Shown one piece after another: positions 1-64,000 of a DNA stretch of 64,000 nt. This DNA is from a virus. Each line of letters starts with the position of its first letter. Position 1 is the stretch's first letter. Location of the stretch: IMG/VR virus record IMGVR_UViG_3300009149_000020, positions 18,827-82,826 of that record. One strand, given 5' to 3'. The notes under the pieces are model-generated. The model had not been told where the DNA came from. It did no database searches and worked only from the letters and a program-made list of their open reading frames with translations. The position numbers were made by a program, and so were the translations under genes.

Positions 1-285
1 TCGTACATTTGCAATATGTCTTCAGTTGATATATACCCTAAAACAATATACAGGTTTATGGCTGACGTGCTGTTGTATAGTTTAGCTAGTTACGTGAAAG
101 GACGTTTGTTTACTGTAGACTATACTAAATTAGGTGAAGAGTTATACACTAAAGATAACAAAGATTTTTATAAGGACGTAGCACACTCTCTTTACAAGTT
201 TGTGCAAAATATGTTTACTCTGCTAGATATAAATGATAAAGAACTCTTGCATGACATCCATTGTAAATTTCAAAGGAGGGATTGA
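1..285 (+). CDS. Hypothetical protein, probably truncated at the window edge
   Basis: I do not recognise this protein. The first in-frame ATG is at 16, but the 15 nt before it are open in the same frame and contain no ribosome-binding site, so the true start probably lies outside the window. The 89 residues after the ATG are rich in Tyr, Lys and Asp, with no obvious motif or membrane segment. The stop TGA overlaps the next gene's ATG by one base, suggesting translational coupling to the peptidase gene. Confidence 0.6.
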   Translation, partial: SYICNMSSVDIYPKTIYRFMADVLLYSLASYVKGRLFTVDYTKLGEELYTKDNKDFYKDVAHSLYKFVQNMFTLLDINDKELLHDIHCKFQRRD

Positions 286-1328
286 TGATTAAACTTAGTA
301 ATGGTAAAACGATAAAAATCGGAAGATTTAAAGAAGGTAAACATAACTCAATTATAGATGTCAAAGATGTACAAGTTGGCATGCACACAAACAATGAAAA
401 AGGTAACATTAGTGGCATTACGATAATTGATTCTAAGGAAGATATGTGGTATAGTGCAGGCTGTGCTGTAATTAATGGTATTGGAGAAATGACAGGTTTA
501 CATGAGCTGAAAGAAACAGGTTCCCTTTCTTCTCCTATTGTTCTTACTAATACTTTATCTGTAGGCATAGTATATAATGAAATGTTTGATAATCTTTTAA
601 GACAGGAAGACAGTATTGATGACTTTATTGACTCTAATGGATTGCCTATGCCTGTTGTAGCAGAAACCGATAATTCTTATTTATCTTTAACTAAAGCTAC
701 TCCAGAGGATGTTCAAGCAGCTCTTGATAACTTAAGTGATAAACCTTTCCAGCAAGGCAGTGTAGGTTCTGGTATTGGCATGATGTCTTTTGACTTTTCA
801 GCAGGAATTGGTACATCTTCTAGAGTCCACAACAACTATGGAGCCCTAGGTGTACTTGTCCAAGCTAACTTTGGGCTTAGGCACAATCTTACTGTAGGAG
901 GGAAAGTGCTTGGGCCGTTCTTAGGTAAAAAACCTAATAAAAGAAAGTCAGGTGGATCTATAATTGTTATTATTGCTGTCGAGCAATTTCTGCAGTCTTC
1001 TACCCTTAGTAGGATAGCTTCCAGGGCTGCTATGGGTATAGGAAGAGTTGGAGGATTTGCATCTACAGACAGTGGTGAGTTTTCTCTTGCTTTTACAACA
1101 AGCCAGGATGACAGATTTGGAAGAGATTGGGATGATGATGCACTTAATTGGTACTTTGAAGCAACAGTAGAATGTGTAGAGGAAGCTATACTACAATCAA
1201 TGTTTAATGCTTCTGAGATTAAAGGGCGCAAGAAAAGGAAAGCACCGAAACTTAGTCATACAAAAGTGTCGTCTTTACTTGCACCCAACGTTAAGTATAT
1301 TTATAGAGATACTAATGAATGTGATTGA
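285..1328 (+). CDS. P1 family (DmpA/BapA-like) self-processing aminopeptidase/hydrolase
   Basis: This protein of 347 residues matches the DmpA/P1 peptidase (S58) family along its whole length. Visible family blocks include NGIGEMTGL, SPIVLTNTLSVG, a VVAETDNSYL block, GSVGSGIGM, GIGTSSR and GVLVQANFG. The segment SGGSIIVII corresponds to the family's self-cleavage site, placing the likely nucleophile at Ser225 after Gly224. Known members autocleave into alpha and beta chains and hydrolyse N-terminal D-amino acid or beta-amino acid amides; the substrate here is unknown. ATG at 285 follows AAAGGAGGG and overlaps the upstream stop; an in-frame TTG at 282 is less likely. The family is unusual in phages. 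A role on host peptides or cell-wall-derived peptides is inference. Confidence 0.85.
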   Translation: MIKLSNGKTIKIGRFKEGKHNSIIDVKDVQVGMHTNNEKGNISGITIIDSKEDMWYSAGCAVINGIGEMTGLHELKETGSLSSPIVLTNTLSVGIVYNEMFDNLLRQEDSIDDFIDSNGLPMPVVAETDNSYLSLTKATPEDVQAALDNLSDKPFQQGSVGSGIGMMSFDFSAGIGTSSRVHNNYGALGVLVQANFGLRHNLTVGGKVLGPFLGKKPNKRKSGGSIIVIIAVEQFLQSSTLSRIASRAAMGIGRVGGFASTDSGEFSLAFTTSQDDRFGRDWDDDALNWYFEATVECVEEAILQSMFNASEIKGRKKRKAPKLSHTKVSSLLAPNVKYIYRDTNECD

Positions 1329-1441
1329 ACTATTCTTTTGGGAACTGTTTGTATGGTTGCCTTATCCTACAGGTGAGTATGTTCTTATGAAGTACTACAA
1401 AGTTGAAGAAGTTTGTGTTAATTTTACTAATAGGAGGAAGC

Positions 1442-2428
1442 ATGAAAAAAGATCTCGCAAGGGAAATAGCGAAACTTGTTGTAGCAGCAAAACCAGATAC
1501 CCCTCCAAAGGTGAAGCACAAACCCAGTTTAGCGAATATTAATCTAGAGATAGTACATGGTCAGTTACAAAATGAGATAGTAATACACCTTGCTTTACAA
1601 GGAAAGTCAAGCCATGTTAAACAAATGATTAGGCAAAACCTTAATCTTGTTAAAGCAACGTCTACTTTCCTATCGTATGGCACAGATAGTGCTAAGGTTG
1701 TTGTAAGTACAGATTATGTTTCTCATTTTGAATGGCATAGCCCTGTAAAGCGAGGACCCTTAACTCTTTTTATAGCAGCGGTCGTAATAAACGATTTAGA
1801 GCTTACTGAATACATTTTAAAGAAGTTAAGACGCTGCGGGACTTCTTTTGGCTTTCAAACGGAACTGTCTATAGCACTCGCAGTTTCTGCAAGCGAAGGT
1901 TTTCATGACATATGTCTTTTTTTACTTAAGTATATGGAAGAGTGCACGAATTTTAGCCCTAAGCAAAAACCTTTGCAATACTCAAACGGGATTACTATCC
2001 TTACAGCTGCTTCAATGACTGTAGGATCAAAGAAAAATACAGTTTTGATTAAACCTCTCCTTGAAGCTGGAGCAGATATAAATCAGATTTTACATGGAGC
2101 ATTAGTGGAAGCAAAAAAGGAGCTTAATCACCGTAATAACAAAGAGAAGAATGTATCCTATAGAGATTTTATTAAGCAACTTTTTGAGTATGAAGGAAGC
2201 AGCATTGCTATAGCGAGACAGCAGGTTCTCACTAATGAGGACGTTATGAATGTTATGCAAAGATGCAAATTTTCTACTGCTCAGCTAGGTATAATGCTTT
2301 TTAAAATTAAGGATAAAAGAACCAGGTATTTTTTTGAGCAGCTACTTTTAGCAAGAAAAAAGGAGGAAAAGGCTAAAGGTAAAGCTGAAAAAAGAGAGTA
2401 TACAAATAATCATGTTATAAGGAGATAG
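1442..2428 (+). CDS. Ankyrin-like repeat protein with conserved C-terminal motif
   Basis: This protein of 328 residues is all-helical in appearance, with degenerate ankyrin units. The clearest is near residues 180-215 (TILTAASMT then LLEAGADINQ). It ends with the motif shared by other ankyrin-like proteins in this window, here LGIMLFKIKDKRTRYFFEQL followed by a Lys-rich tail. Ankyrin solenoids bind proteins; the partner is unknown. ATG at 1442 follows TAGGAGGAAGC. The 113 nt between the previous stop and this start hold only a short frame beginning MKYYKVEEV without its own strong ribosome-binding site. Confidence 0.7.
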   Translation: MKKDLAREIAKLVVAAKPDTPPKVKHKPSLANINLEIVHGQLQNEIVIHLALQGKSSHVKQMIRQNLNLVKATSTFLSYGTDSAKVVVSTDYVSHFEWHSPVKRGPLTLFIAAVVINDLELTEYILKKLRRCGTSFGFQTELSIALAVSASEGFHDICLFLLKYMEECTNFSPKQKPLQYSNGITILTAASMTVGSKKNTVLIKPLLEAGADINQILHGALVEAKKELNHRNNKEKNVSYRDFIKQLFEYEGSSIAIARQQVLTNEDVMNVMQRCKFSTAQLGIMLFKIKDKRTRYFFEQLLLARKKEEKAKGKAEKREYTNNHVIRR

Positions 2429-2429
2429 T

Positions 2430-3932
2430 ATGCCGTTAATAAATAATAAACATTTTGTTACTGTTAAAGAAGCTACTGCACTAGGGAAGTGGAAAAGCAG
2501 TTATTCTATTTATAGACTTATTAGATTAGGCAAAGTTGATAGTATACGTATTGAGTCTAAGTTATTTATAGAAAAGGACTCTCTTTTAGATTATCTGGAT
2601 ACGGGGATTGCTTTTGTTTATAAAGGCTTTGATAAAAGTGGTGAAAGAACTTCAGTTTTATCAGAAAAGGCACTTGCAACTATTGAAGCTAAAAGCAAAC
2701 AGCAAAAAGAACGGGTTAACAAAGTCAAAAAGAATATGGCACTTTCAGGTTATGTCATGAGTAGTGACCTTAGAGAGAAATACAAGATAAGTAAATCACG
2801 TTTTAGTAGATTAATCAAGTTATATAATATAAAGGCAATGTGTTCTTCTTTAGGCAGTAGATTTCCTTTTTATAAACAAGAGGATATAAGAAACATGGTA
2901 GAAACAGAAGAACACCTTAAAGGAGACACTATGCAAACTGTAGATGCTTTTGTAGAAGAAACTTGTCTCCCTGAAGAGGATACTGTTGCTAAAAATATAG
3001 TAAAGTTTGACGGCAGTAATACTGAATGGGTGCCTTTAAGCACTGTTGCAAAAAAACTAAAGTTGACAAACGGTCAGATTAGTCGAGTAGCAAAAAAGAA
3101 GTTACACCTAGACTTAACTAGAAAATATCCTGAAGGTGACACAGATGTAAGACAAAAAGCGAAAAAAGTAAAACATGTACGTAATAAAGACATAGGAAAG
3201 TTGCTTGACTACTTTAAGGAAGACTCGACAGCTGAAGGAAGAGCAGCTATAGAAGAGTTAGTAGTAGTAAGAGAAAAAGGTTATGTAACTGTAAGTGAAG
3301 CCTCCACACTTACAGGTTGTCCTAAAACAAAAATCTATGATATGAAAAATAGAAAAGTTATAGATGCAATATCGACTGCTATTGGATGGTTTGTGCATTT
3401 GGAAGAAGTACAACAGCAGTTTGATGCAGCGAATAAAGTTGAAGTACCTATTGTAAATGAAGAGACTATACCTAAGGAGGTTACAGTTGAAAATCATGAA
3501 ATTGAAGAGGACTCTAGACAAGTTCAGGAACCTCCTAAAACTCAAAGAAAATCTTTTGAGCAACTCAAGCAGGACCTCCCCCTTGCCGCCTCTTCTAGTA
3601 ACACCTCCAAAACAGAAGGAACATTAAAAGTACAGTTACTTGGATCACTTGTTACTATTAAGAAAGGCTATTATGATGATCCAGCTGATTGCCACAAAGG
3701 TATATCTGATGTAGGTAAAAAAGAAATTAAAATAAATTGTAAAGACAAAACCATTATGTTTGACGTTGCTCTTGCGGAACTTACTAGGCAATTTTGCTGG
3801 TTGTCGGGTTATAGAAGCCATCAGATGTTGAAAAGAAATGATATTTGTCATTTAACTTCTGCATTTGTTACAGCTTTATTGAGAGAGAATGGTGATGATA
3901 TCCTCTCAACGCTTAGAGCGTGGTGTAGTTAA
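2430..3932 (+). CDS. Multi-helix-turn-helix DNA-binding protein
   Basis: This protein of 500 residues contains at least four segments resembling MerR/excisionase-type winged HTH units. They begin near residue 8 (FVTVKEATALG), 106 (GYVMSSDLREKY), 198 (WVPLSTVAKKL) and 286 (YVTVSEASTLTGCPKTKIYD). Each has the (Y/F)VT(V/L)xEA rhythm followed by a short recognition-helix region. A hydrophilic linker (about 340-405) leads to a compact C-terminal domain. Several tandem HTHs suggest binding to extended or repeated DNA sites, as a regulator or nucleoid-type protein; this is inference. A strong intrinsic terminator follows 32 nt after the stop. Confidence 0.7.
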   Translation: MPLINNKHFVTVKEATALGKWKSSYSIYRLIRLGKVDSIRIESKLFIEKDSLLDYLDTGIAFVYKGFDKSGERTSVLSEKALATIEAKSKQQKERVNKVKKNMALSGYVMSSDLREKYKISKSRFSRLIKLYNIKAMCSSLGSRFPFYKQEDIRNMVETEEHLKGDTMQTVDAFVEETCLPEEDTVAKNIVKFDGSNTEWVPLSTVAKKLKLTNGQISRVAKKKLHLDLTRKYPEGDTDVRQKAKKVKHVRNKDIGKLLDYFKEDSTAEGRAAIEELVVVREKGYVTVSEASTLTGCPKTKIYDMKNRKVIDAISTAIGWFVHLEEVQQQFDAANKVEVPIVNEETIPKEVTVENHEIEEDSRQVQEPPKTQRKSFEQLKQDLPLAASSSNTSKTEGTLKVQLLGSLVTIKKGYYDDPADCHKGISDVGKKEIKINCKDKTIMFDVALAELTRQFCWLSGYRSHQMLKRNDICHLTSAFVTALLRENGDDILSTLRAWCS

Positions 3933-3963
3933 CACTAAGTTTTTATTTGCTACGTTTTTGTGT

Positions 3964-4008
3964 GAACCTTGTGGAAAGACTAAGAAATCTTCACAAGGTT
4001 TATTTTTT
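3964..4008 (+). terminator. Intrinsic terminator after the multi-HTH gene
   Basis: Inverted repeat AACCTTGTG (3965-3973) and CACAAGGTT (3992-4000) forms a 9-bp stem that can extend inward with AAGA/TCTT. It is followed at once by TATTTTTT. This has the form of a Rho-independent terminator and closes the 2430-3932 transcription unit, although the next genes follow on the same strand only 19 nt later. Confidence 0.75.
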
Positions 4009-4026
4009 ATTATTGGAGGTGTTCAA

Positions 4027-4275
4027 GTGGAACATAATGTAAAAGATGATGTATGTGACCAGCTTTGTGAACAGGTGGTAGAACTACTTAGCTTGAGCAC
4101 TAAAGTAATCGAACTACATCAAAGGTATGATACTTCAAGAGAATTGCGTGATGACCAATCTCGCAAGTTACACAAGGACCTAAGCGGTTATATTGGACTA
4201 TTTATTTGTATAGTTTCAGTAACCGCAATATATATAGCCTCTCTTGTATGGAGAGTGAGGAGGTATAATGGATAG
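4027..4275 (+). CDS. Small single-pass membrane protein with N-terminal coiled coil
   Basis: This protein of 82 residues starts with GTG at 4027 after GGAGGTGTTCAA. A longer in-frame extension back to 3889 would read through the terminator hairpin and lacks a ribosome-binding site, so I reject it. Residues 1-45 look helical and charged. Residues about 49-74 form a hydrophobic membrane span (GYIGLFICIVSVTAIYIASL) followed by basic residues, which suggests a cytoplasmic C terminus by the positive-inside rule. It overlaps the next gene by 8 nt. Function unknown. Confidence 0.65.
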   Translation: MEHNVKDDVCDQLCEQVVELLSLSTKVIELHQRYDTSRELRDDQSRKLHKDLSGYIGLFICIVSVTAIYIASLVWRVRRYNG

Positions 4276-4519
4276 AAAACTGTTATGGTTTTATCATATT
4301 TCATCTCGAAAAAATTGGGGAAGGCTTGAATTAAAACAGGGAAATCTTATTATGTTTTATATTGAAAGAGTACCATCAAACGACAACAAACACTTCAGAT
4401 TAGTACATGAGCTAGATTGTCTTAAAAGAGGAGAAGTTTTCCATAAAACTGTTGAAGAGGCTAAAGAAGAAGCACAAAGAATTTGTGACGTTTTTATAAC
4501 AGAAATGAAGGAGGAATAA
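4268..4519 (+). CDS. Hypothetical protein (83 aa)
   Basis: Not recognised. It is a short, soluble, mixed alpha/beta protein with an acidic helical C terminus (VEEAKEEAQRICD). The start ATG follows GTGAGGAGGTATA and overlaps the membrane protein gene by 8 nt. The stop codon touches the next gene's start region, so these genes are probably translated together. Confidence 0.55.
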   Translation: MDRKLLWFYHISSRKNWGRLELKQGNLIMFYIERVPSNDNKHFRLVHELDCLKRGEVFHKTVEEAKEEAQRICDVFITEMKEE

Positions 4520-5461
4520 ATGAAAAGACTACTTAGGATTCCTTCAGCTAAGGCAGTACATGAAACAGATAGGTTACAGTTTTATAGAGAAACTAACTGG
4601 TCAGGTTTATCGTGGCTTTCAGATACTTCTGAAATAGTACTAAAAGAAGGCATAGAATCAGTTAAATTTAAAAAAGCACCTAACAGAAAAGGAGTAGAGA
4701 TAACTACTCATGTAGTAGACATGTTATTTAAGGATGATTATTCTTACTATGGTGACGCAACTATTTATAGTAATTTATTAGTACCTTTAATAAATAACCC
4801 CTCTGCTACATATGATGTAATAGGGCAGCCTTTTCTTGAAAATGTTGCTTCTAGGATGTCTTTAGCAAGTCTTCAAGCTATAGCTACTCTTACCTTTACA
4901 AGAAAAGCTGAACTAGAGGCATTCTTTGGACAAGCAGTGAAGGATAGAGAGTATGAGAGAGAAGTTAACAAATGTATCTGTTTAAGAACGGACCCTGAGT
5001 TATATGCTAAGCTTGTTGAAATGGGAGTATTTTTTGAGATTAACCTGGCGATAATAAAACACCATTATACAAGTAGAGAGTATGTAGTAGTTGCAGCTGA
5101 ATTACTCAAAGCATTGGTTCCAGAGAAGTATGCAGAATTTTCTAAAATAATATTTAGTGAAATAGTAAAAACTGTAGACGAAGAATGTATAGAAAGGCTA
5201 CAACAGCCGCCTTCTCCTTGGAGGTATAAAGAGGATATTCGAGCTGATTCCAAAGCTACAAAGGAAGGATGGATGGCTGTTAATAAACACGGCGAGGTCA
5301 GTAGTCTGGCTAGTGAGGGACTTAAGAATGTGAGAAGTGCTGTTCGAAGTACAGATGAAGTTTTGCCTAATTGTTATGGAGAAGCTTTTTCTCCTAAAAA
5401 CAAGCAATGTAAACAGTGTGTAATGAGGAATGATTGTCGTACTAAATTTTTGGAGTTTTAA
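4520..5461 (+). CDS. Hypothetical protein with C-terminal Cys-rich zinc-type tail
   Basis: This protein of 313 residues has no recognised catalytic domain. Its last 30 residues carry CYGEAFSPKNKQC followed by KQC and DC, giving a C-x12-C-x2-C-x5-C pattern typical of a small zinc-binding knot. Almost the same tail (CFGNEYSPKDEKC, KAC, AC) ends the putative ssDNA-binding protein at 44226-45152, so the tail is a shared module. Start ATG follows GAAGGAGGAATAA. A nucleic-acid role is inferred from the shared tail only. Confidence 0.6.
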   Translation: MKRLLRIPSAKAVHETDRLQFYRETNWSGLSWLSDTSEIVLKEGIESVKFKKAPNRKGVEITTHVVDMLFKDDYSYYGDATIYSNLLVPLINNPSATYDVIGQPFLENVASRMSLASLQAIATLTFTRKAELEAFFGQAVKDREYEREVNKCICLRTDPELYAKLVEMGVFFEINLAIIKHHYTSREYVVVAAELLKALVPEKYAEFSKIIFSEIVKTVDEECIERLQQPPSPWRYKEDIRADSKATKEGWMAVNKHGEVSSLASEGLKNVRSAVRSTDEVLPNCYGEAFSPKNKQCKQCVMRNDCRTKFLEF

Positions 5462-6183
5462 TGAAAAAAAAGCAAACAAACTCGACGAGCCTTTCACGAG
5501 CTAAGTTACAATTTATTGTTGATAGTTTTGTTATGAATCCTAAATTCATTCTTCAGTTTCTTTATCATTCTATCGACATTCAAGCACATGACAGTTTTGA
5601 TTATGTTTATAGCAGAATAAAAACAGACCCTGAGTTGGAAACGTCGAAGGACTCAATAGACTGGGCGTTATGTATTAAGATAGCCTGTGCTAGAAACGAC
5701 GACAAGCTTATTAAAATTATGTTAACGCATGCAGAGAAATTACTCAATTCAGTTGATTTAAAAGCAGCACTTAATCCTTGTTTAGCCTCTTGCGCTTGCA
5801 ACAACAATCTTAAGATGTATAAGCTTTTAGTTAAAGCAGGCGCAGACATTTCTTACAACCCAGCCTGGTTATTTAGGACATTGACTGCAACAGACAATCT
5901 TGAGTTCATGAAATACTTAGTGGAGACGCTTAAGTATTCCTTATCGGAGGGAGGGAATGCACTAGGAATAGCTATAGAGTCTGAAGCATACGAATGTGCA
6001 AAATACTTGTTTATTGAAAAGCACTCATACCTTCCTACACCTTTTCCTCATGATTTCTTAGACATAGTAGGAGATGCAACTCTAAAGCATATGTTGTTTA
6101 AAAAGACATTGCCCGAACAATACAAAGAATTAATTGGCGAAAGATTTAGTGAGAACAAGAAACAGAGAGGAGGAGTAAAATGA
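5461..6183 (+). CDS. Ankyrin-like repeat protein
   Basis: This protein of 240 residues has paired helices of ankyrin type. The most recognisable unit is around residues 118-135 (NLKMYKLLVKAGADISYN), followed by NLEFMKYLVETL. The C terminus (LKHMLFKKTLPEQYKELI) weakly resembles the C-terminal motif of the other ankyrin-like genes here. The start overlaps the upstream stop by one base (TTTTAATG), and its own stop overlaps the next ATG. Partner unknown. Confidence 0.6.
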   Translation: MKKKQTNSTSLSRAKLQFIVDSFVMNPKFILQFLYHSIDIQAHDSFDYVYSRIKTDPELETSKDSIDWALCIKIACARNDDKLIKIMLTHAEKLLNSVDLKAALNPCLASCACNNNLKMYKLLVKAGADISYNPAWLFRTLTATDNLEFMKYLVETLKYSLSEGGNALGIAIESEAYECAKYLFIEKHSYLPTPFPHDFLDIVGDATLKHMLFKKTLPEQYKELIGERFSENKKQRGGVK

Positions 6184-7055
6184 GTCATTTCTTACTTTAT
6201 GTTATCGGTGATAATCCAGGAGAGCAGTTAGAGCCATTTTATGAGTGTAGCGAAGATAACCGCTATAGGGAATTTGTGAGTACGGAGGAAGAATATAGAG
6301 AGGAGTGGGAGAAAGATAAGGATAAGTCTGTTGCGGATTATGCGTCATTTGAAGAATACATGGAAGGTATAGGTTACGATAAAGATGAAGCTACAGGACA
6401 GTATGGTTATTGGACTAATCCTAATGGTAAGTGGGATTGGTATTCAGTAGGAGGACGCTGGACAGGCTTTTTCAGATTAAAACCTGATTGTGATCCTGAA
6501 AACATTATGTTAGGACAAAGCGGCGCTTTCAGAAATACACCAGAACAGTCGGGCGAAGGTTTGCGCTCTGATCAAGCACGAAAAGAGGCAATAGACATTG
6601 AGGGTATGCGAGAGGAATGCAGAAAAGTGGCAATTGAGAAATATGATAAATTTGAGAAGATTGTTGAAGGTATTGACCCTCCTACAAAAACATGGGAGCA
6701 GACAATAGACGAATTTGGTGAAGATAACATTAACCAAGCACAAAAAGCATATAACCAACATCCGTGGATACTGGCTTTTCGTACTTCGGAAATGCGCAGT
6801 ATTTGGGGAGATCCCGTTGAAAAGTTTTTTGTGTATAATGGAGGAAGAGCAGCTTATGTACAGCATGCAGTAAATCAAGCATTTGCGCCTTTTGCTATTT
6901 TAAAAGATGGTCAATGGTATGAGAAAGGCAAAATGTGCTCGTTTGGTATGGTAGCCGATGAAAAAGAAGCGGAAGAGTGGGAAAGTCAAGTTAATACGTT
7001 AATTGATGGATTACCTGGTGATACTTTAATTACAGTTGTTGACTGTCACAGTTAA
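6180..7055 (+). CDS. Conserved phage-type hypothetical protein with aromatic WDWY motif
   Basis: This protein of 291 residues carries the block YWTNPNGKWDWYSVGGRWTG near residues 77-96. I recall this type of block from uncharacterised proteins of phages and bacteria, but no function is known to me. The protein is acidic and rich in Trp and Glu, with no membrane segment. It overlaps the upstream ankyrin-like gene by 4 nt (ATGA) and follows AGGAGGAGTAAA. Confidence 0.55.
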   Translation: MSHFLLYVIGDNPGEQLEPFYECSEDNRYREFVSTEEEYREEWEKDKDKSVADYASFEEYMEGIGYDKDEATGQYGYWTNPNGKWDWYSVGGRWTGFFRLKPDCDPENIMLGQSGAFRNTPEQSGEGLRSDQARKEAIDIEGMREECRKVAIEKYDKFEKIVEGIDPPTKTWEQTIDEFGEDNINQAQKAYNQHPWILAFRTSEMRSIWGDPVEKFFVYNGGRAAYVQHAVNQAFAPFAILKDGQWYEKGKMCSFGMVADEKEAEEWESQVNTLIDGLPGDTLITVVDCHS

Positions 7056-7072
7056 GGAAAAAGGAAAGAACA

Positions 7073-7612
7073 ATGAACACACTTGATAATCAATTAATTG
7101 ATGCTGCCAAAGCAGGAAATGTAAAGCTCACTAAATTCCTTTTAATGTCAGGTGCGGCGCCTAATGCCTGCGATCTTAATGGAGTAACGGCACTAATGCG
7201 TACTTGTCATAACCCTATAAGTCTTTTACAGAACAGTGCGATAGAAATAGCTGAATTACTTCTTGAAGCAGGTGCGAATCCAAATATCAACGATACCTTA
7301 GGAGGTACCCCTCTTGCTTATTCTATAAGGAATCGATATGACACTAGTCAAGTTTTGATATCTTTGCTCATCGAAGCGGGCGCAGACGTTAATCAGGCAC
7401 AGGAAGGAGGATACCCTGCTTTGCTTCTTTTAGGTTATCATCCTAACTACTCTAAAGCGGAGATGTTAGTGAATGCAGGTGCTGATGTAAACGCTGTAGT
7501 TAATGGCATACGCTTATTACAAAGATTACTGTCATTACATTTTCTTTATGGGAGTTCTACAATAGATCGTATTATACAATTACTTGTAGCTAATGGTGCT
7601 ACGCTAACTTAA
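7073..7612 (+). CDS. Ankyrin repeat protein (canonical repeats)
   Basis: This is the clearest ankyrin protein in the window. In 179 residues there are four to five near-consensus repeats with the beta-turn signatures LLMSGAAPNACD, LLLEAGANPNIND, LLIEAGADVNQAQ, MLVNAGADVNAV and LLVANGATLT. It lacks the C-terminal motif of the longer relatives. It should bind a protein partner through the concave face; the target is unknown. Start ATG follows AAGGAAAAAGGAAAGAACA. Confidence 0.85.
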   Translation: MNTLDNQLIDAAKAGNVKLTKFLLMSGAAPNACDLNGVTALMRTCHNPISLLQNSAIEIAELLLEAGANPNINDTLGGTPLAYSIRNRYDTSQVLISLLIEAGADVNQAQEGGYPALLLLGYHPNYSKAEMLVNAGADVNAVVNGIRLLQRLLSLHFLYGSSTIDRIIQLLVANGATLT

Positions 7613-7624
7613 GGAGGATTTACA

Positions 7625-7927
7625 ATGGCGGTTACTATTACAAAGATTAGCCCTAAGTGGTGCTTTTTTGGATTTGAGCTTACCTTCGACGTGAAAGGAA
7701 TGCATATTATGCAGCTTATACTCCATGGCTGTATTCAACTAGGACTCTACGTTGGTCAATGGTTTTGTCTAATCATGTCTGTTAATTATCTTATGAAAGA
7801 AGGCTTTCCTCTTAAGGAAGATTTGTACACAGTCCTGGCTTTGTATATAATTTTTTGGTTTATTGTTATTATGCCTGTTTCTTGTCTCACTAAGCAGCTG
7901 AAAGAGTTGAGGAGGAAAGATGCCTGA
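7625..7927 (+). CDS. Two-span membrane protein
   Basis: This protein of 100 residues has two hydrophobic spans: about 29-56 (around LILHGCIQLGLYVGQWFCLI) and 69-90 (around VLALYIIFWFIVIMPV). The C terminus is basic (KQLKELRRKDA). Not recognised. It follows AAGGAGGATTTACA and overlaps the next gene by 8 nt. Confidence 0.6.
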   Translation: MAVTITKISPKWCFFGFELTFDVKGMHIMQLILHGCIQLGLYVGQWFCLIMSVNYLMKEGFPLKEDLYTVLALYIIFWFIVIMPVSCLTKQLKELRRKDA

Positions 7928-9149
7928 GTATGACGTAAGTATTCATTTTGATGGACAATTTACTATAAAAATTACAGCGGATTGTGCGCGTGACGCATTA
8001 GTTAAAGTTCAACAATTAGACAAAACTTTATTGACTAGTAAGGAAGTTATAAAAGAGCATTTAGTGATTGACGAGGTTGATGCATATCTAAGTACTGCTA
8101 GCTTACAAAATACCGTACGTACTGAGATAAATCAATTAGAAAACTTAGTTAGGAACCCTGATGTTTCGGTACAGACTATCTTGGACTTTATGGCAGAAAG
8201 AAAGATTCTACTATCAGAAACAGATTTCCGCTGTAACAACCGTTGGAGTTGTACATTTGAAAACTTAGTTGCTTGGCACGGTCGACTAGATATTATTAAG
8301 TATTTGAAGGAGCACAACCTCCGCCCCAACTTAGCCTATTTCGAAGCATGGAAAGGATGTGTATACAATAACAATCTTTCTTTCTTAAAAGAGTTACTAG
8401 CACTTGATGATTTTCGTGATAAATGGGAGAAGATTAAAGAAGATACAGCTGAGGGGGTATATCGTGCGTTAGTGGCTAGGTTTTCTTTTGACATGCTAAC
8501 CAATGATACTGTAAGAAAGAAAGGATGGTTTGAAATCTTTAAAGTAGTATACGAGTTTGGCGAAAAGTTTGTTGCAGAGAATCAAAGGAAAAATTTCGCC
8601 ACACTCGTATTGGAGCAGGTATGTCACGGTGCTTCAAGATTCAATAATGCTGTATATTTACCTACTCTCGACTACTTACTACAGAAAAAGAATGCTTCTT
8701 GTAAAAGACAAACTATAATTACAAAAGTATTATTTAGCGAAGATAAAGAGCTCATCAACTACTTCTTTGATAGAGGTGCTACGGATTGTGTTTACAGCAG
8801 AGGTGCGGTTCATATAAATTCAGATGATACTACTGGTATCTTAGACTATATGATAAGTTTCGTTGACATGAAAGCATTTAAGGAATTCTTTAAAGATGTT
8901 GATAAAGAGAAACTGTCGTCCTTAGTCAAACAGAATACGATCAAGAAGTGCATCACATGTTGTAAAGATGAGCAGTTACGCTACTTTATGCATTGGGCGG
9001 GCTATTCACCTTCAGCACAAAAAACGATTCTTTCCTCCTGCTTACTTGATAAACAGCTCGCTACTTGTAAAGATTATATAGTTAAGGTACTTATTCCTAG
9101 TATAGGTACAATACCTATTGAGGAGGTAATAAATGGCAAAGAAAAGTAA
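7920..9149 (+). CDS. Large ankyrin-like solenoid protein
   Basis: This protein of 409 residues has a small N-terminal alpha/beta segment (about 1-55, DVSIHFDGQFTIKI), then helical repeats of ankyrin type (VAWHGRLDIIKYLKEHNL, NNNLSFLKELLAL, KELINYFFDRGATD). Near the C terminus, ILSSCLLDKQLATCKDYIV aligns with the C-terminal motif of the other ankyrin-like proteins. Start follows TTGAGGAGGAAAG. The stop overlaps the next gene by 17 nt. Confidence 0.6.
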   Translation: MPEYDVSIHFDGQFTIKITADCARDALVKVQQLDKTLLTSKEVIKEHLVIDEVDAYLSTASLQNTVRTEINQLENLVRNPDVSVQTILDFMAERKILLSETDFRCNNRWSCTFENLVAWHGRLDIIKYLKEHNLRPNLAYFEAWKGCVYNNNLSFLKELLALDDFRDKWEKIKEDTAEGVYRALVARFSFDMLTNDTVRKKGWFEIFKVVYEFGEKFVAENQRKNFATLVLEQVCHGASRFNNAVYLPTLDYLLQKKNASCKRQTIITKVLFSEDKELINYFFDRGATDCVYSRGAVHINSDDTTGILDYMISFVDMKAFKEFFKDVDKEKLSSLVKQNTIKKCITCCKDEQLRYFMHWAGYSPSAQKTILSSCLLDKQLATCKDYIVKVLIPSIGTIPIEEVINGKEK

Positions 9150-9645
9150 GAAAGATAAAAAGCAAGAAGCGTTAGTTGACAAAATGATGGATGCTATTGA
9201 CAAAAAGTATAATCAAGCATTTTTTAGTATAGTCAAGGATCTATACAAATCCTATAGGGATATTGACCCCATTCCCGGCACAGAGGGAACAGTAGCTATT
9301 TTAATTGCTGACATAAACAGATGGTTTGAGGAAGCGTTTGATATGGAGTATCACAAAAAGAATAAGAAACCTCGTGATGACATGCAAAAGAAAATTGAAG
9401 CTTTAAAGACTGTTGAAGGCATCATCGAGTTTTTTGAAACAGAGCACGAGCTTTCTGCAAAGAAGATTTTAGACTGGATAGAGGATTTGTTATATCCAAA
9501 TGCTTGTAAAGCTTTAATGCTTGCTAGTCCAGCTAATCTTCCTCATGAGCAATTTTATACACTGTACGCTCTTAAAGAAGAAGAGCTCATAGGAGAAGAA
9601 ACATACAATAAATTTAAGAAAGCAATTAACGCCCGCTTTATGTAG
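9133..9645 (+). CDS. Hypothetical helical protein (170 aa)
   Basis: Not recognised. It has a Lys-rich N terminus (AKKSKKDKKQEALVDKMM) and then predicted helices without membrane segments. It starts inside the end of the preceding ankyrin-like gene after TTGAGGAGGTAATAA. Confidence 0.5.
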   Translation: MAKKSKKDKKQEALVDKMMDAIDKKYNQAFFSIVKDLYKSYRDIDPIPGTEGTVAILIADINRWFEEAFDMEYHKKNKKPRDDMQKKIEALKTVEGIIEFFETEHELSAKKILDWIEDLLYPNACKALMLASPANLPHEQFYTLYALKEEELIGEETYNKFKKAINARFM

Positions 9646-9655
9646 GAGGTATGAA

Positions 9656-9964
9656 ATGAAAGCATACATACTTATTAAAGATGCTGTGCCTCTTGGGAAA
9701 GCTATTACAGCTGCAGCTCATGCGTCATTAGCAATGTATTTGAAGTTTCAGAATACATCAGAAGTGAAACAATGGCTTGATCCTGGTCCATTCAAGAAAG
9801 TTATCTGTAAAGTAGATGCTGCTAAGTTTGAAGAGATGAAGGGTTCATTTATACCACATGTAATACTAACTGAGTCTTCGATGGATAATCAGGAAGTTGC
9901 TATTGCTTATTTGCCGCAAATTGACTATCCTAAGATATTCAAATTTTTACCACTTTACAAGTAA
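9656..9964 (+). CDS. Peptidyl-tRNA hydrolase 2 (Pth2)-like protein
   Basis: This protein of 102 residues resembles the archaeal/eukaryal-type Pth2 fold: MKAYILIKDAVPLGKAITAA, then AHASLAMYLKFQ, a central KKVICKVDAAKFEEM strand-helix, and a final hydrophobic strand. Pth2 proteins release peptides from stalled peptidyl-tRNA. Typical members are about 115-120 residues, so this one is slightly short. Together with RtcB and the 21-gene tRNA array it suggests upkeep of the tRNA pool during infection. I assign it from motif similarity only. Confidence 0.55.
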   Translation: MKAYILIKDAVPLGKAITAAAHASLAMYLKFQNTSEVKQWLDPGPFKKVICKVDAAKFEEMKGSFIPHVILTESSMDNQEVAIAYLPQIDYPKIFKFLPLYK

Positions 9965-9973
9965 GGAGGAATG

Positions 9974-10282
9974 ATGGAAGATAACAACTTTTCAGGTTTG
10001 TGTGAAAACTGTGGGGAATGTCTTACCGCAACACTGACTCATATCACGGAAACGGATGATCTGAGTGCGTTCAACATTATGATGAGTCGTAAGAAAAATT
10101 GGTCGTCTGGGTTTGATATTATAAGTAGGCGGTTGTCCATTACTTGTGCTTGCGGTCATCCTGATGTAAATGAAGATGACATTGAGATGTTATTTAATCC
10201 TGGTAAAAAAGGTTGTAGCATAAATGTAATTGTAGTAATTGACAAAACAGGCGCTGTTGATTCATTTTATAAGAATGAATGA
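9974..10282 (+). CDS. Hypothetical protein with Cys clusters
   Basis: This protein of 102 residues has an N-terminal CENCGEC cluster and a central CACGHPD segment, which may bind zinc. Not otherwise recognised. ATG 9974 is preferred over 9971 because it has better spacing from AAGGAGGA. Confidence 0.5.
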   Translation: MEDNNFSGLCENCGECLTATLTHITETDDLSAFNIMMSRKKNWSSGFDIISRRLSITCACGHPDVNEDDIEMLFNPGKKGCSINVIVVIDKTGAVDSFYKNE

Positions 10283-10293
10283 GGAGGTATGAA

Positions 10294-10554
10294 ATGAATA
10301 CTGATTATCATGGAAAACCTGTACCGGATAATGAAAGTCCTGACAAGATAATAGATGTATGGGAAATTGAACCGTCTCTAGATACGAGCTATGATTATGT
10401 TACTATCCGCAGTTATCAAGATGCTGTAGAATATGCTAAGCAAGTAGTTGAAGAATTGATGGATAACCTGGAACAGGAATTCCCGATTAAGATTGAAATA
10501 AGAAAAGGAGAAATGACTGTCGGTGCATACCTTGAATTGCAGGAGGAGGAATGA
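10294..10554 (+). CDS. Hypothetical protein (86 aa)
   Basis: Small acidic protein, not recognised. The start at 10294 is chosen because GAGGAGG lies 6-7 nt upstream; an in-frame ATG at 10279 lies before that site. The stop TGA overlaps the next ATG by one base. Confidence 0.5.
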   Translation: MNTDYHGKPVPDNESPDKIIDVWEIEPSLDTSYDYVTIRSYQDAVEYAKQVVEELMDNLEQEFPIKIEIRKGEMTVGAYLELQEEE

Positions 10555-10727
10555 TGGACCAACAAACTAAGGAAAGAATTGTGGAGAAAGTTTATGATTG
10601 GTTGATGTCTCAATCTTTTGAAGATTGGCAAGAAACAATTTTTATGGATCATGTGTGTGCGGAAGAAGGCTGTCAGTCACGCGAAGAGATTAAAGAAACA
10701 ATTTCTCGCAAGTTATTCAAAGATTGA
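10554..10727 (+). CDS. Hypothetical small protein (57 aa)
   Basis: A short frame beginning MDQQTKERIVEKVYDWLM and ending ISRKLFKD. It is probably helical and is not recognised. It follows AGGAGGAGGAATG with one-base stop/start overlap, and the next gene begins 16 nt after its stop behind another AGGAGG. This context supports it as a real gene. Confidence 0.5.
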   Translation: MDQQTKERIVEKVYDWLMSQSFEDWQETIFMDHVCAEEGCQSREEIKETISRKLFKD

Positions 10728-10742
10728 GGTGAGGAGGAATAA

Positions 10743-12017
10743 ATGAAAAGATCTTATAATGATGTACCTTATGACGAGACCCTTGTAACGACAGCCCTTC
10801 ATGTTATTTTTAAAAAGCTATATGATCTCCCAGATAAGAGATTATTTAGAGTAGTATATGCTCGATTCATAGATAAACAAACTCTGAAAGCTATTGCAAA
10901 GAAGGAGAAGCTGTCACATGATAGAATACATCAGTTAGAGTGTAAAGGCTTAAAAAAGGTAGCACCTCTCTTAGCTTATTTCTTTGACGAGTTTACTAAC
11001 GCTGGTCGAAATAGTTACCCGTATGTTTTTAATGGCTCTCAGCCACTGAAGGTGCATGTAAAGTATGTCATACATACATTAGTTTCTAGTGATCCTGTAC
11101 AAGCAAAAGATATAGCTGATTGTATAGGAGCAGGTTGTAAGATACGTGATGACTATATGGAAATCATTGAACATCCTGAACCTATAACAGAGACAACTAC
11201 ATTATTTTCTGATATGTTCCGTGATGGTGTTAGTCATGTACGCGTATCAACTAGACTAATGAATTCTCTTAACGCAGCAGGTATCCAGACAGTTGGTGAC
11301 TTGGTTCAGAAAACAGTGAACGATTTAACGGATCTTAAAGACTTTGGGAGAACGAGTCTTGATGCTGTTCGCTATTTTTTACTAAAGAACAATATTGATT
11401 GCGACCTAACTAAAGCATGCAAAAAAGTAGGCGAGGATGTTGAGATAACACTTGACACCTCTTTAACGCAGGACATGTTAGATAGAAGAGCGATGGGTTG
11501 CTGTAAACTAGGAAATATCCGAACAGTTGGTGACTTAGTTGGAAAGACGCCTAGCGAATTGTACGGACTTAGAAACTTTGGAAGAAAGACTTATAGTATT
11601 ATACAACAGTTCCTTAAGAATAACAATCTTTCTTTAAAAGAAGAGCCTAAGAAAACATACGCACACAAGGAAGGCACGGCAAAAAGAACGCAAAGCATTG
11701 AAGTTGAATCAGAAGCAGGCATGACAAAAATGCTCGATATGGTTCCAAAATGTGAAGAGCGCACTCACTTACACATAGTGCGGGAGGGTGCGAAAGGGGC
11801 AACTGTTACCTGTTCCTGCGAAAGAAACACTTGTAAATTTGATAAAGCTGAGGATAAGCATGGCTCAGGTGATTTAGAAGATTTCTATCGCCAAAGACTT
11901 TCGGAGCTTCGAAAAAAGCAAGACAAAATGATTGAGGACTTAGCAGCGGTAAACACAGAAATAAAAGAAACACAGAAGTCTATCTTAAGCATAGACAACA
12001 GATATGAGGAGGAATAA
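10743..12017 (+). CDS. Sigma region 4-like HTH fused to two RNA polymerase alpha-CTD-like domains
   Basis: This protein has 424 residues. Residues about 32-73 resemble sigma-70 region 4 (LKAIAKKEKLSHDRIHQLE). Residues about 173-218 and 245-300 are two copies of the alpha C-terminal-domain (helix-hairpin-helix) pattern: AAGIQTVGDLVQKTVNDLTD with LKDFGRTSLDAVRYFL, and LGNIRTVGDLVGKTPSELYG with LRNFGRKTYSIIQQFL. They match the RpoA block IGDLVQRTE...LGKKSL. A Cys-containing segment (CEERTHLHIV, CSCERNTC) and a coiled coil follow. Alpha-CTDs bind UP-element DNA and activators, so this is a candidate promoter-recognition or recruitment factor for host or phage polymerase. That role is inference. 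Confidence 0.75.
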   Translation: MKRSYNDVPYDETLVTTALHVIFKKLYDLPDKRLFRVVYARFIDKQTLKAIAKKEKLSHDRIHQLECKGLKKVAPLLAYFFDEFTNAGRNSYPYVFNGSQPLKVHVKYVIHTLVSSDPVQAKDIADCIGAGCKIRDDYMEIIEHPEPITETTTLFSDMFRDGVSHVRVSTRLMNSLNAAGIQTVGDLVQKTVNDLTDLKDFGRTSLDAVRYFLLKNNIDCDLTKACKKVGEDVEITLDTSLTQDMLDRRAMGCCKLGNIRTVGDLVGKTPSELYGLRNFGRKTYSIIQQFLKNNNLSLKEEPKKTYAHKEGTAKRTQSIEVESEAGMTKMLDMVPKCEERTHLHIVREGAKGATVTCSCERNTCKFDKAEDKHGSGDLEDFYRQRLSELRKKQDKMIEDLAAVNTEIKETQKSILSIDNRYEEE

Positions 12018-12280
12018 TGAAATTATTACTTTTTCACAAGATGGCTATTTTGATTATTATTGCTTTTATTGTGCTAATGTTAGGAGCTTATTCTGCTAGA
12101 ACTATTGAGTACATTCAGCAATATGAAATGGAGCAGAAAGTTACAGTAGGTTTTGGCGGCGTAGCCATACTTATCTTGATAGGAGTATTTTTTATGTCTG
12201 CAGACCCTCATGTTAAGAAGTGGACTACAGTATTTATGATTGTTGCAGCAATTATAACGTTTGGCCTTTTATACATGTGA
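12017..12280 (+). CDS. Small membrane protein with three predicted spans
   Basis: This protein of 87 residues has hydrophobic stretches at about 8-26 (ILIIIAFIVLMLGAY), 43-60 (GFGGVAILILIGVFF) and 68-86 (VFMIVAAIITFGLLY). Function unknown. The start overlaps the preceding stop by one base after GAGGAGGAATA. Confidence 0.6.
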   Translation: MKLLLFHKMAILIIIAFIVLMLGAYSARTIEYIQQYEMEQKVTVGFGGVAILILIGVFFMSADPHVKKWTTVFMIVAAIITFGLLYM

Positions 12281-12291
12281 AGGAGGAATAA

Positions 12292-12480
12292 ATGAAAAAA
12301 CCTAAATGTCAGGTTATAGGAGAGAACGGTAATGTGTTTAACATTATCGCTATAGTGAAAAAAGCGTTGAATGATTCTGGGCAACGTGATAAAGGGCTGG
12401 AGTGGCAGAAACGTGCTATTCAGTCTAAGAGTTATGATGATGTTTTGAACTTGATGCATGAATATGTAGATGTTATTTGA
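12292..12480 (+). CDS. Hypothetical small protein (62 aa)
   Basis: Begins MKKPKCQVIGENGNVFNIIA and continues with KKALNDSGQ and a helical C terminus. This is reminiscent of short uncharacterised proteins common in gut bacteria and phages that start with the same 'xVxLxGxNGNxFxI' rhythm. Function unknown. Preceded by AAGGAGGAATAA. Confidence 0.55.
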   Translation: MKKPKCQVIGENGNVFNIIAIVKKALNDSGQRDKGLEWQKRAIQSKSYDDVLNLMHEYVDVI

Positions 12481-12489
12481 GGAGGAATA

Positions 12490-12753
12490 ATGTCGAAATT
12501 ATGTACGATTTGTTATTGGAAGAATCTTAGACATGAAATTCTCATACGGAATGAGATTGTAGAGGTGTGTGATATTGATCAGGATGAGCATGATCCTGAC
12601 CACATAGTTTTATTAAAGGTAAAGGATCACTGTAATCAGTTTCTCGATGAGAATGATCCTCTGATACAAGAAACAATTGATGATCGTAAGTATTACTTGG
12701 AAACTGGAAACTTACCCAGTAAGAGGAGGAATAATGGAATACGAAATTATTAG
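12490..12753 (+). CDS. Hypothetical protein (87 aa)
   Basis: Not recognised. It has an N-terminal CTICYW and an acidic middle (DIDQDEHDPDHI). It follows GAGGAGGAATA and overlaps the next gene by 20 nt; the next gene's ribosome-binding site lies inside this frame. Confidence 0.5.
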   Translation: MSKLCTICYWKNLRHEILIRNEIVEVCDIDQDEHDPDHIVLLKVKDHCNQFLDENDPLIQETIDDRKYYLETGNLPSKRRNNGIRNY

Positions 12754-13057
12754 TGGATATGACTCTGCTGATGTGACACGAAGAGTTACAGAAAAATTAA
12801 ATAAGGGATATTGGACAGTAGGCAATCTGGTTGTAACAGTATCGCCTCATTCTTGCAATCAAAACTTCAAGGGATGTAACATATTATATAGTCAGGCATT
12901 AAAAAGGAAGGTAAGGCGAAGAGTCTTATATCAGGTTGATGCGAAGCCTGCGGCCAAAAAACCTAGGAAGACTCTCCAAGAGCTAGTCGAAGATCGTCAA
13001 GCAGCTAGACAAACGACTGAAACGTTTGTTGAGAAGGTAATAAGGTTTTTTGCTTAA
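12734..13057 (+). CDS. Hypothetical protein (107 aa)
   Basis: The start at 12734 is chosen because AGAGGAGGAATA precedes it. The N-terminal half (YEIISGYDSADVTRRVTEKL, then a GYWTVGNLVV strand) resembles short proteins of the DUF1737-like type, in which a YxxV...V...L..GW(Q/E)..G pattern recurs; this is a weak match. The C-terminal half is basic (KRKVRRRVLY, KPAAKKPRKT). Confidence 0.5.
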   Translation: MEYEIISGYDSADVTRRVTEKLNKGYWTVGNLVVTVSPHSCNQNFKGCNILYSQALKRKVRRRVLYQVDAKPAAKKPRKTLQELVEDRQAARQTTETFVEKVIRFFA

Positions 13058-13081
13058 ACCAAAAAGAGTAAAGGAGTCGAA

Positions 13082-13300
13082 ATGAAACTTAAAATGCGTT
13101 GCAAGATCTGCGGATGGGTGGGCGCACCTTGTGCTGATGAACACGAAGCCGAACTTGCTTATCAGCGCCACATTGATTCTGGTGATTGCACAGATGTTGA
13201 GAAGCTTACTAATGAGGAGCTTGTTCAGAAGCTTGTTGAAACAGGAGCGGTTGCTAATACGCCAGAAGCGATTGCTAGGGCTTTACGTAGTTTAAACTAA
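13082..13300 (+). CDS. Small Cys/His zinc-finger-like protein
   Basis: This protein of 72 residues has CKICGWVGAPC, then H at about residue 20, H at 30 and C at 36. This could be a C2H2-like or treble-clef finger. The remainder is helical (LTNEELVQKLVETG). DNA or RNA binding is possible but unproven. Preceded by AAAGGAGTCGAA. Confidence 0.55.
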   Translation: MKLKMRCKICGWVGAPCADEHEAELAYQRHIDSGDCTDVEKLTNEELVQKLVETGAVANTPEAIARALRSLN

Positions 13301-13309
13301 GGAGGAACA

Positions 13310-13534
13310 ATGAAAGAAGTTTTAGTAGATATTTTTGATCCCGAAAAGGTTTATGTTTGTATTAGTACTCACGGCACTATCTTCCTGCAAGTATTAACAC
13401 TTACTGAAAATGGCTTGTATATGTGGCGCCCCCTCGTTCTTGACTGTTCCAGTGATGCATGGGCAGAACATCATACTACATTATTGGGTGCTATGGGTGA
13501 TAAACTTGCTTCAGATTATAATCACATATATTAG
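13310..13534 (+). CDS. Hypothetical protein (74 aa)
   Basis: Short beta-rich protein, not recognised (KVYVCISTHGTIFLQVLTL). The start follows TAAGGAGGAACA, 9 nt after the previous stop. Confidence 0.5.
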   Translation: MKEVLVDIFDPEKVYVCISTHGTIFLQVLTLTENGLYMWRPLVLDCSSDAWAEHHTTLLGAMGDKLASDYNHIY

Positions 13535-13565
13535 TTTATGAATTATTTTATTCAAGGAGAAAATA

Positions 13566-13685
13566 ATGTATAAAGGATGGATAGAAGTTAGTCTTAAAAA
13601 TGAAAATTTTGAGAATAACTTTGATGAGTGGTTGGAGTTATTTTTAAAAGCAAGATACAAATTATTATATTCTGAGGGGGAATGA
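13566..13685 (+). CDS. Very small hypothetical protein (39 aa)
   Basis: A frame beginning MYKGWIEVSLKNENFENNF and ending LYSEGE. It is preceded by CAAGGAGAAAATA, and its stop TGA overlaps the next gene's ATG, which supports a genuine small gene. Not recognised. Confidence 0.45.
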   Translation: MYKGWIEVSLKNENFENNFDEWLELFLKARYKLLYSEGE

Positions 13686-14116
13686 TGGATGAATCAAAAG
13701 AAATATGGATTGCATCAACATTACAAAAATATGACCATATTGGCCCTGACGATCCTGCTACAACATGGTCTGCGACTCTAAGAACTCCCGAATCAAAAAC
13801 ATCTAAAGAAGTGATGTTAACTAATCTAAAAAACTATGAATATGCTTTTATGGCTAAAGAAGCAATCAACTTACTTGAAGAAATTGATGACTTTGAGGAG
13901 TTTATTAATTACATGGATAAAACTTCTGATAGTAATGAGGCAATCGAATATAACGAGGTCTATTGTAACATTCTTATGCCTCATGTAATTACAATTACTT
14001 TATTTATGGGAAATCATTTTGAAGTTCCCTTAGGTGTAGCAATAACTCAGCTAGTTAGGGCTAATGTTTTTGATCTTGATAAAGATGAAAATGTAATTAT
14101 GAGTGATTGTGGATAA
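13685..14116 (+). CDS. Hypothetical protein (143 aa)
   Basis: Acidic protein, not recognised. It has no membrane segment and starts MDESKEIWIASTLQKY. ATG 13685 is preferred to 13682 because GAGGGGG is too close to the latter. It overlaps the preceding stop by one base. Confidence 0.5.
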   Translation: MDESKEIWIASTLQKYDHIGPDDPATTWSATLRTPESKTSKEVMLTNLKNYEYAFMAKEAINLLEEIDDFEEFINYMDKTSDSNEAIEYNEVYCNILMPHVITITLFMGNHFEVPLGVAITQLVRANVFDLDKDENVIMSDCG

Positions 14117-14140
14117 CTAAATAATGTGGAGGAATGATGC

Positions 14141-14353
14141 ATGGGTAGATACGCAGAAACATATATTGAGCATTGTGGTGAATGTGGTGAATGTAGAATA
14201 GGACCTCGCTATATAAAAGATGGGTGGCATGTTAACCCTATTATATGTGGTATAAATGGAAAAGAGATAGCCACCCCAAAAGATGGTGATATTGACCCAG
14301 GAACATACGCTATGGAATTAGCTCATGTGCCCGACTGGTGCCCACTACAATAA
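14141..14353 (+). CDS. Hypothetical Cys-containing protein (70 aa)
   Basis: Contains CGECGECRIGPRYIKDGWHV near the N terminus, a cluster that may bind a metal, and WC at the C terminus. Not recognised. The start follows GTGGAGGAATGATGC. Confidence 0.5.
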   Translation: MGRYAETYIEHCGECGECRIGPRYIKDGWHVNPIICGINGKEIATPKDGDIDPGTYAMELAHVPDWCPLQ

Positions 14354-14363
14354 GGGAGGAATT

Positions 14364-14618
14364 ATGGAACTGTTAGAAGTTAACGTTGAGGTTATTGCAG
14401 GCGGTCTTTCTTGTGAGCATAACTACCCGTGTCCAGTATATAGTGATAAGCCTGCTGTGTACACTAGCTATGGCTATTTCCAGCCATCATGGGAAGCACA
14501 GAAGGAAGGCTGGAAATTAATCCGAACTACTAACAGGTTTCAGCGATTTATACTGAAATGGTTTTTTAATGATCGACCCATACCTGCTGTAAACAAGGAG
14601 AATAAAACACATGATTAA
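14364..14618 (+). CDS. Hypothetical protein (84 aa)
   Basis: The start at 14364 is chosen for the upstream AAGGGAGGAATT. It begins MELLEVNVEVIAGGLSCEHN and has a central YFQPSWEAQKEGW. Not recognised. Overlaps the next gene by 8 nt. Confidence 0.5.
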   Translation: MELLEVNVEVIAGGLSCEHNYPCPVYSDKPAVYTSYGYFQPSWEAQKEGWKLIRTTNRFQRFILKWFFNDRPIPAVNKENKTHD

Positions 14619-14883
14619 GGCAAAGGTGTACGATAGTTACGTAGAGTTCGACGAAGATGAAATATATGAGTTCCTCGCAGAAAAGTATGATATAGAGGAT
14701 GAAGATGAGATAGAACGGAAATGGGTGGCTGGAGAAATTACTAAAGAAGATGTATTTGCCGCGGCTAAAAACAGAATAGGCAATATCTATTCTATGCGTG
14801 GTGACTGTCCAGAGGATGATGCTATTCATATCATCGACGTAGAGGACTGGATGAAGATGAAGGAGAATAATGATGGAAAATGA
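14611..14883 (+). CDS. Hypothetical protein, paralogue of the gene at 15334
   Basis: This protein of 90 residues shares with 15334-15603 the start MIKAKV, a central (I/S)EDE-x2-(E/K)R block, an AxK-x-(R/V)I segment and a terminal Asp-rich strand (IHIIDVEDW against INIREITGV). Local duplication with divergence is the simplest reading. Function unknown. Start follows AAGGAGAATAAAACAC. Confidence 0.55.
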   Translation: MIKAKVYDSYVEFDEDEIYEFLAEKYDIEDEDEIERKWVAGEITKEDVFAAAKNRIGNIYSMRGDCPEDDAIHIIDVEDWMKMKENNDGK

Positions 14884-15118
14884 AATTGAACGGCTGAAGG
14901 TGGAGATTGAAGCAAAAGACAAGCAGATCAAAACATTGAGGAAGTTTGTGGAGGGTCTATCAAAACCTGAGCAATGCCACGAACATAGCAAATGCGAAAG
15001 CTACAACGGTGATGCTGCAACAAATGAAACGATATTGCACGAACAAAGATCAGCATGCCTTGATTGTATATCATTGGCAGCCGAGCAACTACTAGCCGAA
15101 CTCGGCAAGGAGGAATGA
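14873..15118 (+). CDS. Short coiled-coil protein (81 aa)
   Basis: The N-terminal half is a heptad-rich helix (IERLKVEIEAKDKQIKTLRK). The rest holds four Cys residues (CHEHSKC and CLDC). The start at 14873 lies after AAGGAGAATA and overlaps the upstream gene. Function unknown. Confidence 0.5.
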   Translation: MENEIERLKVEIEAKDKQIKTLRKFVEGLSKPEQCHEHSKCESYNGDAATNETILHEQRSACLDCISLAAEQLLAELGKEE

Positions 15119-15121
15119 AGA

Positions 15122-15235
15122 ATGAACATGGGATACACTGCGATAAGAGTTGGGGTGCTTAAAATCATAGGCTGTATTTTATTTTTCTCAGGGTGTGCTT
15201 TGGGTTTTTCAGTTTATTGGATTTTAGATAACTAG
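15122..15235 (+). CDS. Tiny single-span membrane protein (37 aa)
   Basis: Translates as a short basic N terminus followed by one long hydrophobic helix (GVLKIIGCILFFSGCALGFS) ending YWILDN. It is preceded by AAGGAGGAATGAAGA, directly after the previous stop. Small phage membrane proteins of this kind can inhibit or modify host envelope functions. Nothing more specific can be said. Confidence 0.5.
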   Translation: MNMGYTAIRVGVLKIIGCILFFSGCALGFSVYWILDN

Positions 15236-15243
15236 GAGGGAAA

Positions 15244-15337
15244 ATGGTATCACCAGAATGAACAAATTAAGGTTTCAACGAAAACTCTTAAACAATTAAT
15301 TAATGATATGAAGAGGTTGGTGAAGGAGGAAAAATGA
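15244..15337 (+). pseudogene. Probable decayed small gene (frameshift next to start)
   Basis: An ATG at 15244 sits correctly behind GGAGGGAAA but reaches a stop after five codons. Shifting frame immediately after it opens a frame of about 30 codons (WYHQNEQIKVSTKTLKQLIN, ending RLVKEEK) whose TGA overlaps the next gene's ATG in the usual ATGA fashion. The arrangement suggests a once-intact coupled gene that lost frame at its start. A sequencing error is also possible. Confidence 0.4.
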
Positions 15338-15603
15338 TTAAAGCAAAGGTAACCATTTTACTAGAGGAAGACAATGAGAAGCTTGTAAGTAAACTTGCAA
15401 AGGCAAACAACATTTCAGAAGATGAAGTTAAACGAAGATTTAAAACAAAAGAATTTCCCATTAATCATTTAATAGAAGTGGCCAAAACGGTTATCGCAGA
15501 TACCTGCTTCGATACTACCGATGGAACAATACGCCCACTTCATAATGATATAAACATACGTGAAATTACTGGAGTATACAAAGCTCCAGAAAATAATTGT
15601 TAA
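15334..15603 (+). CDS. Hypothetical protein, paralogue of the gene at 14611
   Basis: This protein of 89 residues begins MIKAKVTILLEEDNEKLVSK and shares spaced blocks with 14611-14883 (see that entry). It has no metal-binding or membrane motif. It follows GAAGGAGGAAAA and overlaps the remnant gene upstream by 4 nt. Confidence 0.55.
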   Translation: MIKAKVTILLEEDNEKLVSKLAKANNISEDEVKRRFKTKEFPINHLIEVAKTVIADTCFDTTDGTIRPLHNDINIREITGVYKAPENNC

Positions 15604-15612
15604 GGAGACCGA

Positions 15613-16005
15613 ATGAATTGGGAAACTATTGTATGTGTTGCCAAGAGACAAATAGATATGATTCCTTCAATTCTATTTATAATAGGTAATCTTTACTTTG
15701 TTTGGTGTATATGGTCTCTTTCTTTTCCATGTAAAGTACAACCTGACAACGTAAGCGAGCCAGAAGATATAGTAACAGAACCCAAGAAAGAATCAAAAAG
15801 TATAATACCAGAACCCAAGAAAGTATACAAGATAGAAATGCCAGAACTTTCTAAGGCTCCTGAAAAGGTGATCCCTCATCGTTCTTATAATGATCGCAAA
15901 ACTGTCGAAAAAAAGGATGAGAGACTGGATCGGTGGAGAGATGAAGCGGCAGAACGAAGATTACGTAAACGACGAGAACGAGATCGCCAATACTGGGGAT
16001 ATTAA
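15613..16005 (+). CDS. Membrane-anchored protein with Pro/Glu/Lys linker and basic tail
   Basis: This protein of 130 residues has one transmembrane span at about 18-38 (PSILFIIGNLYFVWCIWSL). A repetitive linker follows with two near-copies of (T/P)EPKK(E/V), then a strongly basic, Arg-rich C terminus (ERRLRKRRERDRQYWGY). The tail could bind nucleic acid or acidic lipids near the membrane. Start follows TAAGGAGACCGA. Confidence 0.6.
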   Translation: MNWETIVCVAKRQIDMIPSILFIIGNLYFVWCIWSLSFPCKVQPDNVSEPEDIVTEPKKESKSIIPEPKKVYKIEMPELSKAPEKVIPHRSYNDRKTVEKKDERLDRWRDEAAERRLRKRRERDRQYWGY

Positions 16006-16017
16006 TAGGAGGAATGA

Positions 16018-16554
16018 ATGGATAACCATCAAGAAGTATGTACTTTAATTGAGAGGAGACTTAATCTATTTGACGAGCTTATGACGGAGAATATTAGCAA
16101 ATTTGTTGAGTTTACTGATACTGTAGAAGTACTTAATAATCTTAGTAAAAAATCAATAAAAGAGTACACTACAAGGATCACTAATGCTACTGATAGAATC
16201 AGTAGCAGATGTTCTAAGGATCCTGTAGTATCAGAAATCGTTAGTATAGCTCTAGGAAATGATGACTTAGGTAAGTCAATGAGAAACGTTTTGATGTGCA
16301 TTATTAATCAAGGATTTAGAAATGATAGTTCTTTAGGGATTTTGGAACTTATAGATAGAGCTTTAAACCATTTGACAGATGAGTACTGTAAATTGATAAT
16401 CAAACAAGTAGAGTTATGTGGTGCAAGAATTTGTACGATATATAGACTTGTGGATCATAAGGATTATGAGCAGTATGAAGGTATTGCGACAAGCGACTTA
16501 ACAATACTGATAAAAGTAGCTAGGATTAATGCACTGGTACCTAAAGTTGAATAG
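16018..16554 (+). CDS. Hypothetical helical protein (178 aa)
   Basis: Predominantly alpha-helical and soluble, not recognised (LIERRLNLFDELMTENISKF near the start). The start ATG follows ATAGGAGGAATGA. No motif supports a function. Confidence 0.5.
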   Translation: MDNHQEVCTLIERRLNLFDELMTENISKFVEFTDTVEVLNNLSKKSIKEYTTRITNATDRISSRCSKDPVVSEIVSIALGNDDLGKSMRNVLMCIINQGFRNDSSLGILELIDRALNHLTDEYCKLIIKQVELCGARICTIYRLVDHKDYEQYEGIATSDLTILIKVARINALVPKVE

Positions 16555-16566
16555 GAGATAAAAATT

Positions 16567-16689
16567 ATGTATTGTAAGAAGAAGTGTCCTCATTTGAAAA
16601 TATCCTTAACTGGTTTTCCTTATTGTATGAAATATGATAATGCAGTTTTACGTCATGATGGAGTTAGAAGCGGAGTCACTTTTATTTAA
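16567..16689 (+). CDS. Small Cys-rich protein (40 aa)
   Basis: Begins MYCKKKCPHLKISLTGFPYC and ends SGVTFI. Three Cys plus one His in the first 20 residues suggest a single zinc knot. It is preceded by TAGGAGATAAAAATT and ends 16 nt before the secreted protein's start. Not recognised. Confidence 0.5.
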   Translation: MYCKKKCPHLKISLTGFPYCMKYDNAVLRHDGVRSGVTFI

Positions 16690-16705
16690 TACAAAGGAGA
16701 ACATT

Positions 16706-19477
16706 ATGAAAAGATTTGCTATTTTATTTCTGTGTTTAGTTCTTGCATTTCCCGTATTTGCAGATAATGGTATTACATGGCTAGGCGTACCGGAAGATTT
16801 TTTAGTAGCTGCCGATTCAGCTGGACAGTCTTCTACAGTTTCTGTTGGTTATCAATTTGACCCGCCATTCTATTCTTCTACAGGCTGGCATATTTCAGTA
16901 TTTACTAATGGTGTACTCAGAACAGGTTTAGAAAAATCAAGTGATTATGGTCATAGTCGAGTGCTTAGTATCAGCGTGACTTATCCTGCTGCAGGGAAAT
17001 CCATTGATAACAGTGTTACTCTCTCAACCTACCCTGAAGGAAGTTTCCCTACCAGCACTTCCACTAAAACATATGATTACACTATCACTACGTTACCCGA
17101 AGAGGAAAATGACACTGATGGCGATGTTGATGCCGATACTGTAAGCACACATCTATATACTGAGGCTAATACTGTATATACATTTGACTGGGATGTAGTT
17201 ATTAATCATGGTACAGATAACTACGATTGGTTTTGTGTATATGTGGATGATACAGACGTTGAAACATTTCGAGAAGCAGGAAGCAACGGAGACGAGGATA
17301 CGCATTCCGGTACTTGGGATTTATTTTTACCTGCGGCGGGTCAGTCGGAAACTCATGTCATTAAGCTTTACGGAGGGAAGTCGGAAGACAGCATTAATGA
17401 CTTACTAGACGACGATGCGTTTACTTTCTCCACTGAAGCTGCTCCTGTAGTTATAACACCTACAACTGTATCTTCTTTCATATTTACTGATGCTATCTAT
17501 CCTTATACATCTGCAGGTAACAGTGTTACAGTATCCTGCACTTTTTCTTATACAAAAGGTAATGATGGTGCTACAAGTTTATTCATTGATGCAAATGGAC
17601 AATCCTATCCATTAGATGCGTCAACGGGTAGCATAACAGTTGACTTAAGTTATCTAGCATCAGATCCTGGAGTAGTAGCGTCATACACAGTGTCATTGAA
17701 TGTAATGGCAGCTACTTCAGTTTTAAAAACATACTCAAGTTCTTTTACACTTACAACAGAAGCAGCTCCTTTGTATAAGACAGTTGAAGAGATTAAAAGC
17801 TATTTATTGTCCATACAAGTAAGCGGCTTTGGTATTTTTGTAGAAGCTCGTCCTCAGTATGACGATGTTGTTTATTTAGCTCCTAAAGCAGTTCCGGGTT
17901 CTTTGTCCACTGTTACATTGTATAATGTAAAAGAAGACGATTTTATTGAAGCATACAAACAACTAGACGCTGAAGGCTTTGATTGCAATATGATGCTAAC
18001 GGATTTAGGTACAGATATTTATATGTATACTGATGCTTACATTCAAGGGCAAAAGGAGATTTTTTACAAAGAACTGCAAAAAACTGCAATTGACTTAGAG
18101 GAAGGGTTAAAAGCATTTTCATTAATTGCTACACTTAGGTGTGGAAATGACGCTCTTGATGCAGCACAGGAGGATACATGTAATGCTTGGTTTGACTCTT
18201 GCTTCTATGTATGGGTTGTGACAAGTACAGCAGCCGGTGTATCTATGACGCCTGTAGTAGGCCTAATGGTAGCTTTTGCAGAATTGCAGGCTTTTGAATT
18301 ACTTGTAGAACGGCCCTTTAATCTTGTAGTTCTTCTTATAGATTCAAGACGTGCTGATGTTTTTATATATGAAACACTTTCTAGTTATATCAAAGGAACA
18401 GATGTTGTATTTGATGCTGATGATAAAGAAGAAGCATTGTACCATCTTAAAACGTTATCAGGTGACGCACTTATGGTCTTGTTAACAGAGTCAGGTATAA
18501 AAGTGCTTCGTTCTATTCCTTTTGTTAGTAAGCTTGAGAATTTTACAGGAAGGATATTTAGCAATGTTGTTAAAAGTAATGCTGCTAAAACAACTTTAAC
18601 AAAACTTGATGACATTGTAAGATGGGTAGGACGAAAGAGTATTTATGCATGGGAAGCAGGACCTAAGCCTTATAGAGATTTTCTTGATTGGATGCTTACA
18701 TGGCAGACTACGAAAACAAAGACATCGTACATGACAAAATATCAAAATATATTTCTAGCTTCTCCTAAAATAAATTCAGCACCTAATATGATATCTTTTG
18801 CTAATCCTGATGATTTTGTTCGTTATATGGATGATATAGTTAAAGCAGGCAATATGGAATTTACAGTTTTTAATGACAAAGTAGCGAAGGGCAGTTTTCT
18901 GGACTCCTTTTTTGGCTCTCTTGCAGAAAAAACTAAAACAGTTTTGCGTGCTACTATTTCAAATAACCCAACTAAAGGATTACATACTACAGCTGATATG
19001 ATGGCTATAATAGATACGCCTACTGGGAAAAGACTTCTTATAATAGAAAATAAGCTTCAACAGAGATTAAGGCAGGCTCTAAATGATGCTATTGTTCAGG
19101 CTACTAGTTACTATAATATAGTAAAGAAAGGCGCACTATCAGGAGATGTTGATGATTTTGCTCCTCTTGTTTTTAAAGACGCCGTAACTAAACAAGTTGA
19201 AGTAACAGCAGAAGAGATTGCTGAATTTGCAGCTAGGGATGCAATTGACTATGTTATTAATGTTGTGGATGACTATGGTAACTTTGTACTTGAGATAATT
19301 CCTACATCTAACCTTGAGGCATTTAGTTCGGGTTTAAGTACATTAGCAGACTTAGCAAACGATTTAAAACTTCGTGCTCCTAAAAGAGTGCCTTCAGTTG
19401 AAGATGTTAAAGCACTTAAAACGCAGTACAATGTTTGTATCGAGCAGCTTAGTTTACTTGCAGAAGATTTGTTATAA
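16706..19477 (+). CDS. Large secreted protein with Ig-like N-terminal region and PD-(D/E)XK nuclease-like C terminus
   Basis: This protein of 923 residues starts at 16706 after AAAGGAGAACATT. Residues 1-19 form a signal peptide (MKRFAILFLCLVLAFPVFA) with an A-x-A-like cleavage site. The next 330 or so residues are Thr/Ser-rich beta material with at least two Ig-like domains separated by acidic or TEAAP linkers. A helical middle region includes a hydrophobic stretch (VWVVTSTAAGVSMTPVVGLM). The C-terminal region has TTADMMAI then LLIIENK, giving Asp764 and Glu781-x-Lys783, followed by a Q-x-x-x-YY helix. This is the arrangement of PD-(D/E)XK nucleases. It therefore resembles a secreted toxin-like nuclease. 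Whether it acts on other cells, on incoming DNA or as a virion part is unknown. Confidence 0.65.
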   Translation: MKRFAILFLCLVLAFPVFADNGITWLGVPEDFLVAADSAGQSSTVSVGYQFDPPFYSSTGWHISVFTNGVLRTGLEKSSDYGHSRVLSISVTYPAAGKSIDNSVTLSTYPEGSFPTSTSTKTYDYTITTLPEEENDTDGDVDADTVSTHLYTEANTVYTFDWDVVINHGTDNYDWFCVYVDDTDVETFREAGSNGDEDTHSGTWDLFLPAAGQSETHVIKLYGGKSEDSINDLLDDDAFTFSTEAAPVVITPTTVSSFIFTDAIYPYTSAGNSVTVSCTFSYTKGNDGATSLFIDANGQSYPLDASTGSITVDLSYLASDPGVVASYTVSLNVMAATSVLKTYSSSFTLTTEAAPLYKTVEEIKSYLLSIQVSGFGIFVEARPQYDDVVYLAPKAVPGSLSTVTLYNVKEDDFIEAYKQLDAEGFDCNMMLTDLGTDIYMYTDAYIQGQKEIFYKELQKTAIDLEEGLKAFSLIATLRCGNDALDAAQEDTCNAWFDSCFYVWVVTSTAAGVSMTPVVGLMVAFAELQAFELLVERPFNLVVLLIDSRRADVFIYETLSSYIKGTDVVFDADDKEEALYHLKTLSGDALMVLLTESGIKVLRSIPFVSKLENFTGRIFSNVVKSNAAKTTLTKLDDIVRWVGRKSIYAWEAGPKPYRDFLDWMLTWQTTKTKTSYMTKYQNIFLASPKINSAPNMISFANPDDFVRYMDDIVKAGNMEFTVFNDKVAKGSFLDSFFGSLAEKTKTVLRATISNNPTKGLHTTADMMAIIDTPTGKRLLIIENKLQQRLRQALNDAIVQATSYYNIVKKGALSGDVDDFAPLVFKDAVTKQVEVTAEEIAEFAARDAIDYVINVVDDYGNFVLEIIPTSNLEAFSSGLSTLADLANDLKLRAPKRVPSVEDVKALKTQYNVCIEQLSLLAEDLL

Positions 19478-19486
19478 GGAGGTGTT

Positions 19487-19783
19487 ATGATGATTAGAAT
19501 ATGCATGACAATAATGCTGGTAGTATTTGCTTGTTGTTTATTTTATGGTTGTGGTGGTGGAGGTGGAGGTAGTGGTAGTGGTAGTGGAACTGGTGTAGTT
19601 ACTACACTTTCACTTTCAAAAAAGAATCCTGAAAAGAATTATATGGCTACACGACTTTCACCAAATGATAATGTTTTTATCATCACAGCACTAGATGCTT
19701 CTATTCCTATGGATTTAGGAGATGACATTCCGTTGCCTATAGGGAATGGAGAATACATTGTAGTAAGTGATAAGCTAGAATGA
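19487..19783 (+). CDS. Putative lipoprotein with poly-Gly/Ser linker
   Basis: This protein of 98 residues has a signal sequence MMIRICMTIMLVVFACCLFY followed by GC, a plausible though non-consensus lipobox (FYGC). Gly6 then (SG) repeats (GGGGGGSGSGSGTG) form a flexible linker to a short soluble domain of about 55 residues. It lies 9 nt after the secreted nuclease-like gene, so the two are probably co-translated. An immunity or anchoring role is possible but unproven. Confidence 0.6.
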   Translation: MMIRICMTIMLVVFACCLFYGCGGGGGGSGSGSGTGVVTTLSLSKKNPEKNYMATRLSPNDNVFIITALDASIPMDLGDDIPLPIGNGEYIVVSDKLE

Positions 19784-19884
19784 ACGAAATTAGTTTAGCA
19801 TCTTTGTTAAATAACTTAGAAAAGACGCGTAGAGGAAGTAGAAAAACCAAAAGAAAGGAGAATACACATGAAGAATCGAACTAA
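19780..19884 (+). CDS. Possible small basic protein (34 aa)
   Basis: The ATG overlaps the lipoprotein stop in an ATGA configuration. The frame begins MNEISLASLLNNLEKTRRGS and is basic at its centre (RKTKRKE). It overlaps the next gene by 17 nt. Without a separate ribosome-binding site it would depend on coupling; coding status is uncertain. Confidence 0.35.
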   Translation: MNEISLASLLNNLEKTRRGSRKTKRKENTHEESN

Positions 19885-20206
19885 TTCCTTAACACCTGCA
19901 CCTTGTCCTGAAGCAACCAAATGTCCCTTCTGTGCTGGAACACATATGCTTATTGATACTATTACTTATACGGATGAAGAGTATGGGGATTCTATACAAT
20001 ATGCTGTATGGTGTGGTAGTTGTGGAACATCCACTTGTGAAACGGAAAACAAAAGCACAGCCATTAGAAATTGGAATATGCGCCTTGAGGATGAATCTGT
20101 GATCAGAAAAATGTTAGAATGGGAAGCTAGTATAGAGAATAAAGATGTAATTGAAAACTATGATAAACTAAAGGAAATCTTAGCGCCCTACAGGGAGAAG
20201 AAATGA
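19868..20206 (+). CDS. Lar-like (restriction alleviation-type) zinc protein
   Basis: This protein of 112 residues contains PCPEATKCPFCAG, a later CGSCG and AIRNWNMR. These match the Lar-type pattern CPFCGG...C..CGA....EEAIAAWNRR found in many phage small proteins. E. coli Rac Lar alleviates type I restriction, but most members with this domain are uncharacterised. Start follows AAAGGAGAATACAC. The domain call is fairly firm; the function is not. Confidence 0.65.
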   Translation: MKNRTNSLTPAPCPEATKCPFCAGTHMLIDTITYTDEEYGDSIQYAVWCGSCGTSTCETENKSTAIRNWNMRLEDESVIRKMLEWEASIENKDVIENYDKLKEILAPYREKK

Positions 20207-20643
20207 TTTTTACAAGTCAGCCAGATGACATTATGGTAGCAAGAGAAAAAGAGATTAATGCTTTTTTAGACAGTTACAATGTAGGCGCAAGGATATTTAT
20301 GAGGTATGATTCCAAAGCTAAATTCCCCTACACAGTCATTATCCATATTAAAAGAGAACGGCTTAGTACAATAATGAGCACACACCCTACTTTTAGAGCA
20401 TTATCATCATATCTTAAAGGATGGGCAAATGCATTAACATGGTGTTATAGAGTTAGACCTGATCTTTGTAGAAGATGTTTGGATCAAACCGCTAATGCTA
20501 AAGTTGATTGCGTAACGCACATACTTGGTACAACAGAAAAGTATATTTCTGAGAATCCTGAATTCAGCCTTGTTGAAAAAGATGTTACAAGAGCGCAAGC
20601 TTATGATTCTATTAGGACTATTTTTAAATTTAAGAAGGCTTAG
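20203..20643 (+). CDS. Hypothetical protein (146 aa)
   Basis: Not recognised. The start overlaps the upstream stop by 4 nt (ATGA). A segment CYRVRPDLCRRCLDQTANAK holds three Cys residues but no full zinc motif. No membrane segment. Confidence 0.5.
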   Translation: MIFTSQPDDIMVAREKEINAFLDSYNVGARIFMRYDSKAKFPYTVIIHIKRERLSTIMSTHPTFRALSSYLKGWANALTWCYRVRPDLCRRCLDQTANAKVDCVTHILGTTEKYISENPEFSLVEKDVTRAQAYDSIRTIFKFKKA

Positions 20644-20654
20644 GGCGGAGACAT

Positions 20655-21224
20655 ATGGAAGAAAAGGGGGCATGGATGAAGGAGCTAAACGAAAGGTTAA
20701 TGACTGCTATTTATGAAGGATCGTCTAAAGCTGTTAAATTTCTTTTAATGTCAGGAGCTGATCCAAATTGTATACTATGGACTGGTTTTGTTACAGATAA
20801 ATTTGTAGTAACATCTGAAAAAGATGGAAAGGCTACTAATTTGAATTTGACTAAAACGTCTGCTTTAATTCTAGCGTGCGAGACTCCTAGTATGTATAAT
20901 GCTAACCAGGATGCTAATTTAAAAATAATAAGATTACTACTTGATGCAGGCGCTGACGTGAACGCTGCGATTATGTATACTGCTTGGGAGGCTCTGCGTA
21001 AGGATACACCGTTATTTGCAGCTATTGATATGGAAGACGTTCCTGCAATAAAGTTATTATTAACTTATAACGCTGATCCTTCTTTAAAAGATGCTGACGA
21101 ACGCGATGCACTTTCTTGTGCCGTTTATTCATGTTCGTCGAACGACGAGCGCAGGTGTGAAATAATTAGAGTTATTGTAAAGGCAGAACTTGCTTGGAAT
21201 GCAGGCAAGGAGAAGGAGAACTAA
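20655..21224 (+). CDS. Ankyrin repeat protein
   Basis: This protein of 189 residues has good ankyrin repeats: AVKFLLMSGADPNCI, IIRLLLDAGADVNAAI, then TPLFAAIDMEDVPAIKLLLT followed by YNADPSLKDADERDALSCAV. It is closest in style to the canonical protein at 7073. The start after GGCGGAGACAT is accepted; an alternative ATG lies at 20676. It overlaps the next ankyrin gene by one base. Confidence 0.8.
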   Translation: MEEKGAWMKELNERLMTAIYEGSSKAVKFLLMSGADPNCILWTGFVTDKFVVTSEKDGKATNLNLTKTSALILACETPSMYNANQDANLKIIRLLLDAGADVNAAIMYTAWEALRKDTPLFAAIDMEDVPAIKLLLTYNADPSLKDADERDALSCAVYSCSSNDERRCEIIRVIVKAELAWNAGKEKEN

Positions 21225-21571
21225 TGACTGAACATGCAGTTAAATGGCTAAGACCTGCCGACTTGGCACCTCTCGATTTTGAATGTTTAAACGCTGTTTT
21301 CAAAAAAGATATTAAGAAAGTTAAGTTCTGCATTATGGCGGGAGCTAACGTTAACGTTGCTGTGTATGGTTGCATATCAGGGTTATTCAGAGCTGTTATC
21401 TGCGGAAACTTTGAGATGGCAAAGCTTTTAGTTGAGGCAGGAGCTGATGTTAACTTCAACCCTACAGGAAAGGAATCTATACTGGATGCTTTAAAGAGTC
21501 GCTCTTTTAGAACAAGAGGGTTGAAAGTTAAACTCAAACATCTTTTAGTGAAAGGAGGTGCTCATGAATGA
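21224..21571 (+). CDS. Short ankyrin repeat protein
   Basis: This protein of 115 residues has about three repeats (IKKVKFCIMAGANVNVAV, NFEMAKLLVEAGADVNFN). It starts at 21224 directly after AAGGAGAAGGAGAAC with TAATG overlap and shares its 3' end with the next gene. Together with 20655 it may be a split or duplicated ankyrin pair. Confidence 0.75.
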   Translation: MTEHAVKWLRPADLAPLDFECLNAVFKKDIKKVKFCIMAGANVNVAVYGCISGLFRAVICGNFEMAKLLVEAGADVNFNPTGKESILDALKSRSFRTRGLKVKLKHLLVKGGAHE

Positions 21572-22457
21572 TATAATAGTGGTCAAAGAAAATCAAGTAC
21601 TTTTTGAGATATTAGCAGGACTTGACTCTACAGAACAATCCCAACTGCTTGGTCATTTGTTTGCCGCTGCTATTACTCCCGGAGCTAGCGGAGATCTACT
21701 TAAACAGTTGAATAAGATAGCATGCTATTTAGATGTGCCTATACTTTTACAGCATGAAGGCTGTGTTGATACTATGTGCAATATAGGAAAGTGGTGTGAT
21801 GCGGAAACAATTGACTGGATTATAAATTTAATACAAGATGATGCATCCCCAGGAGTAGTTCTGCAGCCTAATACGAACTTCAAGAGAAATTCAGCTATAC
21901 ATGTCATATTAAAAGGGATTGCTTCTTATGAAGGGTTTCAAAAACTTAAGAAGTTTTTTAAAGAGCCCAACCATCCGCTTATGTTAGCATTTCTTAAGTT
22001 AGGAGAGGAACTGCTTACACAGCCTCCGTATCGTCGTTATTTTTATCAATTGCTAGTAGAAGAGCCTGAGTTTGCATATGAGTTATGGCAGCTGGTAGGT
22101 TGTGACAAAAAGAAGATTCTTACTGACTACATTATATTTGGTTTTGCAAGAAACAATAAAAAAGCAAAAAAAGGCTTACCGGGTCTACTTAAAACATTCA
22201 AAGTCAACTTTTTAGATCTTCCTATTGCTAAATCTCTTACTGAAATAGAGTGGTATAACATAGGGTATAGAAGTAGCCCTGAAAAGATACGTCAAGTATA
22301 TGTAGCTGCTAAATGCTTTTTAACGCAAGAACAATTTACACACTTTTATTTACAGAAAGGAGGTTTGTGGAAAGAAATAGCAACGCATCATTTTAAAGAA
22401 ACTGCACGAATAGAAAAGATACGTCAACGAGCAAAAGAGCGAAAGAAAGGAGCGTGA
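21564..22457 (+). CDS. Helical solenoid-like hypothetical protein (297 aa)
   Basis: Largely alpha-helical. The repeats do not fit ankyrin consensus, and the C terminus is very basic (RIEKIRQRAKERKKGA). Start at 21564 follows AAAGGAGGTGCTC and overlaps the preceding ankyrin gene by 8 nt, which hints at joint expression. Not recognised. Confidence 0.5.
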   Translation: MNDIIVVKENQVLFEILAGLDSTEQSQLLGHLFAAAITPGASGDLLKQLNKIACYLDVPILLQHEGCVDTMCNIGKWCDAETIDWIINLIQDDASPGVVLQPNTNFKRNSAIHVILKGIASYEGFQKLKKFFKEPNHPLMLAFLKLGEELLTQPPYRRYFYQLLVEEPEFAYELWQLVGCDKKKILTDYIIFGFARNNKKAKKGLPGLLKTFKVNFLDLPIAKSLTEIEWYNIGYRSSPEKIRQVYVAAKCFLTQEQFTHFYLQKGGLWKEIATHHFKETARIEKIRQRAKERKKGA

Positions 22458-22461
22458 CATT

Positions 22462-22917
22462 ATGGAAAATACAAGACATATATTTAGAGTATGGAATACA
22501 AGCACAAATACATGGGAAACAGGTACAATAATGGCAACTAAAAATGGAGAATTAGTATCTTTCTCAGCTAAGGAGCAAAAGATATTAGATCGTAAAATAT
22601 ATATTAGACAGGAGTGTACAGGTCTAAAAGACAAAAATGGTGTATTGATTTTTGAAGGAGACATACTTAGCAAAGATTGTTACATGTGGATGGATGAAGG
22701 CAAACAGAATTATGTTGCAGTAGTTGAGTGGATATATTCATGTTGGCAAGTTGTAGCTGAATGTGTTAATCCAAACAGAAGCGGAATCTCAAGCGGCATT
22801 AATCAACTTTTAAACGAAGATGGATTTGAAGAAGATGAGCATTCAGATTGGGAAGTCATTGGTAACACTTTTGACAATAGTGATTTGCTATTACTAAGAG
22901 AAAAGGAACAGTTATGA
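22462..22917 (+). CDS. YopX-like phage protein
   Basis: This protein of 151 residues matches the YopX pattern: an N-terminal FRVWNTSTNTWE strand, central TGLKDKNGVLIFEGDIL, a later VAVVEW strand and C-terminal DWEVIGNTFDNSDLLL. YopX proteins are common in phages and prophages of Firmicutes and others; their function is unknown. Start follows AAAGGAGCGTGACATT. Confidence 0.75.
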   Translation: MENTRHIFRVWNTSTNTWETGTIMATKNGELVSFSAKEQKILDRKIYIRQECTGLKDKNGVLIFEGDILSKDCYMWMDEGKQNYVAVVEWIYSCWQVVAECVNPNRSGISSGINQLLNEDGFEEDEHSDWEVIGNTFDNSDLLLLREKEQL

Positions 22918-22931
22918 AATAGGAGGAAAGA

Positions 22932-23399
22932 ATGAAGAAGTTTAAAGTATGCGCTGCTAATTCGTCTGCTTGGTGTCTTGTTGACGCAGAGAATGAGACT
23001 AGAGCACAGGAAGTAGCGATGGAGCTAATTGACTGGGAAGGCATTCCTCCAATAGTAGTAGGTTCTGCAGAAGAACTTGACTTATCTTTAACAGTTACTA
23101 TGATTAGTCAGAAGATTGCTTTAGGCAACTTCCCTGCTATAATTAATAAAATGATGAAGGATACAGAATATCGGGATGAGGGTATTGGAGAGTGGTTAGC
23201 GGAGCCAGTAAGGATAAAAATTAAAGAGGTGCTTAAAGAATACTCTCTGCCTTGTTCATTAACCGCGCTTGAAGGTTTGTTATATGACGATGAAGACTTT
23301 CGTGAGGTTGTTGACGAAATTGATACTTCCGCAAGAGAGAGGGTATTGTTTCGTGTAATTCAAGCTGTTATACTCGCAATAGTACAGGACTGCTTATAG
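22932..23399 (+). CDS. Hypothetical protein (155 aa)
   Basis: Not recognised. A short N-terminal strand-helix unit (FKVCAANSSAWCLVDAENET) precedes a helical acidic C-terminal half. Start follows ATAGGAGGAAAGA. Confidence 0.5.
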   Translation: MKKFKVCAANSSAWCLVDAENETRAQEVAMELIDWEGIPPIVVGSAEELDLSLTVTMISQKIALGNFPAIINKMMKDTEYRDEGIGEWLAEPVRIKIKEVLKEYSLPCSLTALEGLLYDDEDFREVVDEIDTSARERVLFRVIQAVILAIVQDCL

Positions 23400-23415
23400 A
23401 ATAAGGAGGAAGATA

Positions 23416-23445
23416 ATGATTGAGATTAAAGGAGAAATAAAATGA
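23416..23445 (+). other. Nine-codon upstream ORF repeating the RtcB start sequence
   Basis: The frame reads MIEIKGEIK and stops with ATGA overlap on the next gene. It has its own AAGGAGGAAGATA. Its first 18 nt are identical to the first 18 nt of the RtcB gene at 25250. It could be a leader peptide for coupling or a duplicated fragment of the RtcB start. Confidence 0.35.
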
Positions 23446-23882
23446 AAATAATTAATGTTAAGGAAACACCTGTTCACATTAAGTGCTCTGATTTTAACGA
23501 AGGTATTAATATCATTCCCTTCACTTATACATGTCCTGCTACCCCGGGTCTTGCTTTTCATGAACAGCCTACGCAGGAGCACGGAGTTGTAATCATAATA
23601 CCTAGCAACGGTGGCTATATGATCATAGCGCGTTGTGTAGACGGAGCTTATGTAAAGTTTGAGGTGATTGGCTACTATACTAGTTTTGGTTATGTCAAGC
23701 AAGAAGCTGATATGACTTATGAGTCGACATCAGGTCCTCAGCTACAAGCTCGACGAGGCACAGACATTGAGCAGGACGGTCATGCACAATTTCTTGAGCA
23801 GATTCCTGAAATGGCTCGTGAAGAAGTTGATCACGTTCTCAAGAATTACAAACTTGGTTATTATAGTATTAAGGAGGACTGA
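23442..23882 (+). CDS. Hypothetical protein (146 aa)
   Basis: Not recognised. Beta-rich N-terminal two-thirds (HGVVIIIPSNGGYMIIARCV) and a helical C terminus. The ATG overlaps the stop of the nine-codon frame upstream and follows AAAGGAGAAATAAA. Confidence 0.5.
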   Translation: MKIINVKETPVHIKCSDFNEGINIIPFTYTCPATPGLAFHEQPTQEHGVVIIIPSNGGYMIIARCVDGAYVKFEVIGYYTSFGYVKQEADMTYESTSGPQLQARRGTDIEQDGHAQFLEQIPEMAREEVDHVLKNYKLGYYSIKED

Positions 23883-24049
23883 TGGATAGTAATAGCATAA
23901 GATTCTACGTACTAGCTGCTCAATCTATATTTGGTATTAAGAAAGCTGAGAAATGGTTAGATGAAACTTCTGACAAGTTAATTAGATCAGTTAAGGATGA
24001 GGAGGAAGCAAAGTCTGCGATATATCGATTATTAGAAGGGTCCGAATAG
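23882..24049 (+). CDS. Hypothetical small protein (55 aa)
   Basis: Begins MDSNSIRFYVLAAQSIFGIK and ends YRLLEGSE. Probably two helices. The ATG overlaps the preceding stop (TGATG) behind TAAGGAGGAC. It sits directly before the repressor gene. Not recognised. Confidence 0.5.
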   Translation: MDSNSIRFYVLAAQSIFGIKKAEKWLDETSDKLIRSVKDEEEAKSAIYRLLEGSE

Positions 24050-24060
24050 GAGGACTAGTT

Positions 24061-24684
24061 ATGAGCTTTAACAAAGAAGGATTTGGGAAGATTCTTCAGG
24101 AAAGATTAACTGCTTTACACCTAACGCAGGCGCAATTAGCATACTTAGTAGGTTGTGGTAAAGACTCAATTTCTAATTATGTAAATGGCAAAGGGTTTCC
24201 AAGACTTGATAGATTGATTAGGATAACTGAGGCGTTAGGGATAACTCTTCCTGACTTTATAGGAAAAGTAAAAGAGCATCCTGAAAACATTGTAACTGTA
24301 CCAATTCTTACAGGCATCCCGAGAGACTTATCTATTGCTAAAGATTGTGTAGAAGCTACTGAAAACCTGTATTTTGCTAGAGGATTTTTTGAAGAGGATA
24401 ATCTTTATGCCTTCACTGTTTCGACAAGTCACATGCACGATCGTCTTTGTGTTGGGTCTTTAGCGGTTGTTGCTGTAAATACTAAACCCCGAACAGGCCA
24501 AATTGCTGCTATAAGATACAAAGGACTATTGATGGTGAGTAGGATAGTATGGAAGGATAAAAAAGATTATGTTTTAGTTCCAACAAACCCTGTTCACGAT
24601 GTGATAGAGGTAGACAGTTCACTAAGAAAGACTTACCCCATAGTTGGAACCGTACTTTTTTCGTATGTTGATTATAGAACATGA
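24061..24684 (+). CDS. CI/LexA-type repressor lacking the self-cleavage dyad
   Basis: This protein of 207 residues has an N-terminal XRE helix-turn-helix at about 12-65 (LTQAQLAYLVGCGKDSISNY) and a C-terminal S24/LexA-like beta domain. Where S24 proteins have GDSM, this sequence has STSHM, so the residue before Met is His rather than Ser. Where the catalytic Lys is expected, it reads LMVSRIVW, with Ser. Both dyad positions thus appear substituted, suggesting a repressor that RecA does not cleave. A repressor in a replication-proficient large phage may control early genes or superinfection immunity; that is inference. Start follows TAGGAGGACTAGTT. Confidence 0.75.
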   Translation: MSFNKEGFGKILQERLTALHLTQAQLAYLVGCGKDSISNYVNGKGFPRLDRLIRITEALGITLPDFIGKVKEHPENIVTVPILTGIPRDLSIAKDCVEATENLYFARGFFEEDNLYAFTVSTSHMHDRLCVGSLAVVAVNTKPRTGQIAAIRYKGLLMVSRIVWKDKKDYVLVPTNPVHDVIEVDSSLRKTYPIVGTVLFSYVDYRT

Positions 24685-24725
24685 AAGGTATGCTTTGGTG
24701 AAGATAAGAAGATGAAGGAGAAAAA

Positions 24726-24863
24726 ATGATTGAAGAACTATTACTCACGAAAGAGGGCGGTGTCTTGCTGTATGAAGGTTTGAAATTAATTGCAGAGTCA
24801 TTAGGATCAATTAGCACATCAATAATAGTAGCTGCTTTAATTAGGGCATTTTTTAATAAATAA
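24726..24863 (+). CDS. Small hydrophobic protein (45 aa)
   Basis: Begins MIEELLLTKEGGVLLYEGLK and contains a hydrophobic helix (SISTSIIVAALIRAFF). Probably membrane-associated. Preceded by AAGGAGAAAAA. Not recognised. Confidence 0.45.
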   Translation: MIEELLLTKEGGVLLYEGLKLIAESLGSISTSIIVAALIRAFFNK

Positions 24864-24873
24864 GGAGGACTAG

Positions 24874-25257
24874 GTGCTTAGTGAAGAGAAGATGAAAGAG
24901 TATCAAAAAGAATGGTATCAGAAAAACAAAGAAAAGATAAAAGAAAAGCATAAAGAATACCGTCAGAAAAACAAAGAAAAGATAAAAGAAAAGCATAAAG
25001 AATACCGTCAGGAAAACAAAGAAAAGATAAAAGAATACTATCAGGAAAATAAAGAGAAGCTACAAGAGTATCAAAAAGAGTACTATCAGGAAAATAAAGA
25101 GAAGCGGAAAGCATATTTACAGGAAAATAAAGAGAAGATACAAGAGTATCAAAAAGAGTATCAAAAAGAGTATCAAAAAGAGTATCAAAAAGAGTATCGT
25201 ATCAAAAATAAACAGAGAGCAAACGCACAGAAGATGAAGGAGAAAAGTAATGATTGA
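24874..25257 (+). CDS. Lys/Glu-rich repetitive coiled-coil protein
   Basis: This protein of 127 residues is built almost entirely of variants of KEYRQKNKEKIKE and KEYQ, predicting one long highly charged helix. GTG at 24874 is used, following TAAGGAGGACTAG. The composition and tandem DNA repeats indicate growth by slippage or unequal recombination. Similar KEY/NKEK repeat proteins occur in phages and bacteria without known function. It overlaps RtcB by 8 nt. Confidence 0.6.
   Translation: MLSEEKMKEYQKEWYQKNKEKIKEKHKEYRQKNKEKIKEKHKEYRQENKEKIKEYYQENKEKLQEYQKEYYQENKEKRKAYLQENKEKIQEYQKEYQKEYQKEYQKEYRIKNKQRANAQKMKEKSND
24916..25197 (+). repeat. Tandem DNA repeats inside the coiled-coil gene
   Basis: Two near-identical 45-bp units lie at 24916-24960 and 24961-25005, differing only in the first codon. 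A perfect 12-bp unit (CAAAAAGAGTAT) is repeated four times at 25150-25197. All units are multiples of 3, so copy-number change keeps the reading frame. Confidence 0.9.
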
Positions 25258-26728
25258 GATTAAAGGAAAGTACACTGAAGCAATTGTACATATTGATGAG
25301 GTAGAAGAAAGCTGCATTGCGCAAATTCAGTCAATGTGCAATCATTCTGCATTTACAAACCCTATTAAAATCATGCCTGATTGTCATGCAGGTAAAGGTT
25401 CTGTGATAGGCTTTACTATGCCGTTAGGAGACATGCTAATTGCTAATGTGGTCGGAGTTGACATAAACTGCGGAATGCTGTCTATAAATGTAGGCCCTGA
25501 CGCATTTACAAAGTTAACTTTTGTTGAAGTTGAGAAAAAGATAAGAGAAGCTATTCCATTCGGAATGTCAACACATACTCCAGAAGACGCTATTAATATG
25601 GAGAAAGAGTTTCCGTGGAAGAACGTTAATGAAGAAGTAAGAGAATTTCTAAGGGCATTTGAAAAGAAATTTGGCTTTACAGTGGCTCCTCCTGTTATTA
25701 ATTATGAATGGTTCAGGGCTAAGTGTAAACAAATAAGCTGTGACCCTTCAAGAGCTATAAGAAGTCTCGGAACACTTGGCTCGGGCAATCATTTCGTCGA
25801 AGTTGGAAAGGCTGAAACCACTAGAGACTACTGGGTTACAATCCATTCAGGTTCTAGAAACTTTGGTAAATGTATTTGTGATTATTGGCAAGGAGTTGCT
25901 AAGAAAATGCTCGATGATAAAAGAAACGGTGCATATCAAGAGAGAGTGTTAACGCTTAGAAGTAACCACGAAGCTGCCGGTACACCTGAGTTAATTCCTC
26001 AAGGCATAAAGCAACTTCGAGAAGAGTTAGGCTTTCTTGGTATAACCAAAGGAATGGAAGCATTAGAAGGAACTGATATGCTTAGTTATTTGATAGACAT
26101 GGTCTTTACACAGAAGTATGCTGATGTGAACAGACAAGTCATGGCTTTCAAAATTAAAGGTATCTTTAAGTGTGAAGAAAAAGACTCTATTCACACTAAA
26201 CATAACTTTATAGACTTCAAGGATTTCATAATTCGTAAAGGAGCTATCAGAAGTTATGTAGATGAAAGAATGATTATTCCTTTTAACATGCGTGATGGTA
26301 TTTTAATCTGTGAAGGCAAATCTAATACTGACTGGAACTTTTCAGCTCCTCATGGTGCAGGAAGAGTAATGAGCAGAGGAGATGCAAAAAGGAAACTTAA
26401 CATGGAGCAGTTTACACATCAGATGAAAGGCATCTATACTACGTCTGTTTGTGAAAGCACATTAGACGAAGCTCCTAATGCTTATAAAAAGTCAGAGTTA
26501 ATTGAAAGTTTGATAGGAGACACAGTTACAATTCTTGATAGGGTTAAACCAGTAATTTCTATGAAAGACAGAGGCTCTGCTCAAACTGCTATTGATAGAA
26601 AGAAAGCAAAAAGATCGTGGAAGAAAGAAAGAAGAGAAGCTGCAAGATACAAAATGCAGGAAGCAAACGCAACTGCAAACCTTCAGAATAACAGACATGG
26701 AGTAGATGAAGAAGGGAGGTTATTTTGA
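25250..26728 (+). CDS. rtcB: RtcB family RNA ligase
   Basis: RtcB joins 2',3'-cyclic phosphate and 5'-OH RNA ends using GTP and Mn2+. This protein of 492 residues shows the family motifs in order: KIMPDCHAGKG, GVDINCGM (about 68-75), LGSGNHFVEVG (about 175-185), HSGSRNFG (about 199-206) and PHGAGRVMSR, with His368 at the guanylylated-His position. It is longer than E. coli RtcB (408 residues), with extra sequence mainly in the middle and C terminus. With 21 phage tRNAs downstream, repair of tRNAs cut by host anticodon nucleases is a likely job. Start follows AAGGAGAAAAGTA. Confidence 0.93.
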   Translation: MIEIKGKYTEAIVHIDEVEESCIAQIQSMCNHSAFTNPIKIMPDCHAGKGSVIGFTMPLGDMLIANVVGVDINCGMLSINVGPDAFTKLTFVEVEKKIREAIPFGMSTHTPEDAINMEKEFPWKNVNEEVREFLRAFEKKFGFTVAPPVINYEWFRAKCKQISCDPSRAIRSLGTLGSGNHFVEVGKAETTRDYWVTIHSGSRNFGKCICDYWQGVAKKMLDDKRNGAYQERVLTLRSNHEAAGTPELIPQGIKQLREELGFLGITKGMEALEGTDMLSYLIDMVFTQKYADVNRQVMAFKIKGIFKCEEKDSIHTKHNFIDFKDFIIRKGAIRSYVDERMIIPFNMRDGILICEGKSNTDWNFSAPHGAGRVMSRGDAKRKLNMEQFTHQMKGIYTTSVCESTLDEAPNAYKKSELIESLIGDTVTILDRVKPVISMKDRGSAQTAIDRKKAKRSWKKERREAARYKMQEANATANLQNNRHGVDEEGRLF

Positions 26729-27798
26729 GTTATCGTGATAGAGAGGAGTATGCAGGACGTATATTCGTAAACTTAGGAAGTCCTAAAGGTGAACGTAGTT
26801 TAGATGAGGTTTTGGTAGACTCTTCTTTTACAGAAAAGACAATGCCGGCTGTTTATGCACAGATTAAAAAGCAGGTACCCGATATGTTAGCAGTTTTGTA
26901 TAACGGGACTCCTTACACAGGTCGTTTCACTAATGTTCTTAGCTTAGCTTTTCAGAATAATAACCCTTCAATATTTCTTTTTCTATTAAAAATCTTTTTA
27001 AGGAAAAGGGTGAAGAAAAAGCTGCGTTTGTATAATACATACGGTGATGTCATGTCCGCACAACAGATACTATATCAGGCCTGCAAGAAAGACTGTAAAG
27101 TATATGATCTTTTAAAAGCGTTAATAGACGATGCAGGGTTGCCTTACAAGACAGCATTTGGTAAGAATTACTTTATCCACTACATTGCAAAGGTGTTATC
27201 GCCCGACATTTGTATTAAGGAATGCACCAAGCTTGTAGAGTTTTTAATTAGTAAAGGTTATACGCTCAATGATAAAAAGCAAGTTCCTGCTATCTTTTCT
27301 GCATGCGTGCAGGGAAAGCTTAAGATGCTTCCTGTGTTGCTTAAACATTCTACTGTTAAAAGTTTAAATGTCTCTTATAAAAAATGTACCCCGTTAACAC
27401 TACTGCCAATACATTCTAAAAAATTAGGAAATGCTACTATTATGAAGGCTGTAAAATCTCTTATTGCTGCCGGAGCTGATCCTACTTTTTGTCCAGAGGA
27501 AGGCGTAACACTTTGGGAAGCTGCTGTAAAGTATAAAAATTGGGAGCTAGCACAGTTTCTTGTAAAAAAGAAATATAATGGACCTAGCGATTTATTGGAA
27601 AGAGATCTTGCTATTTTTTCAAAGATTTTTCAAAAAGAAGAAATCTACACACTGCAGGATGTAATTGAGCTTCTTAACGTAATTACAATGTTCCCTAAAG
27701 GCGTCTTTTCTGCATTATGTTTTTCAAAAGATCCATTAACTAAGGAGTTCGCTATAACGCTTCTTAAGCTTCAAGATTATTTTAAGGAGAATAAATAA
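26725..27798 (+). CDS. Ankyrin-like repeat protein with C-terminal CFSKD motif
   Basis: This protein of 357 residues uses TTG at 26725 behind GAAGGGAGG, overlapping the RtcB stop. Degenerate ankyrin units cover about 60-290 (NNPSIFLFLLKIFL, KSLIAAGADPTFC, NWELAQFLVKKK). The C terminus has GVFSALCFSKDPLTKEFAIT followed by a LLKLQDYF helix, the best example of the shared terminal motif. The binding partner is unknown. Confidence 0.7.
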   Translation: MSYRDREEYAGRIFVNLGSPKGERSLDEVLVDSSFTEKTMPAVYAQIKKQVPDMLAVLYNGTPYTGRFTNVLSLAFQNNNPSIFLFLLKIFLRKRVKKKLRLYNTYGDVMSAQQILYQACKKDCKVYDLLKALIDDAGLPYKTAFGKNYFIHYIAKVLSPDICIKECTKLVEFLISKGYTLNDKKQVPAIFSACVQGKLKMLPVLLKHSTVKSLNVSYKKCTPLTLLPIHSKKLGNATIMKAVKSLIAAGADPTFCPEEGVTLWEAAVKYKNWELAQFLVKKKYNGPSDLLERDLAIFSKIFQKEEIYTLQDVIELLNVITMFPKGVFSALCFSKDPLTKEFAITLLKLQDYFKENK

Positions 27799-28202
27799 TG
27801 ACTAATGAATTAAACCGCTCTATTGTTGCTATAAAAGCAAGAGACGGAATTCTTTTTGGGGAGGCCGGCCCTACTTACTCAGGAGGAACTTGTCCTTTTG
27901 CAGGGATTGATTTCTATGCGTTAGATATGTTGATACAGATGGGTGTTATTGCTTTAGATGAATGTCAGAACAATTCGCCAACGGTGCAAGAATTTAAAGC
28001 TTTCTTATCAGAGCACCCTGAATTTCAGGCACATGGTTATGCTGTATCTGCTGAAAGGAAAGATTACAGAGTAACCCTTGAGGGCTTAGCAGGTACAGCT
28101 TCCAATATGCAAGCAGCTTTAGCTTTTTCACAATTTTTTAATAATGCAGATGTTTGTAGAGTTGATCAGCAGACATTAGAATGTCGCAGCTGGTATGACT
28201 AA
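27798..28202 (+). CDS. Hypothetical protein (134 aa)
   Basis: Not recognised. A mixed alpha/beta protein; IVAIKARDGILFGEAGPTYS near the N terminus. One-base overlap with the upstream ankyrin-like gene (TAATG), after AAGGAGAATAA. Confidence 0.5.
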   Translation: MTNELNRSIVAIKARDGILFGEAGPTYSGGTCPFAGIDFYALDMLIQMGVIALDECQNNSPTVQEFKAFLSEHPEFQAHGYAVSAERKDYRVTLEGLAGTASNMQAALAFSQFFNNADVCRVDQQTLECRSWYD

Positions 28203-28215
28203 CTAGAGGTTTTAT

Positions 28216-28491
28216 ATGAATAATTTTGAAAAAGCACAGGAAATGAAGAAAAAATATCCAGGTACTTTTGATGCACCCACTCCTGCAGAATTAGATTCTA
28301 TAGAATTTAATGATTATGTTAAGGTATGCGCAGGCAGTGAAAGATTTTGGATAACTGTGAAAGGTGTTGAGGATGACGTGATTTATGGAATGGTTAACAA
28401 TGATTTAGTATGTACATTTGATCATGGACTACACTGCGGAGATTCTGTAAAGTTTAAAAAATGTCATGTATACAATATCATGAAAGGATAG
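28216..28491 (+). CDS. Hypothetical protein (91 aa)
   Basis: This protein of 91 residues has a helical N terminus followed by a small beta domain (YVKVCAGSERFWITVKGVED, then DVIYGMVNNDLV and a final GDSVKFKKCHVYNI). The second half resembles short phage proteins of the DUF2314 style, a weak guess. Upstream signal is only AGAGGTTTTAT. Confidence 0.5.
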   Translation: MNNFEKAQEMKKKYPGTFDAPTPAELDSIEFNDYVKVCAGSERFWITVKGVEDDVIYGMVNNDLVCTFDHGLHCGDSVKFKKCHVYNIMKG

Positions 28492-28497
28492 GTACTT

Positions 28498-29325
28498 ATG
28501 CCTAAATTAACATTTTCAACAGATATGCAAAATCGCTTGCCTGAACTAATACGACGTTTAGACATCACACAGTTTCAACAGCATGCGGTTTATATTAGAG
28601 AGCGTTGTAATATTGCGTTTAAACGCCATGGCACCTTATGGCCTAATCTTTTATTTTATGCAGTGGAGCATCACGTAGCCTATGGGTCCCGTTATGGACG
28701 TAATGTTATGGAGGGGGTGGAATTAATCACGCTTTTAGTTGAGTGGGGCCATAACGTCAACTTAGCAAACAAGCGTGAAGGCGATAACTTAGCACATCGT
28801 ATATGCTACAATTCTGAGCATCCTGCAGCGGTACAAATATTAAAACTTTTAGCAAGGCATGGATTGGATCTTCATTTAAAAAATAAGATTGGTGCTACCC
28901 CTTTATCGAAAACCCTTACTTTTCAGCGCCCTAATCCAGATGTGCTTAGATTTTTATTAGACAAAGGCGCAGATGTAACAGTTATGATTAAACCGTATAA
29001 TAGGAATTTGCTTTATTATTTAATTAGGCATCATCAATATTCCTTTATTGATGAGTTTATTGAAAAAGGCTGTGACCTACTACACCAGGATAATAAAAAA
29101 CAGTTAGCAATTGAGGCATTACTAACTACAAATTACACTTTAGATAAATTGACCGTATTATTTACTATATTTCAACGAGTACCTGAAGCTGTGTTGAGAC
29201 GGTTCTGTTTTTCTGAGAACAAAAAACTTAGGGCTTTTTGTAGTCTTTTAATCCAACTTAGACAGCAAGTTAGGAACAGTGACGCAAGGGAGGAAAATCA
29301 AAATGAGAAAAGTGCTACATATTAA
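28498..29325 (+). CDS. Ankyrin repeat protein with C-terminal motif
   Basis: This protein of 275 residues has recognisable ankyrin repeats (LITLLVEWGHNVNLANKREG, ILKLLARHGLDLHLKNKIGA, VLRFLLDKGADVTV, FIDEFIEKGCDLLHQDNKK). It ends with the family motif AVLRRFCFSENKKLRAFCSL then a LLIQLRQQV helix. The weak ribosome-binding site (AAAGGATAGGTACTT) suggests lower expression. Confidence 0.75.
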   Translation: MPKLTFSTDMQNRLPELIRRLDITQFQQHAVYIRERCNIAFKRHGTLWPNLLFYAVEHHVAYGSRYGRNVMEGVELITLLVEWGHNVNLANKREGDNLAHRICYNSEHPAAVQILKLLARHGLDLHLKNKIGATPLSKTLTFQRPNPDVLRFLLDKGADVTVMIKPYNRNLLYYLIRHHQYSFIDEFIEKGCDLLHQDNKKQLAIEALLTTNYTLDKLTVLFTIFQRVPEAVLRRFCFSENKKLRAFCSLLIQLRQQVRNSDAREENQNEKSATY

Positions 29326-29752
29326 AAACAAGCATGAAAGGAATGTAGATTTTGAAATAGAAAAGAAAGTTTTAATAGGTGTTAAAACTTTTAACTATTC
29401 AATTGCATTATTGTTTGAGGACAACGAAGCAATGGTTTTTTCTTATGGAGAGGTTCCTCCAGAAGATTCAGTATCTGGTCATGAAGAGTATTATTGGGAA
29501 TGTGAGGGTCCAAGAAGGCTTTTACATTTGGACGATATACAACATCATGGCCCACTTACACATGACATCGTGCGATGTAAAAAATTAGGGATAATTGTAG
29601 ATGATGATGAAATATTTGAAAAAATTAATAAACTAGAAGAAGCTTACAGAAAGAAAAAAGCAGTGGAGTGCAAACAAGCTAGGTACAAGCATTATCTAAC
29701 ACTAAAAAAGGAATTTGAGAATGAGGAAGTTTCGGAGGACACAAATGGGTAA
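29303..29752 (+). CDS. Hypothetical protein (149 aa)
   Basis: Start at 29303 follows GGGAGGAAAATCAAA within the end of the ankyrin gene. Beta-rich N-terminal half and a long helical C-terminal half (KLEEAYRKKKAVECKQARY). Not recognised. Confidence 0.5.
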   Translation: MRKVLHIKNKHERNVDFEIEKKVLIGVKTFNYSIALLFEDNEAMVFSYGEVPPEDSVSGHEEYYWECEGPRRLLHLDDIQHHGPLTHDIVRCKKLGIIVDDDEIFEKINKLEEAYRKKKAVECKQARYKHYLTLKKEFENEEVSEDTNG

Positions 29753-29924
29753 ACTTAAATTTAGTGATGGTATTGAATTTGAGACTAGTGGTGCCTTTAG
29801 AGTAGAAACAAGACATGATGGTCATTATGTAGTTGGACGAGGTTTTTTAATACCTGTCATGTCAGAGGACGAAGGAAGAGAAAAGATTAAAGACTTAGTG
29901 AGGAAGGAGGTTAATAATGAGTAA
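29745..29924 (+). CDS. Hypothetical small protein (59 aa)
   Basis: Begins MGKLKFSDGIEFETSGAFRV, a beta-hairpin-like start, with a helical C terminus (EGREKIKDLVRKEV). Start at 29745 lies after TCGGAGGACACAA. Overlaps both neighbours by 8 nt. Not recognised. Confidence 0.5.
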   Translation: MGKLKFSDGIEFETSGAFRVETRHDGHYVVGRGFLIPVMSEDEGREKIKDLVRKEVNNE

Positions 29925-31032
29925 ATCTGCAGAAGTTCCAGCATTGGCTACATGCCCTCTTGTCCGGTTAGGCAGATTTACTGTAATGGAAACCGTTCAT
30001 ACGTTACGCACCGAAACGCAGTTTACAAGTATTGTTGCTAATCTGGCTAAGCTTAACATCTCTATTGATGACCCGTTTGTATGGACGTCATCACTTTATA
30101 CTTTCTTCCATGAAGGGCCTCGTCCCGTGACAAATCTATTAACAGAAGCTGTATCGTCAGGAAATGCTAGTTTTACACTATGGTTATTGAATCAAGGTAT
30201 TAAGCCTAGCATTTATAATACCAAAGGAATTGCCGAGCCATCGCATCTCCTATACAAATTGTTACGTGTTGCTGGCAGAAGAAGGACTTCCTTAGCCGCA
30301 CTTATACAAACGTATAAGTTTCTCCTTTCCAAATACAACTTTGATTTTCAAGCACTGGATGCTCCTTACGGTAACAAAAAGACATTGCTTCACACAGTAT
30401 GTGAAATCTCCACAACTCGAGAAAGAGAGCTTGAGGCTTTGATGCAGTTTTTAATTGAAGCAGGGGTTAACATTAATCAACAAGACTCCGGAGGAAATAC
30501 CTCATTGCACATAGCAGTAAATACGTCATTGTCTGCTACACGCACTCTATTAAAGTTTTCCCCTGAATTAAACATTTTTAATAACTCAGGACAAACACCT
30601 TTGTTAAAAGCATGTCAGCTCGGAAGTGACTTAATAGTACCTATACTGTTAGAGGCGGGTGCTGATGTTAATGCTAAACATAAAAAATCAGGAGCAACAC
30701 CTTTATCTATCGCCATAGGTAAAAGAAATTGGGAGATGTTTAATTGTTGTATGAAGGCGGGTGCTAATAGTGCGCAAGCCTTCGAAGGACCGGAAAGTCC
30801 TTTAAAAGAAATGTTTAGAAAGACACATAAGAACACGCCTTATGGAGCGACATGTGCTTTTCTTGATTTGATTGCTGCCCTCCCTGTTGAAATGTTATCA
30901 GTAATGTGTTTTGCTAAAGATACTAAAACGAGTACATTAGCAAAAAAGATGCTTGTGTTAAAACAACGTTTTACAGAGCACGACGCAGCAAAAGCTACAA
31001 AGGAGGATGTCGATGGATTGGCAACCACGTGA
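29917..31032 (+). CDS. Ankyrin repeat protein with C-terminal CFAKD motif
   Basis: This protein of 371 residues carries clear ankyrin repeats in its second half (QFLIEAGVNINQQDSGGNTS, SGQTPLLKACQ, PILLEAGADVNAKHKKSG, then TPLSIAIGKRNWEMFNCCMK). The end is LSVMCFAKDTKTSTLAKKML, followed by VLKQRF, the family motif. It overlaps the next, closely related gene (31013), pointing to tandem duplication. Confidence 0.8.
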   Translation: MSKSAEVPALATCPLVRLGRFTVMETVHTLRTETQFTSIVANLAKLNISIDDPFVWTSSLYTFFHEGPRPVTNLLTEAVSSGNASFTLWLLNQGIKPSIYNTKGIAEPSHLLYKLLRVAGRRRTSLAALIQTYKFLLSKYNFDFQALDAPYGNKKTLLHTVCEISTTRERELEALMQFLIEAGVNINQQDSGGNTSLHIAVNTSLSATRTLLKFSPELNIFNNSGQTPLLKACQLGSDLIVPILLEAGADVNAKHKKSGATPLSIAIGKRNWEMFNCCMKAGANSAQAFEGPESPLKEMFRKTHKNTPYGATCAFLDLIAALPVEMLSVMCFAKDTKTSTLAKKMLVLKQRFTEHDAAKATKEDVDGLATT

Positions 31033-32137
31033 GAAGGACATAAAACTTGCATGTAAAGTAGAGTATACACATGGTGATGGAACAGTACAAACCAAGGATC
31101 TTGCTACCTTTATAAGTTGTGGAATACGTTCGTGCTTAGCACCTCAAGGACTTGAGAAGCTCCTCACTGTATTAAAAGCGCTTGATGTTACAGATGATAC
31201 ACTTAGTTTATGCTATGTTCAACACTATGGTTACATGCCGCTCTTTCAAGTTCTTATAAGGTCAAATGATCCTTTCACTATTGACTTTTTTGTAAGAAAG
31301 GAAACAATTAACCTTGATGATTATCCTGACCTTATTGAGGATATAGGTCGGAATTACACTAACTGGTATCATGAGCATACTCCTACTGCGCCTGTGCCTA
31401 CGCTACTGTCCATATTTAAGTATGTAATAGATGAAAGAAAGCATATTAGCTTTGCTACTAAGAAAAGCAAACCAAAGAAGCTACTTGAGCGGTTGTTAAA
31501 CTGTACTTATCGTTTACGATTAACGCGTGATGAATGGGTTGAATTATTTGACTATTTTGAAACAAAAGGTTATCCTTTTGATAAAAAGAATTCATCGGGA
31601 ACAACACCACTCATGGTTGCATGCGAGGCTAGCAATATAGAGGCAGTCGCAGCACTTATCACAAAAGGAGCTAATGTTAACAATGTTAATAGTTCAGGAT
31701 TGACACCGTTGTTAAAAGCTGTAAAAGTAGATAATCTTACTACAGTTGGGATGCTTCTTGAAGCAGGCGCTGACATAGATAAGACACAAAAAAATTCAGG
31801 AAAGTCTGCTCTTGAACTAGCAGTGACTTCAGGCAATACTGAAATGGTTAAGTTGCTTAAACGTTCCGGTGCTAACATGCTTGTAGCTTGTGAAGGAAAA
31901 AATAATCCGTTTTTTATTAAATCTGATACTTATGGAAAGATTGATTTTGATAAAATACTCAGTTTACTTGAACTTGCAGCAGACTCCCCTGAAGGGTTGT
32001 TAACCGCAATGCTTTTTGCTATTCCTGCTAAAAATAAGGAAGCACGCGATCTTCTTGAAAAGATTTTAAAGATTAAAAATAGCAACAAGCAAGCTAAGGA
32101 GGATACTAATGAGGAAGGCAGTGAGGTGGATGTGTGA
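31013..32137 (+). CDS. Ankyrin repeat protein, tandem paralogue
   Basis: This protein of 374 residues is built like its upstream neighbour: a divergent helical N-terminal half, then ankyrin repeats (SSGTTPLMVACEASNIEAVA, LITKGANVNNVNSSGLTPLL, GMLLEAGADIDKTQ) and the C-terminal motif, here LLTAMLFAIPAKNKEARDLL. ATG 31013 has correct spacing from AAGGAGG; the ATG at 31007 sits on that site. Confidence 0.8.
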   Translation: MDWQPREKDIKLACKVEYTHGDGTVQTKDLATFISCGIRSCLAPQGLEKLLTVLKALDVTDDTLSLCYVQHYGYMPLFQVLIRSNDPFTIDFFVRKETINLDDYPDLIEDIGRNYTNWYHEHTPTAPVPTLLSIFKYVIDERKHISFATKKSKPKKLLERLLNCTYRLRLTRDEWVELFDYFETKGYPFDKKNSSGTTPLMVACEASNIEAVAALITKGANVNNVNSSGLTPLLKAVKVDNLTTVGMLLEAGADIDKTQKNSGKSALELAVTSGNTEMVKLLKRSGANMLVACEGKNNPFFIKSDTYGKIDFDKILSLLELAADSPEGLLTAMLFAIPAKNKEARDLLEKILKIKNSNKQAKEDTNEEGSEVDV

Positions 32138-32717
32138 AAAATGTAAGCAGGAGTTTAGGACTGCCTGTGAGTGTAATACACATGAACTAACATGTGAGGA
32201 GACTCCTGTTGAGTCAGTCCTCGCATCAAAACTTTTGGACATAGAGGATGCTAGAGGTTCGGGAATCATAGGAAGTGTTATTCCTTATGATCTGATTTTA
32301 ACCGTAATTGCAACAAGATCTAACGCTCTATATTTTTGTGCGCGGGTAGATGAAATAGCCACATCTTGTGATAAAAAGCCTATGCGAGCATATCAAGAAG
32401 TTTATGTTGAAACAACCGTAGAGGAAATTAGGCAGCTTAACAAAGGTGAAATCTCCTTTTCGTCTATTGTTATGCATCCTAGGAATTCAATAATAATTAT
32501 GGAGGAGTCTACAGCACACGATGTAGCAAGCATACATGCTCCTGAAAAGTCAGAACAGCTTCCATTTATTACAACTATTTTAAGTTTTCCTAGAGAGTAT
32601 TTTGGGAGTGAGTTTGATCTTGATAATTATGTTGATAAAGATGACATAGGTTTTATAAACGAGACGTTTGAGGATAAGCTTGCGAATATTGAAAGGAGGA
32701 TCAATGCCGACAGCTAA
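32109..32717 (+). CDS. Zinc-finger-containing hypothetical protein (202 aa)
   Basis: Residues 8-28 read WMCEKCKQEFRTACECNTHE, and LTC follows, giving a C2H2-type finger (C-x2-C ... H-x3-C) plus further Cys. The rest is an unrecognised alpha/beta domain. It starts after AAGGAGGATACTA within the end of the ankyrin gene. Confidence 0.55.
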   Translation: MRKAVRWMCEKCKQEFRTACECNTHELTCEETPVESVLASKLLDIEDARGSGIIGSVIPYDLILTVIATRSNALYFCARVDEIATSCDKKPMRAYQEVYVETTVEEIRQLNKGEISFSSIVMHPRNSIIIMEESTAHDVASIHAPEKSEQLPFITTILSFPREYFGSEFDLDNYVDKDDIGFINETFEDKLANIERRINADS

Positions 32718-33357
32718 AAAAGATTTAAAAGAAGGATACATTTATAGAGTGAGAACAAGAAGCATGGGAATGGCGGCTGTATGGACAGGTGTATCCTTTT
32801 TAGGTGTTAGGGAGAAATTTGGAGCTATTTTCTTGTTCGAGGAATTTTGTTACGAGGACGGGCCTCCTTTTGGAACAGTTACCTGTCATGAAGAAATCAG
32901 AAAATGTGAAGCTCCTTTACGTGTGGATGATAAATGGAACAAGGCTTTAATTAAAATTATTGAGGATGTACACGATAGTCTTAAATCCAGAGATTATGTT
33001 AGAACACAGAATATGTTATATAGATGGACAGAAGATGCAATAGGATATGTTATGGATTCTAACGAAGCTTTGTGGGCTTATGGAGGTAGAGTTTTATCAA
33101 ACCTTTTAGATACTGGTCCTGTTTGTATAGAAGATTATCCTGGCAAGGTAGCAGAGACTATTAAACAAACACGAGTATTTTATAACATGTCTGTTCAAGA
33201 GTTAGCAGAAAAAACTGGGTTAGCAGAAGCTGTTATCTCTGACATTGAAAACCCTAAAAAGGTTAATGATATCCATGATATAGCTAAAGTCTGCGCAGAA
33301 CTAAATCTCAATGTTCTTACAATAGGTATAGCGACTACAAAAGGAGAGGTAACATGA
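32704..33357 (+). CDS. Protein with C-terminal XRE-type helix-turn-helix
   Basis: This protein of 217 residues has an unknown N-terminal region and, from about residue 155, an XRE helix-turn-helix (ETIKQTRVFYNMSVQELAEK followed by TGLAEAVISDIE). A DNA-binding regulatory role is likely for that domain. Start at 32704 follows AAAGGAGGATCA. Confidence 0.65.
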   Translation: MPTAKKDLKEGYIYRVRTRSMGMAAVWTGVSFLGVREKFGAIFLFEEFCYEDGPPFGTVTCHEEIRKCEAPLRVDDKWNKALIKIIEDVHDSLKSRDYVRTQNMLYRWTEDAIGYVMDSNEALWAYGGRVLSNLLDTGPVCIEDYPGKVAETIKQTRVFYNMSVQELAEKTGLAEAVISDIENPKKVNDIHDIAKVCAELNLNVLTIGIATTKGEVT

Positions 33358-34223
33358 GTAAAAAAGAAAAGCAACCACAAGTAAAAGAATTAACAAAGGA
33401 ACAGCAAGCATTGTTCTTTGATTTGCCTGCAAGTACAAAAAGTGCGTTTCTTAGAAGGATGATTTATAGTGCACTTGGTAGAAAGGATATCATAGCACTT
33501 AAAGAACTTGCATCGTTAGCTGATACATTAGGGTCTAATGTTTTTACACACGCTTCCACTTTAAAAGAAATAGGACTCAGAGCCTCTTATGAAACTATAC
33601 GTTTTTTAATGGAGCATCCTTTTATACAAAAAAATATTAAGAAGGGTAACGCTTTTCCTTTATTAAAAGGAGTGTGTATTTCAAAGGATACTGAATCACT
33701 ACATTATTTTGTTGATCACCCTGAACATCCTGTGACACAATTAATTAAGGAAGCAGGTGTAGGTAATCGTATGTTTGCAAGCTATAATGACGAGCACAGT
33801 CCTATAATTGTGGCAGCTAGAGAAAAAGATCTGCATCTTATCAAAAAAATTATTGCAATGTATCCTCCAAATTCTAGATTCTCTCTTGAAGAAAAAAGTA
33901 CAATTGTTTTAGACTACTTACGTAGTGCACTCAGTCCTTTGTCAACTGGTCTCACTTCTAAAAAAAAGCAGCAAGTGAAATCGGAGTGTCTTCGTATTGT
34001 TGACGAGATACTTTCTACAATGCATATAGAATTTGAAGAAATTGTAGCCCCTAAATATCATCCACTTACACACTGGATGCTTCCTTTTGTAGGCGAATTT
34101 ATTTTTAAAGAAAAGCATTTAGGTATGTTAGCAATGCGTAAAGATTGGCAAGGTGAGGTTGCTAGAGAGCTATTAGCTAAAAAAGAGGAGAAGACTAATG
34201 AAAATCAGAACAGGCTTTATTAG
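33354..34223 (+). CDS. Ankyrin-like helical repeat protein
   Basis: This protein of 289 residues has degenerate paired helices of ankyrin type (RKDIIALKELASLADTLG, ASYETIRFLMEHP, VAAREKDLHLIKKIIAMY). It lacks the clear CFxKD motif, but the C terminus (LGMLAMRKDWQGEVARELLA) may be a divergent version. ATGA overlap with the upstream HTH gene. Confidence 0.55.
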   Translation: MSKKEKQPQVKELTKEQQALFFDLPASTKSAFLRRMIYSALGRKDIIALKELASLADTLGSNVFTHASTLKEIGLRASYETIRFLMEHPFIQKNIKKGNAFPLLKGVCISKDTESLHYFVDHPEHPVTQLIKEAGVGNRMFASYNDEHSPIIVAAREKDLHLIKKIIAMYPPNSRFSLEEKSTIVLDYLRSALSPLSTGLTSKKKQQVKSECLRIVDEILSTMHIEFEEIVAPKYHPLTHWMLPFVGEFIFKEKHLGMLAMRKDWQGEVARELLAKKEEKTNENQNRLY

Positions 34224-34713
34224 TAACAGTTCGAGCAGTTCTTTCATTGTAGGAATAGGTATGCATCTATTAGATGACATAAAAGATATGGAAAAATTAA
34301 AGTACATGCTTTGTGTAGAAGACTGGACAGAAGTTAATCCTTATAACGAGCCTGGAGAAGGTTTACCTATAGACGAAGCTATTTCTATTTTACAAAATGA
34401 CTTAGCGGAGGCTAAAGACGCAACTGAAGAAGAAATAATTGAATTATTATCGCGCAGTTACACATTGCAGTTGTATGTTGCTGACAGTAATAACCTAGGT
34501 TTAGAGGATACACGAGAACAGCATGCTGCGCGCATTGCTAAAATACGCAAGGATTCTTTAGAGCTTGCTAAAAACTATTGGAATAACTACAAGAAAGATA
34601 ACACAAAGTATTTTATTCTTGACTATGCTGACGACGAAGATGCATGTATGGAACACGGCGGGTTACTTGAGCAAGGTGCAGGTGTTAGCTGTATTAGAAT
34701 TTCGAATCATTAA
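34198..34713 (+). CDS. Hypothetical protein with N-terminal SNSSSSSF motif
   Basis: This protein of 171 residues begins MKIRTGFISNSSSSSFIVGI. I recall this N-terminal peptide from many unrelated-length uncharacterised proteins of phages and bacteria; its meaning is unknown to me. The rest is acidic and helical. It overlaps the upstream gene by 26 nt after GAGGAGAAGACTA. Confidence 0.6.
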   Translation: MKIRTGFISNSSSSSFIVGIGMHLLDDIKDMEKLKYMLCVEDWTEVNPYNEPGEGLPIDEAISILQNDLAEAKDATEEEIIELLSRSYTLQLYVADSNNLGLEDTREQHAARIAKIRKDSLELAKNYWNNYKKDNTKYFILDYADDEDACMEHGGLLEQGAGVSCIRISNH

Positions 34714-34727
34714 GTGAGGAGAAGATA

Positions 34728-35069
34728 ATGAGCAAGGATGATGTATGTACCCCACTAGCTGATTTAGATAGAGTTGAATTCGTAGATAAATTTAAAAAAG
34801 AACTATGCCATAAATGTAGAAGTAACGCAGTTGTTTATTTATTACGTGAAAGAGATAAGGGCTTTATTGCTGGTAAAGGAAAAGGAAAGCGAGAGGGTAA
34901 GCAAAAAATCCTCAATGCTATAGCGATCCCTCTAGCTGAGTTAATTCTTAAGCACGAAGGATTACTTGGACAGTTATTGCTTGATCCTGATATGACTGAT
35001 GAAGTTAAATATTTTCTACTCGAACAAAAAAAGTTTTATGACAAGTATCTAAAAAATGTTGTCAAATAG
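34728..35069 (+). CDS. Hypothetical protein (113 aa)
   Basis: Not recognised. Contains CHKC and a Gly/Lys-rich stretch (IAGKGKGKREGKQKIL) that could contact nucleic acid. Start follows GTGAGGAGAAGATA. Confidence 0.5.
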   Translation: MSKDDVCTPLADLDRVEFVDKFKKELCHKCRSNAVVYLLRERDKGFIAGKGKGKREGKQKILNAIAIPLAELILKHEGLLGQLLLDPDMTDEVKYFLLEQKKFYDKYLKNVVK

Positions 35070-35077
35070 GAGTTAGT

Positions 35078-35485
35078 ATGATTACAAAAAGTATTGATTC
35101 TTGCTTTGAGTTTGAATGGACTCCTTTGTATGTTCAAGACGTTTCCACTATTGAAGTAGACCAGAATGAATTAACAGACATGTTAAATTTATGGAATAAT
35201 CATAATAAACATTCTATACCTTACGACCAACATCCTACAGTCTTAGTTACTTGTGATATATTTGCACCAGTAGTGTCAGATAGTGATTTGGACGACATTT
35301 TAGAAGTTATGTGTACATGTGAAAGTTTTATGTTTTTTGTAATAACAGCTGCGAAAGACATAAAAGAAGTTGACAACAAAATAATGAAGTCTGATGTTAC
35401 CAGCAGGTACTTAGGTGGCGGAGATTATTTAGTGAATTTAAATGTATTGTTTATAGCACGACACCGAGATATAGTAGTTGCATAG
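35078..35485 (+). CDS. Hypothetical protein (135 aa)
   Basis: Mixed alpha/beta protein, not recognised (FEFEWTPLYVQDVSTIEVDQ near the start). Start follows ATAGGAGTTAGT. Confidence 0.5.
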   Translation: MITKSIDSCFEFEWTPLYVQDVSTIEVDQNELTDMLNLWNNHNKHSIPYDQHPTVLVTCDIFAPVVSDSDLDDILEVMCTCESFMFFVITAAKDIKEVDNKIMKSDVTSRYLGGGDYLVNLNVLFIARHRDIVVA

Positions 35486-35493
35486 GAGAGTTT

Positions 35494-36366
35494 ATGGCAT
35501 ATATTAGTTTCAAAAAACCTAGCACAAAAAAGCATCGACCTAATCTTAAAAGTAAAGATTTAAAAGTGCTTAATCACGATACAATTAAACCTTGGATACA
35601 AAAGCATTTATATGCGTCTGCGTTAGGGTATGTTAAGAGTCGCTCGAGGGTGAAGGAAGAGTATCCTTCTAAAGCTACAGATTTGTTTATGCTTTTAAGA
35701 ACGCTAAAGATTCCTATTAGAGGAAGACTTCTTTTTGCCATTGGAGAAAGAGGCACAGTACAGTTTATAAGCTGGTTTATTGATGAGATGCAAAACGGGA
35801 AACTTTCACACTCGTCAGCCTATCGTATATTAATGGGAATGGTTTACAGTGGAAGGCGTGATGAAATCGCATACTTACTTAAAAAATATATACATCTTTT
35901 TAAACCTGTATTACACAAACCTTGGAATCAGCACGCTGATGGAGCTATGGGTAACTCCATTTTTTCAGCCCTAACTAATGTAAATGGAGGATATCACCCT
36001 GATATTAGGGACATCCTAAAAGAAGCGTTTAAAGGTGAAAATATTCCCGAACTATTTCCTAAAAACACTTTCCTAGAGTTACTAACGTATCGGAAGGTTA
36101 AGTGTGCTTTAGTAATACTTGATGTATTAAGCATTAACCCCTTTGTAGACATACCCTCTAAATACTTTGAATTAGAAGGAAGAGGGAGTAACAACTTTGT
36201 AGGTTATGAAAAAGAACTAACTAATGTACTATGCCAGTATATAGTTAACAATTGTGATGAATCTGAAGCAAGTATGTTATGTTTTCATAAAAATACAATA
36301 ATAAAACAGGCTGCTTCTAACGCTCTACTACTTATCAGTAAAGGAGAAAATAATGGAGACGTTTAA
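35494..36366 (+). CDS. Helical repeat protein of the ankyrin-like family
   Basis: This protein of 290 residues has a basic N terminus (KKPSTKKHRPNLKSKDLKV) and helical repeats (GTVQFISWFIDEM, RRDEIAYLLKKY). Its end, EASMLCFHKNTIIKQAASNA, aligns with the CFxKD terminal motif of the ankyrin genes, so I place it in the same family despite very weak repeats. Start follows TAGGAGAGTTT. Confidence 0.55.
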   Translation: MAYISFKKPSTKKHRPNLKSKDLKVLNHDTIKPWIQKHLYASALGYVKSRSRVKEEYPSKATDLFMLLRTLKIPIRGRLLFAIGERGTVQFISWFIDEMQNGKLSHSSAYRILMGMVYSGRRDEIAYLLKKYIHLFKPVLHKPWNQHADGAMGNSIFSALTNVNGGYHPDIRDILKEAFKGENIPELFPKNTFLELLTYRKVKCALVILDVLSINPFVDIPSKYFELEGRGSNNFVGYEKELTNVLCQYIVNNCDESEASMLCFHKNTIIKQAASNALLLISKGENNGDV

Positions 36367-37021
36367 AGTTCATACTAGCTCTTATAAACTTGCTAAACTT
36401 GGAAATTTTTTATCATACTTCGATTGTCCTTTTCCTCCAAGAATAAGTGATGGCGCAACATTGTTAGGGGCCATCCTCGAATTAATGAAAAGAGGGGCAA
36501 CTGTTGAATTACCTGAAACATTTAAAACTTCTAAGGATTGGTGGGATAGAGCGGCTTATTGTTTAACAACAGGAAAGGAGCTTCCAAATGACACATCTAA
36601 GTTAGTGAGGTGCGCTTACTTAATGACTTGTCCTGAAGTAGAAGAAGCCAAGCATAATTCTTACGAAGTAATTAGAGCATTATACTATACAGCAAATAAT
36701 TGGACAGACCCTGATTGGTTGTTGGATGACTCTGCTAAGATACGTAGACAAGGTGCTGTATTGAGCCCAAGCGTTGACTTTACCCAAGAGAGTGTAACAA
36801 CAGCATATATCGCTTTACTTAATGATATTCTTCAAACTACACATGCTAAACGTTTAACTAGTAAAAATGACTTTAACATTTTACGAACATTACAAAAGCT
36901 GGAGAAAGCTATACTTTCGCGTTTACTACTTGAGAATGACAAAATTATACACCCACGTTTTAAAAAAGTTATTAAAGACATTCTTGACGAAGTACCAGTT
37001 GAAAAGATTTTTGGAGGGTAA
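36353..37021 (+). CDS. Member of a 22-24 residue 'RxxYY..W.D' repeat family (short)
   Basis: This protein of 222 residues contains two copies of the unit found in the next genes: VRCAYLMTCPEVEEAKHN and IRALYYTANNWTDPDW. The second ends with the W-x-D-x-D-W-like terminal form. The flanking N- and C-terminal regions are helical. Start follows AAAGGAGAAAATA and overlaps the upstream gene by 14 nt. Function unknown. Confidence 0.55.
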   Translation: METFKVHTSSYKLAKLGNFLSYFDCPFPPRISDGATLLGAILELMKRGATVELPETFKTSKDWWDRAAYCLTTGKELPNDTSKLVRCAYLMTCPEVEEAKHNSYEVIRALYYTANNWTDPDWLLDDSAKIRRQGAVLSPSVDFTQESVTTAYIALLNDILQTTHAKRLTSKNDFNILRTLQKLEKAILSRLLLENDKIIHPRFKKVIKDILDEVPVEKIFGG

Positions 37022-37025
37022 GCGT

Positions 37026-37850
37026 ATGGGATGGTTAACCGGAAAGGGTACCGAAGTAGAGAAAAAGGAAAAAACAGAAGATGTGTTTGACTATAAGATT
37101 AAAAGAGATTCAGACAATTATGTTAACGTTAAACACTATAGGCAAAAGTATTCGCTTAATTATCGAGATAGGTTTGAGTATTATGCTAATGTAACGGACT
37201 GGAAGGACGAAGACGCAAGAGACGATCCTGCAGAAACAGTCAGACGTACTTACTATGATACGTGTGCTTGGAAGGATGCTTATGCAAAAAAAGATGAGTC
37301 TGTAACTATTAGATATACTTATTACAAAAATAATAAATGGAAGGACGCTGATGCAAAAAAAGATGAAAATGCAGATATACGTATTTCCTACTATGATGCT
37401 CATAACTGGTCTGACTTTGATTGGTATACGGAGACAAACTTATCTGTTATAAACAAAGGTTTTAGCTCCTGCCAGTCATTCTTAATAAACGACGACTTTA
37501 TACAATGCTTAGAACTAGTTCTTGTACAGCCACCACCTTATTCTCAGATCGCAGTATGGTTAGGCCCCTTTGACCTATATTCTTTATTTAAACTAGTATC
37601 TAGGTTATCTGAAGCACTATGTTCTAGATTATTATTTGCTCAGTTGCAAGACGCAACTCGAGAGCTTATTGGATTTTTTATGACAATTAAGAATGATGAT
37701 AAAAAATTTGTACAGTTCTGGCAGATCATTATAGAAGCTAATGATGATCATCCATCTTTAAAGTGTACCTCACTAGCTACAGCTGTAGCAGAATGTACTG
37801 TCGCAGATTTAGAAGAGACGGAGGAAGTGATTGAAGAAACCGAAATATAG
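37026..37850 (+). CDS. Repeat protein with three exact-length 23-residue units
   Basis: This protein of 274 residues starts at 37026 after GGAGGGTAAGCGT. Residues about 59-131 hold three consecutive 23-residue units beginning VRRTYYDTCAWKDAYAKKD, IRYTYYKNNKWKDADAKKD and IRISYYDAHNWSDFDW. A helical C-terminal domain follows (after NKGFSSCQSFLI) with an acidic end. The rhythm is like variant leucine-rich (LRV) or HEAT-type solenoids. The partner is unknown; three sister genes are at 36353, 38098 and 59810. Confidence 0.65.
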   Translation: MGWLTGKGTEVEKKEKTEDVFDYKIKRDSDNYVNVKHYRQKYSLNYRDRFEYYANVTDWKDEDARDDPAETVRRTYYDTCAWKDAYAKKDESVTIRYTYYKNNKWKDADAKKDENADIRISYYDAHNWSDFDWYTETNLSVINKGFSSCQSFLINDDFIQCLELVLVQPPPYSQIAVWLGPFDLYSLFKLVSRLSEALCSRLLFAQLQDATRELIGFFMTIKNDDKKFVQFWQIIIEANDDHPSLKCTSLATAVAECTVADLEETEEVIEETEI

Positions 37851-38088
37851 AGTCAAACATATTCTTAAGATAACCAAAACTTTGAAGTATGAAAAAGTTG
37901 TTACACTGGATGAAGGTATTGCTAGAGTATTAACATTAGTCGGAAAAGATTATGGAACGGCTTCTGTAGTTAGAGCCAACATTGATTTAGAATTATTAAA
38001 TGAGCAAGGTAAATGGCAATCGTGGGTTGATGACAATGGTCATGATATTATCGATATATTAAATGTTGAGGTATTTGAGAATGTATAA
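37831..38088 (+). CDS. Hypothetical protein (85 aa)
   Basis: Uses TTG at 37831 after ACGGAGGAAGTGA, overlapping the upstream gene by 20 nt. Begins KKPKYRVKHILKITKTLKYE. Not recognised; the protein at 39196 opens with a loosely similar VKTLEYKNI segment. Confidence 0.45.
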   Translation: MKKPKYRVKHILKITKTLKYEKVVTLDEGIARVLTLVGKDYGTASVVRANIDLELLNEQGKWQSWVDDNGHDIIDILNVEVFENV

Positions 38089-38097
38089 GGAGGTTAA

Positions 38098-38949
38098 ATG
38101 ACCACTGAAGAAAACGCAAAGTTTTTGAAAACATTTATAGAGAAAATAGATTATACTGTCATAAATGGCGCCACTTTACGCATAATGACATCTGGCTTAC
38201 TAGCACTAAAAGCAGCAAGAAACCTTACGAAGGTTACGGTAAGATCTAATTGCCTAGTTTCACGTAACTGGCAGTACTCTACCATATTTATAAATATGTT
38301 TGATGCTATTACATGTGATTGTACTAAAGAGGATGAGCAAAAGTATTTAAAGAATTTAGACATAAGCGTAAGACTTTGCTATTATGCAAATGCACAAAAT
38401 ATTAAATTGATGTTTGAGGATCATTGTGTAGATGTTAGGAGAATAGGGTATGAGTTAGCAATGTATCCAGAGGAGATGAAAAAAGATAGAGCGACTAGTA
38501 TTCGCCGTGGGTATTATAAGTATCATCATATGGGATATCATTTAGATATGAAACATGATACGCATTATGAGGTAAAGAGACAATATTACAAACATAACGC
38601 TTATCAAGATATAGATTGGATCATCGATCCTCACAGTCAAATTTTTTGCAATGGTTTTAATAATGCGTTGGATGGTAATCGTTTGTCCGATGACCAAGTA
38701 GCAGCGCTTAAAGCATCATTAACTAAGCGGCATATAAAAAGATTTTTTGAAAGAATCATAAACCTTAATTATTATAGTCAACGATTCACTAGTAATAATG
38801 TGGGTAAACAGCAACTTCTTAGTATCATGTATGATTTAGCGCCAACACTATTTGTGCGTACTGTATTTTCATTAAAGGACGCAGAAGCACGAAAGGCCTG
38901 GCAATCAATAGTTCATGAGAAAGAAAGGAGGAACGTATGCAAGAAGTAG
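38098..38949 (+). CDS. Member of the 22-24 residue repeat family
   Basis: This protein of 283 residues has four units at about 95-190: VRLCYYANAQ, VRRIGYELAMYPEEMKKD, IRRGYYKYHHMGYHLDMKHD and VKRQYYKHNAYQDIDW. The final GF and a helical C-terminal domain follow, as in 37026. The repeats here are more diverged, with His/Tyr enrichment. Start follows AAGGAGGTTAA. Confidence 0.6.
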   Translation: MTTEENAKFLKTFIEKIDYTVINGATLRIMTSGLLALKAARNLTKVTVRSNCLVSRNWQYSTIFINMFDAITCDCTKEDEQKYLKNLDISVRLCYYANAQNIKLMFEDHCVDVRRIGYELAMYPEEMKKDRATSIRRGYYKYHHMGYHLDMKHDTHYEVKRQYYKHNAYQDIDWIIDPHSQIFCNGFNNALDGNRLSDDQVAALKASLTKRHIKRFFERIINLNYYSQRFTSNNVGKQQLLSIMYDLAPTLFVRTVFSLKDAEARKAWQSIVHEKERRNVCKK

Positions 38950-39185
38950 ACGACAAACACTATACTCTTTATGTATTCGAATGTGTGATTGCTAGATATA
39001 AATTAATGTTTAATAGGATTGTTAATGATGACGGTGACGTCAGTTTTGAGGAAGAGGTTATCATTAATGGTTTTATGGATTGTCCTCTTTGTACATTAGC
39101 TGAAAATGAAGCTGAGGCAAGAAAGATACTTATAGATGCAGGTGACGACTATACTGATATTGGAAGATTACTTGCGACAATGTGA
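38937..39185 (+). CDS. Hypothetical protein (82 aa)
   Basis: Not recognised. Acidic alpha/beta protein with CPLC in the middle (MDCPLCTLAENEAEARKIL). Start follows AAGGAGGAACGT; overlaps the upstream gene by 13 nt. Confidence 0.5.
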   Translation: MQEVDDKHYTLYVFECVIARYKLMFNRIVNDDGDVSFEEEVIINGFMDCPLCTLAENEAEARKILIDAGDDYTDIGRLLATM

Positions 39186-39195
39186 GGAGGCAATA

Positions 39196-39462
39196 ATGAA
39201 GTATTACCAAGTAGTAAAAACACTGGAGTATAAAAATATTTCAAAAATTTGCAATGAGTTTTTATGCATGCCATGTGCAATAGGAAACATCAACGATCGT
39301 AGGAAATATTATCCTGAAGGTGCATACATCACAGATAAGGGGCACGAGCAAGCCATCCGTAAAAATGCATTTGAATTAAGAGCATCTAACCACCATGCGT
39401 TTGATTATTATGATTTTGCTATTACATTCTTTCGAGAGGTTACAGCAGAGGAGGCACAATGA
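39196..39462 (+). CDS. Hypothetical protein (88 aa)
   Basis: Start at 39196 follows GTGAGGAGGCAATA. Begins MKYYQVVKTLEYKNISKICN. A short out-of-context frame near 1387 opens similarly (MKYYKVEEV), perhaps a remnant of the same family. Function unknown. Confidence 0.5.
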   Translation: MKYYQVVKTLEYKNISKICNEFLCMPCAIGNINDRRKYYPEGAYITDKGHEQAIRKNAFELRASNHHAFDYYDFAITFFREVTAEEAQ

Positions 39463-39830
39463 CTAATTTTGTAGCAATGTATCATGTTATATCATCTGAA
39501 GGACCGGACAACCTATATGTTAACATTCCTTTTGTTGCTGAAAATGGTTTATATATAGCTGTGTTTGAGGATGAGGACGACCCTAATCAATCGTATATTG
39601 AAATTGCTGACAATAAGTATGAGCACAACACGAAAGTATACTATTCCTTTTGTGGGTTCGCTGATGAAGAAGAAGCACTCAAAGTTTGCAAAGAAATATG
39701 TGCTCTTGTAAATCAATACTGGCAGATAAAGCTTGACAACATACAGCAACAAGCTGTTACAATGAAAAAACTTTCAAGACGTTTAGTCTTTGAGGAGAGA
39801 AAGCAAGATGAAAAATCAATCCCCTCCTGA
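39459..39830 (+). CDS. Hypothetical protein (123 aa)
   Basis: Not recognised. Acidic beta-rich N-terminal half (VAENGLYIAVFEDEDDPNQS) and helical C terminus. ATGA overlap with the upstream gene after CAGAGGAGGCACA. It is the last gene before a short intergenic region with a candidate promoter. Confidence 0.5.
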   Translation: MTNFVAMYHVISSEGPDNLYVNIPFVAENGLYIAVFEDEDDPNQSYIEIADNKYEHNTKVYYSFCGFADEEEALKVCKEICALVNQYWQIKLDNIQQQAVTMKKLSRRLVFEERKQDEKSIPS

Positions 39831-39849
39831 GTTAAAAGAACAAAAATAA

Positions 39850-39878
39850 TTGAACAATGAGAAGAGTTCACGTATTAT
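39850..39878 (+). promoter_or_regulatory. Candidate sigma70-type promoter before the replication block
   Basis: TTGAAC (39850-39855), 17 nt, then TATTAT (39873-39878) lie in the intergenic gap after 39830. Both hexamers differ from consensus by at most two bases. Their position just ahead of the SbcD/polymerase block fits a start of early replication transcription. Unproven. Confidence 0.45.
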
Positions 39879-39910
39879 TGATAAGGTAATCTATAAGGAG
39901 CACATTGCTC

Positions 39911-40126
39911 ATGAACAGTATTTCGTTTGTTGACTTAATTCTTTTTCTTTTGAAACATAAAACTTCAGTTAAAAAATCGCTTACTACAGTATTTAGTTAC
40001 TATACGGCTAGACTACTCAAAGGGGAGTCAGTTATTATCCAAACAGAACACATTTACGATACTAACTGGGATCACGTCGCAACCACCGAATGTTTAATGT
40101 ATGTAAAGGAGATGAAAGGGGCTTGA
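39911..40126 (+). CDS. Hypothetical small protein (71 aa)
   Basis: ATG 39911 lies 10 nt after AAGGAG; an in-frame TTG at 39905 has tighter spacing, so the start is uncertain. Begins MNSISFVDLILFLLKHKTSV with a short hydrophobic helix. The stop overlaps the SbcD start by one base. Not recognised. Confidence 0.45.
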   Translation: MNSISFVDLILFLLKHKTSVKKSLTTVFSYYTARLLKGESVIIQTEHIYDTNWDHVATTECLMYVKEMKGA

Positions 40127-41121
40127 TGAAGATTTTACACCTGGCAGATATTCACTATAGTAAACTTGCAGAACGCACCATCGACGATTTTTTTACAAAG
40201 TTACAGGCATTAACTAAACCTGATGTCTGTGTAATAGCAGGGGACTTATTCGACTCCTCGGTTTTCTTCGATGATGCTGCCAGCTCAGGTGTATTAGATT
40301 TTATTACTAAGTTATATGAAATCGTTGATACAGACATACTTATAGTAAGAGGAACTCCTAGTCATGACAGAGACAACTTAAATACATTAAAAACAGTATT
40401 TAAAAAAAATACAAAAATCCGTATCTTTACTGCACCAGTAGAGTGGAAGGACTTTTGTTGTGTACCTGAACCTAACATATCCAATTCAAAACAATCTATA
40501 CAGCTTTTATCACAGACTCAGTTACCTTATGTAGTATTTCATGGAAGTATTGAATCATCTGTACTTCCTATGGGTTTAACTATTGAAAGTGTTTCAAAGG
40601 TGTTCTTAAAGAAAGCTTTATTTAAGAAATTTAAACTGGGCTGTTGCGGACATATTCATATTGCACAGCAATTAAAAAATACTACGTGTTATTACTCAGG
40701 GTCCTTAGGTCGTTTTGCTTTTGGAGAAGAACATCCGAAAGGGTTTTACTATCACAATCTTGCTGATAAGACGCATGATTTTATACAAGTAGACTCGCCT
40801 CCTTATGAAACGTATGAGTTTGATAACGAAGATGGTGTAAAAGATTTTCTTGAAACATGTAATAAAGAAGATCCTGTCAGAGTTATTTTAACTAAGCCTC
40901 GACAACAACAATTAGAAATTCCGTCGAATATTAAAATCGAAGTAAGGGTAGATAAAAAATCTGTAACCGAGGATACGGAACTTCAACGACTTGCAGGTAT
41001 TGAAGGAATGCCTTTAGCTGATAAGACATTAGCTTATATGCGGGACAAAATGAAGTTAACGGTTACCGATGAATTAGAAGCAGAGTTAAGATTGTTGTTC
41101 GAGGAAGCGGGCGTTTCGTAA
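40126..41121 (+). CDS. sbcD: SbcD/Mre11-like DNA exonuclease subunit
   Basis: This protein of 331 residues has calcineurin-like phosphoesterase motifs: ADIHYSK (Asp8, His10), AGDLFD, a GTPSHDRDN block in place of GNHD, VVFHGSIE and CGHIHIAQ. In phage T4 the equivalent gp47 works with gp46 (SbcC-like) to resect DNA ends for recombination and to degrade host DNA. Its SbcC-like partner is at 48449 in the same block. Start at 40126 overlaps the upstream stop (TGATG). Confidence 0.85.
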   Translation: MKILHLADIHYSKLAERTIDDFFTKLQALTKPDVCVIAGDLFDSSVFFDDAASSGVLDFITKLYEIVDTDILIVRGTPSHDRDNLNTLKTVFKKNTKIRIFTAPVEWKDFCCVPEPNISNSKQSIQLLSQTQLPYVVFHGSIESSVLPMGLTIESVSKVFLKKALFKKFKLGCCGHIHIAQQLKNTTCYYSGSLGRFAFGEEHPKGFYYHNLADKTHDFIQVDSPPYETYEFDNEDGVKDFLETCNKEDPVRVILTKPRQQQLEIPSNIKIEVRVDKKSVTEDTELQRLAGIEGMPLADKTLAYMRDKMKLTVTDELEAELRLLFEEAGVS

Positions 41122-41138
41122 GGAGGCAAAAGTAACCT

Positions 41139-43583
41139 ATGAAGTTTTCTGACTTAGTTGAAAATACTCTTAAGTTTAAAAAAAGCGCAAGTTGTGTAGA
41201 TTGTCCTATTGCAAATTCAATTTTCGTTCCACCACATGTTAACCAAGACTGCGAAGTTTTACTTATAGGAGAAGCTCCAGGAAAGACTGAGGTAGCACAG
41301 CGTGTTCCTTTTGTAGGTACTGCTGGTAAATTATTAAAAAAGTCTTTAGAAGATGCAGGGTTTGATATCTCCACTATGTCGGTAACAAATATTGTTAAAT
41401 GTAGACCCTATGATGAGAAAGGTGCTACTAGAACTCCTACAAAGAAAGAGTTTATGAAGTGTGGGTCAACTTTCATTGATGCAGAAGTATCTAGTTTTGG
41501 TAAGTTAAAAGTAGTAATTCTTTTAGGCAAATCTCCTTTTGACTATTTTTTTCCAAAAGGGAGCTATGCAAAGAGTAGAGGTCATTTCTTAAAGGAAGGC
41601 GGAAAAGTATTTTTTGTTTCAATGCATCCCTCTCATGCGCTATACAATCCTAATAAAGAAACAGAGCTTGCAAATGATATGCTGAAGGTTAAAGAGTATC
41701 TTGATAACAAATTATTTTCAGGCAGAAGTTACCACTTTGTAGATAATATAGCGTCACTGGAAGCATGCAAGGCTGACTTACTTGCTGCAAGGAAAGTAGC
41801 TATTGACATTGAAACGCCTCCTATACCCGATGAGAGATTAGTTGATGCGTTACCGATTAAGTGTTTTACAATTTGTACACAAAAAGATCACGTGTATGGT
41901 TTTTACTTTGAATGTAAAAAGACGATTTCCCTTGAGTATAGAAAGGCAGTTTGGGCTTTATTAAAAGAGATACTTGAAGATGAGAAGACCATTAAGATTT
42001 TTCATAATGCTAAATTTGAATACTTGAACTTTTTAAAAAGAGATTGTAAGGTTGTTAACTATCGAGACACTATGTTAGAGGCTTTCCTCTTAGATGAGAA
42101 TAGGGAAGTAGGCTTGAAACCTTTAGCAGCTATTTACACAAAGGGTTATAGAAATGTTGTTACGGATTTTAAGAATGTTGATATAACTGAATTAATTGGT
42201 TACTGTGCTGAAGACGCTGATTTAACTATGCAACTTCACGAAACCTTTTATCCTAATGTAAAAGGAGATACCGGCTTAAACTATGTGTACAAGGAGATTT
42301 TATTACCTGCCGTCCATGTCCTGGCCACTATAGAAAAGAATGGCGTAAGCTTTGACGTAGACTATGCTCAGACGTTAGAAAGAGACATATTAGCAAAGAT
42401 ACAAGTAATAGAAGATCAACTATATGCAGCACACAGGAATCTAAAGTTTATAAATTTGGATTCTACTAAACAGTTAAGCGACTTTCTGTTTAATAATCTG
42501 AAGGTTATTCCTGTATCAAAAACAAAAGGAGGTCAGCCCGCTCTAGGAAAGAATGATTTAATTGTCTTTAGTGAAAGAGGTTTAACAATAGCTGACCCTT
42601 TACTCGATAGAAGGAAGTATAAAAAACAGCTGACTACTTATGTAAAAGCTCTTCCAAAGCTAATCGGGATGGACCGTCGAATAAATTCTTCTTACAAGCT
42701 CACAGGTACTGTTACTGGAAGGCTTGCAAGTGCTAACCCCAACCTGCAGAATATACCTCGAGATAAATCAATTAAGAATCTTATTATAGCAGAGATGATT
42801 GATTCTTATTTTGAGCAACACGGCTTAAACAAATATTGTTTACTCCAAGGAGATTTCTCTCAAGCAGAATTAAGGATAGCAGCATCTATTGCTAACGATG
42901 CAGAAATGATAAGAGTTTATAATACACCTGGTGGTGATATTCATAATACTACAGGTGCGACGGTAGCCGGAGTATCTCTGGAAGAGGTTACAAAAGAAAT
43001 GAGACAAGGCGCCAAAGCTGTTAACTTTGGTTTCATTTATGGAATGGAGTGGGAAGGTTTTAAAAGCTACGCAAAGTTTCAGTATAAAGTTGAATTTTCA
43101 GATAAGGATGCAAAACTAGCAAGGACTAAGTTCTTTGCTAAGTATTGTTCATTGCTTCCTTGGCATGAAAAAGCTAAAGCATTCGCAACTAAGAATGGAT
43201 TTATTCTATCCCCTCTGGGTAGGAAAAGGAGGTTACCACAAGTATGGTCTAAAGAGCAGGGAAAAAGGAATGCTGCTCTTAGGCAAGCTATCAATTCTCC
43301 TGTGCAGGGAACTGCGTCTGACTTAACTGTTTACACTATGATTCAAGCTCAAAAATTTCTTGAAAAGAAGAACATGCAAAGCAAGATTGTTCTTACTGTG
43401 CATGACTCTATTATCTTTTCAGCACACGAAAAAGAAGTCGATGGAATCATTTTCTTTCTTATGAATACTGTTGCAGGTCTCCAAGACAAATTTAACTTCC
43501 TCAGAGTGCCAATGGTTATGGACTTTGAGAAGGGTGATAGATGGGGTAATCTCGAGAAAATAAATACCGCAGACTATCTGTAA
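41139..43583 (+). CDS. Uracil-DNA glycosylase / 3'-5' exonuclease / family A DNA polymerase fusion
   Basis: This protein has 814 residues. Residues 1-190 are a family 4-type UDG: 4Fe-4S cysteines at 19, 22, 88 and 108, IGEAPGKTE at 43-51 and MHPSHALYN. Residues about 215-400 are a 3'-5' exonuclease with DIETP, HNAKFEYLNF and YCAEDADLT. The rest is Pol I-like: motif A DFSQAELR, motif B RQGAKAVNFGFIYG and motif C VHDSI, where E. coli has HDE. The NFGF Phe indicates dideoxynucleotide discrimination of the Pol I type. Phage SPO1-type polymerases share a UDG-like N terminus. It is the likely replicative polymerase. Start follows AAGGAGGCAAAAGTAACCT. Confidence 0.92.
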   Translation: MKFSDLVENTLKFKKSASCVDCPIANSIFVPPHVNQDCEVLLIGEAPGKTEVAQRVPFVGTAGKLLKKSLEDAGFDISTMSVTNIVKCRPYDEKGATRTPTKKEFMKCGSTFIDAEVSSFGKLKVVILLGKSPFDYFFPKGSYAKSRGHFLKEGGKVFFVSMHPSHALYNPNKETELANDMLKVKEYLDNKLFSGRSYHFVDNIASLEACKADLLAARKVAIDIETPPIPDERLVDALPIKCFTICTQKDHVYGFYFECKKTISLEYRKAVWALLKEILEDEKTIKIFHNAKFEYLNFLKRDCKVVNYRDTMLEAFLLDENREVGLKPLAAIYTKGYRNVVTDFKNVDITELIGYCAEDADLTMQLHETFYPNVKGDTGLNYVYKEILLPAVHVLATIEKNGVSFDVDYAQTLERDILAKIQVIEDQLYAAHRNLKFINLDSTKQLSDFLFNNLKVIPVSKTKGGQPALGKNDLIVFSERGLTIADPLLDRRKYKKQLTTYVKALPKLIGMDRRINSSYKLTGTVTGRLASANPNLQNIPRDKSIKNLIIAEMIDSYFEQHGLNKYCLLQGDFSQAELRIAASIANDAEMIRVYNTPGGDIHNTTGATVAGVSLEEVTKEMRQGAKAVNFGFIYGMEWEGFKSYAKFQYKVEFSDKDAKLARTKFFAKYCSLLPWHEKAKAFATKNGFILSPLGRKRRLPQVWSKEQGKRNAALRQAINSPVQGTASDLTVYTMIQAQKFLEKKNMQSKIVLTVHDSIIFSAHEKEVDGIIFFLMNTVAGLQDKFNFLRVPMVMDFEKGDRWGNLEKINTADYL

Positions 43584-43599
43584 AAAACCGAGTTAAAAG

Positions 43600-43634
43600 T
43601 TGTCGTTCTCGCGTTTTTACATATATGTAAAAAC
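43600..43634 (+). promoter_or_regulatory. 22-bp perfect palindrome overlapping a possible promoter
   Basis: GTTTTTACATA and TATGTAAAAAC form an uninterrupted 22-bp palindrome at 43613-43634, upstream of the gene at 43655. A weak promoter (TTGTCG at 43600, 16 nt, TATATG at 43622) overlaps it, so it could be an operator. It could also be an AT-rich hairpin in mRNA after the polymerase gene. Confidence 0.5.
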
Positions 43635-43654
43635 AGTGAATAGGAGGCATGTTA

Positions 43655-44149
43655 ATGAGTGTCGTTAAAGAAAATCTTCCCATCAGTTTTACACTTTCAA
43701 TCAGTGGAAAGACTCAAGAGATTTCTGTAGACTTGAATGAGCTGATGGATATCGATGAAGACAATATCAGGGATGTTTTATCAAAGCATCCTGGGAATGT
43801 TGCTTGGTTCGGTGCCTTGCTTGCTACTTACCAAAAACAACTCAATAGTGAAAAAGACTCTCTAAAGCTTTTAGAGGCAGAGTTGTATGAATCTAAGCGG
43901 CAAGAACTAGAAGATGAAGGAGCTAAGGCTACGGAAGCTTCCATCAAATCAAGGCAACTCCAAGATCCCTCGTATGTGCTACAACTTAAGCGTTTAAGAG
44001 AAGCTGAAATGTCCTACAATATGTTAGTAGGCATTAAAGTTGCCCTGGATCATAAACGCGACTGCTTGGTTCAAATTTCAGGTTTTTGTAAACGTGAAAT
44101 GGATCTTAATACTTATGCTGAGCAGGTAGGTGGAGCAAACGAGGAATAA
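43655..44149 (+). CDS. Hypothetical coiled-coil protein between polymerase and SSB
   Basis: This protein of 164 residues starts at 43655, 7 nt after AGGAGG (ATG 43649 is too close to that site). A short N-terminal beta region precedes long charged helices (KQLNSEKDSLKLLEAELYES). Its place beside the SSB-like and RecA-like genes suggests a replication or recombination accessory protein, such as a mediator. That is inference only. Confidence 0.55.
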   Translation: MSVVKENLPISFTLSISGKTQEISVDLNELMDIDEDNIRDVLSKHPGNVAWFGALLATYQKQLNSEKDSLKLLEAELYESKRQELEDEGAKATEASIKSRQLQDPSYVLQLKRLREAEMSYNMLVGIKVALDHKRDCLVQISGFCKREMDLNTYAEQVGGANEE

Positions 44150-44225
44150 AAAGTTCTTCAAAACATCAGTAAGGTGAGTAAATTTTAAAACAGGACAAGT
44201 CAACTTAACAGGAGGATCGGCACAC

Positions 44226-45152
44226 ATGGGTTTAAACATTGATAACCTAAGAAAAAATTGGAAAGGCCAAAACAAGGGATTTTGGACTCCAGATGATGGC
44301 GAAAATAACATCCGTATTTTGCCAAGGTCACTAGCGTACTTTAGTGAAGAAGAGGATTCTGATTTCGCTTTTATGTTTTATCAGCATTACAAAATAAGCG
44401 ATTCAGCTCCAGTACTTGTATGTCCTACATCTGCGCATATTGGAAAAAAATGCCCGATATGTGAAAAGGTAAGGGGACTGTATAAGTCGAATTCAGAGGA
44501 AGATAAAGAACTTGCTAAGTCATTATCCAGATCAAAAAGATTTCATTTTAACATCATTGATCTTGATAACATCGAAGCAGGCGTCCAGGTTATGGAAACA
44601 GGACCATTCATTTATAAAGAGATTATGAAGTTTGTTCTTGATCCTGACTGGGGTGACTTATTTGACATTAAGACAGGCAGAAATATTGTTATCTGCAAGA
44701 ATCCTCCAAGTGGTGGTAACCAGTGGGCTTCTTATGAAGTAAAACCAAAACCAGCTGCAACTAATGCAAAAGACAATTTGCCTACTACTTGGAAACAGGA
44801 CATTGCAGCGTTGATGAAGAAGCTTCCTACTGCTAAAGAGTATGATGAAATAAACACGCTTCTTGATCCAACACTTCCTTTGCAGAAAGCTGTAGCTCCT
44901 ATACAGAACACATCTACTAATTTTGATGATGATGACGACGATGATACTAACGTCCATGAAGTAACTGATGATGACGTAGCTGAAGTTGCAGCAGAATTAG
45001 AAGTAGAAGTAGCAGCAAAGCCAAAAGCAACCACTGGTGGAAAGCCTGAATGTTTTGGTAATGAATATTCTCCAAAAGATGAAAAATGTAAAGCATGTGC
45101 AACCGATATTAAAGGTGCATGTCGCGCAGCCTTCCTTGACGTAGAAGATTGA
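44226..45152 (+). CDS. Putative single-stranded DNA-binding protein (gp32-like)
   Basis: This protein of 308 residues begins with a basic/aromatic segment (RKNWKGQNKGFWTPDDGENN, then IRILPRS). Next comes a zinc-type motif with H, C and CPIC (VCPTSAHIGKKCPICEKV), as in T4 gp32-like proteins. An acidic low-complexity linker (NFDDDDDDDTNVHEVTDDD) follows, typical of SSB tails that bind partners. A final Cys knot (CFGNEYSPKDEKCKAC) is shared with the protein at 4520. Its position before the RecA-like gene fits. Start follows CAGGAGGATCGGCACAC. Confidence 0.7.
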   Translation: MGLNIDNLRKNWKGQNKGFWTPDDGENNIRILPRSLAYFSEEEDSDFAFMFYQHYKISDSAPVLVCPTSAHIGKKCPICEKVRGLYKSNSEEDKELAKSLSRSKRFHFNIIDLDNIEAGVQVMETGPFIYKEIMKFVLDPDWGDLFDIKTGRNIVICKNPPSGGNQWASYEVKPKPAATNAKDNLPTTWKQDIAALMKKLPTAKEYDEINTLLDPTLPLQKAVAPIQNTSTNFDDDDDDDTNVHEVTDDDVAEVAAELEVEVAAKPKATTGGKPECFGNEYSPKDEKCKACATDIKGACRAAFLDVED

Positions 45153-45187
45153 CAAACATTTTCATTATATAAGTTCAAGGAGAATAT

Positions 45188-46309
45188 ATGGCAAAAAAGA
45201 TGAGCAGTTTAGTTGCTTCCATAAAGAAAAAAGTTACGCAGATACAAGAAGAAGATAAAATAGAAGTTCCTTTTTTCGTAGACTCCGGAAACTACGCACT
45301 TAACTACGTATTATCCGGTTCGTTCGTACGCGGCTATCCTGGTGGGAGGGTCATCGAAGTTTACGGTGACCCCTCCACAGGGAAAACATTATTGATTACC
45401 CACGCTGTTGTTGATGTTCAACAAAAGGGCGGAGTAGCTGTAATTGATGATATCGAAAGTTCTTACAATATGCATTTTGCTAGAATGTTAGGAGCAAATA
45501 CAGAAGACATCATTATTCTGAATTCAATCATGCTCGAAGACTTCAAAGACCCTAAAACAAAAGAAGTTGTTAAAGGTCATTATGCTTCATTGATTGATAT
45601 TGTAAATTTAATTCGCAAGCAGGAGAAAGATGTACCTGTACTTATATGCCTCGACTCTATAGCAAATCTTACAACCGAGCATGAAGCAACTACAGAGCTT
45701 GCGAAACAGGATATGAGCAAAGCAAAGGTTATTAAAAAGTTCATGCGTCTTGTAGGTAAATACATTAAGGATCAGAAGATTTGTTACTTAGCAAGTAATC
45801 ATACTATTGCAACTATGAGTATGTATGGTGACTCTGCTACAAGCCCCGGAGGCGGTGGATTCAAATTCCAAGCTACTACAAGGCTTGAGCTTACTTACAG
45901 AAGAAAAATCTTTGATGCTAATGGTAAGAAGTGCATAGGGGTTACTACTGCAGCTTACGGCAAGAAGAGCAAAGTAACTATTCCTTTTAGAAGATGTGAG
46001 TTAGACATCTATTGGGATAAAGGTGTTGATAGAACTGCAGGACTGTGGCAATTGGCCTTAGACGAAAATGTAATTACTAAAGCTTCAGCCAATACATATA
46101 ACCTGCCTGGATATGAAAAGCCTATGTATAGAAAAGTTATCGAAGAAATGATTGCAACCAATCCAGAAGATGTCGTAAAGAAGATGGAAGCTTATGTCCA
46201 GTCTCCGGAGTTTAAAGCCGCAGCTACGGTTAGACCCACAACTAAAACAGAAGACGACGATGATAGTGTTGATACTACATCCTCTAACACTGAAGCAGAC
46301 AAAGAATGA
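45188..46309 (+). CDS. RecA/UvsX-like recombinase
   Basis: This protein of 373 residues has a RecA core: Walker A GDPSTGKT at 60-67, VAVIDDIES, a hydrophobic Walker B strand VLICLDSIANL, and a GGGGFKF loop before an RLELTYRR strand. It should form filaments on ssDNA coated by the SSB-like protein and drive strand exchange. The C terminus is acidic (EDDDDSVDTTSSNTEAD). Start follows CAAGGAGAATAT. Confidence 0.85.
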   Translation: MAKKMSSLVASIKKKVTQIQEEDKIEVPFFVDSGNYALNYVLSGSFVRGYPGGRVIEVYGDPSTGKTLLITHAVVDVQQKGGVAVIDDIESSYNMHFARMLGANTEDIIILNSIMLEDFKDPKTKEVVKGHYASLIDIVNLIRKQEKDVPVLICLDSIANLTTEHEATTELAKQDMSKAKVIKKFMRLVGKYIKDQKICYLASNHTIATMSMYGDSATSPGGGGFKFQATTRLELTYRRKIFDANGKKCIGVTTAAYGKKSKVTIPFRRCELDIYWDKGVDRTAGLWQLALDENVITKASANTYNLPGYEKPMYRKVIEEMIATNPEDVVKKMEAYVQSPEFKAAATVRPTTKTEDDDDSVDTTSSNTEADKE

Positions 46310-46842
46310 GGCCAGGCGGAGGAAAGGAAAAAGGTAACCAATACGAGAGAGATGTTTGTCGTGATCTAACAAAATGGATTCATGGTAAAGATAAACCTCT
46401 TTTATTTTGGAGGTCTACAACATCAGGAGGGCATTGGACTACTACTAAAAGTGCAAAGAGCCAGGCAGGCGATATAGCTGTAATAGCAGATCCTGATGAT
46501 GAAGGCTTTGATGAGGCTATTTGGTTTCTCAGACATTTTACATTCGAATGTAAAAGAACAAAGCCTGTTAAAATGCAACTCGGGCATACAAAAGAGTTTG
46601 AGAAATTATGGCAACAAGCAGTAGAACAGGCAAGGGGACTCAACCGAGAACCCTTGCTTTTCGTTAAGTTTGATCATAGGAAAGAACTTATTGGATGTAG
46701 TGTTAAAGTAGCCAACGCTCTAATGCCTTCTATTGATGTATACGCTGTATATGCCTTTGGTAAGGGCCTTGAGACCGTTGTACTTTTTCTCAAAGATAGT
46801 TTACTTTCTTTAAGCTTTTCAGAGTTTCAAAAAATAATTTAA
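46306..46842 (+). CDS. PD-(D/E)XK nuclease, Holliday-junction-resolvase-like
   Basis: This protein of 178 residues shows an N-terminal GNQYERDVCRDL with Glu14, AGDIAVIA with Asp56, and FECKRTK with Glu81-x-Lys83, which together form a PD-(D/E)XK active site. A Q-rich helix follows (LWQQAVEQARGLNREPLLFV). The position after the RecA-like gene and the small size fit a resolvase or recombination nuclease. ATGA overlap with the recombinase gene. Confidence 0.75.
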   Translation: MRPGGGKEKGNQYERDVCRDLTKWIHGKDKPLLFWRSTTSGGHWTTTKSAKSQAGDIAVIADPDDEGFDEAIWFLRHFTFECKRTKPVKMQLGHTKEFEKLWQQAVEQARGLNREPLLFVKFDHRKELIGCSVKVANALMPSIDVYAVYAFGKGLETVVLFLKDSLLSLSFSEFQKII

Positions 46843-46859
46843 AAAAAGCTAAAAAAAGG

Positions 46860-46889
46860 TTGACATTTGAGTATTATATACAATATACT
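46860..46889 (+). promoter_or_regulatory. Sigma70-type promoter
   Basis: TTGACA (46860-46865), an 18-nt spacer, then TATACT (46884-46889). The sequence before it (AAAAAAAGG) matches that before the other consensus promoter at 61320, and A-tracts upstream could act as an UP element. It would drive the small gene at 46920 and the sigma-like gene. Confidence 0.7.
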
Positions 46890-46919
46890 TGTATCACTTG
46901 TAAGGAGGTATACTTAATT

Positions 46920-47117
46920 ATGGCTCACGTGCGGGAAATCACTATTAGTTTCGGAAGAGGGGTTTCAAGAAACTACCAGACCTTTCGAATCGACAAATCA
47001 CAAGTTATTGTAATGGAAGAGGGCGACGACGCTGCAACTGTTAGACGTGAAGGTTTACGTATGTTAGTAAACGAAGTCAACAATGAGGCTGCGGAAATCG
47101 CAAAAGATTCACTTTAA
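46920..47117 (+). CDS. Small conserved-type phage protein (65 aa)
   Basis: Begins MAHVREITISFGRGVSRNYQ and has a TFRIDKSQVIVME strand, then a helix. It resembles short uncharacterised proteins of large Firmicutes phages with an ISFGR opening. AGGAGG lies 11 nt upstream of the ATG. The first gene after a consensus promoter. Confidence 0.55.
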   Translation: MAHVREITISFGRGVSRNYQTFRIDKSQVIVMEEGDDAATVRREGLRMLVNEVNNEAAEIAKDSL

Positions 47118-47217
47118 CACTTTTGCAGGAGAACTACATTTTTTTGTTGAGGATTCGTTTTTCGATTAAGGAGATTAATATATCTCGTTGTTCGGCTACC
47201 TAGGAGGGTAAAACAAA

Positions 47218-47883
47218 ATGCTTTGTGCAGCTCAAAAAACTATTTGTGAGAATCTCATCAAGGCTTTCGACAAAAAACTAAAAAAGATCAGCTACAATTT
47301 TTGGTCCAAGTTTCGACATGTAGATAGAGATGACATTTATCAATACCTATGCTGTGTAATAGTACAACTGGTTGATCGAGTGTCACCACGTTATCCTAAT
47401 TATGATTTACCAGTCGGTATAGTAAATCAAGAACTTAAATTCTTGATGTCTGACTTCGCTAGAGAATTTCTAAAAGTTCAGTATAGCGAGCAGTGTTACG
47501 ATTTTGCCTCATATGAATACAGCGAAGAGTATCCTGAAAATAATAGGATACTTCATAAGTTGGACGCTCCTGGCTTTGTTGCGCAGCAAGCACGAATTTA
47601 TGAAGCTGAACTTTGTTCTATGATGGGACAGACTGAATCTGAGATATTAAAACTACGCATCGAGGGTCATTCCTTTGCTAGCATAAAGAGACAAAAGTTT
47701 ATAGGAATGTCTGACGATTGCTTTTACGATAAGGTAAAGACAGTGAAGTTGAGCGTGATAGAGTTCTTTTACGGAAAGGAACAAGTCGATGATCTCTTTC
47801 CTAAATTCTCACGTAGCCCGAGAACAACAAAGGAGGCAGACAAACCAGAATCAATCGAAGCTGAAATTGAAGCGGCAGCTTAG
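47218..47883 (+). CDS. Putative sigma-70 family-like factor
   Basis: This protein of 221 residues has a region 2-like N-terminal part (FWSKFRHVDRDDIYQYLCCV then VIVQLVDRVSPRYPNY) and a region 4-like part (QTESEILKLRIEGHSFASIK). The C terminus is a polar tail. The order and spacing resemble ECF-type or phage sigma factors, but the match is imperfect. With phage-encoded beta and beta' genes 5 kb downstream, a promoter-specificity role is plausible. Start follows CTAGGAGGGTAAAACAAA. Confidence 0.5.
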   Translation: MLCAAQKTICENLIKAFDKKLKKISYNFWSKFRHVDRDDIYQYLCCVIVQLVDRVSPRYPNYDLPVGIVNQELKFLMSDFAREFLKVQYSEQCYDFASYEYSEEYPENNRILHKLDAPGFVAQQARIYEAELCSMMGQTESEILKLRIEGHSFASIKRQKFIGMSDDCFYDKVKTVKLSVIEFFYGKEQVDDLFPKFSRSPRTTKEADKPESIEAEIEAAA

Positions 47884-47992
47884 ATTGAGGGGCACGGGCT
47901 CCTTACTGTGAGAAAATTATCCTTCCGCAAAAACACTATGTAATGACAGAATGTTCGTTATTAACGTTTGAACCTTAAAGGAGGAACAAACT

Positions 47993-48430
47993 ATGTTGAA
48001 CTTTATCAAAACCTTGGTGATCAAGGTTAAAACTTACACACGCTCCTGCAAGACAGAACGCACTACACTACTTTTAAAGAAAGTTGCAGAGGTAGCAGAA
48101 AAGGTTATGATTGCTGCCATAAACTTCTTTAAACTGTTGAAGAAGGCTAATGTCTTCTTTATTGCTATCGCTGACTTCATGAAAGCAGCTTCTACCTATG
48201 TGAAAACAAAAGGTAAAGAGGTGTTGGAGAAAGCAACTCTATCGGCAATAGAGAAAATGGAGACATGTGTAGATTATCTCAGAAAGACCATTCTTCCTCA
48301 GATAGCTGAGTTTACGAAGACCGCGAGTGAGTTTCTTTCTTCCGTGGAAGACCTTTGCCGCAGTCTGGCTGAATGGGCAGTAGTTGCTGACGAAGTTTAT
48401 GATCTGAGAACTACCGCAGCTACAGCGTAG
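47993..48430 (+). CDS. Hypothetical helical protein (145 aa)
   Basis: Rich in Lys, Ala and hydrophobics with long amphipathic helices (FKLLKKANVFFIAIADFMKA), somewhat phasin-like. Not recognised. Start follows AAAGGAGGAACAAACT. The 109-nt gap before it holds only a weak hairpin (GGGGC/GCTCC at 47889-47902) and no convincing promoter. Confidence 0.5.
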   Translation: MLNFIKTLVIKVKTYTRSCKTERTTLLLKKVAEVAEKVMIAAINFFKLLKKANVFFIAIADFMKAASTYVKTKGKEVLEKATLSAIEKMETCVDYLRKTILPQIAEFTKTASEFLSSVEDLCRSLAEWAVVADEVYDLRTTAATA

Positions 48431-48448
48431 ACTTAATCTGGAGGATGT

Positions 48449-50371
48449 GTGGTTAAACGATTTCTACTTAAAGGACTTACAATACTTCCTAGGACATTCG
48501 AATTTGAATTCGGCGAAGGTTGCTACCTTTTTAAAGGCAAAAATGGTAAGGGAAAAACTACTGTGTTAGATTCCCTTCATCCAGGCGATTCCTTTATATC
48601 AAGAGGTATTAGCATTCGTGACGTATTGAAAGACGGAGGTTGCAAGGAGATAGTCGTCACAAGGGACACTGAAGATATCCTTACGAGGATTAGAAAGAGA
48701 AAAGGATCTGATGAGTTCTTTATTAGTAGGAATGGTAAGAAACACATACTAACAACAAGCGTTACCGTTTTTAGGAAAGAGATCGACAAACTGTTTCGAC
48801 CCGGAGCGTATCCGTTTATTCAGATACACTCAAAGGACACTAACTTGAGCCAGGTTCAAAATTCTGTGCTCAAACAAAAGCTGCTGAAGTTAGCTGATGA
48901 TGAAATCTTTGAAAACATACGTGCTGTATTAAAGATTAAACTAGACACAGTCTCAAAAGAGATTATACAACTTCAGGGGCAGCTCTCGGGTCTCACTCAC
49001 ACTTACGAGACTATAGAGATTTCGGAAAGTTTAGAGCAGTTGGAAGACTCGTTTGGTAAATTGAAGAAAAAACAAAAACAGGTAAATGTGTTGATAGAGG
49101 AGATGGAAGAAGATAGGACAATTTATAATAGTCTCCTGTCCACACAGACATTGTTACAATCACATGCCAGTAGATTAACTTCTGATATTACACAACTAGA
49201 AAGAGCTCTACCTAGGTTTGATACTATTAAAGCTAAGGCTGAAAAACTTGAAGCTGCTGAGGAATTGCTTGATGAAGTAAACACAAGCTTAAACTCGCTT
49301 AGAGAGCAAGAGTATGCAGAACTGAATGAGGTAGAAAAGAAAGTAAGAGTTATTGACAAACAAATGATGCAAGTAAATCAGAAAGTTGAAACTGCACAGA
49401 AGTATAAGGATGTCCCTTGTACTAAAGATTTACAGAAAACATGTCCACTAATCCCTGACTTAGACTCCTTGGAAGACTTACGAACCCAGCAAGCAACACT
49501 TAGCAGGCAAATGAGTGCCTTAGCAACTGAAAAAGCTGGTGTTATTGTAAAGTATAAAGAGGAGAAGCAAACATTAACTCTTCAGAAGACAGGCCTGGAT
49601 AAACAGATTCCAGAGCTTAGAAAGTTAAAACGGGAGGTTATGCAATTAGAAGGAAGTCTTGATAAATTACCTGAACTGCAGCAGCAGTTAGAGGATTATC
49701 AGGCGAAGTTGAAAACAGCTGCTGAAGAGTTAGAAGCATGTTATTTTTCTTCAACGGACTTAATTGTTTATCAGAGAACGAGCAACGATTTGATTCAAAA
49801 GATTAGTGATTGTGAGCACAAGAAAAAACTTGCGGCACAGCTTGCTAATCTACAGGAGACTAAATCGGGTCTTGACGAATCCTTAGAATGTCTTACTAAG
49901 GTGCAAGATAATAGATTGACTCTTAGTAAGGTTTTCTCTGTAAACGAACTTCCAGCCTTAGTATTGGTGAGTGTACTAGAATCGATTAATGATTACACTA
50001 ATGAGTTACTCGCACAATACCAACCTGAATTCTCCGTTAGAATGTTTCTGAAACCAGATGCTAGACAAACATTAGATGCTGTAGTTATACGAAATGGAAA
50101 AGAGATTCCATTCCCTATGCTATCAGATGGTGAAAGTGTTTGGATAGATAAATTCCTGAGACTAGCTTTTGCACGTATTGCACGAGACAATTATTCTTAC
50201 TTAGACTACCTTTGCTGTGACGAAGGAGAAGGTGCAATAGATAACGAGACTCGTGAAAGCTTTATATTATCTCATCAGGACTTTATCACGCGTTATGGTT
50301 TTAGTCAATTGTTTCTCGTGAGTCACGATCCGAGGGCTGAAAAATTGTTTGAAAAGGTGATTAACTTTTGA
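48449..50371 (+). CDS. sbcC: SbcC/Rad50-like ATPase (T4 gp46-type)
   Basis: This protein of 640 residues has Walker A GKNGKGKTT at 30-38, a long coiled-coil centre (about 160-480), then the signature LSDGESVW, Walker B-like LCCDEGEGAID and the switch LVSHD. It should pair with the SbcD-like nuclease at 40126 to process DNA ends. The usual CXXC zinc hook is not seen; the apex has Cys324 and Cys332 with seven residues between them. GTG at 48449 follows CTGGAGGATGT. Confidence 0.88.
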   Translation: MVKRFLLKGLTILPRTFEFEFGEGCYLFKGKNGKGKTTVLDSLHPGDSFISRGISIRDVLKDGGCKEIVVTRDTEDILTRIRKRKGSDEFFISRNGKKHILTTSVTVFRKEIDKLFRPGAYPFIQIHSKDTNLSQVQNSVLKQKLLKLADDEIFENIRAVLKIKLDTVSKEIIQLQGQLSGLTHTYETIEISESLEQLEDSFGKLKKKQKQVNVLIEEMEEDRTIYNSLLSTQTLLQSHASRLTSDITQLERALPRFDTIKAKAEKLEAAEELLDEVNTSLNSLREQEYAELNEVEKKVRVIDKQMMQVNQKVETAQKYKDVPCTKDLQKTCPLIPDLDSLEDLRTQQATLSRQMSALATEKAGVIVKYKEEKQTLTLQKTGLDKQIPELRKLKREVMQLEGSLDKLPELQQQLEDYQAKLKTAAEELEACYFSSTDLIVYQRTSNDLIQKISDCEHKKKLAAQLANLQETKSGLDESLECLTKVQDNRLTLSKVFSVNELPALVLVSVLESINDYTNELLAQYQPEFSVRMFLKPDARQTLDAVVIRNGKEIPFPMLSDGESVWIDKFLRLAFARIARDNYSYLDYLCCDEGEGAIDNETRESFILSHQDFITRYGFSQLFLVSHDPRAEKLFEKVINF

Positions 50372-50432
50372 ACCTTTACTAGAAAACACAACAATTAATA
50401 GAACTGTAATTACGCTCAAGGAGTACATATAC

Positions 50433-50993
50433 ATGAAGCTACTAAACGAAATACTATTAACTAAGGATCCCGGCCTTGAAGAGGCCGGGATTTGGCATAT
50501 TACGAAGGTGATTCTTAACTGCGATCATTTCAAGCAAGAACCATCAGTCACGCCAGCAATGGGTATTGACTCTAGGAATTGTCAGTATTGCAAAAAGATG
50601 CAGGAACGCAGTGGTGGTACTAAAGTATTTTGTGGAAGACACTTAATGCTATATGAGCTACGAAAATTCCACGTAAGAGAAGAGACTCCCGTGTTTAAAT
50701 ATAAAGACATTTACTTGTTCTCGCAGAAGTATGCTATTAAATGGTTTGAAAATGTTATTGTTGGATCTTTCTCTGCAAGAAGTATTAATAAGAACGACGT
50801 ATACTATTTACTAAAGTTCTCTTTCTTGTTAAGAGATATACAACCAGTAAATTTTAAAGACGTAGTAGACTTAACATTTTTAGATAATGAAGATGAATTA
50901 CAAATAGATTTAGCAGAAGCATCCCTTGTTATAAAGAATGATAGAAAGGGTGGCTTCACGCTAAAGACTTTTACATCACATGTAGGGGAGTAA
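50433..50993 (+). CDS. Hypothetical Cys/His-containing protein (186 aa)
   Basis: Residues about 26-66 contain CDHF, then CQYCKKMQERSGGTKVFCGRH, a likely zinc-binding cluster. The rest is alpha/beta without recognised motif. The first codons overlap a GC-rich hairpin (50467-50491). Start follows CAAGGAGTACATATAC. Confidence 0.55.
   Translation: MKLLNEILLTKDPGLEEAGIWHITKVILNCDHFKQEPSVTPAMGIDSRNCQYCKKMQERSGGTKVFCGRHLMLYELRKFHVREETPVFKYKDIYLFSQKYAIKWFENVIVGSFSARSINKNDVYYLLKFSFLLRDIQPVNFKDVVDLTFLDNEDELQIDLAEASLVIKNDRKGGFTLKTFTSHVGE
50467..50491 (+). other. GC-rich perfect hairpin at the start of a coding region
   Basis: ATCCCGGCCT, loop TGAAG, then AGGCCGGGAT: 10 perfect base pairs, strikingly GC-rich for this genome, centred about 47 nt after the ATG at 50433. 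Only a short TTTGG follows, so it is not a classic terminator. It could pause ribosomes, protect or cut mRNA, or bind a regulator. Confidence 0.7.
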
Positions 50994-51000
50994 CCAATAC

Positions 51001-51555
51001 GTGCTAGTATACAAAGGAACATTACTTAACAAAACGTCTAAAGGTAATCTTGTGTTCGGAGATGAACACAAATTAATAGATCCGTTCTGTCCTAGTAAGA
51101 ATAGCATCCAAGCTTGTCCAGACCCATACCAATGTTTTCTATACGGTGTATGGGACGAGTTATGGTTAGCTGAAATGAATGTTATTTCTCAAAGTGGTTG
51201 TGTTCTGCATGGAGACCATATAAAATTTTTAAAACAGCTTGAATTTGCAGAAGGTTTGAACATGACTAAGAATATGCCTATGTTTGCATATTATTGGGCT
51301 GTTAATTTTCACGACATTTTAAGTGAAGAAGAACGGGAGCGTCTTATTCCGTATATAACTAAAGACGAGGAATGTGTAATTAGCTGGGCGGAGAATATGG
51401 GTACTTATTTAAACATATTAAAGACAGCTATCTATACTCCACGTTATAGTTACTTATGGAAATTAGAAGGATTTCCGACAACGCCTCACATAGAAGCGAT
51501 GTCTGACGAGTACACACGTGTGACAAAACAATCTTGGAGAAAAAGAAGGCTTTAA
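51001..51555 (+). CDS. Hypothetical protein (184 aa)
   Basis: Uses GTG at 51001 (TAGGGGAGTAACCAATAC upstream). Several Cys and Trp residues (DPFCPSKNSIQACPDPYQC) might bind a metal. The C terminus is basic (TKQSWRKRRL). Not recognised; it lies just before the primase-like gene. Confidence 0.5.
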   Translation: MLVYKGTLLNKTSKGNLVFGDEHKLIDPFCPSKNSIQACPDPYQCFLYGVWDELWLAEMNVISQSGCVLHGDHIKFLKQLEFAEGLNMTKNMPMFAYYWAVNFHDILSEEERERLIPYITKDEECVISWAENMGTYLNILKTAIYTPRYSYLWKLEGFPTTPHIEAMSDEYTRVTKQSWRKRRL

Positions 51556-51578
51556 CTTTAAAGAGGAACTATACGTAA

Positions 51579-53129
51579 ATGGCAAGACTTGAAGATTACT
51601 TATCTAAGCGAAAGAAAACGATTGAGCCTACAGCTACTCAGGGACCGACGAGTTCTTTTGTTATACAGCAACATACTACTTTTATCAATAAGAAAAATGT
51701 AGGATTTATTGTCTGTTATCCTCATAAATCAAAAGAGGATTCATTTGCCTTTATCTTTGATAACAAACTTTATACTCATAAAGGCATCAAACCAATCACT
51801 GAAGAACTAAATCAAAGCAATGCTCTGCTTATCCCCGTTACCAAAGGTGTCGAATTTGATACAATGCACGATAGAGCAGATTCATCATTGCATTTAATTC
51901 AGAAAATTATACCGCCTTTACGTGCAGTAAATGGTATTGATAAACTTTTATTATTTTATTATGGAGAAAGTAATCTACGCTTACCAACAATTATTGAAGA
52001 AAAAAGCAGAAGAAAGCTTACTGCCTCCCGTAAGGGAGCAGCACTTATTCTTTTTAGAGGAACGGACAATCTACGAACTCATTACGATTTCAGATTACCT
52101 TACGAAGGTGTTTTAAAATCGTGGGCTGTCCCTAAGACATTACCTTCGTGGAGCAGACGAAATGCTCTAGCTATTGAGACAGAAGACCATCCACTCAGTT
52201 ATGGAACATTTAGCGGAACTATTCCCTTTGGTTATGGAATGGGTCAAGTAGAGATTTATGACACAGGTAACATAACTATAACACGTGCAGAAGAAACTGT
52301 GTATGCATTCGAGCTTTTCGGAAAGCATATAAAAGGGAACTACATTTTGAAGAAACAAAAGGATTCAGATGCTAATTGGTTCTTTTCTTTTGCTGCTCCT
52401 AAAAAGAAAGAAGAAGTAGAAAAGCCTACACAGGTTTCCAAAGAGCTTGCTCCTCCTGCGTTTATCCAGGATGAGTACAAAACTCCATCGAGACCTGATG
52501 TATCTTTACAATACAAATATACACCAACCATGTCACCAGTAAGAAGGACATATCAACAGTTTAACGATTCGGTGTTTAAGAAGAACTTTAACCTGCTATA
52601 TTCAGGTTCGTATGAGCTCTTATTATCAACAGAGTTTATACAAGGTAACAAAACCTTCTACCAAATCGACTTAGACTTTGATAGCCTTACAGCCGTTTCG
52701 GCTATTAAACAATTAGCAGGTATGCTTAGACAGCATGACTTAGATAATTTGTTTATTGTACAATGCTCTGGTGGCGGTTATCACGTACGTAGCCTTTTCG
52801 CTATTAGCGGAATTTCTTACCAGCAACTTAAAGACTCAGAGTTCTTTAAACAATTTTCTTACTTAGATATTGTTTCAAGCTTTAGAGTTACGCCCTCGAG
52901 AGTGCCTTATGCCTACTCACAAAAACGAAAGTTTACAAACTTCGCTGTGACGGTACCACAATTCCTCACACTGGATGTTAAGGAAACTATACAATACTTT
53001 TCAGCAACACCTAATAAGATTATGCAGCCAGCAGAGTTTAGAGGTTTGCTTGATTACTTTTATCTTCCTCATGCGTTTATCACAAAGGAGGATGATATCG
53101 CTAGACGATTTTTGAAGTTGATAAAATAA
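51579..53129 (+). CDS. LigD-like fusion of 3'-phosphoesterase and archaeo-eukaryotic primase-type domain
   Basis: This protein has 516 residues. Residues about 155-275 match the LigD 3'-phosphoesterase (PE) domain: LRTHYDFRLPYEGVLKSWAV with His168, then AIETEDHPLSYGTFSGTIPF with His204, and a GNYILKKQ strand. After a Pro-rich linker, residues about 330-510 resemble the LigD polymerase/AEP primase domain: YQIDLDFDS gives Asp364 and Asp366, CSGGGYHV gives Ser397 and His402, and FRVTPSRVPYAYS follows. The N-terminal 150 residues are unrecognised and no ATP-dependent ligase domain is present. In bacterial LigD these parts serve end joining. Here, among replication genes, it may be the phage primase-polymerase or a repair enzyme. 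Confidence 0.75.
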   Translation: MARLEDYLSKRKKTIEPTATQGPTSSFVIQQHTTFINKKNVGFIVCYPHKSKEDSFAFIFDNKLYTHKGIKPITEELNQSNALLIPVTKGVEFDTMHDRADSSLHLIQKIIPPLRAVNGIDKLLLFYYGESNLRLPTIIEEKSRRKLTASRKGAALILFRGTDNLRTHYDFRLPYEGVLKSWAVPKTLPSWSRRNALAIETEDHPLSYGTFSGTIPFGYGMGQVEIYDTGNITITRAEETVYAFELFGKHIKGNYILKKQKDSDANWFFSFAAPKKKEEVEKPTQVSKELAPPAFIQDEYKTPSRPDVSLQYKYTPTMSPVRRTYQQFNDSVFKKNFNLLYSGSYELLLSTEFIQGNKTFYQIDLDFDSLTAVSAIKQLAGMLRQHDLDNLFIVQCSGGGYHVRSLFAISGISYQQLKDSEFFKQFSYLDIVSSFRVTPSRVPYAYSQKRKFTNFAVTVPQFLTLDVKETIQYFSATPNKIMQPAEFRGLLDYFYLPHAFITKEDDIARRFLKLIK

Positions 53130-53167
53130 GTTATTAATATTACTTAGTTAAGTAGGAGGCACTTTAC

Positions 53168-56074
53168 ATGTATGTAACTTTACTGCCGCAAAAAGATCTG
53201 GTTTCACTACCAGAGGTTACCGCGACGAAACCTTACAGTAAGAAAACTCTCTTTCATCCTGAAGGATTGTATTCTGAACAGATTTTCGGGCCTGTTAATG
53301 ATTATCAATGTCAGTGTAAGTTATACATTGGCAAACTACATGAGGGTAAAATTTGCCCTTTATGTCATGTTAAGATAACAAGCAGCTTAGCAAGATTTGT
53401 TAACTTCGGAAGAATCACACTCGCATATCGCGTAACACACCCTTATATTGTATCCTTTTTGTCGAAAGAGTTCGGACAACAGAAAGTTAAAGGTATTATA
53501 TATGGAAAGAAGTTTTACAAGGTAGCGAACAAACAGCTAGAGGAAGCAGATGAGTCAGATCCCGCTAGTGGTACTGGAGGAGATTTCTTATATAAGAATC
53601 TTTTTAAACTGAACATTAGTGATAAGAACTTCAAGAAGTTTGCAATGCAGTTTAAGGACGAAATGTTTCCTTTACACATTCCGGTCCTTCCTGTAGGTAC
53701 TAGAAATATGTTGAAGGTCGATAACATTATAGTAGTCGACGATCTTAATAATATATATGTACGTATGTTAAGAAAGAACGATGCAACAAAGCGTGTATCT
53801 GTTTTTGAAAAGACATTACTCGTAGAGTATTATGAGATACAAACATTTATAGATGAGTTTTTTCAAAAGGTAGAAGAAAAGTTAAGCAAGAAGAAAGGGC
53901 TAATCAGACAGAACCTTCTAGGCAAACGAGCAGACTTTAGTTCACGTGCAGTTATTGTACCTAACCCTAAGCTTGATTTAAATACAGTGGAACTTCCATT
54001 AGAGATGTGCAAAGAACTTTATAAGTTTCACGTATTATCATATCTGATAAACAACAAACAGCTTCCTCTTATTACAGCATTCGATAAACTAGATACTTTG
54101 TCTGATGATGAGTATGTTGTAATTCTTGACGAAATACTGTCAACGAGTTGCGTTATTTTAAATAGACAGCCAACGTTACACAGATTAGGCATGATATCTT
54201 TCTTCCCGAAAGTTAAAAAAGATACATCAGCCATTGCAATTCCTGTATTGGTATGTCCTCCGTTTAATGCAGACTTTGATGGAGATCAGATTGCTGTATA
54301 TTTGCCGTTGTCGGAAGCAGCATTGGAAGAAACAAGAACATCCTTGCTAGCTGAGAATCAAATTATATCTCCTTCGTCTAGAACTGTTACTTTCCTTCCA
54401 AGTCATGATATCATTCTTGGTTTATATAAACTAACAAAGAAGGGGCCCGACAAAGCAGTATCGGAACTTAGCCCAGCTAAGAAGTTACAGACATTGATGA
54501 CACTTGACCATAATCTATGTGTAACCTACAAAGGAAATGTAACGACTATAGGTAGAGTTATATTTAATAAGATTCTGCGAGAGAAGATTCCTTTCGTAAA
54601 TGAACCTGTAACTAAAACAGTACTATATAACGTTTTACAGGCAATGGGATTAAGACCTTATTTAAAAGACATTCTTGAAGATATAAAAACAATAGGGTTT
54701 ACTACAACCACGCAAATTGGGTCATCCTTTTCAGTTACAGATTTCATGCTTCGTGAAGCTGTTAAAGCAAAAGAAACTATAACGGATGTTCGCGATATGA
54801 AAACTATGGCTGACTTGAGTGATATTATGCAAAATGAGTTGGAGGAGAATCCAGTCTTTGATATGATTAAATCTGGTGCAAGAGGAAGCTGGAAACAGGT
54901 TTCACAGATTTCATTGTTTAAAGGATTAGTTACAGACGTTGTTGGAAATATCCAATCTGATCCTATAACGAATTGTTTGATAGATGGACTTACGCCACAA
55001 GAATTTTTTAGGTCCAGTTACGGTTCAAGAAAAGGTGTTGTCGATAGCAGTCTTAATACAGGCACCTCTGGTCATTTAACACGAAAGCTTATCTTTGCCT
55101 TGTCTCCTTGCATTATCAACAAAGAGTTAGAAGATTGCGGAACTGACAGATTCTTTGATTTAGTTGTTGATGATGGTACAGTAGACTTCTTAAAAGGTAG
55201 GTATATTAAAGAAGGTGTAAAGATAGTTGAAGTTACCAAACCAGAAAAGTATTTAGGTAAAGTGGTAAAGCTACGAAGTCCTATCTACTGTCAAGGAGAC
55301 AGAGGTTTCTGTAAAAAGTGTATTGGTGGTTTTTCATGGGGAGAGCAAGTAGGCATACTTGCCGCACAGGCAATGGGAGAAAGAGCTACCCAGATGACTT
55401 TAAGAACATTTCATATGGGTGGTGTAGCTGAATCAGCTCTTGGAGAATTACTTGATAAACTGAATCATAAATTCCTAGAAATAGAAGATAATAAAATCAT
55501 AGCTTCAAAAGACGGGGATCTGTACTTAGTTGATTCAGACGATGATGCAGAAGAAGATTATTATGCAATTAAGTTCACAGGGCAAAACCCAATAGTGTTT
55601 GAAAAGATCCCTGAGATAGATTTATACCACATAGGTCACTTTACTGAGGGTACGACACTAATGAAAATAGATTTACAGAATCAAGATATTGTTAGTGACT
55701 TACGACAGCTTAGATACTTGCTTGATAATAAGAAAATATGTGCAGAGTATAAAGGTCAAAGCTTTTATAGACTCTTTAACCACTTGCTAACTATTTTCAA
55801 GAATTACGGATTAATTGATATAATCTTTTTGGAAGTGTTGTTATCACAACTTGCTTACTCAGAAAATATTCCTCTGAGATTTACACAAGCAACATTACCA
55901 GATGAGATTAAAACATTATCATCATTGCCGCTGCATACATCCATTATGCAGGGCATGGCTTTTGAAAGGTTCAAGAGCGCAGTCGTAAGAAGTTTGGAGT
56001 GTATTAAAGATCATAAACTCAGTCCTAACAAAACACTTTCTATTCTAGAGAAAATTGTTATGCTAGAGTTTTAA
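53168..56074 (+). CDS. rpoC: DNA-directed RNA polymerase beta' subunit
   Basis: This single-chain beta' of 968 residues contains the catalytic NADFDGDQIAVYLPL motif, with Mg2+-binding Asp369, Asp371 and Asp373. It keeps the N-terminal zinc-binding domain (CQCKLYIGKLHEGKICPLC), the bridge/trigger region (GILAAQAMGERATQMTLRTF, then HMGG) and the second zinc site (CQGDRGFCKKC). It is shorter than bacterial beta' (about 1200-1400). It presumably assembles with the beta subunit encoded 16 nt downstream. Start follows GTAGGAGGCACTTTAC. Confidence 0.95.
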   Translation: MYVTLLPQKDLVSLPEVTATKPYSKKTLFHPEGLYSEQIFGPVNDYQCQCKLYIGKLHEGKICPLCHVKITSSLARFVNFGRITLAYRVTHPYIVSFLSKEFGQQKVKGIIYGKKFYKVANKQLEEADESDPASGTGGDFLYKNLFKLNISDKNFKKFAMQFKDEMFPLHIPVLPVGTRNMLKVDNIIVVDDLNNIYVRMLRKNDATKRVSVFEKTLLVEYYEIQTFIDEFFQKVEEKLSKKKGLIRQNLLGKRADFSSRAVIVPNPKLDLNTVELPLEMCKELYKFHVLSYLINNKQLPLITAFDKLDTLSDDEYVVILDEILSTSCVILNRQPTLHRLGMISFFPKVKKDTSAIAIPVLVCPPFNADFDGDQIAVYLPLSEAALEETRTSLLAENQIISPSSRTVTFLPSHDIILGLYKLTKKGPDKAVSELSPAKKLQTLMTLDHNLCVTYKGNVTTIGRVIFNKILREKIPFVNEPVTKTVLYNVLQAMGLRPYLKDILEDIKTIGFTTTTQIGSSFSVTDFMLREAVKAKETITDVRDMKTMADLSDIMQNELEENPVFDMIKSGARGSWKQVSQISLFKGLVTDVVGNIQSDPITNCLIDGLTPQEFFRSSYGSRKGVVDSSLNTGTSGHLTRKLIFALSPCIINKELEDCGTDRFFDLVVDDGTVDFLKGRYIKEGVKIVEVTKPEKYLGKVVKLRSPIYCQGDRGFCKKCIGGFSWGEQVGILAAQAMGERATQMTLRTFHMGGVAESALGELLDKLNHKFLEIEDNKIIASKDGDLYLVDSDDDAEEDYYAIKFTGQNPIVFEKIPEIDLYHIGHFTEGTTLMKIDLQNQDIVSDLRQLRYLLDNKKICAEYKGQSFYRLFNHLLTIFKNYGLIDIIFLEVLLSQLAYSENIPLRFTQATLPDEIKTLSSLPLHTSIMQGMAFERFKSAVVRSLECIKDHKLSPNKTLSILEKIVMLEF

Positions 56075-56090
56075 AAAGGAGAATACGTAA

Positions 56091-59000
56091 ATGAACCAAA
56101 TGCAAATCTATCCTTTTGAGAGGAAGTCAGACCTGTTAGAATTTTTCGAGTTCGATCAAGATAGGCTTAAGAATAAGATTTTTAAGATTTTTAAGTACCT
56201 GGAATACACAGGTCATGTTGAAGTAAAAGATGTTGAATTCAGCTTTAAACCTAGAGGTCTTAAGTATTATCGTCTATACAAAACTGATACATTTACAGCA
56301 AAGGTTACTTGTCAGGTAACCGATAGAGAAAATGTTATGGAGAAGATATTTTCACTACATTTGCCACTAATGCTAAACAGAAAGTTTATGATCAATGGTT
56401 ATGAGAACACTCCAGTGTTTCAGTTAGTAGACCCCTCCATAGTGTCAAGGCCTGGATTAATTTTTGTAAGATCTGCTTTTAATGATCTATCGATTGTGTA
56501 TGATAAGCTTGGAGAGAAGTGTAAGGCATACATATTCAAGAAGAAGATCCCTCTATCAACAATTCTATTTGCTGTTAATGGTTTTAGAAAAACATGTAAG
56601 CAGTTTGGAGTAGTTGCAAGAAAGAAGAAATATGATCCTGCGGTTGATTCAAAAGAACATAAAATGATCTTCAAGGATAAAAAGAATTCTCAGTGCATTG
56701 AAATTAAGAATATGGATCAACTTGACCCGCTTGGTAAAATGATTTTTATGACAGCTTGCAACGAAACGTATAGAGATGTGCTGGAAGAGTTTGCAACCGA
56801 TTCATACTTTGTAGGGATGCTAGGTTATTACTTCTTTGATAAAAGGAACTTCAAAAAGAAAGGACAAGAGATTTTAGAGAGTCTGGAAAATTCCTTCTTT
56901 GATCCGATTACAAGAGACCAGTTAAATTATGATGGAAACTTTGCAAACTTCTTAATCAAGACTATAACAGATTATAAGTCTGAGCAAGAGTTTGATTTCT
57001 TGGACCTTTCAAGACGTGTACTACGTTTAGAAGACTACTTGCTAACACCTTTATTTAAGAAAGTATTCTCTATTGTTAGAGTTAGCATGAAGTACCCACA
57101 AAGAGTTCATCACATCAAAATTAAACCTGATGAAATAATGAACTCTTTGCCGAAAGCAGAACTCCAACCTCTTGTGCAATATGATTCATCAACAAACCCA
57201 ATAGCGGAAGTAGCTAACTTTTATAAATGTTCTGTTTTCGGAATAGATGGTTTACAAAAAGATCAAGTATCCTTAGCAATGAGAAATCTACATCCTTCCT
57301 ACTATGGGGCGATATGCCCCATAGATACTCCAGATGGTCCTAACTGCGGAGTAGTAACAAACTTAACAGCTACAGCGCAACTTGATCTTGAGACGGGAAA
57401 AGTAGTGCTTGATAAAGAAATGAAAACAAAAGATGTTGTTTCTATTTCAGTAGCAACCATTCCTTTCTTAGAAAAGAATGACGGTGTTAGGTTACAGATG
57501 GGAGCTAATCAAAGTGAACAATCACTTATTCTAGAGAATGCAGACATTCCTATGATACAGACAGGTGTAGAACATATGACTGCAAAAATGAGTACGTTTA
57601 CACGTCGCAGTCCTGTTGATGGCTCAATCCTTTTTGTAAATAAGGACTTCATTATTGTAAAGTCAGATCTTACACAAAAGAATTTCTTAGTTGATACGAG
57701 AGACGAATTTACAAGAAAGAAAGTTTTCAAACAATTTAAAACTTCTGTGAAGGTTGGAGATAAGGTTACCAAGAATCAGATAGTTGCCTACGACAAGTTT
57801 TCAATCAAGGATGAGAAAACCTGCATTGGTAAAAATATGAAAACATGTTTTTATTGCTACGAAGGTTATACATACGAAGATGCTATTGTTATTTCAGAAG
57901 CTGCTTCTGAGAAATTAACACATTGGTCATACAATGTTGCTGACATTCATCTTGAACCACACGAGACATTAAAGAAGCTTAGCACTGGCTATTTACCCAC
58001 ACAAGGTGATGTAATAGTCGATGGATTGGTTGCTCGAAAGTATTCTGTTAAGCCAGAAACCCAAGTCTTATTTGATTTTGATAAAGAGACAAGAGACATA
58101 ACTATTCCTGAAGGATCTGAGATTATGCGTGTAGAGGTTTTTATTAATGATGTGCATGTACTTGATGATGATCTTGCGCAGGTTTTAGATACTATAATGA
58201 AAAAACAGATTGCAGAAGAACAGGCTCAGCTAAATGTAGTAAAAAGATTTATTGATGATCCTTTAACAGCAGAACAGTATAAGACGGAGCTTGTAAGAAG
58301 TAGCAAGATTGGTAAGTTTTATACTAACAAACATTTTGAAGGTGTACTGATTAAAGTTTATTCAAGGAAGAAGCATAAAGTACATGTAGGTGATAAGCTT
58401 GCTAACAGAGCAGGAAATAAAGGTGTTATATCTTTGATACTTCCAGAGTCAGCTATGCCTAGAGATGAGAATGATCAGCCATTCGAGGTTTGCTTAAATC
58501 CTATGGGTGTCATTACTCGAATGAATGTTGGACAGTTATTTGAGTTAACCTTAACTACTGCTTGTAAAAAGATTACAGAGATGATGTCAATCGAAAGCTC
58601 AGGAGCTGCATTACAGTTGATGACAGAGTTTATTGAGCTAATAGACAATACAGAAAAACAATGGTATTCAAAACAAGTAAAAGATAAGATAAAAGGAATG
58701 ACAAAAGCTGAGAAGGACGCTTTGTATAATGACGTTATTCTAAAGGGCCTAACTGTTTATCAGCCACCTTTCTGCTCAATCACTAAGGACAACTATCTAC
58801 AGATGTTAAAAAGGCTAGATATACAAGAAAAGCAGCATTTGTTTATTCCTGCTTATAAAAAGCGAACTACTGAACCAGTAGCATGTGGTTACATGTACAT
58901 GTTAAAGTTATTGCATACGTCAGAGTCAAAAATACATAGTAGAGCAACAGGACCTTATTCACAACTTACAGGGCAGCCTTTGCAAGGAAAAAGGAATCAA

Positions 59001-59249
59001 GGAGCACAGAGGTTAGGAGAAATGGAAATCTGGGCATTAGCAGCACATGACGCATCAGCTGTAATAAAAGAAATCCTAACAATTAAGAGTGATGATGTAA
59101 AGGGTCGTAAGATTATGATTAGAAACTTTCTAGATGCTACACCTATTACTTTACCTAACTCTGAATCTTCTTTGTCGAAGAATATATTCCTGGCTTACCT
59201 TAAAGGGTTGATGCTTGATTTGAAAAGATTCGATACTGAGGAGGATTGA
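56091..59249 (+). CDS. rpoB: DNA-directed RNA polymerase beta subunit
   Basis: This protein of 1052 residues shows beta hallmarks: LNRKFMINGYENTPVFQLVD, PIDTPDGPNCGVV, EGYTYEDAIVISE, KVHVGDKLANRAGNKGVISL, LNPMGVITRMNVGQLFE and the C-terminal GKRNQGAQRLGEMEIWALAA. It is shorter than E. coli RpoB. Gene order is beta' then beta, the reverse of bacteria, which argues against a recent host capture. No alpha or omega gene is recognised nearby. Start follows AAAGGAGAATACGTAA. Confidence 0.95.
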   Translation: MNQMQIYPFERKSDLLEFFEFDQDRLKNKIFKIFKYLEYTGHVEVKDVEFSFKPRGLKYYRLYKTDTFTAKVTCQVTDRENVMEKIFSLHLPLMLNRKFMINGYENTPVFQLVDPSIVSRPGLIFVRSAFNDLSIVYDKLGEKCKAYIFKKKIPLSTILFAVNGFRKTCKQFGVVARKKKYDPAVDSKEHKMIFKDKKNSQCIEIKNMDQLDPLGKMIFMTACNETYRDVLEEFATDSYFVGMLGYYFFDKRNFKKKGQEILESLENSFFDPITRDQLNYDGNFANFLIKTITDYKSEQEFDFLDLSRRVLRLEDYLLTPLFKKVFSIVRVSMKYPQRVHHIKIKPDEIMNSLPKAELQPLVQYDSSTNPIAEVANFYKCSVFGIDGLQKDQVSLAMRNLHPSYYGAICPIDTPDGPNCGVVTNLTATAQLDLETGKVVLDKEMKTKDVVSISVATIPFLEKNDGVRLQMGANQSEQSLILENADIPMIQTGVEHMTAKMSTFTRRSPVDGSILFVNKDFIIVKSDLTQKNFLVDTRDEFTRKKVFKQFKTSVKVGDKVTKNQIVAYDKFSIKDEKTCIGKNMKTCFYCYEGYTYEDAIVISEAASEKLTHWSYNVADIHLEPHETLKKLSTGYLPTQGDVIVDGLVARKYSVKPETQVLFDFDKETRDITIPEGSEIMRVEVFINDVHVLDDDLAQVLDTIMKKQIAEEQAQLNVVKRFIDDPLTAEQYKTELVRSSKIGKFYTNKHFEGVLIKVYSRKKHKVHVGDKLANRAGNKGVISLILPESAMPRDENDQPFEVCLNPMGVITRMNVGQLFELTLTTACKKITEMMSIESSGAALQLMTEFIELIDNTEKQWYSKQVKDKIKGMTKAEKDALYNDVILKGLTVYQPPFCSITKDNYLQMLKRLDIQEKQHLFIPAYKKRTTEPVACGYMYMLKLLHTSESKIHSRATGPYSQLTGQPLQGKRNQGAQRLGEMEIWALAAHDASAVIKEILTIKSDDVKGRKIMIRNFLDATPITLPNSESSLSKNIFLAYLKGLMLDLKRFDTEED

Positions 59250-59250
59250 C

Positions 59251-59373
59251 ATGTATGTGTGTAGTGATTGTGGTTATAGATTCAGCAGACTTTCTGCAGA
59301 ATTTATTGATGGTGAAGAATTGTGTCCTGAATGTAAAAGTAACTTCATAAGATGGAAGGAGAAGCAAAGATGA
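59251..59373 (+). CDS. Small zinc-ribbon protein (40 aa)
   Basis: Begins MYVCSDCGYRFSRLSAEF and has a second CPEC, giving a C-x2-C ... C-x2-C rubredoxin-like zinc ribbon. It starts 2 nt after the beta stop behind GAGGAGGATTGAC. By position it could be a small polymerase accessory subunit in the way of archaeal/eukaryal RPB10/12. That is inference. Confidence 0.6.
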   Translation: MYVCSDCGYRFSRLSAEFIDGEELCPECKSNFIRWKEKQR

Positions 59374-59795
59374 TTAAAAAGAGTTTCACACTTGGCTTAA
59401 ATGTTGCATTGAATACGTCCGATAATGTTATGACTTTCTGTATACCTAAAACAAGGCTATCCTTCACTTTAAAGACTGAAGGAGAGAAGGAAGTTGCTAA
59501 GGCTTTCAATACTCTCGATTTTGCACAATCTGATACTTTTAGACCGGGCGCTATGAATGCTGGTTTAGATGGAACTAAGAAAGGGCTAATGTTTCATAAC
59601 ATGGAATGCACTGTTCTTTTACAGTCCTCTACTATCTTATTAAAAGATCAGAGGAGAGTATTTGTGCATTCGATTAACATAGCTACGGAGTATAAACATA
59701 CTATGAACATTCTTTATGTAAATCCTATAGACATGTTAATTAAATTTTCAGAGTTTTTTGAAGAAGGAGAAGTATTATATACTAAGATGGCTTAA
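59370..59795 (+). CDS. Hypothetical protein (141 aa)
   Basis: Start at 59370 has ATGA overlap with the zinc-ribbon gene, behind GAAGGAGAAGCAAAG. Beta-rich protein without recognised motif (KKSFTLGLNVALNTSDNVMT). Confidence 0.5.
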   Translation: MIKKSFTLGLNVALNTSDNVMTFCIPKTRLSFTLKTEGEKEVAKAFNTLDFAQSDTFRPGAMNAGLDGTKKGLMFHNMECTVLLQSSTILLKDQRRVFVHSINIATEYKHTMNILYVNPIDMLIKFSEFFEEGEVLYTKMA

Positions 59796-59809
59796 AGGAA
59801 GTATACGTA

Positions 59810-60565
59810 ATGGCATTTGATTGCACCGATGATGACAACAGGATGATGGCTATCCTAACTAAGCTTAGAGAAAAATATCCTATTCCTCTTGAGGATATAG
59901 AATTTGCTAGAAATCGACCAAATCCTGAACATAGGCAAGGTTATTATGAAGCTGTTAACTGGGATGACGATAACGCAAAACTAGACGCTGCTCCTAAGAT
60001 AAGGTATATTTACTATGCTAAATGGTCTTGGGAGGACGAAGCTGCTATAAAAGATATTGATCTTTCGATAAGAGCTGCTTACTTTACAAATAATCCTAAA
60101 GATGAGAGAGCTAAAGAAGCTCCAGAATTTTCTATACAGATGCAATACTTTGCCAACAACCCACTTGACCCAGTTGCAGCTGTTCATTCAAATGAATTTA
60201 TAAGACTTCAATATCATCAAGCTTCCTCGTGGAAAGACTATTCATGGTATAACGATGAAAGCATAATGATTATCAGAATGGGCTTTCTAAATTGTACTGA
60301 CTTTACTATCACAGAATCATTCTATCAAGCTCTTGAGAAACTATTCACAACGCAATTCTGCACAAGCACCGTAAACTTAAAAATTGTACTTAGAAGACTT
60401 GATGCTATAGTGCTGGCTGCTCTTGCTTTTAGAAAGATTATTGATCCAAATGTTAAAAATATTATACAACAAGTATTAAAGGAGAAACAAAATGTCGCCG
60501 AAATATCAAGATCCACGGATAGCTTACATACCGATGACTCGGACAGCCCTGAAGAGGGCTATTAG
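59810..60565 (+). CDS. Fourth member of the 22-24 residue repeat family
   Basis: This protein of 251 residues has consecutive units IRYIYYAKWSWEDEAAIKD, IRAAYFTNNPKDERAKEAP, IQMQYFANNPLDPVAAVHS and IRLQYHQASSWKDYSWYND, followed by MGF and a helical C-terminal domain. It matches 37026 and 38098 but sits 21 kb away beside the RNA polymerase genes. The NNP turns resemble variant leucine-rich (LRV) repeats. It overlaps the next gene by 74 nt, unusual in this genome. Confidence 0.65.
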   Translation: MAFDCTDDDNRMMAILTKLREKYPIPLEDIEFARNRPNPEHRQGYYEAVNWDDDNAKLDAAPKIRYIYYAKWSWEDEAAIKDIDLSIRAAYFTNNPKDERAKEAPEFSIQMQYFANNPLDPVAAVHSNEFIRLQYHQASSWKDYSWYNDESIMIIRMGFLNCTDFTITESFYQALEKLFTTQFCTSTVNLKIVLRRLDAIVLAALAFRKIIDPNVKNIIQQVLKEKQNVAEISRSTDSLHTDDSDSPEEGY

Positions 60566-61145
60566 AAAACAATGTCAATTTGTTTATGCCAGGGTACTAT
60601 CTCAGAGTCCCTTAGGTAATGTGCTGTGCAATCCTTTAGTTAGTGCATGGGCTAGAGGTTTTCAATATAGATGGTACGAAAGAACAGAAGAGTTAAACTT
60701 AGTAATTCATTGGCATGCGTTAATGTTCTGTCCTAATGTTTGCAGGTTGATTAAAATGCAGCCTCAAATAGCGTGGGACGTATTTGAAAACTTATACAAG
60801 AACACAGATATAGCAATGCTTGACAATTCAACTAAGTTATTGATAGAAAACATAAACGATACTCGTACTGTATTACAAAAACTGGAACCCGGAATAAATG
60901 AGTTAGAATTAAATAGAAGAGCTAATGTATTAGGTCATCAGGTCATTCCACAGTTAGTACTTGATTTCTTCTTTAACGAGCAGTTCATAATAGCACAAAC
61001 AAAAAAGTTTTTAAGAAATTTAAATATGTTAACCGAAGTTAAACACTTACTGTTCTCTGGTGTTACACAAGCACCGTTTATGCGTGAAGGTATTACTGCT
61101 TATTTAGAAGAGAGTGAAAATAATAATAAAGAGAGTATTACTTAA
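60492..61145 (+). CDS. Hypothetical protein (217 aa)
   Basis: Not recognised. Basic N terminus (TRTALKRAIRKQCQF) and otherwise helical. ATG at 60492 follows AAAGGAGAAACAAA inside the preceding gene, so the 74-nt overlap is real if both starts are used. Confidence 0.5.
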   Translation: MSPKYQDPRIAYIPMTRTALKRAIRKQCQFVYARVLSQSPLGNVLCNPLVSAWARGFQYRWYERTEELNLVIHWHALMFCPNVCRLIKMQPQIAWDVFENLYKNTDIAMLDNSTKLLIENINDTRTVLQKLEPGINELELNRRANVLGHQVIPQLVLDFFFNEQFIIAQTKKFLRNLNMLTEVKHLLFSGVTQAPFMREGITAYLEESENNNKESIT

Positions 61146-61146
61146 C

Positions 61147-61314
61147 ATGAGGACTTTAAATACCGGAGCATTTTTATTCGTTGATACTGATGGCGAGCTT
61201 TCAGTCAGGATAAGAACAGACGTCTCTGGTATAGGTGAGTTCGACGAAGTAGTAAAGATACCGAAGGATGATGCAGAGCAGTTGCTCGAGTGGTTAACTA
61301 AAAATAAAAAATAA
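61147..61314 (+). CDS. Hypothetical small protein (55 aa)
   Basis: Start at 61147 has only a weak upstream AAAGAGAG, so translation may depend on coupling (the previous stop is 2 nt before). Begins MRTLNTGAFLFVDTDGELSV and ends EQLLEWLTKNKK. Not recognised. It is the last protein gene before the tRNA region. Confidence 0.45.
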   Translation: MRTLNTGAFLFVDTDGELSVRIRTDVSGIGEFDEVVKIPKDDAEQLLEWLTKNKK

Positions 61315-61319
61315 AAAGG

Positions 61320-61348
61320 TTGACAAGTACGTTTTTCGGGTCTATACT
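61320..61348 (+). promoter_or_regulatory. Consensus sigma70-type promoter upstream of the tRNA region
   Basis: TTGACA (61320-61325), exactly 17 nt, then TATACT (61343-61348). An A-rich tract (AAAAATAAAAAATAAAAAGG) directly upstream could be an UP element. Transcription would begin near 61355, giving a leader of about 190 nt before the terminator. Confidence 0.85.
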
Positions 61349-61373
61349 CATATTAAGAAGGAAACTAAAACAA

Positions 61374-61484
61374 ATGTTATCACGAATGAGAAATTATTTT
61401 AGCACAGTATCAGGAACCGTACAGGGTTGTTCCATTAATATAAAATGGAATAATGATGCGGAACATTCGGAGTTATATATGTAG
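61374..61484 (+). CDS. Possible 36-codon leader peptide
   Basis: The frame begins MLSRMRNYFSTVSGTVQGCS and ends HSELYM, preceded by GAAGGAAACTAAAACAA. It lies within the leader RNA after the promoter. The RNA inside it can form hairpins (GGAAC 61413-61417 with GTTCC 61429-61433; TTCCATT 61430-61436 with AATGGAA 61444-61450). Its TAG stop lies inside the element complementary to the terminator loop. A translated leader controlling attenuation is plausible but unproven. Confidence 0.4.
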   Translation: MLSRMRNYFSTVSGTVQGCSINIKWNNDAEHSELYM

Positions 61485-61551
61485 TTGCCTTTTTACACAT
61501 AAAGATAGAAACCCAAAGCTGGGGAGGCAACTACACCTCCTCAGCTTTTTT
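61480..61551 (+). promoter_or_regulatory. Attenuator-like RNA switch: anti-loop element plus terminator
   Basis: TGTAGTTGCCT (61480-61490) is perfectly complementary over 11 nt to AGGCAACTACA (61525-61535). The latter covers the whole 8-nt terminator loop and three bases of its left stem. The pairing could act as an antiterminator or as a pseudoknot with the terminator hairpin. The leader ORF stop codon (61482-61484) lies in the upstream arm. Confidence 0.6.
61515..61551 (+). terminator. Intrinsic terminator before the tRNA array
   Basis: AAAGCTGGGGAGG (61515-61527) pairs over 13 positions, with one G-U, with CCTCCTCAGCTTT (61536-61548). The loop is CAACTACA and the T-run spans 61546-61551. 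Strong Rho-independent form, 9 nt before the first tRNA. Confidence 0.9.
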
Positions 61552-61560
61552 GTTATTAAC

Positions 61561-61647
61561 GGAGAGATAGTCTAATTGGCAAGACAGCAGGCTGTAACCC
61601 TGTCGCTAAAACTAGCATTGGAGGTTCGAGTCCTTCTCTCTCCACCA
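61561..61647 (+). tRNA. tRNA-Tyr (GTA)
   Basis: Acceptor GGAGAGA/TCTCTCC, anticodon loop CTGTAAC, long variable arm as usual for bacterial tRNA-Tyr, A73 and encoded CCA. First gene of the array. Confidence 0.93.
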
Positions 61648-61654
61648 GACATTG

Positions 61655-61742
61655 GGTGGTATGTAGATTAGATCCCTGGCTTAGGGGAAGACGTCTTAAC
61701 CTAAGTGAAGACTAATAGAACGCCACCGCTATTAAGCCAAGG
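61655..61742 (+). other. Structured non-coding spacer between tRNA-Tyr and tRNA-His
   Basis: No T-loop or tRNA fold is present, yet several helices are possible: GGTGGT (61655-61660) with GCCACC (61722-61727); CCCTGGCTTA (61674-61683) with TAAGCCAAGG (61733-61742), one mismatch; CTTAGG with CCTAAG; and the palindrome AAGACGTCTT (61688-61697). It may be a small RNA, a processing element or a decayed gene. Confidence 0.45.
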
Positions 61743-61758
61743 TAAAACTTGGTAGAAC

Positions 61759-61835
61759 GTGGCCGTTGGCAAAATGGATAAGCCACCAGATTGTGGTTCT
61801 GGTCATTGGGGGTTCAAGTCCCCTCGGTCACCCCA
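61759..61835 (+). tRNA. tRNA-His (GTG)
   Basis: Acceptor GTGGCCG/CGGTCAC, anticodon stem CCAGA/TCTGG with loop TTGTGGT, C73 and encoded CCA. The base before position 1 is C, not the encoded G-1 expected to pair with C73 in bacterial tRNA-His. Confidence 0.9.
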
Positions 61836-61911
61836 GCGGGTGTAGCTCAGTTGGTAGAGTTCCTGCCTTCCAAGCAGACTGTCGCGAGTTCGAGCCTCGC
61901 TACCCGCTCCA
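61836..61911 (+). tRNA. tRNA-Gly (TCC)
   Basis: Acceptor GCGGGTG/TACCCGC, D stem GCTC/GAGT, anticodon loop CTTCCAA with one mismatched outer stem pair, T73 and encoded CCA. It abuts tRNA-His with no spacer. Confidence 0.9.
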
Positions 61912-61948
61912 GAAAATTATACTCAGGAGGGTATAAAAATATAACAAG

Positions 61949-61976
61949 TAGGGGTATGGTGTAGTCTGGTAACATG
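61949..61976 (+). pseudogene. Truncated tRNA 5' half
   Basis: AGGGGTA, TG and a D arm (GTGT...ACAT) look exactly like positions 1-26 of a tRNA. The sequence then runs straight into tRNA-Trp one base later, with no anticodon arm, T arm or 3' end. Its amino-acid identity cannot be read. Confidence 0.55.
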
Positions 61977-61977
61977 T

Positions 61978-62052
61978 AGACCCGTGGTGTAATGGCTAGC
62001 ATTACTGTCTCCAAAACAGTTGATGAGGGTTCGAGTCCTTCCGGGTCTGCCA
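61978..62052 (+). tRNA. tRNA-Trp (CCA)
   Basis: Acceptor AGACCCG/CGGGTCT, anticodon stem ACTGT/ACAGT with loop CTCCAAA, G73 as in bacterial tRNA-Trp, and encoded CCA. Confidence 0.93.
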
Positions 62053-62061
62053 AACAAATGA

Positions 62062-62138
62062 AGCCGAGTGTCCGAGTGTGGCTCAGGTGGAAGACTGCAA
62101 ATCTTTCTACGTCGGTTCAAGTCCGACCTCGGCTTCCA
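62062..62138 (+). tRNA. tRNA-Cys (GCA)
   Basis: Acceptor AGCCGAG/CTCGGCT, anticodon loop CTGCAAA, U73 as expected for Cys, encoded CCA. The D arm is atypical. The acceptor stem is identical to that of tRNA-Gln at 63170. Confidence 0.88.
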
Positions 62139-62139
62139 A

Positions 62140-62216
62140 GGACCAGTAGCTCAAATGCGTAGAGCTCCCGGCTCATAACCGGATGGTTGAAGGTTCGAGT
62201 CCTTTCTGGTCCACCA
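62140..62216 (+). tRNA. tRNA-Met or tRNA-Ile2 (CAT)
   Basis: Acceptor GGACCAG/CTGGTCC is fully paired at 1-72, so this is not an initiator. Anticodon loop CTCATAA, A73, encoded CCA. A CAT anticodon may be Met or, after lysidine modification, Ile. No other Ile tRNA is in the array. Confidence 0.9.
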
Positions 62217-62255
62217 AAAGATTAAGGAGAAGATAAATATAGAAGTAAGTTAAAT

Positions 62256-62332
62256 GGGTCCGTAACTCTAATTGGGAGAGTGTCTGCCCTGCAAGCAGAA
62301 AGTTGAGAGTTCGAGTCTCTCCGGATCCACCA
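62256..62332 (+). tRNA. tRNA-Ala (TGC)
   Basis: Acceptor GGGTCCG/CGGATCC, including a G-U at 3-70 as in bacterial tRNA-Ala, anticodon stem TCTGC/GCAGA with loop CCTGCAA, A73 and encoded CCA. Confidence 0.93.
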
Positions 62333-62340
62333 GAAAGTAA

Positions 62341-62417
62341 GCCCTGGTATATCAATTGGCTAGATAGTCGGTTTTGTAATCCGAAGGCTGTAGGTTCGAG
62401 TCCTACCCAGGGCCCCA
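62341..62417 (+). tRNA. tRNA-Thr (TGT)
   Basis: Acceptor GCCCTGG/CCAGGGC, anticodon loop TTTGTAA with a T-T mismatch at the top of the anticodon stem, C73, encoded CCA. Confidence 0.87.
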
Positions 62418-62427
62418 AATATTACGT

Positions 62428-62515
62428 TGAGCGATGACCGAGTGGTCGAAGGTGGATGGCTGTTAACCATTTAGGAGAAATCCTCACGTAGGTTCAAATC
62501 CTACTCGCTCAGCCA
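62428..62515 (+). tRNA. tRNA-Asn (GTT) with a long, class II-like variable arm
   Basis: Acceptor TGAGCGA/TCGCTCA, anticodon stem GATGG/CCATT with loop CTGTTAA, G73 and encoded CCA. The variable region includes AGGA/TCCT around GAAA, a hairpin expected in Ser, Leu or Tyr tRNAs but not in Asn. Confidence 0.85.
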
Positions 62516-62525
62516 AACTTTACGT

Positions 62526-62601
62526 GGTCCCATCGTCTAATGGCTTAGGACGGCAGACTTTCTATCTGCAAATGTCGGTTCGATTCCGACTGGGACTACC
62601 A
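62526..62601 (+). tRNA. tRNA-Glu (TTC)
   Basis: Acceptor GGTCCCA/TGGGACT, anticodon stem GCAGA/TCTGC with loop CTTTCTA, A73 and encoded CCA. Confidence 0.93.
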
Positions 62602-62611
62602 AACATTACGT

Positions 62612-62686
62612 CGGTGTGTAGCCAAACGGTAAGGCATCGCCCTTTTAAGGCGAGGATTGGAGATTCGACTTCTCCCACACCGACCA
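62612..62686 (+). tRNA. tRNA-Lys (TTT)
   Basis: Acceptor CGGTGTG/CACACCG, anticodon stem TCGCC/GGCGA with loop CTTTTAA, A73, encoded CCA. The following 72 nt up to 62758 contain nothing I can identify. Confidence 0.92.
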
Positions 62687-62758
62687 GCTAGTAAGTATTA
62701 ACATATATAACAATAGTTTTTAATGGAGGTACGGTAGTAATAACAGTTTAAGAAACGT

Positions 62759-62836
62759 TGCGGGATGACGCAGTCTGGTCAGCGTGCAAGCCTCATAAGC
62801 TTGAAGTCGAGGGTTCAAATCCCTCTCCCGCTACCA
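62759..62836 (+). tRNA. tRNA-Met (CAT), initiator-like acceptor
   Basis: Five-prime TGCGGGA and three-prime TCCCGCT pair except at 1-72 (T-T mismatch), the hallmark position of initiator tRNAs. Body sequence (TGACGCAGTCTGGTCAGCGT) and CTCATAA loop resemble bacterial tRNA-fMet. The anticodon stem lacks the three consecutive G-C pairs. A73 and CCA are encoded. Confidence 0.85.
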
Positions 62837-62837
62837 A

Positions 62838-62913
62838 GGGTGATTAGCTCAGCTGGGAGAGCACCTCTTTTACACGGAGGGGGCCGGCAGTTCAATCCTG
62901 TCATCACCCACCA
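62838..62913 (+). tRNA. tRNA-Val (TAC)
   Basis: Acceptor GGGTGAT/ATCACCC, D stem GCTC/GAGC, anticodon loop TTTACAC, A73 and encoded CCA. Confidence 0.93.
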
Positions 62914-62914
62914 G

Positions 62915-62990
62915 GCGGTTATAGTTCAGTTGGAAGAACATCTGCTTGCCATGCAGAAGGTCGTGAGTTCGAACCTCACTAACCGCTCCA
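62915..62990 (+). tRNA. tRNA-Gly (GCC)
   Basis: Acceptor GCGGTTA/TAACCGC, anticodon stem TCTGC/GCAGA with loop TTGCCAT, T73 and encoded CCA. Second Gly isoacceptor in the array. Confidence 0.93.
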
Positions 62991-62991
62991 C

Positions 62992-63073
62992 GGTGGTATG
63001 GTCTAGTTAGGTCTAGGACGCCTGGTTGTCAGCCAGGAAACTTTCGGGGGTTCAAATCCCCCTACCACCGCCA
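62992..63073 (+). tRNA. tRNA-Asp (GTC)
   Basis: Acceptor GGTGGTA/TACCACC, anticodon stem CCTGG/CCAGG with loop TTGTCAG, G73 and encoded CCA. The variable loop (AAACTTTC) is slightly long. Confidence 0.9.
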
Positions 63074-63075
63074 AA

Positions 63076-63162
63076 GGAAGGCTCGCCTAATTGCGCAGGG
63101 CAGCAGACTTGAAATCTGCCGGGGTAAAACCTGTGGGGGTTCGAATCCCTCGCCTTCCGCCA
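63076..63162 (+). tRNA. tRNA-Ser (TGA)
   Basis: Acceptor GGAAGGC/GCCTTCC, anticodon stem GCAGA/TCTGC with loop CTTGAAA, long variable arm as expected for Ser, G73 and encoded CCA. Confidence 0.93.
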
Positions 63163-63169
63163 AAAGTAA

Positions 63170-63244
63170 AGCCGAGTGGTGTAATCGGCAACACGAAAGA
63201 CTCTGACTCTTTCGTTCAAGGTTCAAATCCTTGCTCGGCTTCCA
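63170..63244 (+). tRNA. tRNA-Gln (CTG)
   Basis: Acceptor AGCCGAG/CTCGGCT, anticodon stem AAAGA/TCTTT with loop CTCTGAC, T73 and encoded CCA. The acceptor is identical to that of tRNA-Cys at 62062. Confidence 0.88.
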
Positions 63245-63251
63245 GATATGT

Positions 63252-63327
63252 GCCGCTTTCGTATAGTTGGTCTGTACGCTGGATTGAAGCTCCAGAGGTC
63301 TCCGTTCGATCCGGAGGGGCGGCACCA
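63252..63327 (+). tRNA. tRNA-Phe (GAA)
   Basis: Acceptor GCCGCTT/GGGCGGC with two G-U pairs, anticodon stem CTGGA/TCCAG with loop TTGAAGC, A73 and encoded CCA. Confidence 0.92.
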
Positions 63328-63335
63328 AATATTGT

Positions 63336-63411
63336 GCTCCTGTGCGCCAACTGGATGGCAAACGGCCTTCTAAGCCGTAACATGCAGGTTCGAGTCCTGC
63401 CAGGAGTACCA
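63336..63411 (+). tRNA. tRNA-Arg (TCT)
   Basis: Acceptor GCTCCTG/CAGGAGT, anticodon stem ACGGC/GCCGT with loop CTTCTAA, A73 and encoded CCA. Reads AGA/AGG, codons favoured by AT-rich genes. Confidence 0.92.
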
Positions 63412-63419
63412 GTAAGTGA

Positions 63420-63496
63420 GGGGATGTGGCGCAACTGGACAGCGCTACTGACTTCGGATCAGAAGGTTGAGGGTTCGAATCCTTCCATCCCCGCCA
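63420..63496 (+). tRNA. tRNA-Arg (TCG)
   Basis: Acceptor GGGGATG/CATCCCC, anticodon loop CTTCGGA with one mismatched outer stem pair, G73 and encoded CCA. Confidence 0.88.
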
Positions 63497-63537
63497 AACC
63501 CTTCGCACCAAGTGCGACAGTGAAACACCTGTGGGTT
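63497..63537 (+). other. Small RNA-like three-way junction between tRNAs
   Basis: AACCC (63497-63501) can pair with GGGTT (63533-63537), enclosing hairpin TCGCAC/GTGCGA around CAA and a second hairpin ACAGTG/CACCTGT around AAA with one bulge. The fold is compact but is not a tRNA. Confidence 0.45.
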
Positions 63538-63567
63538 AAGATGTTTGACATTATATAGTTATTGCGT

Positions 63568-63643
63568 GGCCCTATAGTTTAGGGGTTTAGAATACTGGCC
63601 TCTCAAGCCAGAGACAGCAGTTCGATTCTGCTTAGGGCTACCA
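63568..63643 (+). tRNA. tRNA-Glu (CTC)
   Basis: Acceptor GGCCCTA/TAGGGCT, anticodon stem CTGGC/GCCAG with loop CTCTCAA, A73 and encoded CCA. Second Glu isoacceptor, reading GAG; last gene of the array. Confidence 0.9.
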
Positions 63644-63662
63644 AACTTCTTCAGTGAAAAAT

Positions 63663-63699
63663 TAAGAAAAAATAGGTAGTTTTTCTTACAATTTTTTTT
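63663..63699 (+). terminator. Probable terminator of the tRNA array
   Basis: TAAGAAAAA (63663-63671) and TTTTTCTTA (63680-63688) form a 9-bp AT-rich stem, followed after CAA by eight T residues. The stem is weak, but placement after the last tRNA supports termination. Confidence 0.5.
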
Positions 63700-63744
63700 A
63701 AGGTTACTGATCTTTTTCTATGAAAACAATAAGGAGGAAATGTT

Positions 63745-64000
63745 ATGAAATGTCAAAAGTTTGAAGTCAACTTCGTTTCTTATGATGGCAAGTACCCTTG
63801 TCTATGTTTCGGCACACTTGTGCTCTCATTAAATGGTAAGAATATAACTTTTCCTTCATCTTGTTTGTCTTCCGGAGGAAGTACGTACTTCACCAATGAT
63901 TATGCAGAGAGTCATGTAGAACGAGGGTCTTGGTCTATAAGCGACTGGCCTGAAGGTTGGCCTGAATGTGCAAAGAGACAAGCGGAAGATGTTGTTAACA
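63745..64000 (+). CDS. Hypothetical protein, cut by the window end
   Basis: The ATG follows AATAAGGAGGAAATGTT and the frame stays open to the last base (85 codons visible). It begins MKCQKFEVNFVSYDGKYPCL and later has WSISDWPEGWPECAKRQAED. Beta-rich, Cys- and Trp-containing; not recognised. Confidence 0.6.
   Translation, partial: MKCQKFEVNFVSYDGKYPCLCFGTLVLSLNGKNITFPSSCLSSGGSTYFTNDYAESHVERGSWSISDWPEGWPECAKRQAEDVVN

What the first reader, a model, noticed from the sequence alone, without database searches (positions are those of the whole stretch)
51579..53129. LigD-like phosphoesterase-primase fusion without a ligase in a phage replication block
The protein joins a PE domain (His168 in THYDFR, His204 in EDHPLSYG) to an AEP/LigD-Pol-like domain (Asp364-x-Asp366; Ser397-GGGY-His402; FRVTPSRVPYAYS). 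LigD combines these with a ligase for bacterial end joining. Here the ligase is absent, the order is PE then AEP, and an extra 150-residue N-terminal domain is present. No other primase is visible nearby, so it may be the phage primase-polymerase with built-in 3'-end cleaning.
Basis: partly seen in the sequence, partly recalled or inferred. Interest (0 to 1): 0.75.

Follow-up and report, generated by a model that had tools for sequence, protein, structure and literature searches.

The report
Phage end-trimming and primase-like fusion protein
A virus of bacteria that carries its own RNA polymerase genes encodes one protein joining a DNA 3'-end-cleaning domain, known from the bacterial break-repair enzyme LigD, to a primase-like DNA/RNA-making domain, without LigD's ligase; this pairing in one protein appears new, but what it does is inferred, not shown.

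Summary
The 516-aa ORF (51579-53129, +) is real. Residues ~160-272 are a LigD-type 3'-phosphoesterase (PE): Pfam LigD_N E=3e-24, and the AlphaFold model matches archaeal PE crystal structures (TM 0.91-0.93). The AEP fold itself is not proven: models are weak, and profile scores depend on motif II.

No ligase, Ku or recognised primase was found in the 82.8-kb fragment, but the record is incomplete. The closest relative (L097) has the same gene block without this gene, so it looks accessory rather than the core primase. 101 of 102 PE domains keep a metal-binding His that is Thr162 here; an 'FVIQQH' motif 130 residues upstream may supply it (His32) around an insertion, or the PE may be inactive.

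Among viral contigs with RNA polymerase beta', 13 of 49 carry a PE, nine of them 4-7 kb from a DnaG-type primase. Interpretation partly supported; a new variant of known domains.

The parts
51579..53129 (+). PE-AEP fusion gene, 516 aa (stop included)
51563..51568 (+). Possible ribosome-binding sequence (GAGG) before the ATG
   Evidence: read directly from the sequence; not tested
51657..51674 (+). FVIQQH (residues 27-32), possible displaced first strand of the PE with His32 as metal ligand
   Evidence: not supported or excluded by the model
51675..52043 (+). N-terminal region of unknown fold (residues ~33-155), possibly an insertion inside the PE
   Evidence: no Pfam match; low pLDDT
52056..52394 (+). 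LigD-type 3'-phosphoesterase (PE) domain, residues ~160-272
52062..52064 (+). Thr162, at the place of the metal-binding His42 of P. aeruginosa LigD
52080..52088 (+). His168-Tyr-Asp170, PE metal ligands (His48 and Asp50 of PaLigD)
52182..52202 (+). E202-D-H204-P-L-S-Y208, PE phosphate-binding residues
52479..53126 (+). AEP-like domain, residues ~301-516
52674..52682 (+). AEP motif I, D366-F-D368
52767..52784 (+). AEP motif II, S397-GGGY-H402
52866..52868 (+). AEP motif III, D430
52899..52907 (+). Flange Arg motif, R441-V-P
51001..51555 (+). 184-aa ORF of unknown function, absent together with the fusion gene from the closest relative L097

Best explanation
The gene encodes a phage accessory enzyme that joins a LigD-type 3'-end-healing domain (PE) to an AEP-type nucleotidyl-transfer domain. 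The most likely action is on 3' ends or short primers met during phage replication and recombination. The PE removes 3'-phosphates or terminal ribonucleotides in a metal-dependent reaction. The AEP domain then adds nucleotides with D366/D368/D430 and H402, as a primase or gap-filling polymerase. Sealing would be left to a host or unseen phage ligase. SHOWN: the PE fold (by model), the residues kept and missing, the motif set, and conservation of the motifs in a distant homologue. INFERRED: any catalysis, the substrate, cooperation between the domains, and the role in end processing rather than as the sole primase.
For: PE: Pfam E=3e-24, PDB matches, TM 0.91-0.93 to archaeal PEs. AEP: motifs I-III and flange Arg in order, kept in a 28%-identical stand-alone homologue; AEP families rank first of 146 families in profile comparison. 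Setting: PolA-UDG, SSB, RecA, SbcCD-like and nuclease genes on the same strand. In other RNA-polymerase phages PE genes sit close to a primase, and one virus fuses PE to a PolX polymerase. The closest relative lacks the gene but keeps the block, which points to an accessory role.
Against: Thr162 replaces an essential PE metal ligand, so the PE may be inactive. The AEP fold is not confirmed: pLDDT ~66 and ~43, no PDB match, and AEP profile scores vanish when motif II is masked. No activity data; the record is incomplete.
Confidence: 0.5

Rival explanations
1. It is the phage's main replicative primase-polymerase, the PE trimming primer 3' ends.
For: Replication block; no other primase recognised in 82.8 kb; phage AEPs such as NrS-1 polymerase are replicative (PMC7102993, PMC8718748).
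Against: The closest relative has the block without the gene. No helicase is fused or adjacent, unlike typical viral replicative AEPs (PMC5862659). The record is a fragment, so a primase may lie elsewhere.
Confidence: 0.25
2. The PE is a catalytically dead DNA-end-binding adaptor that brings the AEP domain to 3' ends.
For: Thr162 in place of an essential metal ligand, 101 of 102 other PEs keep His; Gln40 position is Arg160.
Against: All other catalytic residues are kept, which is unusual for a dead enzyme; FVIQQH at 27-32 may supply the His.
Confidence: 0.35
3. It is an end-joining (NHEJ) enzyme that works with a host ligase and Ku, as separate Pol, PE and Lig proteins do in archaea.
For: PE and AEP are LigD's two end-processing activities (PMC8656161).
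Against: No Ku or ATP-dependent ligase in this record or in most relatives; the AEP does not match LigD's polymerase family.
Confidence: 0.15
4. The C-terminal domain is not an AEP; the motifs are a coincidence, and only the PE is identified.
For: No Pfam, NCBIfam or PHROGs match. SGGGYHV also occurs in dioxygenase-like proteins, which score as high against the AEP profile.
Against: Four motifs in AEP order, all key residues kept in a homologue that has lost the SGGG itself (TGTSVH). Dioxygenases share only 8-18 columns in the profile comparison, with low probability. The model core is beta-beta-alpha-beta-beta with D366 ending a strand and S397 ending the next.
Confidence: 0.2

Closest known systems
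Bacterial LigD (PE + Pol + ligase)
   Same: PE domain, and an AEP-type domain in the same chain
   Different: No ligase; AEP not in the LigD_Prim-Pol family; one PE metal ligand replaced; long N-terminal region; phage setting
Archaeal stand-alone PE (3p43, 3p4h, 5dmp)
   Same: Fold TM 0.91-0.93, ~40-47% identity in the domain
   Different: Fused to other domains; Thr162 in place of the metal His
L144 AEP-like gene and PE gene (IMGVR_UViG_3300020139_000039)
   Same: Both domains present; AEP-like part 28% identical; among multi-subunit RNA polymerase genes
   Different: Two separate genes, AEP first; that PE keeps its first metal His
Phage and mobile-element AEPs (PrimPol type, e.g. NrS-1 polymerase; L217-type phage proteins)
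   Same: Motifs I-III and flange Arg
   Different: Those are usually fused or adjacent to helicases; none found here has a PE
PE-PolX fusion in virus contig L006
   Same: PE fused to a DNA polymerase without ligase
   Different: Polymerase is family X, not AEP; PE keeps its metal His

Membership tests
LigD 3'-phosphoesterase domain (PF13298) | Profile match over the curated cut-off | tested here: met
   85.6 bits against 31.1; TIGR02777 matched at 102 bits but below its own cut-off of 144
LigD 3'-phosphoesterase domain (PF13298) | PE beta-barrel fold | tested here: met
   pLDDT ~95, TM 0.91-0.93 to 3p43/3p4h
LigD 3'-phosphoesterase domain (PF13298) | Metal ligands His42, His48, Asp50 (PaLigD numbering) | tested here: inconclusive
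   His168 and Asp170 kept; His42 place is Thr162; His32 of FVIQQH may replace it
LigD 3'-phosphoesterase domain (PF13298) | 3'-phosphatase and ribonucleoside-removing activity | not testable with these tools
   needs biochemistry
Bacterial LigD | ATP-dependent ligase domain | tested here: not met
   none in the protein or in the record
Bacterial LigD | LigD primase-polymerase family domain (PF21686) | tested here: not met
   no match in the record or in the protein
Archaeo-eukaryotic primase superfamily | Motif I hhhDhD, motif II sxH, motif III hD | tested here: met
   D366/D368, H402, D430, all aligned with 12 phage AEPs and kept in L144
Archaeo-eukaryotic primase superfamily | Sequence-profile similarity beyond motif II | tested here: inconclusive
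   top of 146 families, but lost when motif II is masked
Archaeo-eukaryotic primase superfamily | AEP/RRM-like catalytic fold | tested here: inconclusive
   suggestive topology at pLDDT ~66, no structural match
Non-homologous end joining system | Ku partner | tested here: inconclusive
   no Ku in 13 records searched, but records are incomplete
Replicative primase of the phage | Primer synthesis and being the phage's primase | not testable with these tools
   needs biochemistry and a complete genome

The most novel reading that the evidence does not exclude
A phage PE-AEP 'clean-and-extend' enzyme in which the PE active site is split: the first strand and metal ligand (FVIQQH, His32) lie 130 residues before the rest of the domain, with an unknown module inserted between two metal ligands, possibly gating the active site, and with an AEP polymerase but no ligase.
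Probability: 0.3. Interest if true: 0.65.

Novelty: new variant of a known kind. Interest (0 to 1): 0.5.

Why it matters
PE domains are known mainly from bacterial end joining and from archaea. Finding them repeatedly in RNA-polymerase-encoding phages, near or fused to primases and polymerases (AEP here, PolX in L006), suggests a role in 3'-end processing during viral replication that does not need Ku or LigD. The fusion gives a single protein in which that link can be tested directly.

Tried and rejected
Direct relative searches with the whole protein in IMG/VR and in the phage collection found nothing; relatives came only through the RNA polymerase beta' gene and PE profiles. A scan with the two-sequence AEP alignment returned only L144. 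My first profile test ranked this protein top among ~28,500 ORFs and reversed decoys, with LigD proteins next. A fairer control with SGGGYHV-bearing dioxygenase-like proteins and motif masking showed that the score was driven by motif II, so I do not use it as proof. The AEP-only AlphaFold job was poor and its structure search gave no meaningful match. Negative Pfam searches for DnaG parts proved insensitive, since a related phage has a PHROGs-detected primase that they missed. PHROGs and a profile of that phage primase family also showed none in this record (the PHROGs table shows only 25 of 43 families). One script printed altered copies of the AEP stretch, meant to steer a pattern search; I dropped this and never used it. 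No paper found describing PE domains in phages or a PE-AEP fusion; the paper library is limited.

Full report
WHAT IS THERE. The ORF at 51579-53129 (+) encodes 516 residues. It lies in a single-strand gene run: SbcD-like (40090), PolA with N-terminal UDG domain (41139), gp32-like SSB (44226), RecA/UvsX (45188), PD-DExK/RusA-like nuclease (46306), SbcC-like (48449), two unknown ORFs, this gene, then RNA polymerase beta' and beta. The source is an 82,826-base viral record, probably incomplete.

PE DOMAIN. Residues 166-258 match LigD_N at 3e-24, and PE sequences of solved structures match at up to 1e-26. AlphaFold with 43 sequences gives pLDDT ~95 over most of the domain, and the model matches 3p43 and 3p4h with TM 0.91-0.93. 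His168, Asp170, Arg172, Ser181, Glu202, His204 and Tyr208 correspond to PaLigD His48, Asp50, Arg52, Ser61, Glu82, His84 and Tyr88. According to PMC8656161, His42, His48 and Asp50 bind Mn2+ and each is essential. The His42 position is Thr162 here, and 101 of 102 distinct PE domains examined keep a His there.

A POSSIBLE DISPLACED STRAND. Other PE domains begin FVIQxH or similar, 6-8 residues before HYDFR. In this protein FVIQQH occurs at 27-32, about 135 residues upstream. The strict pattern is expected 0.0006 times in a region of that size. MAFFT aligns it to the PE start, and it is the piece of the PE profile missing from the main domain, although that fragment alone scores no better than chance. 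This suggests an insertion between two metal ligands. AlphaFold, given no alignment there, instead used residues 154-163 as the first strand and left 27-32 at low confidence. I leave this open.

AEP DOMAIN. No family library matches it. P0001 found a 26-28%-identical stand-alone ORF in viral contig L144 at E=4.5e-9. In an alignment with it and 12 phage AEPs, the invariant positions are D366, D368, G398, H402, D430 and R441. They match the published AEP motifs I-III and a flange Arg (PMC5862659). The 12 AEPs were picked by the SGGGYHV motif, so only the other motifs are independent evidence. Profile-profile comparison puts AEPs first (46% and 70% probability for the motif-centred alignment; best of 146 families), but this depends on motif II. 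The full-length model shows beta-beta-alpha-beta-beta around the motifs at pLDDT ~66. I rate AEP membership at about 80%.

CONTEXT IN OTHER PHAGES. The closest relative, L097 (beta' 62% identical, 84 kb), has the same block but goes straight from the 188-aa ORF to beta'. Both the 184-aa ORF and this gene are missing there, and neither P0001 nor LigD_N matches elsewhere in that record. Of 49 viral records with RNA polymerase beta', 13 carry a PE. In 9 of the 12 whose neighbourhoods I fetched, the PE lies 3.7-7.2 kb from a DnaG-type primase on the same strand; in the one annotated in detail (L199) clamp loader, RuvC, ribonucleotide reductase and RecA genes lie nearby too. L144 holds two RNA polymerase gene sets, with the AEP-like and PE genes between them. 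L006 encodes a PE-PolX fusion. So PE domains in phages repeatedly sit with primases or polymerases, and no Ku was found.

CONCLUSION. The best-supported picture is an accessory phage enzyme with 3'-end healing and AEP-type nucleotide addition in one chain. Its role as the phage's sole primase is possible but not favoured. Catalysis by either domain is inferred. The pieces are known; the combination, its viral setting and the odd PE metal site appear new.

Noticed in passing
L144 (IMGVR_UViG_3300020139_000039) 2-15758: A phage contig with two RNA polymerase gene sets (two beta' and two beta), and the AEP-like and PE genes between them.
   Followed up: partly
L006 7953-9080: A 235-kb viral contig encodes a PE domain fused to a PolX-type DNA polymerase.
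   Followed up: partly
L199-L210: LigD-type PE genes recur in RNA-polymerase-encoding phages, nine of twelve within 4-7 kb of a DnaG-type primase; many of these PEs have lost the EDHPxxY motif (e.g. L171 TDHTKKEA).
   Followed up: partly
window 10743-12017: An ORF with RNA polymerase alpha-CTD-like repeats and an N-terminal helix-turn-helix that looks sigma-region-4-like; possibly a partner of the phage RNA polymerase.
   Followed up: no
window and L096, about 10 ORFs (e.g. window 29917-32137, 7073-7612): Many ankyrin-repeat proteins, unusual in number for a phage.
   Followed up: no
L096 4077-15927 and window 36867-38949, 59810-60565: A set of paralogues with repeated 'YY...W.D.DA.KD' units, function unknown.
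   Followed up: no
window 61561-63643: Cluster of 21 tRNA genes downstream of the RNA polymerase genes.
   Followed up: no
window 25250-26728 and 282-1328: RtcB-type RNA ligase and a family S58 peptidase encoded by the phage.
   Followed up: no
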